Below, one piece after another: positions 1-64,000 of a stretch of 64,000 bases of DNA; position 1 is the first letter of the stretch; each line of letters opens with the position of its first letter. The notes under the pieces are model-generated. The model saw only the letters and a program-made list of their open reading frames with translations, was not told the DNA's origin and made no database searches. Source of the DNA: Acanthochromis polyacanthus (lineage: Eukaryota > Chordata > Actinopteri > Pomacentridae). Location: the NCBI RefSeq assembly GCF_021347895.1, contig NC_067124.1, positions 23,240,521 to 23,304,520 of the forward strand. Reading direction: 5' to 3'. Position numbers and translations under genes: made by a program.

Positions 1-8
1 TCCTTTAC

Positions 9-3000
9 CTTGATACCTTTACCTCCTTTTGGACCTGTAGGCCCAGCCTCACCATGTGGACCCTGGAATAAATAATAATAAAGTCAATAAGAATTTCTAA
101 AAATCAAATGTATAGAAAAAAAACCCCAAACTTAGTTGACTATGAAAATCAGAATTTTAAAGCTGGCCAAAATAAACTAAAAACGATTTGTCTTAGAAGC
201 TAAAAACATGCCAGTGTGAGGTATATACACATGTATCATCATACAAAATAAAGTATGTTCTATCGCACAAAGATGAAGTATTACCATTTAAACAATACAC
301 TAAAGTTACAAGCTTTAGAAACAACGGATTCTGCTAGTGTTCGAAAATGAAAATAAATTTAAAATGATGAAATAAATTGACTTAAAATAGGAAAAATGTA
401 ATTAAAAAAGGATTTATTCTATAACTGCAGTTCAATCCCAATTCAGGGGTCACGTTTAACGGTTACAGCAGCTGCCAAAAAGGAAACTCCCAAATTCACC
501 ACGCACCACTCTTCTGTGTCATTGTTGATGATGTGACGGGGTACTAACGTAGATGGTGGTGGAGCCAAACCTCCAGGTGATTTCCAACCATATAAAGGTA
601 CAACGTCTCAAACAGCCACTAAAGACCACCTGGATCTCTTTATAGGGTGGCAGATGGTTGGTGGCAGATTGTTGGGGTTATTGCTCGCTTTCTTCACCCG
701 CACCTGCCTGCATTATCTTTTATTATCTGTATTACTCAACAGTAGTTTGGAAGTGTGTGTGGTATGCACTATTCTCCAAATCTATTTTTAACAATTTATG
801 TTTTGTCAGTTGCCTGTAAAGCACTTCAAATTGTATTTTATTTGTTTTCTTGATGAATAAAGTTGAAGTTACTGATAGATTATTGAGAAATATAAAAAAT
901 AAATCCATTTTGACATCACTAACCAGCCATGATGTGGTTGCAGTAACTTTTCTTAATCTCACTTTCATCTTTAATTTGCTTTTTTTAGGAAAACCTAAAT
1001 ATCTGCTAATACCTCACTGATTACAGTATTAATAAAGGGTTAAAAAACACCACCACTCTGCTTTAGTACCCAGTTGAACTTTTTCAAAGATGTCTCAGTA
1101 ATAGTTTGTGTTATTCTGTGCAGTTTCCTTACAGTCTCACCAGCAGGTCCGACTCCTCCGCGGGGTCCCTCCATACCGAGGTCACCCTGTTGAGAAGAAG
1201 AGACGCCAGATTTAATCAAATAATTTGTCTACTCAAACTGCTCACGATGCTGCTGGTGAACCAATTAAAGAGTAGGTGGAGGAGAAGGAGAACAATGCAG
1301 TATCGAAAATTCAGAAAGTTTACTGCTCAAATGCAAATTTGCTCCTTCAATGACAATTCTTTAAAATGTGAGCTATCACAAAGCAACTAAAAATCAATTA
1401 AATAAGATTAAAAGAAAAAAAAATCACATTTCGGGACAAATTGTCTGGTTTAAAAGACAGAAGCAGAATTTATAGCAGGCAGAATTAGAAACTACTGTTA
1501 ACATCAATTGCGTAGTTAGAATAACCCTCTCATAATTCTAAAATAAATACAAAGTAATATATTTATTATAGACACCCGTATTCACTTCAAATTCCAAACA
1601 GCAAACAGACTGAATATTAATTATAATCTAATGAATAATTGGACTAATTATTAATTCAGAGTAAATTACAACACTTTTCAAACTAAAAACATCTTTAAAG
1701 CACGGTGCTCCGTTCACTTTTCTTTCAGAAAGCACTGACCAGAGTAGCTGAATGATTACAGCAGATATCATACAACTGCAACATCTCTTGATCTATTCCA
1801 GCCAAGGAACTGTGTTGTATGTCCTACCCCTTTATTTCACCCGTTTTTGGTTTTGGTTTTTTTTACATCTTTGACTCTTCATACTGTCCTTAAAGACAAA
1901 ATATGTCCAAAAAAAAAAAAAAAAAGGAAATGGTGATGCTTCTACCAACATCCCTCCATCCAGTGTTTGCATGCGCCAGCAGCAAAACATGCAGGCTAGA
2001 AACAGCCAACAGGTGAAGAAATCAAACATGAGGTAGCAGCCATAGTTATGTCTGTTGAAGGAAAGTTACCAGATAGTTAGCAGGTGTGACTGACTGCTAC
2101 CATGGTCTTAGTTCTGAGTTAGACTGGTGGTCGGGTGGCTCTTAAGTTTAAAGTTTGTTGGGCTTGAACACCGTCTAATGGTACAAGTTTGCATGTCAGT
2201 ATGTGTTCAACCCTTCGACGCACAACATGGGTCAAAAGTGAAACAAACCCTAGAGAAAATGGTATCTGCTGACCCACACTGGGCATTAAAGGGCTAATGC
2301 ATCTTTACCTTCAGACCCAGCTGTCCACGTTCACCTCGGTCTGCAATAAGTCCAGGTTCTCCCTGAGGGATTAAATTAATAAGTTTATTATTTTACAAAG
2401 GTTTTAAATCATAGATTCACTTAGAGCTTTATGAGGCTTAACGATATATTGAAAAAAATCTAAAAAATTGCAAATGTGAGACACTGCTCATCATAAAATC
2501 TGAGTGATATATATTTACATTTTTATTATCAAACATTCAGAATAAAATGCAAACACTGAGTTTCAGCCTCTACTGCTGGATTCAGCTGGACAGCTTAACT
2601 CACCATCCCTCCTGAGAAACCAGAAGCTCCTTCGTCTCCCTCAAGCCCAGCATCACCCTACAAGAAGAGGTCAAAGGTTAAAACACGTACCACTAACAAA
2701 AATCACATAGCAAGCAACTCATGCAGCAGTTTCATAGTTTTGAAAAGAACAATATGTGATATTTATCCTTAGTAACACATTCAATCATACATTGAATAGC
2801 AGTATTTAAATTATCTGAAAAATACATTTATTTTGGTACTTAATCCATCTTGCCTCTAATAAAAGTGTTTCTAATGTCAAAATATGGAAAATAACACTAA
2901 AATTACAGAGGCGCTTATTAATGTACAATTATTTCTAAATCAAAGTCAATTTCATTCTAATTGATGAAAATATTTAAATGTAGCTTTCATCCTTTTTCAA

Positions 3001-6000
3001 ACGCTGTTTATTCTTTAAGACTATAAAAACAATAAACTGAATTCTGGAAATAACCTGTCTCTCCTTTGCGTTTACTTTTATTTTCAATTCTTTGAACAGC
3101 TTTTCCTTTCAAATTTAAGTTTCTGCACTTTCAGTTTCATTTTCAAGTCAGTTTTTTTTTAATTGTTATTTTCAGTATCTGTTACGGATTACAACATTGT
3201 CATTACTTTTATATTGTAACGAGTTACATCAACAGTATAAACTGTCCTACTTGGTAGTATGAAGAGTCAGTTTTGTAACAGGATTTACTTACTACTGGTC
3301 CAGTGTCTCCTCTTCTTCCCTGAACTCCTTTGGTTCCTTTATAACCCTAAAACAGAAAACACACAAATAAAACCAATAGCTGATCATACACAGAGCTCAG
3401 TGGACAGTTTTTATTCAATTCAGGTTTCCCTGTAATATACAAACATGCTATAAAATAGCGTTTTAGACTCTCACTTCTCTGCCTTGAATTCCTGGTTCAC
3501 CAGTTTTACCCTGCAGGCCTCTGGATCCCTGACAGAGAGAGAAAAAGAATCACATTAAGCAAAAGATACGCTGCAAATCAAGACAAACCTACAGTATTTA
3601 TCAGTGATTTTCTAGTGGGTACATATCGACAACTCATTACTGTGTTTGTGCAAACTGTGGGAGGAGCAATTTTGACAATTTACATGAGCTTTAATCTCAA
3701 CATTTCACTGAAACGTCTGAGATATAAGCAGATGAATCTCTACAATAACCAGATTCAATATTTACTTGCCAATGTAGCATAATTCCCTCAAATGTGAATA
3801 AAGTAAACAGAGAACCATAAAAACTGCAGCGCTGCTACAGAACAGAAATTCTTGTCTCTCCAATGATGATAATATAAACACTGAAATATGTTACACTGAA
3901 AGTGACTTAAAACAACACATGAGAAGTCATCAGAAGTACAACAACAAATGTGGAAAAGTTGACAAAACCTGTACTGGAAGAGGGATATTTTACTGATGTT
4001 TATTTAATTTACAATCTACAATTTTTGCAGCTAATAACAGCGATGCTCTATCAGCTGACACATTTTTTCTAAAGTAACATCTATTTCTATAATAAGAGAT
4101 TCATTTTAAGCTAGTTTTCTGCACAAAAAAATCAAATTTTAAAAGAAGATACCAATGCCTCTATCAGGCCAAGCAACATAATATTTTTTTGGTGCTTAAA
4201 CACGATCATGGTCTTGATGCGTTTCTTCAGCAGCATCAGCAGGACAGCAGCTCATGAAGTAACAGTGATATGATGGAAGGATCTAGTACCTTTGGTCCTG
4301 CAAACCCAGCGAATCCAGGCTCACCGGGTTCACAATCACACTCTGTTGGCCTCTCCTCCCTGATCCCTGCATCACCCCCCGACTCCTCTGAGGAGTCAGT
4401 GTCGGCTCCATATGGCACCTGAAACACAACATTACCAAAGATTATTGCTCCATAGGGAGCATGATCATATCTGTTGAGGTCATGTTTTCAATGTTCACTC
4501 AGCTGTGGTTGAAATATGCAACTTTATACACACAAAATATATTGTGAAGCCTAAAGTGGCTTTTTAAATTAGGGTGTTCCGCTATTTCACTTCATAAAGC
4601 ATTTCGTGATTTGTTCTTAAAAGTGAAAGATAAAAATAAAGTTGAAGTTGCATTTGTTGTTTCACTTTCAATTCACTCGGGAATTCTCCCAGAAGTGAAA
4701 ACATCCAACAACAAAAGAGGAAATAAACCATATTCATTTGCAACAAACAGTTTTGGTCATATTGGCTTCCACTCAGCAAAAGTTACATAGTCCCATTAAC
4801 TTTCCATATTAAAACGTATTAATAATACTCATACAAAAAGTAAGATATACGCTGCTTGCACAATTATTACACAAGTGCATATTCTCATCATTTCTATGGA
4901 CACTTTTCAAATGTAAAACATTTATACTTGAATGCTTATTAAATTTGATCATTTTAAGGAGTAATGAGGCAGGATTTAACCTAAAGTGATTAGCGCCTTT
5001 GGTTAAAGTGTGCATAATTATTATGCATCTTCACTACCTCAGCTAAACTGGGCTAAAAACAAGATTTAACTGACTCTGAAAAGTAAAGAATTGTAAAATG
5101 TCTTTCTGAGGCAACACTCTTGAAATAAGCAAAATATTGTGTCATGACCACCAGACAAGCAAAAGCTGCGTTATAATTAACGAGCAGGGTCTCATAAAAG
5201 GCATGGAGAAGCATTAGAAAATAGAAAGCAGCTGCAGAAGACTTAAGAAAAGGCCCCAGGACGCTCTCTTCTTTAATAGGTGCTAACCACTACAACCACA
5301 CTGGAAACACCCCACAACACATGCTGGTTTGGAAGTGCTCTGATGCAGTCATCTATCACATCTAGGCTTTTGTTGCCCAGACACTCCGCTGCCCATTTTA
5401 CCCTACTTTCTTTCCTTGCCAGGTGCCACTACAATGAAGGCAATCAGTGTAACTCACAACACCTGTTAGAGGTCTAATTGCTCCACATGATCTGTGTATG
5501 CTCCCCTGAGAATGACAAAACTCCCTTTCTCTTAGTTAAACACTGAGGTTTGAGGTTCAGTAACATCTTGGTAACATCTTGGATTGAGTATTGCATTATA
5601 TTTCTTCAGCACTGAAATTAATCCTGAGGAATACAATTTTCCTGTTGATTGTGTATGTAACATTAAAGGCAAAAACAAACTAAACTTTCATCAGCTGAAG
5701 CACAACTGTAAATGCTGCTTAAGCACTTGTCAGATTTTATTTCAAGGTTTTAATATTGTCTTTTTGCAAATTGAAGCTTAACAGAGTCAAAGTGCATATC
5801 AAGGGGACTGTGTATTACAGGATTCTGAGGGAACCTTTAATTTAATGCAAGTTTATTTTGCCTCAAGGTATTTTTTGGACTATTCAAATATATTTGCAAC
5901 ATGAAAAGGGGGGTTTTGTTTGTGTAACCTAGGAATTGTCAAAGGTTTCTTTGTGTAGGGTCCGACTTTGGTGACTCCTAGTATCAAAAACTAATCTTCC

Positions 6001-9000
6001 TTTAATATAGTTAAATGTTGAAAAACATCTGACCCTAACAGGAATTTTATTTGCATATGTATTCTACGTAGATGGACTGGTTAATTAATATATAATTTAT
6101 GTTGCCTGTATTTCAAACTTTTTAGGTTAAATAAGATAAGACAAACGTTATTGATCGCACATTGGGGAAAGTTTACCATTACAGCAGCTCAAAAAACAGA
6201 CGTAGGATAAGAATATATTAAAAACACAGGGCCAAAATTGCAGAGGACATTATACACACAAGATGAAACTTTCAAGAACTATATACAAAAGGATGGTTGT
6301 AACAAATTACTGCAGATAACTCAGTAGGATTTGTATGTACGAGGAAAAGTAGTGTAGTAAAATAGGTACTAATATGTAGGTGTAATTAAAATACAGTCCA
6401 CCATAAATTCTTGACAAGCTGTCAAAAAAAACCTCAGCAAATGTTTCTTCTAGCAGCTGTTTTTGGAGCTTCTGGTTGTATACGCTGTCACATGACCATC
6501 AGTAGACAGTCTGACCGGTTCTCATGGGATTGTAGATATTAAAGTTTTGTTTTTCCTCGTTCTTGTTTTGATAAAACAGAAGTGGACACGTTCATCAAAC
6601 ATGTAAAATTTCATGTTTGCTGTGATAAGCTCCAGAGCGGACCCAGGATTTAGACAGTTTCCTCAACTGAAGAAAAAAACTGTTGTCAGCGCTGCTCTGA
6701 CTGCAGTAAAGACCGCCAGCTGTCCCACCTGCATGATCTCTGTGTCCTCCTTGGCGTAGTGGGACTCAGTGGTGGTGGCGTAGGGAAAGGTGTCCTCGGT
6801 GATCATGGTAACCTGTGTGGGTGCAGGACCATAAGGGTCGTAGTCTCCCTCCTCCAGTAGTTGGTCTTTATCATAATTGTGAGTTGGCTCAGGGGGATAC
6901 TCTGAGGAAACATTATTCAGACCAGTGACCTTATGATCCATTAGTAGTCTCAGTTTTCACTTTGGAGCTCTGTGAGTTGTGCTTTCTGGTATATTTCACA
7001 CTGGTCTGGGAAACAAACATCCGTTGTTGATCATCTATAAGCAGGAAGAATAATGAGGGACAAGAATCTCACCAGGCTGCGGAGAGGCTAAGTTGTCATA
7101 GTGGTCGACTAAGGACGACTCGTCAAAGGTGTGGTCCTCACCTGAAGAGATATACATATGTACAGACAGTAAGTGAGAAGTAATTCTAGGGATTTTAGGT
7201 TTTGTAAGGGGCTTGTTGGTCTAGAGGTATGATTCTTGCTTCGGGTGTGAGAGGTCCCGGGTTCAAATCCCGGACGAGCCCTTTGTTTAGGCCGAAGAAA
7301 ATTTCATAGTTTGAAACTAAATACATTGTCTCCACAAAAAGAAAAGAAAAAAACAATCATAAATAGGACAAAAAATAAAATCTACCGGTGCTTTCTAGTG
7401 ACAGACTAAGTCAGAGTTACTTCTTAAAGGTTATAGAGCTATCTTTACAGGCAACAGCAGCTCAAATAACTGGAGTAGTTACTATTGTTTTTGTTCATTT
7501 GACTACCAAACGCATTAATTTCTAAAATAAATAAATGTGTTAAATGTGTTGATTCAAAATAAGAATTTTGAATTGTCTTGTTTTTTTCTTGTTGTTCTTT
7601 TAAGTGGGAACAAACAGCTCATTGTATAAGCTGCGTGCCAAATATACTTTATCTAAATGTATTGTTTGGAACCACAACACTCCGATGTTCTATCAGCCTC
7701 AGCATGAAGCAGCTCTGACCTGAGTGGTATCCAGAATATTCTTCCTGGCAGAGAGAAGAGACGACACACAGCATCAACACAAACAGCCGTGAGAGGAGCG
7801 ACGTCTGCAGAGAAAAAACAAATATACATGGCACACATTTGAAATTATTTTACGAACTTAATACAATCTATATGAAAAGATAAAGATGACAAAAATGACA
7901 AAGGCCCTCTTTCACAAAATCTGGTTGAACAAACTCCGATTCAAACAATGAACTCTGAATTGACTGACCCCAAGACTGAGCTTTGATACTATTCATAACA
8001 GCTACAGGACAATAAAGAGCAAAGTCTCCACTTGGACCAGGTACAGATAGAAATGAAGAGTAGAAAAAGGAATGAATACGTGAGCACAATCACATTTTAT
8101 TCATTGTAGCCTCCTCTTTCATCATTTACTTTACTTTAATTTTCCTTACTGTATCATGAAGTTGAATTTTGCTAGAATTACATTGGATATTTGATATTTA
8201 GTTATAATCTGACAAAGACAAAATATAGGTGGTAGAAGCTGAAGATGAAAATATGAATCAGTCAGATTTGACATTCTTCATTTATGGACCTGTGACGGTA
8301 AAGTCTGACCAAGCAGTCGCATAATGATTTTGATGATTTGTCCTTGAAATATTGGCTTGGTTTAAACAGATAGAAAAAATTTAGATGTTTTTAGGTGCCT
8401 TTTTAAAAAGCATTTTATGACTATAGACTATATGCAGTCTATCTACAAAAACTCCCTTCCAATCACCATCCTATTCATTCAGAAATGTTCACATAATCTC
8501 CACAATGATGTTCTAAGTATAAGAATTTTCCAATGTGACCATCAATGTGACTGATAACATAACAAATAATTATTCATTGCTGTGCATAGCAAACAACACA
8601 ATATCTAACTGCATTTTTTTATTTATTATGCATTTTTATTTGTATCAGCTTCTTCAGAAAAAGCCAGATTGCTGATGAAGGCCCACCAGCAAGCAGACGA
8701 GTTTCACAGAACCAATTACATTGGTTAGTGACCTAAAGTGTAAATTACTGCTCCTTCACTCATCTCAGGATTCTTCAGAACTGAAGTTAAATGAACATGG
8801 ACTGGAGCATAAAATGCACTGATGGAATAGTTGCACCACTGCCAGCTGGGTATCACAAACTCTGACCATAAGATGATAACTTTGCAGAAACAAAACATCT
8901 TTTGTGAAAGAACAAAAAAATGTTGCATACTTACACTCACTTAACCAAATGGCATAAAATTACTTTTGAGGACTGAGATGTTGCTGATAAGTGGAAGAGT

Positions 9001-12000
9001 CTTTGATTGCTACCTAAAGATGGTGTTTGATGTTGCGTTTGCGATCTTTGTGAAAGCAAGAGTCATAATTTACCCTAGCAACAAGCTTTTAGATTTTTGA
9101 TGGGTGCTTTAAGGCATATTCGAAATATGTGAAATCAGTTTTATCAGTCTTTAGTGATCTGCCCCCTAACTGCACCAGATCAGGTATGTCACTGTTACAT
9201 AACCACATGTAGCAGTGGTAGTGAATAGACATTTGCACACGCAAAAAAGATAACTCCACACACACACACAAAATTCAAGATCAAGGCTCATAGCTACTTT
9301 TACAGTTTCCTACAAGAGAAAACTGCCTCAGATTATAGGAACGACTGCATAAAAGTCAAACATGTTACAGTAAAGACAAATAAACAAAAATAATACATAA
9401 ACAAATAAACCAAACAAATTAACACTATTCAAAATACCACTTCATATGTCAAAAGTGACTGCAGTATAGCTAATTTATTAATTTTACTCATTTTCAGACA
9501 AAAACACTTAACATTTGCTGGTTCGAGCTCCTCAAGTATCAACAAATAAAAAATTACAATTTCATTCTTTTCTGTTTCTTTTTCATTTTCTTGTTTCTTC
9601 ATTTGTTTTTTAGCATATAACTACAAAAACAAGAAAATAACAAACAAGACGATTGTAAAGGTATACTAAGCAAGAGTTTCCTAAAAAGTACATTACAATC
9701 GTCACTTACGATCTAATAGTATTTTGTAGTGGTGCATTTATCTGCAGAGACCCTGGCTTCTGCCTGCATTTTCTTATTTTGACTCCAAGCCAATAACAGC
9801 ATGCACATGGCGTCAGGACAAAAAGGTAGTGATCAGTGCCAGACCATAAGTAGCTTTGGAAATTGCAGACACAATGCAAATATAGCGAGGCGAGATGCAA
9901 AGCAGACAAAGTTTACTTCAAATAAGAGTGAATCTGGAAATGCTTTCACTCTCTGGCAAAGTTTTTTCTGGTTTCACTTGATCTCTCTAATCAATAAAGT
10001 ACCCACCCAAATTATGGCAACGTGTAGCCTAGCAACAATGAAAGCACACGTCATTGTACCATAAGTTGCCCTAGTTAGATAGGCATCACACAGGTAAAAT
10101 GTTTGGTGTTGAAATTCTAAAGAAATTTTGGATCTTTTGCCTACTTCTTCCCTTCATGCTGTAGCATCTCCTCTTTTGAGCTATTATGAATGGTGGTCAG
10201 TCTCGCAACCAAAATGCCAACTATACCTGTATTAGTCTATTATCACAAACCAGCTCAGTGAATGTGACAAAGGAAGGGAGACCAGTCAGGTTTTAAGATA
10301 CAAACACAATATTTTAATATAACTTAAGTAACTAAAGGAATGAAGTGTGACAAATGTTTACATCAGTAATGAGTGGAGTGCATGGGTGAGTGAGGATGTG
10401 TGTGTTGGTGTTGAGTGCAAAAGGAATCGCCAAACCAAGCTGTGGAGCCTAGGAGAGAGAGAATAAGTGAGACCAAGTGAGCTTTTGTAGCCTCCTAAAG
10501 CTCCACCAGGTGCCACATATTAGTCTAACAACCCTCCCTTTCTCCCTTTCTTTAAACAGTCACTAATATATTTTATGTAATCCCTCATGTGTAGATATTC
10601 CATCAGTTTCTTTATCGTGTTACAGTTATCTGGGTTTAATCAGGTGTGGAAAGTAAAAACTGTTTCCAGCTGCTAAAAAACCTAATTTTGGGCAGATTTC
10701 ATTGTTTTCTGAGACCCAATAGGCAAAGGAACTGGCAGAATAATTAAGAGTAAATTAAGAGCACAATGCCAGGTGGATATGGAAGGACAAGGCATTGCCA
10801 ACACTGTGATTGATGTATGTGTCACTTTCAGAATTATGTGCAGCAGTAATGAATCAGACCAAACCATTCACATGTAGAGGTCTTCACACTGCATTTAAGT
10901 TCTAGAAAACATCTGTTGTCAAAGGCATCTCTGCAGCCTGATCCATCAGACTACCTACAAGGTGCTACTAAAGTAATATTAGAAGTGAAACAAGTATCAG
11001 TGATGGACCTCCTGACCTCAGAGCAGGTCGAGGAGGATCACTGAAGTGTCAAAGCAACTACATTCAAAAAGCAGACTCTTTTTTTTTTAAGGCCTCTGGG
11101 ACTCTGTGGTTGGCCTGTAGTCGCTGAGGGTTGGAGTTGCTCAGTTGAGACTGCTGGTGTTTAAGTGAGAATGAAACCAACTGAGAGGATACTTTGTCAG
11201 AATGAAAACCGCTGAGCTCTTCTCAGACTCATCTGACATTCCTCAAGCTTCACTGTGAGCCTGAACACAAACCAAGGAAAAGCCTTTCAGTGGACAAGCT
11301 GCATAATGGACATTGACACGAGGTCAATAAAACGAGCGACAGTAGGGATACAAATGACCATAACCACAATTTCTTTGTGTGGTATTTAAAATTTCAGATA
11401 GAGGCTGTGAGAAATGTGGTATATTTTCCTGTCTGGTGCTTCCTAATGCCTCTTGCTGTTGTTGCTCTTTATTTCTTTATTAAACAGGAAGCACTTCTTA
11501 CTTTGCAAAAAGGCAGCAAAGAATAGAAAAATATGCATGTGCAACATTTGATGAACAATACTGACCTAAGATCAACTTCTCATTATCTTGCCACAATTCT
11601 ACAAAGCACTGGTGGATGTAGAATATCTTGTAAACAAAAAAAAACTCCTACTACTGGTTAGTTTGAGCAAAAATCACAAAAGATCTGCCGTAACCGTTGC
11701 AGTAGACGGAGCATGCTGACATGAGAATGAACTGATAATCCTGACCCGCAGGACCGCTGGGGCAGTGAGGTGAGAAACAGCCTAACATTTGCAGGGTCAG
11801 ATTAACTACTGTAGATGCTTTCATGCCTATCTGTGGTTTGTCATTGAAAACACCAGCTAATGCTTGTGCTACAAAAGGAAAATGCAACCTATTTTGACAT
11901 TTCTCTAAATTCAGGCAAATCAAAGAAGTGGTAAAGTGGCTGTACAAAATGGACTTTTGTGCACTGAAAAAGAACATGAATTACAATCAGACTTCCAAAA

Positions 12001-12713
12001 CAACAAACAAATGAGCCTCAGAAATGTCTTTCCTGTAAAACAACTCCCAGAGACAGCTCCCCTGTTGTAATGAAGGAACGGTTTGCACTCCAGTGTGTAC
12101 AGAGCACTTTCTTTGTAAGGCTATTGCTGTTTTACGATCAAATACAAATGTTAAGATACTTTAAAAACATTTCACTCAAAAAATAAGTGTGTTTCTGCTA
12201 AATTCATTCTGCAGGTTACTATAACTTATGTTTTTCTCCCAGGTAGAAGTTGGTTGAACGCATAGATTAAGTATATTAACATTCATTACGTTTAAGGTTT
12301 TTCTCACTGACACCTGATCTTGTTGCTTTGGATCCCAACTCAAAGATGAAAAGATGTAAAGAAAGTCTGCACATTGACACATACGATAGCACCTGCTAAA
12401 TATCCAACCACTCTGCATGAAACAAAGATAAACCTGGTCAGCTACTGTAATCTGCAAGGTCATACACCGATATGAACTACAACCAACCCATGCTGCTACT
12501 ATTCTATTCATATTGCCCATTACATGCAGAATGTCCACAAACCATTTTCTGTCCATTTAGTGTCTGTTCTGCAGCATATATTAGTTGTAATCATTTCAAA
12601 TCTAATAAAATTCCACCCATGGGCCCGTCAGGGAGATACAACAGATCAAAACCAGCAGGGCCTTTGGTCAAATCCAGGCCATCTCCTCTTACCTTGTCCC
12701 TGGACGCTCCCAT
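9..12713 (-). CDS. collagen alpha chain, 5' part of gene (partial)
   Basis: This is the N-terminal part of a secreted extracellular-matrix collagen; the gene continues past the left edge. Spliced exons read from the sequence: 12713-12693 (ATG, 7 codons), 7804-7720, 7141-7073, 6901-6729, 4418-4290, then 54-bp Gly-X-Y exons 3528-3475, 3346-3293, 2657-2604, 2362-2309, 1186-1133 and 62-9. All have GT/AG borders and consistent phase. Exons 1-2 give a signal peptide (hydrophobic core LFVLMLCVVSSLC). Exons 3-5 encode an acidic, Tyr/Thr-rich linker with a short CDC motif before the first triplets. The 54-bp exons, each starting with a Gly codon, are typical of fibrillar-type collagens. I see no TSPN or VWC domain before the helix, so I give no type number. 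One triplet is imperfect (GLIAD, exon 2362-2309). Intron 1 is 4.9 kb and I see nothing further in it. Exon 1 is the least certain part. Confidence 0.8.
6129..6370 (-). repeat. non-LTR retrotransposon 3' tail remnant
   Basis: Read on the minus strand, the stretch ends in a short TTATC-like tail preceded by CCCCAATGTGCGATCAATAA. This is the form of the 3' ends of fish L2/Rex-type LINEs. It sits in a collagen intron. No reverse-transcriptase sequence is visible here and the right boundary is approximate. Confidence 0.4.
7210..7281 (+). tRNA. tRNA-Pro (CGG anticodon)
   Basis: A 72-nt cloverleaf can be drawn. The acceptor stem GGCTTGT pairs with ACGAGCC (one G-U), followed by discriminator C. The A box TGGTCTAGAGG and the B box GGTTCAAATCC are intact. 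The anticodon stem CTTGC/GTGAG closes with two wobble pairs around loop TTCGGGT, giving anticodon CGG. It lies antisense in a collagen intron. There is no SINE body or A-rich tail next to it, so it looks like a true tRNA gene, possibly slightly degraded. Confidence 0.78.
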
Positions 12714-14041
12714 TGTGCTGCACAGTCAGGTACAAGACCAGATCCTGCACAGGACGCTTTCTGGATACAGATGAGGACAAAAACAATCTGATTTAGCTTT
12801 CCCTGAGCAGTTTCTCTCACAGCATTATCACTTGGATGCTTCTCCCTGTCCTGTCTGTCTCCTCTCTGCCTCTCTGGGATCCCTCAGGTTCCCAGGCACT
12901 GACAGGATCCAGTCTGTCTTTTTTGTTCTTCTTGTCCTCCATCTCTGCTTCTCAACAGGGTGAGAAATACCTGAACCAGAATCCAGCATGAGCAGAGAAA
13001 GACCAAGGTGTCACTTATATCCCAGTCACAATGCACATGCACGGTATATTTTGAAGCAAAAACATAAAGCATACATTTGTAACAATTTCATTCAGTTTAA
13101 ATGAATTTGGCTTAACTGCTCACCAACTGGATCAAAATGTAAGTTTATTGTGGTGCATGTGTAATAAAGGAAAGTAAATCTGCCACATATATTAAGAAAA
13201 TTTGAAATTGTCATCCTAAAAAAAAAAAAAAAAGTCACATACAGATAATTTGCCAACAAAACTCCAATTAAGAGTCCTCTACCTAAACACTTAATTTGAT
13301 GACATTTGTCTGATGTCTTGCCAAAATACTAATTTAATGGCTACAAATCTTTTAACTTTCTACAGCTTTTGGTTGGTAGTTAGACAAATTGTAAAACTAG
13401 CCTTTGGTTGCTTTTGCTTTTAACTCATTGCAAGTGTGAAATTCTTGACAGACCATCATTATATAGCTTCAAAATGGACATTTTAAGCTTTTCCTCCTTC
13501 CGAAAATGATGACAGAATTAAACATCTGTCATTTTTCTGAATTCAAGATCACAGAAACCCACTTTTCAGGATTTTGTCAATGATTGCAGAAATCTTGTGC
13601 AAAAAACTCACAGACACACGGCAAAATTAACGCCAAAAAAGTCACCTTTGACCCCGTGATGAAAGTGTGCCAGTTATGACACTCCTGTCCAACATTCCAA
13701 ATAATCTTTAGTTAGAAGAAAAAAAAAATCACTCCAAACCTATCAGGCAGAGCAGGTGTGGTCCACCTAAACAGAGCAAACCAGGAAAAAAATGTGTAAC
13801 TGCACTGTAAAACCCTGAAATGATGAACAATAGTGTGGAAACATGATTGGAAATTGCAGTGATGATGAAAAAAAAGAAAAAAAAGTGTTTATGTTGTTGG
13901 TTCCCAGAACTTTATTACCATTTATATCTTTCCAAAGTCAGTTTCTAAACTTAAAATGTAATGACACCTGTCGTTTTTGGAAGGCCACGATGAACATTGA
14001 CCTGATCTGATTTGACTTCTGTTGTTGCTGATCCAGCGCTC
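12714..14041. other. intergenic region between collagen exon 1 and snrnp48
   Basis: Both flanking genes are on the minus strand. The left part should hold the collagen 5' UTR and promoter, but I see no clear TATA box or CpG-rich core. The right part holds the 3' UTR of snrnp48. The rest is AT-rich with short homopolymers (poly-A near 13218) and no coding signal. Confidence 0.5.
13911..13916 (-). terminator. snrnp48 polyadenylation signal
   Basis: AATAAA on the minus strand, about 125 bp past the snrnp48 stop codon and correctly oriented. Confidence 0.55.
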
Positions 14042-17000
14042 TCACTTCTCCTTCTCCCTCTCCTCTTTCTTCTTTTTCTTTTTCTTTCGGTCGTGGTGGT
14101 GGCGGCTATCTGGGGAACGCGAATCCCTGCAAAGATCCAAAGCCAAAATTACAGCCCATTTTGTATTTTCAAAAAACATGACATTTTTAGTCATAAACAT
14201 TGACTAATGGTTGTATGAATCTGTTATATAAGAATCACAACAAGAATCTAAAATATATACACACAAACATGGAAATGTTTAACAGTCACTTGTCATGAAC
14301 ACCCAATAAATTGACAAGGCACAACACAAAAGTTAAATTAGTATTTTCTAACCTCTCTTTCTTTTTCTTCTTCTTCTTGCCGTCTCTGTCGTGGCTTCGC
14401 TCCCGACTACGATGGCGTCTGTTGCGGGAGTGGTGAGACTCTGAGGATGCTGACCGTCTTTCTTCCAACAAGCGCCTGACAGACAAATATCAATCACTAG
14501 CCCATCAACTCCTCTGATCGCAATGATTTTTTCTTGATCAACAACAAAACAGAAAACTGATCAACAGGACTGTGCCGTGTACTTGTGGGAGGAGTGTTCA
14601 GATCTCGTCGACTCGTCCTCGTCCTCTTCGTCTTTCCACTGTCTGGCAAGTTCCTCTGAATGGACATTAATCACCTCTCTGATCACCTGCAGGATGATCA
14701 CAGTATTAGTCACTTAACCTTGAAATAAACACACAACAGTTTCAGCTAAGACCTATGAAGTTGAATCGGTATCCGATTTTCAGTTAAACATAGAAACGGC
14801 ATTAGTTTGTAAGACAAATTTCGTTGGCCCTCCAAAACCTCTGACATGATAAGATTCTCTGCATCATATTTTACCCTTCAAATCTCTAAATGAAATTAAA
14901 ACAACAGACTGATAAAATGCCTACCACAATGGTGCGTTTATGTGATTTAAAAATTTGAAAAAGAAACCTCATCTCAATAATCAACATTTCAGAGTCATAA
15001 CAGCTGCTGTAGGATTTGCAGATCAGTTTTGCCAACGAGCACACTGTAGCTGTGTAACCATTTTAAATTAGCTGTGAATTTGTTGACACTTCAACATAAA
15101 GTTGGGAATATGGGAGGAGAAGGAAACCCACTTTGTACTACACTTCCAGAAACTTTGTCACGACACCATTCGGAGACAGAAATTAAGCTCATGCTACCCT
15201 GAATTAAAAATACTGGGCATGCTACAAATAAACAATATGCCATGATGAATTTTATTGAAATAAAGGAAATTATTAAAGTGAACAAAATAGCAGCAGCTAC
15301 TTATTTACCTCAGTGTAGGACTTCTTAGTGATGTGAACATTCTTGGCTCGGTAGGACTGACGCCGCCTCTTGTAGTCTCTCATCTCTGCCATCAGCTCCA
15401 GATGAGTCTTGGGTTCATTTTGTTCGTCATCTGCACACAAACACACATATTATACCAGAGGACTGCACAGAGGGGGAAAATAACAGTTAAAATGTAGTTT
15501 TTTTTTTTACAAATTGTATTTTATTTTTCCAAAAGCCAGCCACAAGTCAAATAAGAAAAAGTCAAATAAGACAATATAGCAGCACTGTCCCTTAATCATA
15601 CACCAGCCTATAAAGTCTGCTTTTCATGTATTGGTGATCGTATTGCTCTGATGTTGAGATGTGCTATATAGGTGTAACACCACACTGAGTGACTCTCACC
15701 CCTCTGGAGTTTGGACACCAAATCTACATAGAGATCCTCATTGCTGGAGGAGGCAGCTTCCTTCTGTTGATTGACGGTGATCACATGATCGTACAGAGCC
15801 AATCGGTCAGCAACGGTGAGGTCACAAATGGCTCGTTTGTGGTTCTGAGGTACGTCGACGGGCTGACCGGAGTATTGACCTGATGAAGAATCACAGAAGT
15901 TTTACACACTGAGTAATGACAGAGGGAGAAAATACCCACACACCAGCTTTACATGTTGTTTTTCCTTTAACTGATTACACAGGTTGATAAAACAGAACAT
16001 TTCTCCACAATAAAACTACAATTACTAATCACCTCCTTCACAAGTTGGGAAACTCAAAGAGTGTATTTTTACTCATTGGACTGAACAAAAAAGCAGCTCC
16101 TTAATTCAACCAAAACTATAAATTTTTCTAAAAATAATAAAGGTTTGGTTAGTTATTTTAAGTGTTAAATGGTTCTTTGTAAGTGGCATTACCATTTTAA
16201 TCAGACTCCACCTAAACTAGAGCAAAGTCATCCCTGACTCCACACAATTAGAGAAACAATACAGCTATAACCAAACAGGTCAATAACACTGAGTGGATTC
16301 TTGATATTTACATTTTTAGAATGCAGTTGGCAGAACAGTGTTGTTTATCTGCTACAAATAATGACAAATGACCTGTTGTAAACCAGGTTCACATCACACA
16401 ATATTTTTGTTGACATCTTTCAGTCATCAGGGTAATATCATGTAGTCTGAACTTGTCAAAACCAAGCAGAGAGAGTCAACAGACAAGTTATTTAAAGTGT
16501 GGCTGATGCTCTATTAACCTCATTTCTATGATAGACACTATGTAGCAGATCTGTCTTCAACATGGCAGGAGGACGCGCTCAACAAATCTCCAAGCTTTTG
16601 TCAGCTTCACTAATGTGTTGCTTTTGTTAGCATGTAGCGTCTGAGTTTGTTTTTAGTTGCTGTAAAAAGCACAAAATCTAAATATTTTCTGAGCTTTTTT
16701 CAACTTCAGCAATTTTAACTTCTTCACGATGACCAGTCTACTGAGGGTTAGCATAGCTCTTAGCTGGAGTGATTTTTAGAAGAGAACTTCATGGATGGAA
16801 GGACAGACAGTAATGCTTTAGTACATTCAATGCAAACTAACTGAGAAATCTGAATGTATGGACTGGACTTTCCCCACACGTAAAGGGAAAACTGTGTGTA
16901 TGTGTGCACAAGTGAGTCCCGCAGCCCAGCCTTGTGGTTTGAAAGGATATGATTTGAAAGGATACTGCATGTAATCAGGCAAGCCTGAACCAGAGCAGCA

Positions 17001-20000
17001 GAACTTTCTAGAGCCCATCTCCTCTCTAATACTCACCCCTGTTGCTGCAAAAGGAACACACAACACGCCGATTACACACATATGCAGAAAAAGTACGTAA
17101 AATTAAAGCAAAAAAATTCAAAATCAGGAAAAAAAATGTCTTGAAATCATAAAAGCTCTTCTTTTACTTTGATTAGTATTTGGGGGAGATGGAGGGACAT
17201 GTAGGTTTACAGGTCCCAAAAACCTGAGCAACACATTTATGAGTTTAGCACAGGACTTTCTACTAGCGACATCTAGTGGTGGTCGTTTCCCTTAAAGTGT
17301 GAACTAAATCTCTGAATTGTGACATTCAGTCATGCAGCTTTGCCTCAACTAGGGCTGGGCAAAAAATCGATTTAATCGATTTATCGAATTTGTTGCTAAA
17401 AAAGATTTTTATTTCGCAAACTCGAGTTTTTCCCCCGCAGTTTTCCGGCATCTTTCGCTTTCCGTCCGCCCATTCCTCGTGGGCTTCCGTAGCGCGGTGT
17501 GACACAGCCCCCTTCCCTGTGGCAGCGGCAGCATGTAACAGAGAACTCATTCAAAAGAAAGGCACAGCTAACTCAATCATTTGGAACTGGTTCGGTTTTG
17601 ATGCTTCAAACAAACAACAGACAAAGCCTCGCTGCAAAGTATGTTTAAAACTTCAGTGTACCGCCGGCGGTACACCTACTAATTTGCATAGGAATTTCAA
17701 GAATGTCCGAAGGCTCCAAATGCGATTATACAAACACTATACGTCGATGGAAAGCTTAGATTCTCATGAATCCGCCGGTATAAACCACTTTCAGATGTGA
17801 TTACCACAGCGGGTAATATAAACACATTTGTCCGACAAACAACGAATATCCATCCATCCGTTCTCTATACACGGCTTCAACGCACACAGCGCGACTCACA
17901 TTTCCGGGTTCATTATTACACACAGATGAAAATATTCCACAAAAAACGGCCATAATCCAACCTTTTACATCCAGATGACACAAGCCAGTAAAATATTTTG
18001 TCCAAAACATGTCCTGAAGTCAGTATAAAATCCACGAATCGGTCGTTTTCAAGGAAATGCACCTCGCGATGCGCGTCCAATATTCCCTGTATTTCTCGTC
18101 ATATTTTTTTATTTACAAATAGAATATTAGCGATTTTTTGTACTGAAAATGGCTGGAATTGACTGCAGCTGTTGAAAGTGTTAGATGCAAGGTACATTGT
18201 ACCCACTCGCAAGTATTTCGCCGATGTGGCGCTGCCTCACCTGTACAATACCACTCGACAAAAGATCCACAACGAGCTGGAGGAGGTGGCCGGACAATGC
18301 AGCCGTACATGAGTCTCACAGCACAACGACAGCTGGTCTGGAGGCATCTGCCTCCAGACAGCATATTTCCCCGATTACCACACCGGTGAAATAATTGCCC
18401 ACGGATTAAAAGATGCTCTCAGTTCCTGGGGAAATTGTTGAATTACAGAGCCTCATTAACTTGCGTCATTAACTTGTTCATTAAATTGTTTACATGCGTT
18501 TTTTTATTCTGAGGACAATTACAGCAATAAAGTTACTTTTGACAGTATATCTGATGTCTGCAGTAATTTTTAAGTGCAGTGAAAGAAAAAAATCGAAAAT
18601 CGAATCGAAACTCGAATTTTTCTTTAAAAAACATCGGAGATTTTTTTTTTAGACCAAATCGCCCAGCCCTAGCCTCAACTGAATGCTGCATCTTGATTTA
18701 GGGTGTTAAACAGCGGCACAATGGCACAATTGTTCTGTCGTTAACGTTATAAAGTGAGCCAATACCTTGCCAGAAGACTCCTTCCATTCTCATCATCGGT
18801 GCAGCAGATCTCGCCTTCAGGATCACCTGGTGCTGGGTGGATTTGTCTGCATGAAAGAAATTACATGAGGACAACTGGAAAACCTACCAACTGTTTCCTT
18901 ATTCATGACTAACTTACCTTCAGAGTCGTTACTTTACATCACAAATCTCTTTAAGTTTTAGTTTTTAGTCTGCTCTAAATGGAGACTTTAATTGAACACT
19001 GTGTGTCCAGAATTAGTCATAAGTACTACATGGAAGGTGGAACAATAACTTGGTGAATGCATTAAGAAAAAAACATTTTTTTAAATGAATATTTCATGTT
19101 TTGCAGCTTCCAAAAACTCCTGTACATCATCTTTAGATACAGCCTAAACAAAACTTGTGAGCCTTGAAATCCTTTGACATGAGCTGGATGAACATTAGAT
19201 AAAACATATGGTGATAGTGATGGACAGTCATCAGTAATTTACTCACCCATTATAAAGCTTCTCACGCTGCAGTTCTCGTAACATACAGAAGGGTCGTACA
19301 TCTCGGCCTGGAAAATAGTTAGAAAACTGTACATCAACACCAGAGTCCATGGATTTCATGGAACAGTATTCTGTCACATAAAAGTGTGAATCTTTTGCAT
19401 GTTGCTGTCTCGTGACCATTTTCTTGTCATTCTCATTGGTATTATTGGCACACCAGCTGCAATTTTACTGAACATGTGAGACGTGGCTCACTCCGGACTA
19501 ATGATGCTGCTGTACCCATGTGATTGTAGCCATGTGCGTTACCTGCTCCTCAGCTGAGTAGCCCATCTTTTGGAGCATGCAGGAGGCTTTGTGTTTCTCC
19601 ATGCTCCTCACCGGGACTCTGTGGCCAGGGTCATAGGGGCACTGCTCCATTGGTTCCTGAGAATACACCAAAAAATAAATAAATAATAATTATGTAGTGC
19701 GAATTTAACACTTGGTATATAATTTAGTAAAAATTCTTTAATTTGACCTTACAATGGCACACACTCTTGTTCTCTGTATGTCCATCTACACCAATCAGCC
19801 ACAACATTATGGCCACTAACAGGTGAAGTTAATAACATCGATCATCTTGTTACAATGCAAAGTTCTGCTGGTAAACCTTGAATCCTGACATTCATGTGGA
19901 TGTTTTATATGTGCCACCCATCTAAACATTTCCGGTTAAGCAACCCCACCCCCACCTCCCATTGCAACAGCAGTCCTTGATCCCGGTTGCCACCCTCAGC

Positions 20001-20855
20001 AGGACAATGCGACCTGACACAACGCAAAAACTGCTCAGGAGTGGCCCGGGGAACAGGACAGAGTTAAACTGTTTACCAGGGTTCCTCACTCTCCAGATCC
20101 AAATCTTATTGAGCGTCTGTGGGATGCACCAGGACAAGCTGGATCTAGTTAGGTCCCACCCTGCAACTCATAGAACTCACAGAATTCACTGCCACCATCT
20201 CGGTGCCACAGGACATCCCTTGAGGTCCTGTGTCGGAGGAGTTTTAGCAGCATAAAAGGAACCAACATCATAATGTGGTATGTGGAAGTGATCATCATAT
20301 CCTCTGGCTACCAGGAAACTGAAAGATGTTGTTCATTTACCCTTATTTAAATAAATGGATGAGCAAATGATTAGAAACAGTTTTCACTATGATGTAACAG
20401 AAGCAAAGCACACCACAAACTAACTAATACATCTTTAAAACGGATTCAAACGAAAACGTCTCATTTCAACATTCATGAGGGTATTATTTTTTTGTTTTGT
20501 GGCTGTAGTACTAGACCCGAATAGTTTTACCTCGAAGCACCAACGCCAGACAATTACCTCATTACCTAGAAGTTTGCAGATTTGAATGTCATATTGTTCC
20601 TTTGCAACAAAGAAACCAGAACATACTTCCAAGAGGTTCATTTTGACTCAAGACTAAACGCTAACGCTAGCTAAACAAACGTTAGCTACTTAAAAAAACG
20701 TTAGCTACCTGGTTGGGGTCCTTGTAATCGGGCGACCATCCCAGCGTTTCAAATATGTCGTTAATCTGTTTTTTGCATTTTTCAGTGAATTCCGTGAGCT
20801 CCTGCAGACAGTCCAGGCGATCCTGGAGAGTCTGTGGTTCTACAGACCCCGACAT
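14042..20855 (-). CDS. snrnp48: U11/U12 small nuclear ribonucleoprotein 48 kDa protein
   Basis: A component of the U11 snRNP of the nuclear minor spliceosome; in the human protein the CHHC finger binds the U12-type 5' splice site region. Nine exons: 20855-20709, 19656-19543, 19307-19247, 18846-18766, 15879-15700, 15430-15309, 14686-14583, 14475-14353, 14126-14042. All phases fit and the sum is 1017 nt, or 338 aa (human 339). The CHHC zinc finger is C55, H61, H71, C75 in exon 2. Exon 5 holds the conserved ADRLALYDHV and LYVDLVSKL segments. Exon 6 has RDYKRRRQSYRAKNVHITKK, almost as in human. The C-terminus is Arg/Ser and Lys rich (HHSRNRRHRSRERSHDRDGKK). The start is the first ATG of exon 1, next to a CpG-rich promoter. 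The exon 7 and 8 donors (GTACAC, GTTAGA) are weak but needed for frame. Intron 4 carries a hAT relic. Confidence 0.95.
17350..18671 (+). mobile_element. internally deleted hAT DNA transposon
   Basis: A 1322-bp element in snrnp48 intron 4, flanked by a perfect 8-bp duplication gcctcaac (17342-17349 and 18672-18679). Its terminal inverted repeats start TAGGGCTGGGC and end GCCCAGCCCTA. An 8-bp duplication with this terminus is the hAT signature. The inside keeps the start and parts of the middle of a transposase gene, so it cannot move on its own. Confidence 0.9.
17390..18470 (+). pseudogene. hAT transposase remnant with BED zinc finger
   Basis: The frame 17390-17800 encodes a BED-type finger: aromatic WNWFGF, then CKVC, then NLHRNF. 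This is the N-terminal DNA-binding module of hAT transposases. After a deletion, about 18200-18300 encodes KYFADVALPHLYNTTR, and about 18350-18460, beyond an in-frame stop and shift, encodes a segment ending IIAHGLKDALSSWG. Both resemble the middle of ZBED-type hAT transposases. The catalytic core and the dimerisation region are missing. Confidence 0.8.
19789..20290 (+). mobile_element. Tc1-like transposon remnant, internally deleted
   Basis: The left end CACCAATCAGCCACAACATT follows a TA and matches the common fish Tc1-like terminus whose full form reads CACCGATCAGGCATAACATT. The interior retains the transposase 3' portion in decayed form (for example GAGCGTCTGTGGGATG, coding ERLWD). The right terminus is degenerate, so the end is approximate. 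It lies in snrnp48 intron 1. Confidence 0.75.
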
Positions 20856-20945
20856 TTTAGGGTTTTATATCCAAATCAACACTCCCGATGCAGCAACTTA
20901 ATCTGCGCAAGGTAATGACGTCGCCGGGCCGATGGCGGGAGGTAC
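20856..20945 (-). promoter_or_regulatory. snrnp48 promoter and 5' UTR
   Basis: The sequence turns GC-rich just upstream of the start codon. It has a CRE-like TGACGTCG (20916-20923) and a YY1-like CCGCCATC on the minus strand (20931-20938). There is no TATA box, as is usual for a housekeeping promoter. Confidence 0.5.
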
Positions 20946-20974
20946 AGAAACAATGCATGCTGGTAGTTGTAGTC

Positions 20975-21054
20975 TTATATTATATTATATTATATTATAT
21001 TATATTATATTATATTATATTATATTATATTATATTATATTATATTATATTATT
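20975..21054. repeat. (TATAT)n pentanucleotide microsatellite
   Basis: About 16 nearly uninterrupted TATAT units, 120 bp upstream of the snrnp48 start. The rest of the gap to 21298 is AT-rich and carries a minus-strand AATAAA (21089-21094) that could serve the cysteine-rich gene. Confidence 0.95.
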
Positions 21055-21298
21055 AAAATGAAAACAATTAAACAAGACATAACTTATTTTTATTGATCAC
21101 AAATGACAGAGTTTTTTGTGTCATAATACACAACATTCATCCTCAATCTATACACCACTTAATCCTCATTAGAGTCGCATGGGAGCTGGAGTCTTTCCCA
21201 GCTGATTTAGGGTGAAGGCAGGAGACCAGGTCGCCAGTCTATACAGATATGTGAGTATACAGTAAAGTCAGGACACGATGAAAGTTAGAAATTAGATT

Positions 21299-24200
21299 TC
21301 ATGTTGGGTAAAGCTGGTCTTCTTGTAAAATCTCAGGATCCAGTAGGTCATCTGCATATATATTCCCTGTACTGAGAAGAGAAAAGACAACATTAAACAT
21401 TTTTTCAACCAACATGCAAGTATAGTTGTATTTGTATAAATCACACTGTAATTCTTTGTCAGGCAAAAACATGTTAGAAGATGAACAATAAATAGATGTC
21501 TGAAATACAAAAACTAGTACAAGTACCAATAATGTTTTGGTGACTAATACAGGACTTACATTACTTCTAGAGTGTCTTCCACAGCAACTTCTTCCACCAC
21601 CTCCACTCCTACCACCATGTTGCTCCTCACTGCATGAATCAAACACAAGAATTTAGGGACAGGCTTTTGCCCTTCACGGAAGTGGTATTGTTCTTCTTGT
21701 TAGGGTCAAAAGTAGTCAGAGCTTTTGCATCAAATGTTGGATTGTGAAATTCCAAGACAAACAACCAAAGGGGAGTTGTTTGATTCATCATTTTTTGCCA
21801 GAACGTCTTACTCTGTCATCCACATTTTATCCAAAATAATAAAATCCAGAATTGTGTCTTGTGAGTCAAGTGAGACAGATTAAATGAACAAACATCTTTT
21901 TAAAACACAGGACCAAACTGTCAGGATGCAGGTTCCACTGGTGGAGCGTCACATGTTAAGTACATTTATTCAAGTAATGTACTTCAGTACATATTTGAGG
22001 AAGCATTATATTTTTGTGAATGCCTTTACTTTGGGTCATTTATCTCACATTTCTGCACATTAAGTAAGGAAAATTGCACTTTTGAATTCAACTGCACTTG
22101 TATAAGAGCTTTAATTGCATGTTAGGCTAATTTACAGTTTTACTATAATAATGTTTATAAAAATTATACTTTGTTGTAAATTTACATACACAATAGTATA
22201 TATAAATACAAACAGTTAGTTGAAAATAAAATTACTTGGCGACTGTTTTTATAATTGTTTGTCACTTTTCATTATGCCAGTTTCTCAAATCTGCCTGCAT
22301 GTATGAATGGTTGGCTGGCAGTGGAACACTCAGCTACAAAATCCTTTTATGAAACATGTTTATTCACTATTCTACAGAATAATCCAATGTTTTAAACATT
22401 TGGAGAGAAGAAAAATTAATTAATACAACCACAAAATATTCTGTTTAGACAACAGGAATCATCCATTGTATACTTACCACCTCCATAGTAGATGAATGGA
22501 GATCCGTGCCAGCAGGGACCAAAATCTTCCGGTTCCCTATGTCCATAAACACATACACATCCCTGGTTTTCCATCCTTGGACCTTCCCAACAATGACCAT
22601 CAATAAAATGCAGTGATACTTCTCCCCGATCAGCCTCAATTATTGTTGCTGGCTGCTGTGATGGAGGACAACGTGGATCACACACAGTCAGGCCTGAGCT
22701 GCCGGGGATCCCTGAGTGGATTGGAGTTTCACAGCTGGAGCAGCGAGCATCAGCAGCCTGACTGATAATGTCATCACAAGCTGAAAATAAAGATGAGGAA
22801 TGGGGTTATTGATGGAAAAATACCAAGGATTGTATTACCTGTTCTATAAAAGGTTAAAGATCTGTGTGAAAGTGCAGAAAGGACATGTGCAGGTGGGCTG
22901 AGAGGAGGGAGCTACACTCCCTGAACCTGGACAGGAAAAATTACACTCCTATGATATATTAGTAGATTATTTTCTTCGTTTCCTTGACAGAACAGAAGAT
23001 TAACTATTCAGAGCAGATAGAACTTAGATGTGGCTAAACAATGTGATACAAATGATATAAATATTGTCATCCCTCTTGTTCGGGGATCTCCTCTCCCATA
23101 ACCTGGTGATGTGTGAGATTCTGCACACGGCCTGCATAAAGAGACACTGAATTCAAGATCCTTGTTCTGAGAGTTTGATTCTTTTCCACTTACAGTTATC
23201 ATGGCCAAGCAATGGCAGAGGTCAGTCTACTCTGTGCCGAGTAGTTTTTATTGAAAAAGAAAGAAAGAAATACAGTAATCATTTAATTCTGTTGACAACC
23301 CAAGTGTGAATGGCTGGTTAATACGAGGGGTTGGCTTAGATTTGAACGTCATGCCTGAATCATGTGTCTGAGCCGTCTGTTTCCTGTACCTACTGATGAG
23401 ACCTGCTGAGTTTGGACACAAAAATGTGGTCACCAGCCATCAGCATATGTTAGCATACCCACACACATGCACACATAGCAGGGAGTTTTGGGTTTCCAAG
23501 ACACAAACAAAATGAACATCCATCAGAGCATGCGTATACAAACAGCATCATAAACAACAACGCACATATTTAAAATGTTCAAAATTAAACATTGACGATA
23601 TTCCAGCACAATGAAATGTGTGAGTTTTAGTCAGGCTTTTCAAATTCACATCGTTTATATGGTGCTACGTAGGGTAAGGGAGTCTTTGTGAGCTCAGTAT
23701 TTAGCACTAGTTGGAATCGAGAGTTAGCAAGCTGTGGAATTTGCTGTGATTACTTCAAATTTGAGAAGAAATCTAATTTATGTCGCTCTCCCCACCATTT
23801 CCATGTTGCACACTGGAATGACTGGACTGTTTGGACTGCGCCAAGCTGTCTTAAGTAGGAATGGTGAGCTTCACAGAACAATACATGGCAGTCGGGCACA
23901 GACGTGACATAACATGTATAGTGATGTTTCAGTTTACAGTCTGAATCATTTTTTCATTCCACCTCAGTAACCCCTTTCTTTAAAATTTGTACAATGTTCT
24001 CTTTTCTCATTTATATTACTGTCCTTGTAAAATGGTAATACAAGAAAGTCTGTACAGTTTATGCATATTAATTGTGAAAATACACTTATATACCTTTCAT
24101 GCCTTGTACATAGCACTGTATTTCTGTTTATCTTTTCTCCATGCATCCTCTGTATTTTATTATTTATCCAGATCATACATTCTAGGAAGATTTTCTTTGA

Positions 24201-24552
24201 CATGAATGAAGATCTGTCTTATGTTAAAATTAGAACATCAGCAGTAGGTGAACAAGCTGACTAAATCTGACCAACTACTCTTCTTAATCATTTTGTTGCC
24301 TTCTTTATTGTTGTCTATAAATACATTTCTTGCTCTGTTGTGGTCAGTTCTGCTGTTCAAATTGATAAAATCTCATCTCATCATAAACCTACTTGTAGTG
24401 TAGCAGCACACAGCAGGATGTTCTCCTCCCTCTTCCTCCACATCCTCCTGCTGGCTTAACACGGCCGAAACAAGGCTCCCTGAATGTTGAGGATGGAGAC
24501 ACCCTGGAGGCCTGGGCGACCAAACCCAGCAGTCACGATTCAGCCTGTGCAT
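21299..24552 (-). CDS. unrecognised cysteine-rich protein
   Basis: I do not recognise this gene. A spliced model fits four exons: 24552-24393 (from a possible ATG), 22780-22478, 21629-21560, 21371-21299 (TGA). Borders are GT/AG and phases match, giving about 201 aa. Exon 2 has a clear acceptor (TTATTTTCAG) and donor (GGTG/GTAAGT), and only one of its three frames is open. It carries many cysteines: CSSC, CDPRC, CVC and single C residues, with tryptophans in GHCWEG and GPCWHG. Exons 3-4 encode an acidic, aliphatic C-terminus ending LLDPEILQEDQLYPT. No signal peptide is visible, and the exon 1 frame stays open upstream of the chosen ATG to a stop near 24630, so further 5' exons are possible. 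A VWC-like or other disulphide-rich domain is conceivable but unproven. Confidence 0.5.
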
Positions 24553-24630
24553 CCCAGCCAGAGCTTGATCTTCGGTTCCCTCCACAAGTGTATGCGGTGA
24601 GGAGGGTGAAATGAACTGTTATCCTGCGTT

Positions 24631-25859
24631 CCTGCTTCCAGCTCTGTCTTTCAAATCAAAGATGGAGCCTCTAATTGGGTTTTCACTGGACCACAGAAGG
24701 GGTGACTCGCTTGTGTCACTTGAGAGAACGAGCTGATTGGGCATCTTGTCTCAGCTAGTGATGTAATGCCTTCCATTAAAGGATCATTCCACAGTTCTGT
24801 GTGCACGTACACAATTGTCAGTGATTTCCATTTATCGAGCTACAGCAAGTAAAATCAACTTGAACAAATTACCTTGAATTTGGTAATATCTCACAAACAT
24901 GTTTGATTTTGTTTCTATCAACCCTGTTAACTACAATACTTCTGAAGCAGTATAATCTCTTCAAGTTGTATTTTATACTCTGAATAGAGACAACTGTCTG
25001 TCTGCAAAGAAGGGAAGATATATTGAGGAAAATTAGTATTTTACGCTCCTCAACTAATCATTAGTGGGAATACAGACCTCCAAATTAATGCAAAAATTGC
25101 TCTGGCAGCATCACAAGTCATAAAAAAACTCACATTTACATAATGAATTATGCAACTATGAATAAAATTATGGCATTTGCATCACACATTGCATTGAAAG
25201 ATTTGAATAAGGATAAAGGGCATCCTTTAAATCTGAAAGGCTTTTCAATCAAATGTGTCATGTGACTTGGAGCAATATGAACATAACTGGACTTGCCTTA
25301 TACTAGGTGGCTCATTAGATCACTATTCTTAAAAAAGAATGTCTGTATTGTGGCCTACTTTTACAATACTCCAGATAATTATTAGATTAAAAAGCATCCT
25401 AAAAAGCCAACAAGTCATACTTGTTTTATCACGCCGTCCTAATTCGCAAATATGCTTTATCCGTGTTATTCTTTATATACTCTTATTTTATTGAACATAG
25501 CTTTTATTTTTATAGCCCGCGTTGGATCCGATTGGTCGACTATAAATGACGTGGCTGCTTGCTGCCAATCACCACATAGCAGGGGCGGGTCGCACTCCGG
25601 AAACGAGACATTTAACAATTATCCCGAAGGTTCACATCAAGGGCTTATGGTTCACATTTACTTGTTCTTTTTCCGTGTTTTCATTCAAATTTAGATCCAC
25701 TTCAGTGCTTCAAGCTGGTTTGCAGCACTTTATAGTCTCAGCTTTCATTGTTTTTGCTTTTGTATACATTGACAGACACGCCCTCTGGGGTTAAGAAGGG
25801 TATAGAATTTCATTAGAATTCTTTTTTTTTTTAAAAATTGAGATAGCGACAGAAATAAA
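24631..25859 (+). promoter_or_regulatory. divergent intergenic region with sri promoter
   Basis: This separates the minus-strand cysteine-rich gene from sri. The 300 bp before the sri start hold a reverse CCAAT box (ATTGG, 25531-25535), TATAAAT (25541-25547), TGACGTGG (25547-25554), a forward CCAAT (25565-25569) and a GC box GGGCGGG (25583-25589). The stretch 24631-25450 is AT-rich and I see nothing else in it. Confidence 0.5.
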
Positions 25860-28800
25860 ATGGCCTACCCAGGATACGGCGCACCCCAAGGTGGATTCCC
25901 AGGAATGGTAAGAAATCGTTTAAAATGTGATGAAATATCGGTTTAAACCGCGACATGTCCACCGACCACAGTCCCGGGATGGGCTCTCTGTACAAACAGT
26001 ACGGAAGTTGACGAGTTGCGAGGAATTAAGTGTTTATCTGCCAAACAGGCAATCATCAGCTAGACGTGGAAAATGATCTCAGAGAGCAGGTTAGCTGTAA
26101 CCTAAGTCTCACCTATATAGTGTTCATTTATTTTAATGCATATTGTGACTGTAGACTTTTTAAGATGAGACTCCGGGAAGTGGTGAAAGTCATACACATA
26201 CGTTTTGCTTGTGTCAAAGTTGCTTTACTACCGAGTAAAGTACTCCAAGTAGACGTCCAGCAGTAAATGCTACTCAACAGGTGCAGTCAAACGCCATGCA
26301 TCTGTTCATATACAGTCTTTCAGTTGAATACTATAGTAGTTTCAATAAAGGTTGTCAATTTGGTAGTTTTATCTGTATCAATGTGCCATATTTATAGGTT
26401 GATCATGGGGGTATTTGCACAATCTTAATCAGCAAAACGTAAAAAGTGCAATATTTTCCTTTGATTTGTAAGATATAGTTGTATAGAATAGATATATATG
26501 TGCAGTATGAAAGGATTTTAAAAACTACAACTGAAATGCATAGAGTTATGTTCTACCACTGAGCCCAGACGATGTTGGTCCTGTTGTGGTTTTATACTTT
26601 TACAATATTACTAGATATTTGACAATTAGTTAATGATAGTAAATGTACAAAACTGCAATTATGTTTACAGTTGTGTAAAAGTTTGACCCCTTTTTAAAAT
26701 ATTTGCATGTCCTTTGACTTGTGGCTCTTCCAGTCAGTTATCTTGGGCAATTTTTTAGCTTTGAGGTAATCAATAGTGTTTATGCAAGGTGTAGGAGTCT
26801 GTGAATTATGCTGAAATTACACAGTTTGGGGGTGAGGAAGGGTGGGTGAATTCCTTTAGACCCAAGAGCACACACACACATTAGTCATTTCAAGTCTTTT
26901 CAGTGATCAACAGGATGTGGAATGGCCAGCCAAATGGGTTTTGTGAATTCTGTAGCTTCATTTAAGTTCCCTTTGGAAATATTTGAACTGACCCTGAAGT
27001 CATGGTTGATTTTGTGTCCTGTGTCAAAGTATAGTGGATTTGGTATAGTCCTCATTTAGGTGTGTCATCAAGAATCAAGAATCTTTATTGTCATTGTGTT
27101 TCCACACAGCGAACTTTTGATTGGTGACTCTCAGCTATAGATAAAAGATAGAAAACAGTACATCATATACAAAAAATGAAATTGAAAAAATCCTCAAAAA
27201 TATAAATATGTAAACATAATGAGTGCACATAAGCAGTAGGGTGAGCGGTAAAGTGCAGCCCAGTGCAAGACTCAGTTCTTTATTGCACATAGTGAGTCTG
27301 TTTTGTGTGCAAGGAGGAAATGAACTGGACAGCTCAGGGATAAAAACTGTTTTTCAATCTGGAAGTTAGAGTCTTTATGTTTCTGTTCCATTTGCTCAAG
27401 GGAAGTGGAACACACAGTCCATTTCGCGGGTGGATGGGGTCGACAGCGATACGTCGGGCCTTCCTCTGGACCCGACCCCCCATATTGAGTCCATCGTTAC
27501 AACTTCTTTACAACTGAAGTGATAAGATAATCATTTGCTTGAAGTGCAGAAGTAGAATAATTACTACAGTTGCTTAAATGTTTGACATTTGGGTCTTCTG
27601 TTTTCCTGGATGTGAGAAATAGTTTTTGTTGCTTTTTAATCATGTGTGACATTTTGGGATTTTTAGACTAAATAATGTAAATATAAGTAATTTTTTGACA
27701 TTAGGACCTTACAAATGATCACAGGCACATTTTTTTTTACTAATATACAACATTTTATGAAAAGTATGATAATCCATTGATGTAGAAATTACCTGCAGAT
27801 TAACCAATGAAAACTTAGTTGCAGCCCCAGTTGTTTTTATGGATGTTGTTTTAAGTGATGCTTCATTGGTGTTCACATTTATGCATTTGCACGCTTACAG
27901 TATTTTTTTTACAGCAGGCCATCAGACTTACAATCTTCTTTTTCTCACCCTCTCAGCAACATCCTCAACAAGATCCCCTCTATGGATATTTTGCAGCAGT
28001 TGCTGGACAGGTAAGACTCATTCATTAAAGCAACAGCTGATTGCATCAGTACTTTTGGACCTAATCTACAGCAAGCCTGAATTTGTGAACCGCAATGCCA
28101 GGCAACATTGCAGCACTGATGCTTCTCTAAGCCTTTGTGCAATAGCTCAACGTTATCTGACTTTATATTGTGTTTCACTTCCTTCTGTTTTCTTGGGCAG
28201 GATGGACAGATTTCAGCAGATGAGCTCCAGCAGTGCCTCACACAGTCTGGCATGTCTGGCTCATACAAACGTAAGACGGTTTTTAGAAAATATGCACTAA
28301 AAACATAGATACACTGATGTTAATGCACATTCTCTGATGTTTTATTTAATGTGTAATCTCTGCTTTATAAATTAAACTACCTTTCATGTGTAGAAGTTAA
28401 AGTGTGAACAGACTTATTCTGTGCCTTCATAGCTGTCCTGTCCCTCAGCTATTGGCTTAAAACTGTTAAGGAATTCACTTTTATAACATAGCAAGCAGAA
28501 TTATATAGTTCTTCAGCTACATTAGTGTTTTGACGTTATTTTTTATAATGTAGCTATCAACAAATGGTGGCCTCATTCTTTTGGACAGTGCAACATTTTC
28601 TCCACCACTACGTGTTTGATGTTTTGCCCATGTGCATAAACCAATGAAAATGTTTACAGTCTGTGTTTCTTTTCACAGCCTTCAGCCACGAGGCGTGCAG
28701 ACTGATGATCAACATGTTGGATGTATCCTTCACCCCTCTGCTAGTCATCCATTAGAGGCGTTTGATGAAGTTACATTAGGGAAATTGTTGATGAGCTGAT

Positions 28801-31180
28801 TTCTAAGATGTCAGTTTTGTAAGTCCCTGTTGTCGAATTGAACAGCTGTTTAAGCTGTAAAGGGAGTATAGAAAGACATAACTGAAGACGTATGGAGCCA
28901 CTTAAGTATGCTGTGGTATTGTTGCAGAGAGGTCCTTTCAAAATGGTAAACTGAGAGGTATGAGAGTAGCCCTTGACTGACACTGCTGTCTCAGAGGGAC
29001 ATGACCGGCACCATGGGCTTTCATGAGTTCAAGGAGTTAAGCCAGGTTCTGAACGGCTGGAAGGCGACCTTTGCGTCTTACGACCGGGACCGCAGTGGCT
29101 CAGTAGAGGGCCATGAGATGCAGCAGGCCATCAGCACCATGGGTATGAGCCACTTTGGGAGTAGCCGTGTGCCCATTTGAATATTGCGACAGACTTTGCT
29201 TTTCGGAATCATTTCTTTTATTCGTATTCGTTTCAAGGAGGTACAGTTTGTTTCTATTCAGTTTTAGTGCCATGGGATACCAAAATGACTGTTGTTTAGA
29301 CCAGTGGTTCTCAACCCTGTTCCTCAGGACCCCATGTCCTGCATGTTTTAGATGCTTCCCTGCTCCAACACACCTGACTCCAATGATCAGCTCGTTATCA
29401 GGCTTCTGCAGAGGCTTGATGACGAGCTGATCATTTGAATCAGGTGTGTTGGAGCAGGGAAGCATCTAAAACATGCAGGACATGGGGTCCTGAGGAACAG
29501 GGTTGAGAACCACTGGTTTAGACTGACAGTTGCTGTTAGGCATTTACTTTATTTGTAGCTTTACTTTATGTATTTACCTGTAGTTTCTCCTAAATGTCTC
29601 CAATGTAATGCAAAACAGACTTTATTTAAAGAAACTAACTGGTTAACAAGTAAATAAAAATAGTGAAATTGTTGACATATGTGGAACTGTATTGGAATAA
29701 TGAAATTCATTAGTTTTCTGAGGCTGAGAGCCTCTCTGAAGCTGTTTTCAGTATAAAGTATACATTTTCTCCATTTAACAATGTACATTTTTCTGCAGGT
29801 TTCAATCTGAGCCCTCAGGCTATGAACTGCATCATGAAGCGCTACAGCGTGAATGGCAGAATCCAGTTTGATGAATTTGTGAGCTGTTGTGTGAGACTGC
29901 GGGCCCTGACTGGTGAGTGGATGAATCAGCTGATTCACTTTGTTTAACCAGTTTCCCTTTTCTTGATCGGTCACCTGTAGTTGTGCTTATCCGCTAGCTG
30001 TATAAGTTTTTGACAGAAGAGCTTTCCTGTACTTCTAGATTATCGTTTGGATCGCACATTTGTTTAAGGTTTAAACAAAGGATTCAGAAAACCACTTAAG
30101 ATTATGGGTGTTAAATGAGTCACGTGTACCACATGACTAACAGATGAGCCCTACAGCCCCACACTGTCATCACAAAGGCAGAGATAATCAATTGATTGCT
30201 CAAACACTGCTATGAAATTGTATAGAAAACGTTATCTAGTAGACTGTTTTTAAATGTGTGTGTGTTTTTCAGATCAGTTCCGAAGGAGGGACACGAGCCA
30301 CTCTGGCAATGCTACATTTCAGTATGATGACGTAAGTTTCCACAACTGAGTGGTTACTTTTTTCATTTTCAAGTACACGTACATAACACACCCCTGTGCT
30401 CAGCACAAGGTCATTTTATTTGTGGGTACATCTATAAGAAATGACCGCATTCTATGTTGCCGTGATTTCTGATCGTCAATAACTAATAAACAAATGCTGC
30501 GTTTCTAAAAAAAAAATGCTGCATTTCTGACAATGCCATATGCGCCAATGAACAGCTTTGGCGGAGTACTGCGCTCTCTGAGTGCTTTTCTAGTTTATTT
30601 TTTGACCTTGGAGATCTGTAGCCTGCATCTACACTTATTTAATCTGGATGGTGTTTCTCTTTCTCTTGTGATTTATATGTTCAACCACAAAGAGCAGATG
30701 TGCCGCTAGAATAAACCATGCACCGTATCGACTGACGAAGTGTCACTACTTCTTCCCACTAAAATCTGGCTCTTTTGCTGCTAAATCTTCTTACTGTGTT
30801 CACCAGCTAGTCTCAAGCTGTATCTGTGTGATGCTTGGTGTATAATAAGTTGCATACAGTGGGATTTAGGCGCTTTTGTGCTTAAAAGAACTGCCCGTCA
30901 CATGGGGAACAGCATGAAATATAACAGTGGCCTGGAAATCTGAATCAATGAGCTGAAATCCACCATAAACCTTTGAACCTCACCTTAGCCAGTACAGACT
31001 TAAACTGTGCAACAGTGTTGTGTGTTCTCATTTTGGTGTATTCTTCCTGATGATAAATGGTGCAATAAAGTTATCAGAGCCAAGACAAGACTGTAGATGA
31101 CTGATGATTCAGAGTTGTACATTAACCATTATCATATTATCTGTCTTCCTCAGTTTATCCAGGTCACCATGAGCATATGA
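25860..31180 (+). CDS. sri: sorcin (penta-EF-hand calcium-binding protein)
   Basis: Sorcin is a cytosolic Ca2+ sensor that moves to membranes and modulates ryanodine receptors and other Ca2+ handlers. Eight exons: 25860-25907, 27957-28010, 28201-28270, 28679-28722, 28995-29142, 29799-29912, 30273-30331, 31154-31180. They total 564 nt, or 187 aa (human 198), all in phase. The N-terminus is a short Gly/Pro-rich segment ([15 protein letters not shown]). The core [18 protein letters not shown] is nearly that of human sorcin. EF-hand loops lie at about residues 32-43, 72-83 ([12 protein letters not shown]) and 102-113 ([12 protein letters not shown]). EF4-5 follow and the protein ends [11 protein letters not shown]. 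Grancalcin is the closest alternative, but it lacks the QDPLYGYF segment and has a longer N-terminus. Intron 4 looks U12-type. Introns hold a LINE remnant and a hAT MITE. Confidence 0.92.
27065..27490 (-). repeat. LINE 3'-end remnant in sri intron 1
   Basis: The segment begins AGAATCAAGAATCTTTATTGTCATTG, the reverse of a LINE 3' tail found widely in fish genomes. It continues through a decayed region that on the minus strand includes GGGTCGGGTCCAGAGGAAGG. No intact frame is present and the right border is approximate. Confidence 0.5.
28723..28994 (+). other. U12-type (minor spliceosome) intron of sri
   Basis: The 5' splice site is GTATCCTT, an exact match to the U12-class consensus and unlike every other donor in the window. 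Near the 3' end the stretch CCCTTGACT (28970-28978) matches the U12 branch-site consensus (TCCTTAACT-like). The putative branch A at 28976 is 18 nt from the acceptor, and no long polypyrimidine tract separates them. The intron is 272 bp and in phase 0. Confidence 0.85.
29302..29515. mobile_element. palindromic hAT MITE
   Basis: A 214-bp near-perfect inverted repeat with termini CAGTGGTTCTCAACC and its complement. It is flanked by a perfect 8-bp duplication gtttagac (29294-29301, 29516-29523). The two arms differ only around a short central loop. It lies in sri intron 5 and would form a long hairpin in the pre-mRNA. Confidence 0.93.
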
Positions 31181-33064
31181 AGAGGACACGACTAAACAGA
31201 AGGGAACAACAGACCTTTTAACTCTCACTCACAGTGTATACTCTCTGTTTACTTTTAATTTTAAGTCAAACTGTCACATTCCATTTTACCAGGAGCTTTT
31301 TTTTTTAAGTAATGCATGTTTTACCAAACCAGCAAGAATATAGTAACCTCAAGCTGTACCAATGTCAAACACTCGAGTGCCTGAAAACTGGAGCGCGTTA
31401 TTAGCATGCTTACATCTGTAGCCCTTTATCATGCAAGTAGCCATGTTAGCTGGTAGTGTTAACCACTATAGGAGTATAAACAACCACTATATTGACAATG
31501 ACATAGGAGCACCACTGGACTTGTATGACAACTAATAAACAACTGCTATATTGACAATGAGTTGTTTTTTTTCCATTTTCTTTTTAGATCTCACAAAACA
31601 TTAACTAATGATTAAGATACGGACTAAAAAATTACGTTTAGAAAAAAGTCTGTGATGCTTGATATGGTGTGTTTTAGACGTGGATCAGAAAACCGTGAAC
31701 TTCTTATTTAGGTTTTTTATTAACTGATTGGTAGTTAGGATTGTTTGGAGAACATACACAGTAGTTCATGTCAGGTTACCAGCTGATCTAAACTTTTATA
31801 GCAACCATAGTTCCACTTTATGGTAAGTAACAGTTTTACTCAGGGTGATTTAAGCTAACGAACAAAGAGCTGAAAACTGTAAGGCAGATGGACTTTATCC
31901 TTTGATTACAGGTCACGTCAGTCTGCGGGGATCTGGAATATGTTGATATGACTTAAAGCAGGTTTCCATATTATTACAATCAATAAATGTTGTCAGTGAA
32001 TCCAGAAATACAATTATGACGATTAGTACAAATACTACAACTTTGAAAAAGTGGAAAGGGGTGATTTTTACTTATAATTGTACACTTGTGTGAAGTCAGT
32101 GGTGGTTTTACGCCTCTCTTCTTTGGGGGATGAATTGTTTTTGACATTGTTATATATACGTGCAAAATGGATACCTGCATGTCACCCATTCTGACTGGAC
32201 TGCTACCCAGTCCTGTGCTACAGTCAAACCTCTGCACCCAGTTTCGATGTGCTCCTTTTCTGTCGGTCAGGGCACACATTTTAGAATTCCCACTCTCAGA
32301 TTTCAATTTCAAAATGGCTCATTTGTTATTCAAATTTTAACTGAGGGTACAATGGATGCTGTTGTGCCCCAGTAGAACTGGGCCTGTGTTCTGTGAGTTT
32401 TAAGTCTGGGACAGTTTGCAAGGCATTCCATCAGGGAGTTCTCTGAATTTGGCTTTATTCATCCTTTCCTCATGTCTCCCTTGTCTCCCTGCACCTGCTA
32501 CTGAGAAGTACCCTCATGGCATGATGCTGCCACCACCATGCTGCAGTTTATGTGTCGTATTGACTGAATGCCAAATGTTAACCAGACTTAGTGTGTGGAG
32601 GTCTTTCCAAAGAATTACACCTTTGTCTCATTAGACCACAGAATATTTGTTGGCAGGCCCTTGTCCTGACATGAAATGTAAAATTTTTGTGGTTGTATGC
32701 AAAGCTCATTCACAAATCACAAATTTGCCTCAAGGAGCTTCACAACTTTGCTTTGTTGAGCTCTCTTTTTGTGGATTAGAATTTAAGTTGAGAGTGTGGA
32801 CTGAAATAAGCGAACATGTATCATCTTGCTTTGACAAGTTTGCTGCAAGTAAATGATTTACACATTAAAAATAATCCAAAACATCACCTACTCACAGCAG
32901 ACAAATGGACCCTAGGTATTTTATCATTACTTTTTTCCTACTACTTTAATTCTAATATGATACTCTATTAGTTTAGTGTATTTGTTCCCCATTTGTATGA
33001 GCACTGTAGCTGGTGTACAAGGCTCAATGTTCAGTATATTTTGAGGCACAGAAGCATACATACC
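31181..33064. other. intergenic region after sri
   Basis: It contains the sri 3' UTR (candidate AATAAA at 31535 and 31982) and AT-rich sequence. At about 32440-32870 there is a decayed dispersed repeat with CATGATGCTGCCACCACCATGCTGC and CACCTTTGTCTCATTAGACCACAGA, which resembles a common Tc1-derived fish repeat. No coding gene is seen. Confidence 0.5.
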
Positions 33065-33325
33065 TATAATAGACAATTAAAAATATTCTTGCTCGCTGTT
33101 GGTATTTCTTTCTTTCCAAAGAAGATATTATGTGTGTTTTTGACAACATTCAGCGCACATTTTATCTTTTCTCTTGCAAACACCATGCAAAGCTTCCAGC
33201 CTACAGTTCTACAGTTTCATTAAGTAAGCACTTTTATCCAAAGCGACATACATCTGAGAGTAGATGCAACCTAAGCAAAGATCCAGCCAGGAGAAATCAG
33301 GGTGGATAAGAGCCATAAAGCTAAC

Positions 33326-33410
33326 CATTGTCGCCAGGATTCGAACCTGCGCAGGGAGACCCCAATGGATTTCTAGTCCATCGCCTTAACCACCTTATTT
33401 ACACGACAAC
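33326..33410 (-). pseudogene. tRNA-Ser(AGA)-like sequence, D arm degraded
   Basis: Read on the minus strand it has acceptor halves GTTGTCG and CGACAAT and an anticodon arm GATGGACTAGAAATCCATT (anticodon AGA). It also has the long variable arm of serine tRNAs and an intact B box GGTTCGAATCC. The A-box region reads TAAATAAGGTGG instead of TGGCCGAGTGG, so transcription and folding are probably lost. It is the uninterrupted counterpart of the split copy near 49 and 52 kb. Confidence 0.75.
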
Positions 33411-33503
33411 CTGATGACGTGTAAGTAAAACGGGTGCAAGATCATAAAGTTTTGTTGAATATTAACAAAACTCAAATGGATTGCGACTACTGCTAATATA
33501 GCA

Positions 33504-33742
33504 CAGGGTTTCTGCAGGGCATTAAAAAGAAAAGAAAGGGAAAACATGGATTTCAGAGACTGACTACAGTCTGTGGGTGGTCAGTGGTTTCCGGATTCAG
33601 AAATAATGTAGGGACAATTTTCATATAAAAATCATCTTTTACAAAAAAAACAAACATGTAATTTGTTGAGTTCGCGGTCGTGGCATTAAAAATGCCATTA
33701 AATAGCACTAAATTTGACTGGCTGATTTCTGCAGAAACCCTG
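33504..33742 (+). mobile_element. non-autonomous DNA transposon, hAT-like (short form)
   Basis: Bounded by inverted termini CAGGGTTTCTGCAG and CTGCAGAAACCCTG. The same element in copy 2 (52407-53099) is about 450 bp longer, so this one has an internal deletion. The flanking duplication is not clear. Confidence 0.7.
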
Positions 33743-33969
33743 TGGCACTGTGCATATTTACATTAAATGCAGTAACTACAGCATGTACCATCCTGGTTCC
33801 TGCTTATGAGCTTACTGTTGTTCCCATAGTTTGTAATGATAGCAGAACATAAGTATCACTGTTTAAAGGAAGGACATTAAACATCTGTCTGTCATGTGCC
33901 TTCTGCAGTGACAAGATGTCTAATTTGCCATATACCTGCTGTGAAAATTATTTTCCATAATGCATATAG

Positions 33970-34346
33970 GGGGCTGCACAGTGACATAGTGGTTAGCACT
34001 TTCGCCTTGCAGCAAGAAGATCCCAGTTAAAATCCCGGGGTGGGCCTGGGATCTTTCTGCATGGAGTTTGCACGTTCTCCCTGTACATGCATTAGTTTTC
34101 TCCGGGCACTCCGGCTTCCTCCCACAGTCCAAAAATATGCTGAGGTTAATTGGTTACTCTAAATTGCCCGTAGGTGTGAATGTGAGTGTTATTGTTTGTC
34201 TGTATATGTAGCCCTGTGACAGACTGGTGACCTGTCCAGGGTGTCCCCTGCCTTCGCCCGAATCAGCTGGGATAGGCTCCAGCACCCCCAGCGACCCTAG
34301 TGAGGATAAAGCGGTAGAATGGATGGATGGATGGATGGATGGATGG
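33970..34346 (+). mobile_element. tRNA-derived SINE with (ATGG)n tail
   Basis: The head contains A-box-like TAGTGGTTAGC and a degenerate B box, followed by the conserved body (CTGCATGGAGTTTGCACGTTCTCC). It ends in ATGG repeats. It is flanked by a 13-bp duplication with one mismatch (33957-33969, 34347-34359). Copy 2 lacks it at the matching point, near 53325, which is an empty site. Confidence 0.85.
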
Positions 34347-34514
34347 ATAATGCATGTAGGCTGCAATGTGTTGTTTTGCCTTGTTACAATCTCAGTTTAT
34401 TGACACCATGAGGCAGGTTAACCTTTGTGTCTTTATGCACTGATATACAGTATCTTTTTATACCCTGATGTTTTTATGATAGAATGGAAACTGAAACAAA
34501 AGAAAGAACATAAC

Positions 34515-35564
34515 AAGGCAGGTGAACTCCCACAAAGACAGCTGGTCTGGCTGCATTCTTAATCGGTGTTGCACAGAGGAGCTGGGCAGTATTCTGTTTT
34601 ATGTGACGCAGTTTGCATCAACAAAAAAGGTACTGTAAACTGTTTTGTACTTGAGTCCTAGATGTCACTAAAATGTATTAGAGATGTATAAGCAGAGACA
34701 GAGAAATTGTGTGTTACTGTTAAACATTCAGTGAAGACTTTACAGTTTGTTGTTTCATGTAGAAGTTGTGCTTTTTTTTGTTACATCATTCTTCCTAGTG
34801 GCAGTCATGAAAATATCAGTGTAACATTTAAATGACATGTAGATCTATCAAGGCACTGTAGGACTTTCTGTTGAATGAACTAAGTGAATCTTTTGATTTT
34901 AATCAGTGTGAGAGGATCTGTGTAAGTTCATTAGAGATTATGTAGTAAATGAGCCTCATACTATACGTGTAGTGTTTGTAACAGGTTGGACTGGTTACAT
35001 CTGATCAAAGTGCTCTATGTTTCTTTAATTGCCTCCAGGAGGCAAATCAAGTTCTTTGAATTGAATTAAACTGAACTTAGGTTAAAATGTCTGACTGGAT
35101 AAAGAATATTTAGCTCCATTTTCTGTAAGTCTTTTTTCTTCAGATAAAACATCTCTGTGACTTGATTTGGGTGTGACAGCAGAATCAGGAGATCATGTTG
35201 AGGGAACAGTATAAATTTATGAGCTCACTTTGTCCATTCTGTCTTTATAGCACAAATTGGTTACATATAAAGTTTTAACTGTGTTGAGCTTCAGTTGGTG
35301 TCATTTTTCTTACCAAAGACAACAGTAAGTTTGATTTGCTGTACTTTTATATTCTGCATTTTGATAATGGTTGTAGTCTGATTATCATCAATCAGGGTGT
35401 AATTTCCATTCAGGACAGTGACAAAATATGCAGGAACTTTGGTTATAAATTAATATCCCATCTGAGACACACTACAAGCTGTGGTTTAAGTATATTTAGG
35501 TTAGACCAAGGTGCTTTGAGAGCAAAATAAAGTCAACTTAATTATCCACTGGACATTTTGATCC
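34515..35564 (+). other. upstream block of NLR copy 1
   Basis: Non-coding sequence kept between both units (matching about 54115-55140). A short stretch at 34524-34629 ends in AAAAAAG/GTACTG and might be a 5' untranslated exon of the NLR gene, since copy 2 keeps both the sequence and the donor (54125-54232). There is no open frame of note. Confidence 0.35.
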
Positions 35565-35568
35565 TTAA

Positions 35569-35743
35569 CCCCTTGACGCCTATTATTGTGAATTCACAAC
35601 ATACCACTTTCATTCAGACTGCAGCAGAGATAGCATATCCATTCCCCCAATGCCAGTTTCTGCACTTTCAATTGGTACCTCAGAACCTTTTGCAAGCACT
35701 GGTTTTTCGTAGGACCAGTTGGAGTGGGAAATAATTATTATAT

Positions 35744-35782
<39 letters not shown>

Positions 35783-35880
35783 CCTGTTCTATTTGTAATA
35801 GATAAATCAACAATCTCCACTTATTTTAGCATCAACTGGAAAGCAAAAACACACAAAAAATGAATTCAAGTGTCAAGGGG
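35569..35880. mobile_element. piggyBac-like MITE
   Basis: A 312-bp insertion, absent from copy 2. It begins CCCCTTGAC directly after TTAA (35565-35568) and ends GTCAAGGGG directly before TTAG. It contains a (TTA)n microsatellite at about 35750-35780. A TTAA target and CCC/GGG ends suggest the piggyBac superfamily. Confidence 0.65.
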
Positions 35881-36138
35881 TTAGGTTTTAAAATATGCTA
35901 TTCAAATTTTGTGAAGCAGCAGCAGTTTGTGACAAAGAGGAATATAGATATATCAAGTTGTTGACAATTCTTGTTAGTTGAATCAGTTCATTGAAGTTTT
36001 CGGTCTTCACTAAAATAACTAGAAACAAGTGGTATTTTTTAAAATAAGAAATGACTTTTGATCATTTAAGCTGATAGACAGTAATTTGCATCAGCCAGAA
36101 AAAACTGACTGACAAAGACCAGGTAGTTGTTGATGTGG

Positions 36139-37343
36139 ACAGTTTTATTTATTTAACCTTTATTTTATCAGGTAAGTTAGTTGAGAACTAGTTCTCATTT
36201 TTGATCACGACCCGGTCAAGAGGCAACATACAACAAGATGAACAACAGGTTACTTAAACAGCAAATCAGACAGTATTACAAAACAAAATACACAAAGACT
36301 TTTAAAACTAGAAAGGCTAAAAACAGGTGCAGTGGCCCTGAAGCGTTTCGCTAGCTGATTTTTTTCAATGATAAGAGTGATATGTATGAGGAGAGTTTTA
36401 GGGACTTTTGCAGAGAGTTCCAGTCGTTAGCAGCAGAAACTGAAATGAGGATCGACCGAGAGCGGTACGAACTTTGGGGATGAGAAGGTGAATGAAACTG
36501 CCGGAATGAAAAGTACAGATGGAGCTATGAATGGCAAGTAATGAGCGTAGATATGATGGTGTTTTACCAAGGAGGGTTTTGTAGATGAAGAGAAACCAGT
36601 GTAATTGTCTACAGGAGTGAAGAGAAGGCCAGTTCACCAGTTTGTACAAGCTGCAGTGGTGGGTGTTGTAAGGAGCTCCGGTAGCAAAGCGGATTTCAGA
36701 GTGGTAGATGGTATCTAATTTATGGTGGACGGTTTTTGAAGCAGATCTATACAACACGTCAACATAATCAAATATTGAAAGGACCGACATTTTAACAAGG
36801 AGGGACTTGGCAGAATGCTTGAATGAAGATTTATTGCGGTAGAGAAAGCTGATTCTGGACTTTACTTTGGACATGAGAGCACTGATATGTTTTTCAAATG
36901 AAAGTGAGCAATCTAGCCAAATCCCCAGATATTTATAGCAGGACACGAATTGAATTTAAGTGCTGTTCAGTGAAAGAAGTTTGATCGGGTTTTTGAAATG
37001 TGGAAGGTTTCTTTTAAAGACCATACATTTGGTTTTGCTTGTGTTTATTGACAGAAGATCAAAAAAGGCATGTTGAATGTTATTAAAGGTAATCTGTATT
37101 GTAGACAGTGTGGAGGGAGGAACTAGATGTATAGATAATGGTGTCATTGGCGTACAGGTGGATGTGGGAATTGGTGACGGCATGGGTTAAAGAGTGTTGG
37201 GCCAAGTATTCAACCCTGCAGAACTCTTTTGTGAATTGGTAAAGGGTCTGAGAGAAGACCCTTCACCCTCACTGACTGCATGCACCCAGAACAATAGCTT
37301 CTAAATCAGTTTACACAATTCTTGGAAAAACCAATGCTTCGTG
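36139..37343 (-). mobile_element. 5'-truncated LINE fragment with RT remnant
   Basis: Private to copy 1. On the minus strand, 37183-36956 and 36946-36398 (different frames) encode the C-terminal part of a non-LTR reverse transcriptase: KTKCMVFKRN, then YKYLGIWLDCSLSFEKHI, then RFATGAPYNTHHCSLY. These belong to the jockey/L2-like group. The end near 36139 is a 3' UTR. A frameshift at about 36955 and the missing catalytic part make it dead. The right border is approximate. Confidence 0.8.
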
Positions 37344-37586
37344 AATCTTGTTAAAGTACAGCATTGGGTTGGATCAACCAACTTCAGTCATATTTACACA
37401 AGATTATGAATAAAAGACTCCCCCAAGACTGTAGAATCCAACCTGACTCTTAGTACCTTCACTTGATTTCTGAGATCCTGCTCAAAATCTTTGATCTAGA
37501 AATCAGTTGTTTTTTGGTTTTTTTTGCTGTGAATTGAGCCTTTCTAACACAGTTTGGTTTATCTGTGTAAAGGTGTATCTTCTATC

Positions 37587-40500
37587 ATGAGTCAGTCTGA
37601 GGAGAAAGATGTGGGAGTTCCACCTTCTATCACTTCTGTGGGTGGAGAACATGAAGGCAAGACGAAGCCTCACAGGTAAGATAAAGTTCCCCAGCTGTAC
37701 ATGACTGTTATCTGTGAGCTCATCTACGAAATCACTACACTCGCATTAGTTAGAGATCATTCAAAGACATTTTTGTCAAGAAAATTAGCAAAATTAACAG
37801 ATGTATGAGGATACTTAAAAAAGTTCTCGGCCTCACTAGAAAATGTCCCTGGAGAAAGACTGTCCTTTCATTATTTTTACATAGTCTCCTAATGCACTTA
37901 ATCCACTGATGTTCAAGCTTTGATATCCCTTCTTGGAAGAAGGTCACATCTTGAGCCCTCAGATACTCCTCAGCAGCACGTTTGACCTCATCAACACTCA
38001 GAAATGATTACCACACAAGTAGGATAGATAAATGTCAGATGTTGCCAGGCTGGATGAGTAAGGTGCATGGATTAACAGTTCAAAGCCACATTTGGCTGTT
38101 TCTGCCACCTGTACTGTGTGGATGATTGCATTGTTCTGCTTCCACAGCACAACATCTAGAAGCTTTGATGGCTTCAAATATTTCAGTTTCTGTGGACAGT
38201 GATGCAAGGCTTTATAGTATACAGTTATGCCTCTAAATGGAAGTTATCTCCCTTGTTGATGAACTTATTGAAGTACCCTTGTTCTGTTCAATTTGGAAGT
38301 CAGTTCTCTCCTATTGTGTTCTTATTTTTGTTACATTTTGACTGGAAATTATGTAAATGGTAAATGGTTGTATTTATATAGCGCTTTACATGATGCATCA
38401 CATTCACCCATTCACACACTGATGGCGGGCACTGCCATGCAAGGCGCTAACCACGACCCATCAGGAGCAATTAGGGGTTAGGTGTCTTGCTCAGGGACAC
38501 CTCGACATGAGCACAACGGGCCAGGGGGTCAAACCACAACCCTACGGTTGTGAGACGGCCACTCTACCCACTGAGCTATGCCGCCCCGTTATGTTTAGCC
38601 TTGTGCTACTGTTGAATTTGTTGTTTGCATTAATTGTTGTGACAGTGACTTTTTTGATGCTCTTTTGGCCAAGTCTCTCAAGAAACACAAATTTTGATCG
38701 AAAAAAACTCCTTAAATAATACAATTCACCAGAGCTCCTAAGGCGAAACAGTAGCATTAAGTCATCTTTGGCAGAAATGTACCTGAACATAAAAGTTTTG
38801 CAAAAAAAAAACCAAACAAACAAACAAAAAACCCTCTTCACTGAAGAGTGACCAGTCTGCGGCTTTCCCTCGTATTTTTAAGGGATGCAGTTACTCTTAT
38901 AACAACTATTATAACTTTGAAGGCAAATATTTATTCTAAAAGAAACTGTCACATGTGACAAGTTAAAGTGTCTGGCCTGTTTGTATCATCAGTTAACTTC
39001 CTTATGTCTCATAGATTTATCAGAGTTTTAGTAACTTTTAAAGTTCTCTCTTGCAATAAACTCTCTGTTAATACTACCACTACAAACATGGCTGAGCCTC
39101 AACTAAAGCCTCAACAATTTGTATGTATCAAATTACCAAATTTCCCCTTGTGAGACTAATAAAGGATATTCTATTCTATTCTATTCTGTTCTATTCTATT
39201 AATGTCAGGACCCATCAGCAGAAGTCAGACCCTCCTCTGCAAAGCTGTGTGTCCGTAATGAGTGACTCGTCTATGCTTCAACCTGTGGTTTTTAAACAAC
39301 AAAGTCCTCATTCAGAGGAAGTCGATATGCATACATTTTGTTTCTGTTTTCATTTCGTCTCCTGCTCTACATTTACCCCTCTTATTTCTCAAAAGTACGT
39401 AACAGAAACTCTAACACTAAGTATCTGCTATATATTATTTGTTACAGTACTGATCAGTAATTTACACCTTTCTCTTTTTCTCCCTTATTCCACAAAGACT
39501 CTGACCCTACTAATGTATTAAATGCTCATAAAATCTTGCTACTAGGAATAAACAACCAAACACTTGTTCTGTTAACCTCAGGACCTGGCAGCAGAAGTCA
39601 GGCTCTCCGCTGCCAAGCAGTGTGTCCATGAAGAGTGACTCATCTATGGCTCCACCTGTGGGTTTTAAACAGCAAAGTCCTCACTCAGAGTAAGTCAGTA
39701 TGCATGAACTTTGTTTCTGTTTTCATTTCTTCTCCTGTTCTAAGTTTATCTTTCTTATTCCTCAAAAGTACATAACAGAAACTCTAGCACTAAATATCTG
39801 CTATATTTTATTTGTTACAGTGCTGATCTGTAATTTCCACCTTCCTCTTATTCAACAAAGAATCCAACCCTACCATTGTATTAATCGCTCACAAAATCCT
39901 GCTATTTTACTAGAAAAAAAAACCAAACACTTTATCTGTTAATGTAAGGACCTGGCAGCAGAAGTCAGGCTCTCCACTGCCAAGCAGTTTGTCCATGAAG
40001 AGTGACTCTTCCATGTCTCCACCTGTGTCTTTTAACAACCCAGAGTAAGTCAGCAAACCTATTTACAGCACAAAATCCGTTTACACCACCCCTATAAATA
40101 TAATTTAAAATTATAGAAACAAGTTTTTAATGTGTTTTTTCTTTCTTCAGGCAATCCTCTTTTTCTGTCAGAACTGAGCATCAGATTTTAGGATACTCTT
40201 CTTCAAGTTTTGGATCTGCGGAAGGCGACCTGCCAATGGATTTACTTTTTGAATATGAACAGCCTGAAGTTTCAAAGTAAGCCAACAGAATATAGACATG
40301 AGGATTTTGTTAATGTACTGAAGATTAAAGATAGGTTAATTCATTAATCACTTAAAGATTTATTTTTTAGTGGAGGTGTCCAGATTCTAGATGTTCCATT
40401 ATTATTATCTGAGGTTAAGATTTGAAATTATCGTTACAAGGAAAAGATTTCTTTGCCTTCAAGTGTTTTTTTTCCATTGTGGCCCTTATCAAACCTTTTC

Positions 40501-43500
40501 AAATAGTGTGCTGCTTTTATTTCCTTTTCAAGCTTCTTCTAATTACTCTAATAATAATACAATTGCTAAATTTAATCCTTATTTAAGGATTAATTATCAG
40601 ACAAGCACAACCATGACATCAATAAAAAATAAGATATTCAAGACATCTCAGTGTGTTCCATGACATTTTGTCCTTTTGCAACAAATACATTGTGAACTAA
40701 AAAATAAAGTACAGTCACATCAGATTTTATAGGTCTTTTCTAGTTATTCAGTGCATTTAAAGACTAATATTTTTTGTTAAATATTTTTTTCTGTCGAGGC
40801 TGTATTATCTAGAAGGAGAAAAATTCCCCCGACGGATGCGTGCATCTGCATACCCTTCAATGGACGATGTATTTAAGGTGCGTGAAACCGAAAAACTTCT
40901 AATAATGACAAGTAACAGTTAAAAGTAAAGGAATGTCCACTATTCCTAAAACTGTGTAAGTGTCTGTGATAAGCAAAGAGAAAAAACACTATTATTTACG
41001 GGTGAACTGAAAGTAAATTTTTTAGCTTGATTTTAGGTTTAAAGTTAGATGTATAAAAGTTAAGAATTATATTCTTTTCTAGCGTCTTGAGCAGAAGATT
41101 GTTTCTTTTGTTCGGAACGAGCTGATGGGGTTCCAGAGAGTTCTAAGTCCAGGAGATCCAGAGAACTTAGAGAGACGAGATGAAGAGGAGGAGGAGGTTG
41201 ATGGTGAAGAGGAGGAAGAAAGGAGGAGCATCAGAGATGCATTTCTGAAGATCACACGCCATTTCCTGCAAAAAATGAACCAGAAGCAACTGGCTGACTA
41301 TCTGCAGAGCAGTAAGAGCCTTTAATAGATTCAGCAATAGTCAAAAAATGTAAACTGTAGATATACATACATGCATCAGAAAGGATTTCATGCAACATCT
41401 GCAAATTATTACCTGCATATGGAATGCTATTAAGTTGATAAAAAGAGTGGTGTAGTGAGTGGGGTTCATTCTGATTTACAGTTTGCAACAAAATAGGAAT
41501 GAATGTTTTGCACAGGAAGCACATGATGTCTGGAAGAAGCTGACTTGTGCATAGTAGAAATACAATAGTACAGTGTACAAATATGCTGCATCATTTGTGC
41601 AGTAACAGAAAATATGCTTTCACTGGGTGCAGATTCCCCAATGTCCAAAAATGTCCAGATCTTACTGAGCTTAATTGCTTTTTTGTATATAATTGGACCC
41701 TTTAATTCCCTTACTACTTGTAAGTGACAAAATTTCCATTGCAACATATATTATTATAGGACCATTATATTATTAACGCTACTTTTATTAAGTCGTATTA
41801 GAAATGATTTCATTAAATATTTCTGGGAGAGAGAGAACATCATTTTGTTTTCCTCAATATTACATGTCAGTTCTGGAACTACCGCATAACAGACAATTTC
41901 ATTTATCCCTCACAGACAATTTTTCACAAATTTATATGAAGAGTTCATTTGTAAAAACAGATATCTCCATAAATTTTCAGAAAGCTTATTTTTTAGTTGT
42001 TTACTTGAGATAATAAGAATAATAAAGATAATTTATTTTTTCTCTATTTTGTCATTTTCTACTGAGTCAAATCCACTCAACTTCAGTTTGATTGATATTC
42101 TCTCAAGTAAACAATAAAACAAAAAGTTTTCTGAAAATGTATAAAAATGGAGTTATCTGTTTTTGAAAATAAACTCTTCATATGGTTATTTATCCACTGT
42201 TCGATAAATACAAACCAGTTTGGAACTTCTGCTTCCCTGCTGACCACCATAGTTAAGAGTTAGACAACCTCCCTTACAGATATTGTTTTTGGAAATTTGT
42301 ACAGCCCAGTGTAACCCTCCAATATTTTCTTATGCATTCACTCAGAAACTCTTGGGGCCATGTGCCAGCGTCAACTGAAATCAAACCTGAAGAAGAAGTT
42401 TCAGTGTGTGTTTGAGGGAATCCCTAAAGCAGGACATCCAACCCTTCTGAATGAGATCTACACAGAGCTCTACATCACAGAGGGAGGAACTGTGGGGGTC
42501 AGCGATCAACACGAGATCAGACAGATTGAAACAGCGTCCAGGAAACCAGCTGCACCGGAAACAACAATCAGATGTGAAGACATCTTTAAACCCTCACCTG
42601 AAAGAGGTGAACCAATCAGAACAGTGATGACAAAGGGAGTGGCTGGCATCGGGAAAACCGTCTTAACGCAGAAGTTTGCTCTGGACTGGGCTGAAGGCAA
42701 AGGCAACCAGGACATCCAGTTTACATTTCCATTCACTTTCAGAGAGCTGAATCTGCTGAAGGAGAAACAGTTCAATTTAGTGAGCCTTGTTCATCACTTC
42801 TTTCCTGAAACCAAAGAAGCAGGAATCAGCAGATTTGAGGAATTCAAGGTGGTGTTCATCTTTGACGGTCTGGATGAGTGTCGTCTTCCTCTGGATTTCA
42901 ACAGCAACGAGATTCTGACTGATGTTACAGAGTCCACTTCAGTGGATGTGCTGCTGACAAACCTCATGAAGGGGAAGCTGCTTCCTTCTGCTCGCCTCTG
43001 GATAACCACAAGACCTGCAGCAGCCAATCAGATCCCTCCTGAGTGTGTTGACAGGGTGACAGAGGTCCGAGGGTTCAATGACGCACAGAAGGAAGAGTAC
43101 TTCAAGAAGAAATTCACAGAAGAAGAGAAGGCCCGCAGAATTATCTCCCACATCAAGAAACAAAACCTTTTCATCATGTGCCACATCCCAGTCTTCTGCT
43201 GGATCACTGCCACGGTTCTGGAGGAAACGATGAAAACCGGAGAGGGAGGAGAGCTGCCTAAGACTCTGACGGAGATGTACAGCCACAACCTGGTGGTTCA
43301 GGCCAAACTGAAGAATGTCAAATATGATGGAGCAGCTGAGACAGATCCACACTGGACTCCAGATACGATTAAGATGATTGAGTCTTTGGGAAAACTGGCT
43401 TTTGAGCAACTCCATAGAGGCAACCTGATCTTCTATGAATCCGACCTAAAAGAGTGTGGTATTGACATCAGAACGGCCTCGGTGTACTCAGGAGTGTTCA

Positions 43501-46500
43501 CGCAGATCTTCATAGAGGAGAGAGGACTGTACCAGGACAAGGTCTACTGTTTCGTTCATCTGAGCGTTCAGGAGTTTCTGGCTGCTTTTCATGTCCATCA
43601 GACATTCATCAACACTGGTGTCAATCTGATGACAGAGGAACAATCACCCTCCAGTTCTGCTTCACAGAGAGACAAAGCTGAACTCTTCTACCAGAGTGCT
43701 GTAGACAAGGCCCTACAGAGCCCAAATGGACACCTGGACCTGTTCCTTCGCTTCCTCCTGGGTCTTTCACTGCAAACCAATCAAAGTCTTCTAAAAGGTT
43801 TAATGACAGGAAGCAGCTCACTGAAGAATCAGGGAACAATCCAGTACATCAAGAAGAAGTTAAATGAGGACATGTCTCCTGAGAGGTGCATCAACCTATT
43901 TCACTGTCTGAGGGAGCTGAATGATAGTTCTCTAGTGGAGGAGATCCAGCAATTCCTGAGATCAGGAAGAATTCCCACAGATAAACTGTCTACTGCTCAA
44001 TGGTCAGCTTTGGTCTTCATCTTGTTATCTTCAGAAAAAGATCTGGATGAGTTTGACCTGAAGAAATATTCTGGTTCAGAGGAGGCTCTGCTGAGGCTGC
44101 TGCCTGTTGTCAAAGCCTCCACCAAAGCTGTGTAGGTTAAATCAAACTAAACAGGCCACAAAAATTTATAAATATCAAACTGGAAAAAAATCTTACAATT
44201 TCTGTTTGGTTGCTACTTCCTCTTTAGGCTGAGTTGTTGTAACCTGTCAGAGAGAAGCTGTGAAGCTCTGGCCTCAATTCTCCGTTCACCATCCTCCAGT
44301 CTGAATGACCTGGACCTGAGCAACAACGACCTGCAGGATGCTGGAGTAAAGCTGCTCTGCAAAGGGCTGCAGTGTCCACAATGTACGCTGGAAACTCTCA
44401 GGTGGGAAATCACAGATTAAAGATGACCCATTAAATCCTTCTTTATGCACAGGTTTATCAGAAAACAAATGTGTTCTACAAATTTTGTCATCAGCTGGTA
44501 CAATTATAATTAAAGAAATTTAAATTCTTGTGTTCCATGGAGGATTTATCAAAATAATGACTAATGCTAAGGTAAATTCAGCCAAATACTTCTATCTAGT
44601 TGGCTGTATGTGCAGATTGTAAAGATAAATATGCCCACTGTGCAGTGTTCATGTTGTCATTTTCTTAGCTGTCATTAATCAACCATCAAAATGAATTTCT
44701 GTGTGAAAGACAGAGGAAACAAATTTTTGATTTTGTAGGTTCAAGGACCTAAAATTTAACTCTCTGTGTTACATTACCTATGCTGTGGAGACATAATCTG
44801 TTTACACAATTACAGCTTCCCTCCAATGAATAATTAAATAATGAGGTGCCTATTAGCTATACAATGCATCTAACAGTCACTGTCTCCCCTTGGTTGCTTT
44901 TTAATACTGAGTCACAGTAATTCAGTTTTTATGACAAGAATTAACCTCCAACAAAGACTCCTTCATGTCAAAGTGAAAATTGATTTATACAAAATATCTG
45001 CTGATTGAAAATAATAATAAAACTTTAGCATGAAGGCTTGGTTTAAGGTTAGTCAGTGTTGGGGCTGGTAGCTATAGTTATGGTTGGGGTACATCTCCAG
45101 GGAATTAATGTAAATCAATCTAATGTCCTCTGAAATGATGAAAACACAACTGTTTATGTTTGTCTGCAGGCTCTCAGGGTGTCTGATCACAGAGGAAGGC
45201 TGCGGCTCTTTGGTTTCAACTCTGACATCCAACCCGTCCCGTCTGAGAGAGCTGGACCTCAGCTACAATCATCTAGGAGACTCAGCAGCAACGCTGTTTG
45301 CAACCTGTAGACTGGAAACCCTAAAGTATGGGCAAACAAGTCTGTTTGGCTTTGGTTGAGGGAATGTGGGGAAGTTAGTTGGAGCCAGTGGTTCAAATTG
45401 ACAAAGAGTTGATTTTATAAGATTAAGGCTGCCTTTGTTTTTCTTGTCAATAATTACACTAATAATATGTAGTATTAAACATGAGCTATTTGATTCTATT
45501 GGAAACACTGAAGTTGCAGAACATCAGCTTTATGGCAGATTAAACCATAAAGAATCATGTTTTTGTAGATTCAGTCTAATAAATACAAGTAATACACAGT
45601 TTGTTGATATATAATATCACTTGTGGCAATAGCTTTGTGGAAATGTAGTGCTAGTTTGACATGCTGGTAATGATGTCACCTGATTGTGTTCTCATGCTTG
45701 AACTTGTTTTTTCTCTAGGTTAGACCCTGGTGGAAAGCAGATGTTGAAATCTGGTCTCAGAAAATGTAAGTTTATTTTGCATTGAGTTCAGTGCTTCAAG
45801 TTATCTGTCTGCAATCATGGTTTTCTGACTGAAGTGGCATCTCTTTGTTGCTTCCTGATTCTTCATTTGTTTTGTTGTCTGGCACTATCTGTCCATCAGA
45901 GCTCACATCTACAATGTGACATTAACCTCAGAGATTACATGATTTCACAAAACCCGCTTCTCCTTTCCCATGAACATGGTATCTCTTTAATGCCTTGAAT
46001 GCATTTCTTCAAATTTGGCTCACAATTGTATGAAAAAATTCAGACTTTTCAAATATCTAGAATTAGCACTTTCGTCTTGCAACTAGAAGAACCCAGGTTC
46101 ACGTCCCGGCCTTCCTGGGATCTTTCTGCATGGAGTTTGCATGTTCTCCCTGTACATGCATTAGTTTTCTCTGGATACTCCGGCTTCCTCCCACAGTCTA
46201 AAAATATGCTGAGGTTAATTGGTAACTCTAAATTGTTCATAGGTGGGAATTTGAGTGTGATCGTCTGTCTGTATATGTAGCCCTGTGACAGACTGGTGAC
46301 CTGTCTAGGGTGTCCCATGCCTTTACCCCAAGTCAGCTGAGATAGACTCCAGCCCCCCTACAGCACTAAAGAGGATTAAGCGGTGTATAGATAATGGATG
46401 GATGAATGGAAATATTTAGAATACTTTAAAAATACTTTCTGTGACAATGAAGGTCCATAGGGTCTGTGTGATGTAAATTGTGTCATCTCCACAAACCCGA

Positions 46501-47363
46501 AAGAATATGCATTGGCCTTTCCATGGATGTCTGCGTGAAGTTCAAAATTTCTGTCTGTGTGTGACTATGTTACAAAGTCAATAATGCCCATGAATGACAG
46601 CTGAGACACAACCTACTGTGCATGTACAGAATAGACCAGACCACAAAATAGGATATTAGCAACAATTATCCGTACATGGTTTCTATGGCTATCTGTGTGA
46701 AAGCCCACAAGACAGCCTGAACCCAGTGAAATTATGAAGATACTGATTTGAAACACTTTAGAATTTGTAAAATGCCTTTAAATCATAGTAGATGGTGACC
46801 TTATTTTCTATTTGAAATTGCCAGATGCCTGTGAACTCACACTGGACACAAACACAGCTCACAGACAACTCGAACTGTCTGACAACAACAGAAAGGTGAC
46901 AGTGAGGACAGACGAGCAGCCGTATCCTGATTGTCCAGACAGGTTCGACTTCTGGTGCCAGGTTCTGTGTACAGATGGGTTGTCAACAGCTGGTCGCTTT
47001 TACTGGGAGGTTGAGCGGGAAGGAGTGGTTCATATAGCGGTGACTTACAAAGGAATCCAGAGGAAAGGAGCATATGATGATCCCTGTCTTGGGAGAAACG
47101 ATCAGTCCTGGAGTCTGAGGTGTTCTGATGACGATTACTCTCTATGGCACAACAACAAGAGAACATCTATCTATGTTCCTTCATCCAGACGAGTGGGAGT
47201 GTACCTGGACTGGCCTGCAGGCACTCTGTCCTTTTATAAAGTGTCCTCTGACAGACTCAGACACCTCCACACCGTCCGTACCACCTTCACTGAGCCTCTC
47301 TTTCCTGCTTTCAAGATTAAACCTGGGCAGTTGAATTCCTCTGTGTCTTTGTGTCAGATATAA
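37587..47363 (+). CDS. fish-type NLR protein with FISNA, NACHT, LRR and B30.2 domains (copy 1)
   Basis: A cytosolic pattern-recognition or regulatory protein of the large teleost NLR (NLRC3-like) family. Exons: 37587-37675, 39209-39316, 39582-39689, 39949-40044, 40151-40276, 40799-40877, 41083-41311, 42346-44131, 44228-44401, 45170-45325, 45719-45765, 46825-47363, in phase, about 1178 aa. Exons 2-4 are related short modules ([13 protein letters not shown] type). Exon 8 holds FISNA ([10 protein letters not shown]) and NACHT with Walker A GVAGIGKT (42636-42659), Walker [11 protein letters not shown] (42849-42878) and WITTRPAA. Only two LRR exons follow; the second is 156 rather than 174 bp. The last exon is a PRY-SPRY (B30.2) domain ending in TAA. 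The exon 2 donor is GGAAGT instead of GTAAGT, so exon 2 (108 bp, symmetrical) is probably skipped, giving about 1142 aa. No death-fold domain was found. Confidence 0.9.
37750..38230 (-). pseudogene. mariner transposase C-terminal remnant
   Basis: In NLR copy 1 intron 1. Minus-strand frames spell decayed mariner motifs: [22 protein letters not shown], then [13 protein letters not shown] (standing for the PDLAPSDYHLF box with the last catalytic Asp), then [13 protein letters not shown]. It is frameshifted and truncated. The same remnant is at the same place in copy 2, so the insertion came before the duplication. Confidence 0.85.
38354..38588 (-). mobile_element. tRNA-derived SINE (minus orientation)
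   Basis: On the minus strand the head is GGGGCGGCATAGCTCAGTGGGTAGAG, a tRNA-like A-box region, and the tail is ATATAAATACAACCATTTACC. It is flanked by ttatg duplications (38349-38353, 38589-38593). Copy 2 has the empty site near 58155. Confidence 0.85.
39130..39200 (+). repeat. LINE tail with (CTATT)n
   Basis: CCCCTTGTGAGACTAATAAAGG followed by CTATT repeats, the 3' end form of Rex/L2-type retrotransposons. It directly precedes NLR exon 2, and the repeat also supplies part of its polypyrimidine tract. The same arrangement is at about 58735-58793 in copy 2. Confidence 0.6.
46060..46412 (+). mobile_element. tRNA-derived SINE in last NLR intron
   Basis: The same family as the element at 33970-34346, sharing CTTTCTGCATGGAGTTTGCATGTTCTCC and TGTGACAGACTGGTGACCTG. 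It ends in a short degenerate ATGG tail. It lies between the short exon 11 and the B30.2 exon. Confidence 0.8.
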
Positions 47364-48729
47364 AAAGAGAGGTAGAAACTGCAGAAACTCCAGCAGAAAA
47401 TTTCCTTTTTCAGGACAGAATCTGTTAGCCAGTTTGGACCACTGAAATACATGCCGTTTGCTCCTGATCCATTCTATTCATTTAATACTCAGTGAAAGGC
47501 CACACACCGTCAAGCTTGAGCTCGTTCACTCCTGGAGGCTGCCCAGTACGACCCCAGTCTGACCTACTGCCCACTGACCAGTACCAGCTGAACAGCTGAG
47601 ATCAAGGATCTTTCTCATAATCGCCAAAATAATGGCATTCATCAGAGACAGAAACTGTAAAATGAGAAAGAAGCATCAGATTTTTAGCTTTCAGATGGTC
47701 TTTGAATATGTTGTGTGGGACTTATGGTTCCATCAGGAACAATAATCATGTCTTAAAAGCTTAAAATTGTGACATTTCATCAGTGTCACTTTATTCTAGC
47801 TATTCTATTCAGAAATTTGCTGAAAATAAAATTCAGCTTTTTATGAACTCTTGCTTTTTGGGCCACACATTTGACCACTTGGTTAATCTGTTTTTCACTC
47901 TACTGGCATGAATTTGTTATTTCGGTCCAATAGGTGCAAAGATTTTAATGAAGGTGATGATATAAGTCTGTTTTAGATGTAATGTTACACATGTGATTTT
48001 ACATGTAAATGGCTGATTGTAGACACAGTTGTGATTTGTTAGGCAAAGCTTATCTTACCAACCATCAGGTGACAAAAAATAAAATAAAAACAAAAATCAG
48101 TGACTTGTCAGGTGAATTGCAGGTTGTGTTTTTACAGAGCAGAGAGGAAGGACAAAAGAGATTGAGAGGAAAATAAAACTTACTTGATCAATAAAATCAG
48201 TAAGTCACACAGTAAAGGATGCTGTTAGTAAGTTGTTGGACGATAAATTCAGCATGGTGAAATATCTCCGAGTTGATGTGGAATCACCGTTTTCTTTCAG
48301 TGCTGGTAATTCCTTTGGACACTTTAAAAATGTTGAACATATTGATTCCAGATTCTTCAATTTTTGTAAAACAGTTTAAATGAAAAAATGATTTTTGGGG
48401 TCTTTTTTGTGATTTATGACATTATAATAAAATTATACAACACAAATGACTATTTTGAGTTCTCTCTACTGCTAGTCACAGTTGTGCTGTTTCCACAGAG
48501 GTGCAGGATATTGCAGTTAAAAATTAACCCACAAGGAGTAAAAATGTGACATGAGCAAAAAACACCCAGAAACTGCCAGAGGGAGGAAGGATAAATTCAT
48601 ATTTACCAGCAAATTTGAGAATGTATTAATTTACTTTGACCTCCAACTTAGACTTAATTATATTTTTCTTAAACCATGTTTTTTTTTTTTTTTTAAAAAT
48701 CCATTTACTGCAGCCATTCTTTGGTTATA
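47364..48729. other. NLR copy 1 3' UTR and spacer
   Basis: The AATAAA at 47825-47830 is a candidate poly(A) signal about 460 bp past the stop. The rest is AT-rich, with a poly-T run near 48678 on the plus strand and no coding signal. Confidence 0.5.
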
Positions 48730-48987
48730 ATAGACAATTAAAAATACTCTTGATCGCTGTTGATATTTCTTTCTTTCCAAAGAAGATATTATGTGTGTTT
48801 TTCCACAACATTCAGCACACATTTTATCTTTCCTCTTGCAAACACCATGCAATGCTTCCAGCCTACAGTTCAACAATTTCATTAAGTAAGCACTTTTATC
48901 CAAAGCGACGTACATCTGAGAGTAGATACAACCTAAGCAAAGATCCAGCCAGGAGAAATTAAGCAGGATAAGAGCCATAAAGCTAAC

Positions 48988-49014
48988 CGTTGTCGGCAGG
49001 ACTCGAACTTGCGC
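48988..49014 (-). pseudogene. tRNA-Ser(AGA), 3' part of a split gene
   Basis: On the minus strand this is the T arm with B-box-like GTTCGAGTCC and the 3' acceptor strand CGACAAC. It pairs with the 5' strand GTTGTTG found 3.3 kb away at 52307-52313. The break falls at the base of the variable arm. Confidence 0.8.
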
Positions 49015-49079
49015 GGCAGCCGACAATTCTTTAGCTCAACGGCCCTAAACCGTTTCCCATTCATTCTCTATGGTAGTGC

Positions 49080-49227
49080 TAAAACACTACTATATTTTCC
49101 GCCACGAGAATGCGTCTGTTCGCAGTGCCATTTGTGCGCATGCTCATGCTTCCCCTCGCTCAGTTTGAAACTGCCCGGCAACCGGAGAGACAGACTGCGT
49201 ACAGTTTTCCTTGGTCTGAGTTAAACG
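49080..49227 (+). promoter_or_regulatory. promoter-like region and 5' exon of the inserted gene
   Basis: Contains TGCGCATGCTCA (49135-49146), close to an NRF1 site. The sequence GCCCGGCAACCGG is reminiscent of an RFX X-box half. A strong splice donor AAACG/GTAAGT ends the exon at 49227. It is CpG-rich compared with its surroundings. Confidence 0.45.
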
Positions 49228-50119
49228 GTAAGTTTTATGACAAAACGAGTGATGACACAAACTATGAATGAATGAAGGTTTTTGGATATTTCTGCCCGCT
49301 TTATAGTGTGGCTTGTGTTTTTGTCGAAGCTAAATGAGTATGTTTAGTACGATGTTGAAGTAACTGTTAACTAACGTGACTGTTGGACACACATGAGCCG
49401 GTTTACGTTTATAACAATTCATTTATATCCTCGAGTTATGATGAAAGAACGTCATGTCCGTTCATCCTGTTAACACTGAACATCGTGTTGGCTTTATCCT
49501 CAATGTTATGATATAATAACATGATATAATGACAAATCCATCCGTCCGTTTTGCTCCAGCGCCTTGAATACGTTCAAGACAAAATGACTGTTCAATAAAA
49601 CGGTTGTGTTTTTTAAGCATGTTGTGTATTAAGACATATTACCAGTATGTGTGCTTTATATTACTCGAAAATGTGCAGATAACTGTAGGGACGTGGCTGT
49701 AGTGGAATTTTACTGAAACTGCTCAAACCGGTTTCTGTGACAGCCTCTTCTGAACCACTTCACACATCAGTGTCACATGATGGCCCCTATTGTTCAGAGT
49801 TTCAGCCACAGGGCTCCACTGATTGGTGACAGAACTGACAGCAAAAACATGCAGACAGGCAGGCACTTAAAGCAGTAGTGCATAGACTCTTCTATGTTCC
49901 TCTACACGTCAACATATGTTATAGAAAGCATCTTTGTCTGTAGCACGCATACAGGGCTGGAAGTCATTTCTTACAAATACTCAAATTACTGTAATTATGT
50001 AGATTTTTGGGATACTTGTGCTTTTATGAGTAGATTTCCAAGTCTGTACTCTTACTTGTACTTAAGTATTCATTATGGCATGTGGGGAAAAAAGACTTGT
50101 TTTGTATCTTATCAGTTAT

Positions 50120-50200
50120 TAATGATTAATTGATGTTAAATTTCTCCTTTGTGAGATTAATAAAGTCTATCTTATCTTATCTTATCTTATCTTAGTGTTT
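50120..50200 (+). repeat. LINE tail with (CTTAT)n
   Basis: CTCCTTTGTGAGATTAATAAAG followed by CTTAT repeats, a retrotransposon 3' end nested in the intron of the inserted gene. Confidence 0.6.
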
Positions 50201-50612
50201 GAACTACTGTCAAAGCAAAATACGGCAAATGTAGAGCCGTAGCCTGGAGAGGTGACGGTGACATCACTGGTTAAAAGGAACTAATACTCTGAGGAGTTTC
50301 TTTTAAAGAATACTCTGTATTTTTCTTTCACCATTTTCAAACACCACTACTTTTACATGTGAATGAGTCATATTTTAGCAATGTAACAGTACTGATTTTC
50401 ACTCCTCTTATCCACCACTGCATAGACTGACTCTTTTATTTCCTTTATAACTTCAAGTACCACTCCCAAACTACAGACAGAACCAGGTAAACATTTGAAG
50501 AAAAAAATACTCTAGCATGAACAGCAGTCCCAAAATTGAATCCTATTAATTTCTATAAATATCTTTCTTAGAAATATGATGAGACGAACACAAGATGTGA
50601 CAATTCTATTTA

Positions 50613-51092
50613 TTGTATGTATATATTATACTTTTCTTATCTTCTGGGATCCACATTTCCGTCACCTCTGCCCCTGCTGTCCTCGTCATCTGCAACCCGC
50701 ACTGGACCGGTGGGAGGGTGTTTGTGCTCGACCACAAGCACTGGCCAGCTCCCATGAAAAAGACGATAGACGACCTCCTCAATAAACACGGCGGGCAAAA
50801 GGACATGCTGAAGCTGGTGGACCAGGAGTATGCTGCTCTAGTTCACAGCAGCTGTAAGGACCCGAACAGCACGCTCCATCCCACCACTAAGCTGCACAGA
50901 ACACGATATATGAAAGACCTGAGCAAGCTGCTGAACACCAGCTCCTCTTTGAACACCAGCCCAGAGAAGGTGGAAGAAAGGCAGCGGCTTTGGCACTCTC
51001 TGACAGAGGGCAGTGAGACGACCAGCGTGCCAGTTGTTGCCATGCCGGCTGCTGTTTTTAACCCCCCCCTCCACCTTTTCAGACACCTCTAA
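50613..51092 (+). CDS. unrecognised protein of the tRNA-resident insertion, N-terminal frame
   Basis: I do not recognise this protein. A possible exon starts after TTTCTTAG at 50573. The frame is open from 50613 and is clearly protein-like from about 50680: a CNPHWTGG motif, then VFVLDHKHWPAPMKK, a Lys/Leu-rich helical stretch, and a conserved-looking RLWHSLTEGSETTSVPVV segment near the end. It closes shortly after a run of Cs at 51061-51069. A one-base slip in that run would join it to the next frame, so this is probably one broken or misread gene. No transposase catalytic motif is visible to me. Confidence 0.5.
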   Translation: MYVYIILFLSSGIHISVTSAPAVLVICNPHWTGGRVFVLDHKHWPAPMKKTIDDLLNKHGGQKDMLKLVDQEYAALVHSSCKDPNSTLHPTTKLHRTRYMKDLSKLLNTSSSLNTSPEKVEERQRLWHSLTEGSETTSVPVVAMPAAVFNPPLHLFRHL

Positions 51093-51127
51093 CGCAGGAC
51101 TCAACAGAGGAAATCGTTGAAAGTATC

Positions 51128-51716
51128 ATGACCAAGCAGCAGCAGCAGCAGCAGCAACCACCACAGCAGCAGCCGGGGAAAAGAACCCAGACGAAGAAGC
51201 ACCTGTCCTGTGGCCAGTCTAAGTCCAGATATGAATATGATGGTTCTTCCGTCCATTTCTTCTACCAACAGGGCCCGGTCAGGTACTTCTACTGTTCCAC
51301 TAAGGTTTTTAAAACATATGGTGCTGAAGGTCTGACAGATGCAAAAATGGACTTCAAAGACTTTGTACAAACAGAATTCTTTCAGCGTGAACTGGAGGCA
51401 ACAAAACAAAGGGTGGAGGAGAGAGGACAGCAAAAAAGAAAAAGGACTGACTCCCAGCCGACAGGGACACGCAAACTGGAGCTAAAGCAGGGCCCAGACA
51501 GTCCACACATACACGCTGGCTTCCCTGGAGTGGCAGGGAAGTACATCTACTGCCCAGCAAAAGTCTTTTCTTTCTACAAAGATAAGGGTATGGACAAGGA
51601 GATGACCTGGACAGAGTTCCAGAAGTCTCCTTTCTTTGAAGTGGAAAGGCAGAGGTGGGAGGCTGAAAAAAGAAAAATGAGTGAGAGGGTGGGCTGGTGG
51701 CTTATCATGTGCGTAC

Positions 51717-51774
<58 letters not shown>

Positions 51775-51793
51775 TGCTCTTTGTTCAATTTGA
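51128..51793 (+). CDS. unrecognised protein of the insertion, C-terminal frame with internal repeat
   Basis: The frame is open upstream of this ATG as far as the C run, which supports continuity with the previous frame. It has a poly-Gln/Pro stretch (residues 4-16). Two copies of a roughly 45-residue module follow: PVRYFYCSTKVFKTYG at about residues 58-73 and GKYIYCPAKVFSFYKDKG at about 154-171. Each is followed by an acidic/aromatic F-FF segment and Lys/Arg-rich helices. Between them is a basic stretch (QKRKRTD). The end runs into a TA microsatellite, so the natural C-terminus is probably lost. Function is unknown; the basic stretches suggest a nuclear or nucleic-acid-binding role, as inference only. 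Confidence 0.55.
51719..51769. repeat. (TA)n microsatellite
   Basis: About 25 uninterrupted TA units at the 3' end of the open frame. Confidence 0.95.
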
Positions 51794-51834
51794 TTTGGCA
51801 TGTTTGTGAAACATTTGAACTGTTGTTCTGTGTG

Positions 51835-51840
51835 AATAAA
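51835..51840 (+). terminator. polyadenylation signal of the inserted gene
   Basis: AATAAA about 65 bp beyond the TA run, in the sense direction, followed by a GT-rich stretch. Confidence 0.55.
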
Positions 51841-52260
51841 GAACACATTTCATTCAGTTCGGTCTGCAGGTCTCATTAATATGTGTGTATAATGTACAGT
51901 AATCAGTAGAATATTGTAATTGAAACTTTGAGGAAAATTACCAAGTTAGTCACTTAAAGAAACATTCCCTTATCTTTGATTTGTTTTCAATTTAGTTCTT
52001 CATTTCTGACATGTAAGTAGTACTAAGAAAAAAGACAAATAATGGAAAAATACAATAATGAATATACCAGAGAATCTCTCTGTAGTTCATGCACAAAAAA
52101 AGAATAGAAAGAGTTTTAAACTGATTTAATCCTCCCCCTGTGATTTCAATCATTTTTCCAATCACACAATCCTTATGAGACCCAGCACTGGGGACAGGGT
52201 CAGGAAAGCTGCAATTTCATTGGCTGTCACTGAGTGCCAACTATAAACGACTGGCCGCCG

Positions 52261-52313
52261 CGAGACCCCAATGGATTTCTAATCCATCGCCTTAACCGCT
52301 CGGCCACAACAAC
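52261..52313 (-). pseudogene. tRNA-Ser(AGA), 5' part of a split gene
   Basis: On the minus strand: acceptor GTTGTTG, intact A box TGGCCGAGCGG, anticodon arm GATGGATTAGAAATCCATT (AGA) and the start of the variable arm GGGGTCTCG. It is better preserved than the copy at 33.3 kb, so the gene looked normal before it was interrupted. Confidence 0.8.
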
Positions 52314-52406
52314 CTGATGGCTTATGAGCAAAACGGGTCCAAGATCATGAAGTTTTGTTGAATATTAACAAAACTCACATGGATTGCGACTACTGCTAAT
52401 ATGACA

Positions 52407-53099
52407 CAGGGTTTCTGCAGGGCATTAAAAATGTAGGCCTTGAATATCATTAAAAATCATTGAATTTGATTCTCAGTGCTATTAAAAATTCCTTCCGCAG
52501 TTTTCAAGAAAAATATTTGACAATAATAATATAATATAATCATTTGCCTGACAGACATCAAAATAAGTGCCACACGCGACCAGTCTGAACTGTGGCGTCA
52601 CTGGTACAGTTGTCTGCTGTAGTGTTTTCTTCTGTGTCGTTTTGTTGTTTTTATTTATCTGGACCCTGTGTCTGTAATAAAGTTTGATGATGATGATGAT
52701 ATAATGATATATAAACTCTAGACTGCGATTCCTCAGATATTTGCATCTGCGTAAACATGCCGAAGCGTTGCGATAAATATTCTGACCGGTCGAGTACAAC
52801 TGCCAAAAACTGCATGTTGTTAAAGTGGCCAACAGACTGGACCAGGTGGAGGAGACCTGGGAAATGGGGAAATTCCAGCAAAAATGGCTAGAAAACATGG
52901 ATTTCAGAGACTGATTACAGTCCGTGGGTGGTCAGAGGTGGTTTCCGGATTCAGAAATAATGAAATGTAGGGACAGTTTTCATATAAAAATCATCTTTTT
53001 TAAAAAACCAAACGTGTAATTTGTTGAGTTCACGGTTGTGGCATTAAAATGGCATTAAATAGCACTGAATTTGACTGGTTGATTTCTGCAGAAACCCTG
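52407..53099 (+). mobile_element. hAT-like DNA transposon remnant (long form)
   Basis: Termini CAGGGTTTCTGCAG and CTGCAGAAACCCTG. The interior keeps a fragment coding QKWLENMDFRD, which resembles the N-terminus of fish hAT-type transposases. A (GAT)n run is present at about 52688. The same element in copy 1 is deleted internally. Confidence 0.7.
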
Positions 53100-53470
53100 T
53101 GGCACTGTGCATATTTACATTAACTGCAGTAACTACATACAGCATGTAACATCCTGGTTCCTGCTTATGAGCTTACTGCTGCTCCCATAGTTTTTAATGA
53201 TAGCAGAACATAAGTATCACCGTTAAAAGCAAGAACATTAAACGTCTGTTTGTCATGTGCCTTCTGCAGTAACAGGATGATGTCTAATTTGCCATATACC
53301 TGCTGTGAAAATTATTTTCCATAATGCATATGCAATGTGTTTTCCCTTGTTACAGTCTCAGTTTATTGACACCATGAGGCAGTTTCCCTTATGTATTTAT
53401 GCACTGATATACAGTATCTTTTTATACCTTGATGTTTTTATGATAGAATGGAAACTGAAACAAAAGAAAA

Positions 53471-53543
53471 TGTTATGACCCTAGCTCGTTATGTGGGTAA
53501 AGGTGTAACATAATTTGCCCAGATGGAATTCGGCGTTTAAATG

Positions 53544-53580
<37 letters not shown>

Positions 53581-54108
53581 GGTACAATAATAAACAAAAG
53601 AAGAGGCAGCAATAGATAAATGTAAAAATAAAATACAAACGGCAACAAAAGAGACTCTAAACTAGAGTTATATCAACAGAAATATCCTAATCTAAATCCT
53701 AACACTAATGGTGTGTGACACAACCAAACGAAAAACTAGTGCCTCCAAGATTAGTTTCCACAAGAGTTAACAAAATACTAAAGCCTAAACAGAGTTCAAC
53801 AGTACAACAGGTTTCCAGATCGCGAACAAAGTCTTACTAATCGAAGGCACTGGAGCAGGGCTGGTTACAGCGACAAGCTCGTCATCCTCAGGCTGACTGG
53901 CGGCTTTATACTCGTCCACCACGGCACCGGATTGGTTGATTCTCATGCCGCAGCTGTCCTTGATTACTCCAGCTCCAGGTGAAACGAGTTGTCATCAGCC
54001 TGGGAGCGACAGGACATGCGCACTCACATACACACAGCACACAACACACACAGCACACAAGCACTCAAAGAAGGAGGAGAAACCCCAAATACGGCAACGC
54101 CCAAAACA
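53471..54108 (+). mobile_element. solo LTR
   Basis: A 638-bp segment starting TGTTATGACC and ending CCAAAACA (TG...CA), flanked by a perfect 5-bp duplication gaaaa (53466-53470, 54109-54113). Copy 1 lacks it at the matching site near 34500. It has a TA run and a CA-rich 3' portion and no coding frame, as expected after recombination between two LTRs. Family not determined. Confidence 0.8.
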
Positions 54109-54114
54109 GAAAAC

Positions 54115-55140
54115 ATGAGGCAGATGAACTCCCACAAAGACAGCTGGTCTGGCTGCATTCTTAATCGGTGTGGCACAGAGGAGCTGGGCAGTATTCTGTT
54201 TTATGCGACGCAGTTTGCATCGACAAAAAAGGTACTGTAAACTGTTTGTACTTGAGTCTTGTCACTAAAATGTATTAGAGGTGTATAAGAAGAGACAGAG
54301 AAATTGTGTGTGTTAAGTTATTGTTAAACATTCAGTGAAGGCTTTACAGTTTGTTGTTTCATGTACAAGTTATGTTGCTTGTTTTACATTATTCTTCCTA
54401 GTGGCAGTCACGAAAATATCAGTGTAACACTTAAATGACATGTAAATCTATCAATAAGCTGTAGGACTTTCTGTTGAATGAATTAAGTGAAATATGTGAT
54501 TTTAATCAGTGTGAGAGGATCTGTGTAAGTTCATTAGAGATCATGTAGCCTCATACTCTACGTGTGGTGTTTGTAACAGGTTAGACCGGTTACGTCTGAT
54601 CAAAGTGCTCCATGTTTCTTCAATTGCCTCCACGGGGCAAATCAAGTCATGATTTTCATGTAATTGAATTGAACTCAGGTGAAATTGTCTGACTGGATAA
54701 AGAATATTTAGCTCCCTTTTCTGTAAGTGTTTCTTTTCAGATAAAACGTCTCTGTGACTTGATTTGGGTGTGACAGCAGAATCAGGTGATCATACTGAGG
54801 GAACAGTATGAACTTATGAGCTGACGTTGTCCATTCTGTCTTTATAGCACAAATTGGTTACACATAAAGTTTTAAGTGTGTTGATCTTCAGTTGGTGTCA
54901 TTTTTTCTTACCAAAGAAAATAGTAAGTTTGATTTGCTGTACTTTTATATTCTGCACTTTAATATTGGTTGTAGTCTGTAATTTCCATTCAGGACCGTGA
55001 CAAAAATGCAGGAACTTTGGTTATAAATTAATATCCCATCTGAGACACACTACAAGCTGTGGTTTAGGTTCGGCCAAAGTGCCTTGAGAGCAAAATAAAG
55101 TCAAGTTAATTATCCACTGGACGCTTTGATCCTTAAGCTT
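54115..55140 (+). other. upstream block of NLR copy 2
   Basis: Matches 34515-35564. The possible 5' untranslated exon with donor AAAAAAG/GTACTG is preserved (to 54232). No gene is seen. Confidence 0.35.
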
Positions 55141-55274
55141 AAAAATATTCTATTCAAATGTTGGAAACAGCAGCAGTTTGGGACAAAGAGGAATAAAGAT
55201 ATATCAAGTTGTTGACAGTTCTTGTTAGTTGAATCAATTCATTGATGGGTTCGATCTCACTAAAGTAACTAAGT

Positions 55275-57045
55275 TGTTATGAAAATACTGTATTTGGTGA
55301 CTGAATGTTCGTATTCACTGTATTACTGTGTGATGTGTGCTGAAAGAGGAACAAGGACACAAGCTGGTCGAACAGGAATTTGAAAGAAAAGAAACCAGTC
55401 CTAATTGCCTGCCTGTAGTGACGCAGAGATAACACATACCAAGATGGGCGTAACCGCCATCTCAGAAGTGAGGGGGACAAATTTTTCAGAGCGATTTATC
55501 ATTCTCTTACATTTAATTGCACCGTCCTTAGTGGCTAAAGAACCACATAATCCCTAACAGCCACAGTACAATACCAGGGGACCAACTGGGCTAGTTCTTT
55601 AAACTATAAAGTATAAAACTTTAAACTATAAAATCTAAAGTTTTAGTGGCCAAACTCTAGTTGAGTTGACAACAATGTCCCTTGAACATCTACTGGACGA
55701 GTAGCCAAAGATGCCAAACACTGAACATGAAATGATCAGTACTGCCTGGTTTCTCCCTGCAATAGATATCTTATTCTCAGGAAGTTATAATCTCTCCTTA
55801 CCTGTAAAGACCCTACATCCTTGTCCCTGCTGCTGGCCTCTGATCCATCTCCTCCCTGACTCTGCTCTTTCTGTTATGGCAATAAACATAAAAAATGTGG
55901 TAAGAAAAATTCTGAAATAGCATTAGGAAGAGTAAAAATTGCAGTAGAATTTAACCTCAAAATCACTTTAACCCATAGATACATATTTTTTTCTCAGCCA
56001 CTTATATTTTTTTTTCACCTCTGCAGACCCTGCATGGTCAACATTACTGCTGGCCGCTGCCTCTGGTCCATCTCCTGCCTGACTCTGCTCTTTGTTTTGG
56101 AAATAATCATTTAAAAATCTGAAAATCAAAATTCTGAGATAGAATTAGAAAGAGAAGCAGTAAAAATAGTTGTAAATTTAACCACTTTTATACCATAGAT
56201 GGCCTATTCTTTTCTCTCCTCCCTGACTCTCCTCTTTTGGGACCAAAAGACTTAAATACATGGAGAGCAATTGTGAGCACATCTTCTGCCCAGAAATGAA
56301 AGAGGACTGGGTTTATTCCAAGAATAAACTAATTAGCAAGTAATGTAACAGAGGCAACCACATTTAAATTATTGTTAACTAGCTTAACATATTGATATAT
56401 TGCCACGTTTTACCTTGTCATCATTTAGCTAACAAGTCTAACATTGTTTGCATCCAACAAGGTCACACAACTTACACGGTTTGTTTGGAAAAACTGTGTA
56501 AAGTTTTTGCTTCTTGCTGGCTCTGGCTGGTTTGCTAAACATTACTCCAGACGCACGTTCAGCACTGCTCAGCACAGCAGCACGTCTCCTGTGGAACACC
56601 TGCGTCATGGTGCATTCACAGACGGCTCGGGAAAACACGTTACTGGATGCTAAAAACGGGTTTAGCTGTTGTAACGGCTGAAAAAAGTGCGGCGGACAGA
56701 TGTGGAAAGTGCGGGGGACATGTCCCACGCGTACCCCGCGTCCGTTACGCCCATGAAGACGGGGACAAAATGCGAATCACACACTTATTGTGGTGTGGCC
56801 CCCTCTAGTGGATGTGGCTATAAACAACGGCATAGAGTGTTTATGCCAGCGGCCGGCCCTGCATACCAAGATGTGTAACTCATGTTCATGTGTCTGGATA
56901 AAAGTTGTGCTATTTTTGTCCTTCATCAGTCACTTGTTCAGACTGTGCTCTGGTCTGCTGAGTCCTTGTGCAAGTAAACTTTGCTCTGACTTGAGAGATG
57001 ACTGAGTATTAATTTGGAAATATCAGGACTCCACTGAAGAATTTT
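55275..57045 (-). mobile_element. copy-2-specific insertion with exon-like tandem repeats
   Basis: Absent from copy 1, where the flanks join near 36025. It holds two diverged copies of a roughly 215-bp unit (about 55800-56020 and 56020-56225), each with CCATCTCCTNCCTGACTCTGCTCTTT, and a partial third copy. A GC-rich stretch at 56560-56770 looks like an element promoter on the minus strand. Minus-strand frames are short and Glu/Ala/Gly-rich, like the linker exons of some hAT transposase genes. Termini and family remain unclear. Confidence 0.45.
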
Positions 57046-57397
57046 CCTGACACCAGTGGTATTTTCTTAAAATAAGAAATGACTTGATCATTTACACTGA
57101 TGAACAGGAATTTGCATCAGGTAGAAAAACTGATTGACACAGACATTTGTTTATGTGGACAAATCTTGTGAAAGCACAGCACTGGGTTGGATCAACCAAG
57201 TTCAGTCAGATGTACACAAGATTATGAATAAATAACTCCCCCGTGACTGTAGAATCCAACCCAGCTCTCAGTACCCCGCATCACTTGGTTTCTGAGATCC
57301 TGCTCAAAATCTTTGATCTATAATTTTTTTTTTTGCTATGAATGGAGCCTTTTTAACACTCAGTTTGGTTTATCTGTGTAAAGGTGTATCTTCTATC

Positions 57398-60300
57398 ATG
57401 AGTCAGTCTGAGGAGAAAGATGTGGGAGTTCCACCTTCTAACACCACTCTGGGTGGAGATCAAGAAGGCAAGAAGAAGCCTCACAGGTAAGATAAAGTTC
57501 ACCAGCTGTGCATGACTGTTATCTGTGAGCTCATCTGCGAAATCACTACACTCTCATTCAAAGACATTTATGTCAAGAAAATGAGCATAACAAACAGATG
57601 TATGAGGAAACTTTAAAAAGTTCTCAGCCTTGCCAGAAAATGTCCCTGGAGAAAGACTGTTCTTGCATTACTTTTTACATAGTCTCCTTTAACTTTAATG
57701 CACTGGTCCACTGACGTTCAAGCTTTGATATCCCTTTGTGGAAGAAGGTCACATCTTGAGCCCCCAGATGCTCCTCAGCAGCACGTATGACCTCATCAAC
57801 ACTCTGAAAATGATTACCACACAAGTAGGATAGATAAATGTCAGATGTTGCCAGGTTGGATGAGGTGCATGGACAGTTCGAAGCTACATCTGGCTGCTTC
57901 TGCCACCTGTACTGTGTGGATGATTGCATTGTTCTGCTGCAGCAGCACACCAGCTAGAAGCTTTGATGGCTTCAAACATTTCAGTTTCTGTGGACAGTGA
58001 TGTAAGGCTTTATAGTATACAGCCTTCCCTCATAATGGGAGTTAACTCCCTTGCCAGTGAGGCTGAAAACTTTTTAAAGTACCCTTGTGTTAAATTTGGA
58101 AGTCAGTTCTCTCCTATTGTGTTCGTACTTTTGTCACATTTTGACCAGAAATTATGTTTATTTTTGTGCTACCGTTGACTTTGTTGTTTCCATTGTGACT
58201 TTTTTCGATGCTCTCTTGGCCAAGTGTCTCCAGAAGCACAGATTTTGATCTCAAAAACTCCTTAAATAATGCAATTTACCAGAGTTCCTAAGGCAAAACA
58301 ACAGCATTAAGTCATCTTACAGGTACAGAAATGGACCTGAATATGAAACTTTTGCAAAAAAAAAACAAAAACAAAAAACCCTCTTCACTGAACAGTAACC
58401 AGTCTGTGGTTTTCCCATGTGTTTTTAAGGGACACAATTATTATTAAGAGTAAGTCAACAAAACTTTAAGGCAAATATTTATTCTGAAGAAAAACAAATT
58501 GTCACATGTAACAAGTTAAAGTGTCTGCCCTGTTTGTATCATCAGTTAACTTCCCTATGTCACAGATTTATCAGAGTATCAGAGTAACTTTTTAAATTCT
58601 CTCTTACAATAAATTCTCTGTTAATACTACCACTACAAACATGATTGAGCCTCGACTTAAACAGTCTGTATGAATCAGATGCAGATAAAATCCTGCCTAT
58701 TTTGCATAGAAAAAACAACACACACCTGCAAAGTTCCCCCTGTGAGACTAAAAAAGTCTATTCTATTCTATTCTATTCTATTCTATTCTATTGCTGTCAG
58801 GACCCGTCGGCAGAAGTCAGACTCTTTTCCACAAAGCAGTGTGTCCATGATGAGTGACTCGTCTATGCTTCAACCTGTGGTTTTTAAACAGCAAAGTCAT
58901 CACTCAGAGTAAGTCAATATGCATAAACTTTGTTTCTATTTTCATTTCTTCTCCTGCTCTAAGTTTACTCATTTTATTTCTCGAAAGTACATAACAAAAA
59001 CTCTAACACTATCTATAAATTATTTGTTACAGTGCTGATCTGTAGTCTCTTATTCAACAAAGACTCTGACCCTGGGAATATATTAAATGCTCATAAAATC
59101 CTGCTATTTCACTAGGAAAAAACAATCAAACACTTATTCTGTTAATGGCAGGACCAAGCAGCAGAAGTCAGGCTCTCTGCTGTCAAGCAGTGTGTCCATG
59201 AAGAGTGATTCGTCTATGGCTCCACCTGTGGCTTTTCAACAGTCAGGTTCTTATCCAGAGTAAGTCAAGGAAGCACTTAAAAGCATGGATTCCTCTAAAG
59301 GAGAGTAACTATAATTAGGAATGCAACATGCTGCTATTTTCCTGATCAATTCATCTGTTGATTATTTTCTGAATTATTTGATTTCTAAAATGCCAGAAAA
59401 TGGTAAAATACAGTTGCTGATTAATTTGTCATCATCAATTAACTGATTATGTAACTATTAACTCTAATATACATCATTATTGCTACCACACTGTGGGACT
59501 GAAACAGTCAGTTTGCAATGTTGCCTAAGGTGGAAGAGTGTCAAAAAGCTGTAATTAAAGAAAAACCTGTCTTTCTGTTTATGCTCAGCAGGAAGTTTGA
59601 TGCTGTTGAGCACAAACAGCCTGCTCCATGGCCCATCAGTGCATCCATGAAGAGGGACTCTTCCATGTCTCCACCTGAGTCTTTTAAACAACGTGGTTCT
59701 GATTCAGAGTAAGTCAGCAAACCTGTTTAGAGCACAGAATCATTTTACAGAGGAGCACCTATAAATGCAGTTTTAAATTACAGAAATAATCAAGTTTTCA
59801 AGTTAAAAATTTCTTTCTTCAGTCAATCCTCTTTTTCTGTCAGAACCGAGCATCAGATTTTAGGATACTCTTCTTCAAGTTTTGGATCTGCGGAAGGCGA
59901 CCTGCCAATGGATTTACTTTTTGAATATGAACAGCCTGAAGTTTCAAAGTAAGCCAACAGAATATAGACATGAGGATTTTGTTAATGTACTGAAGATTAA
60001 AGATAGGTTAATTCATTAATCACTTACAGATTTATTTTTTAGTAGAGGTGTCCAGATTCTTAGATGTTCCATTATTATTTTCTGAGGTTAAGATTTGGAA
60101 TTATTGTTACAAGGAAAAGATTTCTTTGCCTTCAGATGGTGTTTGTTTCATTGTGGCCCTTATCAAACCTTTTCAAATAGTGCGCTGCTTTTATTTCCTT
60201 TTCAAGCTTCTTCTAATCACTTTAATAAAACAATTGCGAAATTTAATCCTGATTTAAGGATTAATTATCAGACAAGCACAACCATGACATCAATAAAAAA

Positions 60301-63300
60301 TAAGATATTCAAGACATCTCAGTGTGTTCCATGACATTTTGTCCTTTTGCAACAAATACATTGTGAACTAAAAAATAAAGTACAGTCACATCAGATTTTA
60401 TAGGTCTTTTCTAGTTATTCAGTGCATTTAAAGACTAATATTTTTTGTTAAATATTTTTTTCTGTCGAGGCTGTATTATCTAGAAGGAGAAAAGTTCCCC
60501 CGACGGATGCGTGCATCTGCATACTCTTCAATGGACGATGTATTTAAGGTGCGTAAAACCGAAAATCTTCTAATAATGACAAGTAACAGTTAAAAGTAAA
60601 GGGATGTCCACTATTCCTAAAACTGTGTAAGTGTCTGTGACAAGCAAAGAGAAAAAAACACTATTATTTACGGGTGAACTGAAAGTAAATTTTTTAGCTT
60701 GATTTTAGGTTTAAAGTTAGATGTATAAAGTGAAGAATTATATTCTTTTCTAGCGTCTTGAGCAGACGATTGTTTCTTTTGTTCGGAACGAGCTGATGGG
60801 GTTCCAGAGAGTTCTAAGTCCAGGAGATCCAGAGAACTTAGAGAGACGAGATGAAGAGGAGGAGGAGGTTGATGGTGAAGAGGAGGAAGAAAGGAGGAGC
60901 ATCAGAGATGCATTTCTGAAGATCACACGCCATTTCCTGCAAAAAATGAACCAGAAGCAACTGGCTGACTATCTGCAGAGCAGTAAGAGCCTTTAATAGA
61001 TTCAGCAATAGTCAAAAAATGTAAACTGTAGATATACATACATGCATCAGAAAGGATTTCATGCAACATCTGCAAATTATTACCTGCATATGCAATGCTA
61101 TTAAGCTGATAAAAGGAGTGGTGTAATGAGTGGGGTTCATTCTGATTTACAGTTTGCAACAAAATAGGAATGAGTGTTTTGCACAGGAAGCACATGATGT
61201 CTGGAAGAAGCTGACTTGTGCATAGTAGAAATACAATAGTACAGTGTACAAATATGCTGCATCATTTGTGCAGTAACAGAAAATATGCTTTCACTGGGTG
61301 CAGATTCCCCAATGTCCAAAAATGTCCAGATCTTACTGAGCTTAATTGCTTTTTTGTATATAATTGGACCCTTTAATTCCCTTACTACCTGCACGTGACA
61401 AAATTTCCATTGCGACATATATTATTATAGGACCATTATATTATGAACACTACTTTTATTAAGTCGTATTAGAAATGATTTCATTAAATATTTCTGGGAG
61501 AGAGAGAACATCATTTTGTTTTCCTCAATATTACATGTCAGTTCTGGAACTACCTCATAACAGACAATTTCATTTATCCCTCACAGACAGTTTTTCACAA
61601 ATTTATATGAAGAGTTTATTTGTAAAAACAGATATCTCCATAAATTTTCAGAAAGCTTATTTTTTAGTTGTTTACTTGAGATAATAAGAATAATAAAGAT
61701 AATTTATTTTTTCTCTATTTTGTCATTTTCTACTGAGTCAAATCCACTCAACTTCAGTTTGATTGATATTATCTCAAGTAAACAATAAAACAAAAAGTTT
61801 TCTGAAAATGTATAAAAATGGAGTTATCTGTTTTTGAAAATAAACTCTTCATATGGTTATTTATCCACTGTTTGATAAATACAAACCAGTTTGGAACTTC
61901 TGCTTCCCTGCTGACCACCATAGTTAAGAGTTAGATAACCTCCCTTACAGATATTGTTTTTGGAAATTTGTACAGCCCAGTGTAACCCTCCAATATTTTC
62001 TTATGCATTCACTCAGAAACTCTTGGGGCCATGTGCCAGCGTCAACTGAAATCAAACCTGAAGAAGAAGTTTCAGTGTGTGTTTGAGGGAATCCCTAAAG
62101 CAGGACATCCAACCCTTCTGAATGAGATCTACACAGAGCTCTACATCACAGAGGGAGGAACTGTGGAGGTCAGCGATCAACACGAGATCAGACAGATTGA
62201 AACAGCATCCAGGAAACCAGCTGCACCGGAAACAACAATCAGATGTGAAGACATCTTTAAACCCTCACCTGAAAGAGGGGAACCAATCAGAACAGTGATG
62301 ACAAAGGGAGTGGCTGGCATCGGGAAAACCGTCTTAACGCAGAAGTTTGCTCTGGACTGGGCTGAAGGCAAAGCCAACCAGGACATCCAGTTTACATTTC
62401 CATTCACTTTCAGAGAGCTGAATCTGCTGAAGGAGAAACAGTTCAGTTTAGTGAGTCTTGTTCATCACTTCTTTCCTGAAACCAAAGAAGCAGGAATCAG
62501 CAGATTTGAGGAATTCAAGGTGGTGTTCATCTTTGACGGTCTGGATGAGTGTCGTCTTCCTCTGGATTTCAACAGCAACGAGATTCTGACTGATGTTACA
62601 GAGTCCACTTCAGTGGATGTGCTGCTGACAAACCTCATGAAGGGGAAGCTGCTTCCTTCTGCTCGCCTCTGGATAACCACAAGACCTGCAGCAGCCAATC
62701 AGATCCCTCCTGAGTGTGTTGACAGGGTGACAGAGGTCCGAGGGTTCAATGACGCACAGAAGGAAGAGTACTTCAAGAAGAAATTCACAGAAGAAGATAA
62801 GGCCCGCAGAATTATCTCCCACATCAAGAAACAAAACCTTTTCATCATGTGCCACATCCCAGTCTTCTGCTGGATCACTGCCATAGTTCTGGAGGAAACG
62901 ATGAAAACCGGAGAGGGAGGAGAGCTGCCTAAGACTCTGACGGAGATGTACAGCCACAACCTGGTGGTTCAGGCCAAACTAAAGAATGTCAAATATGATG
63001 GAGCAGCTGAGACAGATCCACACTGGACTCCAGATACGATTAAGATGATTGCGTCTTTGGGGAAACTGGCTTTTGAGCAACTCCATAGAGGCAACCTGAT
63101 CTTCTATGAATCCGACCTAAAAGAGTGTGATATTGACATCAGAACAGCATCGGTGTACTCAGGAGTGTTCACGCAGATCTTCATAGAGGAGAGAGGACTG
63201 TACCAGGACAAGGTCTACTGTTTCGTTCATCTGAGCGTTCAGGAGTTTCTGGCTGCTTTTCATGTCCATCAGACATTCATCAACACTGGTGTCAATCTGA

Positions 63301-64000
63301 TGACAGAGGAACAATCACCCTCCAGTTCTGCTTCACAGAGAGACAAAGCTGAACTCTTCTACCAGAGTGCTGTAGACAAGGCCCTACAGAGCCCAAATGG
63401 ACACCTGGACCTGTTCCTTCGCTTCCTCCTGGGTCTTTCACTGCAAACCAATCAAAGTCTTCTAAAAGGTTTAATGACAGGAAGCAGCTCACTGAAGAAT
63501 CAGGGAACAATCCAGTACATCAAGAAGAAGTTAAATGAGGATATGTCTCCTGAGAGGTGCATCAACCTATTTCACTGTCTGAGGGAGCTGAATGATAGTT
63601 CTCTAGTGGAGGAGATCCAGCAATTCCTGAGATCAGGAAGACTGCCCACAGATAAACTGTCTACTGCTCAATGGTCAGCTTTGGTCTTCATCTTGTTATC
63701 TTCAGAAAAAGATCTGGATGAGTTTGACCTGAAGAAATATTCTGGTTCAGAGGAGGCTCTGCTGAGGCTGCTGCCTGTTGTCAAAGCCTCCACCAAAGCT
63801 GTGTAGGTTAAATCAAACTAAACAAGCCACAAAAATTTATAAATATCAAACTGGAAAAAAATCTTACAATTTCTGTTTGGTTGCTACTTCCTCTTTAGGC
63901 TGAGTTGTTGTAACCTGTCAGAGAGAAGCTGTGAAGCTCTGGCCTCAATTCTCCGTTCACCATCCTCCAGTCTGAATGACCTGGACCTGAGCAACAACGA
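57398..64000 (+). CDS. fish-type NLR protein (copy 2, truncated by window edge)
   Basis: Paralogue of the 37.6-kb gene. Exons: 57398-57486, 58801-58908, 59152-59259, 59592-59708, 59823-59948, 60470-60548, 60754-60982, 62017-63802, and 63899 to beyond the edge, in phase. Exon 2 here has a normal GTAAGT donor, unlike copy 1. Exon 4 is 117 bp and begins KFDAVEHKQPAP, unlike the copy 1 exon 4 (96 bp). Exon 8 encodes FISNA and NACHT with Walker A GVAGIGKT and Walker B FIFDGLDE. Over the 591 residues from the internal Met at 62031 it differs from copy 1 at only eight positions (for example VGV/VEV, KGNQ/KANQ, ECGID/ECDID). The LRR exon starts [14 protein letters not shown]. Whether a B30.2 exon follows cannot be seen. 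Confidence 0.9.
57590..58020 (-). pseudogene. mariner transposase remnant in NLR copy 2
   Basis: Counterpart of the copy 1 remnant. The minus strand gives [19 protein letters not shown], then SVDEVIRAAEEHLGAQD, then FFHKGISKLERQW. It is decayed and truncated. Confidence 0.85.
58735..58793 (+). repeat. LINE tail with (CTATT)n
   Basis: TGTGAGACTAAAAAAG followed by seven CTATT units, adjoining the acceptor of NLR exon 2. Counterpart of 39130-39200. Confidence 0.7.

Follow-up and report, generated by a model that had tools for sequence, protein, structure and literature searches.

In a 64,000-nucleotide stretch of the Acanthochromis polyacanthus genome (the window in what follows), a tRNA-Ser(aga) gene of the minus strand was found to be split by an insert of 3,243 bp at 49014..52256 (positive strand). 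This insert is very probably an old, non-autonomous and internally deleted copy of the Dada-tD/tV lineage of DNA transposons, mobilised in trans and placed off-target in one tRNA-Ser gene.

Self-comparison of the window by BLAST revealed a tandem duplication, 33065-44329 versus 48726-64000, in which 33065-33352 pairs with 48726-49014 (93.1% identity) and 33350-33528 pairs with 52256-52431 (87.2%). Since both flanks of the insert pair with the same stretch at 33 kb, the 33-kb copy is unbroken and the copy at 48 kb holds about 3.24 kb of extra DNA. The 3' part of the split gene, comprising the T arm and acceptor strand, lies at 48988..49013 and the 5' part, from the acceptor strand to the variable arm, at 52263..52313, both on the minus strand; the break point falls between the variable arm and the T arm, where the initial annotation had also put it. 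That annotation regarded the two parts as halves of one tRNA-Ser(aga) and proposed a tRNA search with the insert removed, for which we used ARAGORN: no tRNA was found in 48900-52400 with the insert in place, and a minus-strand tRNA-Ser(aga) was called in 15 of 15 joinings of the flanks without it, as the claim predicts. The sequence at 33326..33410 (minus strand), described there as the unsplit form, is unsplit according to the self-comparison and served as our empty-site reference, yet it is a degenerate paralogue, with 0 genes called by ARAGORN in 33200-33500. Another tRNA candidate, built from the new junction at 52225-52313, reached 30.7 bits in Rfam (threshold 29); element sequence occupies the place of its T arm, and we interpret the match as the 5' half together with pairing by chance.

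The order at the pre-insertion site, as seen in the paralogue, is CCTGCG, CAGGG, AGACCCC, and at the filled site of the window CTTGCG, element, GCCGCG, AGACCCC. The hexamer GCCGCG (52257..52262, positive strand) is one base off the CCCGCG located beside the right end of other copies, and it displaces native bases of the tRNA-Ser gene. There is no clean target duplication at this copy, as had been remarked before; native bases are replaced instead. Note that the left edge in the window is uncertain by up to 3 bases because the element starts with CGG.

The element begins at 49014 (CGGCAGCC...) and ends at 52256 (...GACTGGCC), immediately before the hexamer. A genome search with both termini, recommended in the initial annotation, uncovered a repeat family; the match counts and the copy number of the family are lower bounds throughout. 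A 73-base query across the left junction gave 5 matches in the 957-Mb genome, and the 4 outside the window begin only at the first bases of the element or further inside; the left end is common to L032, L033 and L036. Twelve matches were obtained with a 126-base query for the right end, and all 12 have GACTGGCC as the last bases of the element, which ends at one and the same base (window 52256), so the element comprises 49014-52256. The left end of the parent element (see below), also used as a 126-base query, gave 30 genome matches; 20 were fetched, 4 of them with the intact left end of the window's family. In 9 of the 12 copies found by the right end, the left end is absent from the 10 kb fetched. 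Comparison of the first 150 bases at either end of the window insert gave a best local match of 13 bp, which was not terminal.

Both parts of the insert derive from a parent element of 7,733 bp: the 5' part (49014..50451, positive strand) matches positions 1835-3276 of locus L007, and the 3' part (50444..52256, positive strand) matches L007 from 7785 onward. They meet in an 8-bp microhomology at 50444..50451 on the positive strand (TTTATGAC in relatives, TTTATAAC here), where about 4.5 kb of the parent are missing. Full-length copies of 7,733 bp are present at L006 (with L010) and L007, on C17 and C3. Over 7,713 aligned bases the pair differs by a single gap, with 0 mismatches, a near-identity which, to judge from sequence, suggests very recent movement.

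Both full-length copies encode P0074, a protein of 1,154 aa annotated as LOC110959929 of Acanthochromis polyacanthus, whose matches fall in separate exons of the element, pointing to a transposase gene with introns. The predicted catalytic residues are D352, D419 and E636, with D476xxH479 as the DxxH motif; the D-D distance is 67, and the D419-E636 distance of 217 depends on our own assignment of E636. In an alignment of 30 relatives, D352, D419, D476, H479 and E636 were each conserved in at least 90%, and of the N-terminal four-cysteine finger C161 was invariant while C165, C197 and C200 were conserved in at least 90%. This 30-row alignment was preferred to a motif tally over 120 listed relatives, many of them fragments, which gave 78, 62, 47, 92 and 35 for the five motifs. 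Close to the C-terminus there are two CxxC...H...C motifs whose spacing is unlike that of the published Dada C-terminal CCHC finger. Part of the transposase core matches only the Pfam family DUF6729 (E 7.6e-20), on which a literature search found no papers; pieces of the C-terminal domain and three relatives matched no Pfam family above the cut-off, and viral contigs, when scanned, yielded no relative. The AlphaFold model had a mean pLDDT of 45.6, too poor to use. The C-terminal domain has 73 relatives across ray-finned fishes, and the core, also a ray-finned fish family, has 184 at E ≤1e-5, of which 120 were listed; the closest among the matches listed include Thunnus, Cyclopterus and Anabas. 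In a tree of 42 relatives, P0074 was sister to a Siganus protein (support 100/100) within a clade of 14 that includes Thunnus, Anabas, Cyclopterus and Gymnodraco (support 95/91).

The 4.5 kb missing from the window copy encode roughly the first 790 residues of P0074, DDE core included, and a remnant of the exon for the C-terminal domain is left (50662..51680, positive strand, limits approximate). At the deletion junction lies the ATG that opens the N-terminal reading frame of the parent, and the deletion joins it in frame to transposase MTSSTTPKLQTEPG; the N-terminal frame continues FRKGPLGYL, FGKYKGKSFRWLLEND, which is present near the N-terminus of several relatives. The same junction occurs at L008 and L024. 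L024 keeps the ATG and the splice signals, and its C-terminal exon is open over 351 codons; in the window copy the ATG has become ATA, the acceptor AG has become GG, and the C-terminal exon carries indels of 10, 2, 3 and 15 bases, frame-shifting ones among them, with one CxxC pair (CRFC) lost. The exon, splice donor, open frames and poly(A) signal once attributed to the insert as its own are the outer parts of the larger transposase gene, and the open frame, now broken by indels, is that of its C-terminal domain. Over shared sites the window copy is 93.9% identical to L007 in the left part and 95.7% in the right part. One junction at three loci fits mobilisation in trans; later duplication of the deletion form is also possible, since L024 is without the first 138 bases and L008 without the right end. 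The dN/dS values of the C-terminal exon ranged from 0.36 to 0.87 over 21 pairs (0.43 for L024, the intact deletion form, against L007; 0.63 for the window copy against L007), figures which do not show selection on the deletion form.

Joining the flanks of L006 with one CCCGCG kept gave a tRNA-Asp(gtc). The element interrupts the 3' strand of the anticodon stem in antisense orientation, and CCCGCG on either side forms a 6-bp duplication. An empty unit in the tandem array of L007 reads ...CCTGATGA, GCTATAC, GGGCACCC and the filled site ...CCTGATGA, element, CCCGCG, GGGCACCC; thus CCCGCG has replaced seven native bases, and nothing is duplicated. The six bases next to the right end were CCCGCG in 4 of 12 copies (L012, L013, L020 and L022), one step from it in three (GCCGCG in the window, CCCGTG in L015 and, short by a C, CCGCG in L021) and unlike it in five (L014 and L016-L019). 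By eye we took six of the 12 right flanks as tRNA or tRNA-like (Ser in the window, Asp in L012, Gly in L021, tRNA-like in L013, L014 and L022), program calls among these existing for Ser and Asp only; the other six were not recognisable by eye as tRNA. Rfam at a loose threshold gave two tRNA matches only over the 12 right-end loci, in L011 and L021.

The left ends were inspected for an antisense B box, and 3 of the 4 intact ones of the window's family had it within 100 bases with at most 1 mismatch; the fourth (L008/L034) adjoins a piece of coding exon from the family itself, in inverted orientation. Of the 20 fetched rows, 9 belong to a sister family whose left end is different; 8 of these are distinct (L051 is the same place as L041), and the sister family adjoins tRNA 3' halves that we took as Val and Asp. 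Its B box had at most 1 mismatch in 6 of 8 cases, 2 in one and 3 in another, the six not being all independent because the flanks of L048 and L050 are nearly identical. The 7 rows without an intact left end had the B box at 3 or 4 mismatches (0 of 7 at 1 or fewer), and 22 of 5000 random stretches reached 1 mismatch or fewer. By eye, the sequence at the left boundary of L030, the tRNA-Gly copy, shows no tRNA. This boundary and the left ends missing in 9 of 12 copies weigh against the reading proposed below; they fit old, eroded copies, but incomplete insertion could also account for them.

We propose that the transposase of the intact copies, a predicted DDE/DxxH enzyme, most likely excises the element and inserts it where it recognises GC-rich sequence within tRNA and tRNA-like genes. 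Typically the insertion would be antisense, within the anticodon stem, and flanked by a 6-bp duplication of CCCGCG; in a tRNA-Asp target the proper 6-bp duplication would form, and in other targets the native bases that lie between the cuts would give way to the carried CCCGCG. It was most likely the transposase of the full-length copies that mobilised the deletion form in trans; the latter landed off-target at the junction of variable arm and T arm of one tRNA-Ser, where some 5 native bases were lost and a hexamer resembling the one at the tRNA-Asp site was brought in at the right end. The sense strand of the tRNA-Ser carries, as deduced from its flanks, GGTCTCCCCGCG, which is close to GGTCTCCCGCG of the antisense tRNA-Asp target; from this one case, the likeness may explain the off-target choice, made in opposite orientation. 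A more speculative proposal, which we regard as rather doubtful, is that at non-cognate sites a hexamer of the old tRNA-Asp flank, CCCGCG, travelling within the mobile unit, would replace the 5-7 native bases between the cuts without duplication, every off-target insertion thereby rewriting some bases of a tRNA or tRNA-like gene, and that the deletion form may use the N-terminal exon's start codon anew to produce only the C-terminal domain, as a repressor.

According to the text of PMC3706591, Dada elements are 4.7-11 kb long, contain introns, lack terminal inverted repeats and make 6-7-bp duplications, and their protein has a DDE triad, a DxxH motif and two zinc fingers, an N-terminal one of CCCC type and a C-terminal one of CCHC type. 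The N-terminal finger is given as C389, C394, C429 and C432, to which the spacing of C161, C165, C197 and C200 in P0074 comes close, and the D-D and D-E distances of Dada-U6_DR as 68 and 176 (PMC3706591). The parent described here is 7,733 bp long, its exons are separate, and terminal inverted repeats were not found at the ends of the window insert. The 6-7-bp duplication in a small-RNA gene is present at L006 and absent at the window copy and L007, where bases are replaced; L006 also shows the position of Dada-tD/tV, antisense in the anticodon arm of tRNA-Asp or tRNA-Val. Table 1 of PMC8869645 places Dada of Scombridae, Cyclopteridae and Anabantidae in its eleventh column, printed 'th' and read by us as tD, and the text reports Dada-tV in ploughfish, its label GyAc being taken by us as Gymnodraco acuticeps; the clade-mates of P0074 come from fishes so reported, though they are not the same sequences. 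On published descriptions, the parent and its tRNA-Asp site fit the Dada-tD/tV lineage, not Dada-tS. Against this stand the D419-E636 distance of 217 if E636 is catalytic, the spacing of the C-terminal finger, the 5 of 12 right flanks that depart from CCCGCG by more than one step, the 6 of 12 right flanks not recognisable as tRNA, and the left end of L008 beside the family's own exon. An early lead towards Dada was sound, as the published features are seen in the parent, and one of the full-length copies interrupts a tRNA gene, flanked by a 6-bp duplication. Replaced target bases had been noted in earlier work, where old flanks were speculated to travel with the element (PMC8869645). The main text of that paper contains 0 mentions of Acanthochromis or Pomacentridae, and an open-literature search for Dada with either name gave nothing on Dada in damselfishes among the matches listed.

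Three other explanations were weighed against an internally deleted Dada-tD/tV copy. That the element belongs to another DDE superfamily with DxxH (such as P, hAT, MuDR or Kolobok) and that its tRNA sites are coincidental seems to us quite improbable: the Dada match does rest on descriptions and not on alignment to a Dada reference, and the only Pfam match of the transposase is to DUF6729, but the introns, four-cysteine finger, length, 6-bp duplication and antisense site in the anticodon stem of tRNA-Asp fit Dada as described in the published texts, and the sister family in the same genome likewise adjoins tRNA 3' halves. Still less credit can be given to a new family specifically seeking tRNA-Ser at the variable-arm/T-arm junction, the fixed-base targeting envisaged in the initial annotation, although the window insertion itself is of this kind and its site lies outside both tRNA regions reported for Dada in the text of PMC8869645. 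Among 12 right ends and 4 intact left ends, the window copy alone is in tRNA-Ser; copies at other sites, named beforehand as evidence against such a family, do occur, though many of these sites are other tRNA or tRNA-like genes.

Least probable of all, and hardly credible, is that the split arose as an artefact of assembly or segmental duplication with no transposition. The region is indeed tandemly duplicated, but both breakpoints are element ends found again at other loci, and the unsplit paralogue represents the empty site. An assembly join, which had been put forward as a possible refutation, is unlikely because the same two ends recur elsewhere. We retain the reading of the insert as an off-target Dada-tD/tV deletion form. 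With the insertion very probably of Dada type, the locus adds a damselfish host, a near-identical full-length pair and a recurrent deletion form, and the empty and filled L007 sites (element plus hexamer for seven native bases) make target-base replacement directly testable. Target-specific DNA transposons are of interest as directed-insertion tools.

In KP-type deletion derivatives of the P element, an internal deletion leaves a DNA-binding-type domain; the deletion form described here resembles them in this respect and has a usable start codon at some loci. It differs from them in keeping the C-terminal domain in place of the N-terminal one, in that nothing points to repression, and in that the copy in the window is broken. 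Dada-U6_DR and Dada-U6N1_DR (Kojima and Jurka 2013, text of PMC3706591) share with our elements the DDE with DxxH (D-D 68 versus 67 here), the four-cysteine finger, the introns, and a parent, of 8-9 kb in their case, with internally deleted derivatives at target sites; the target gene, the D-E distance (217 here versus 176) and the spacing of the C-terminal finger differ. Dada-tS shares with the window copy the location in a tRNA-Ser gene, but as described in PMC8869645 it enters at nucleotides 8-13 (TGGCCG), whereas the window copy lies between the variable arm and the T arm; a Dada-tS identity was rejected on this difference in insertion site. Dada-tD/tV, in the text of Kojima 2022 (PMC8869645), agrees in antisense insertion in the anticodon arm of tRNA-Asp, CGCG-rich flanks, replaced flanking bases, relaxed specificity (tRNA-Asp, Val, Gly and a non-tRNA site in medaka) and close relatives in Thunnus, Cyclopterus and Anabas. 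Distinct from that description are the new host family, the off-target copy at the variable arm/T arm of tRNA-Ser, the deletion form at three loci, and a base-exact empty site with replacement and no duplication.

Self-comparison of the window revealed a tandem segmental duplication (33065-44329 versus 48726-64000), whose far end comprised 4.4 kb at 97% identity; the other in-register matches of at least 250 bases between the two duplication copies were 79-93% identical. The window also contained an intact tRNA-Pro(cgg) gene at 7209-7282 and, at 38553-38587, a tRNA-like repeat piece resembling the right flank of the element-family copy in L022, a stretch fetched from the same genome (97% identity across 35 bases). 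In another such stretch, L021, a tRNA-Asp(gtc) gene (2625-2699) was located about 1 kb away from the element-family copy, the right flank of which resembles tRNA-Gly.

The left end of the element itself (window 49014-49029) contains GCCGACAA, recognized by eye as an inverted match of TTGTCGGC in the adjoining tRNA-Ser half; this match is possibly due to chance.

The sister family found in the same genome (L039-L051) had a different left end, beginning with CGTATAGTTAAGCTTAAC, and its intact left ends adjoined the 3' halves of tRNA or tRNA-like sequences. One copy from each family (L026 and L043) presented the same non-element sequence in the left flank, at a truncated left boundary, perhaps corresponding to another repeat or to an alternative 5' end common to both families.
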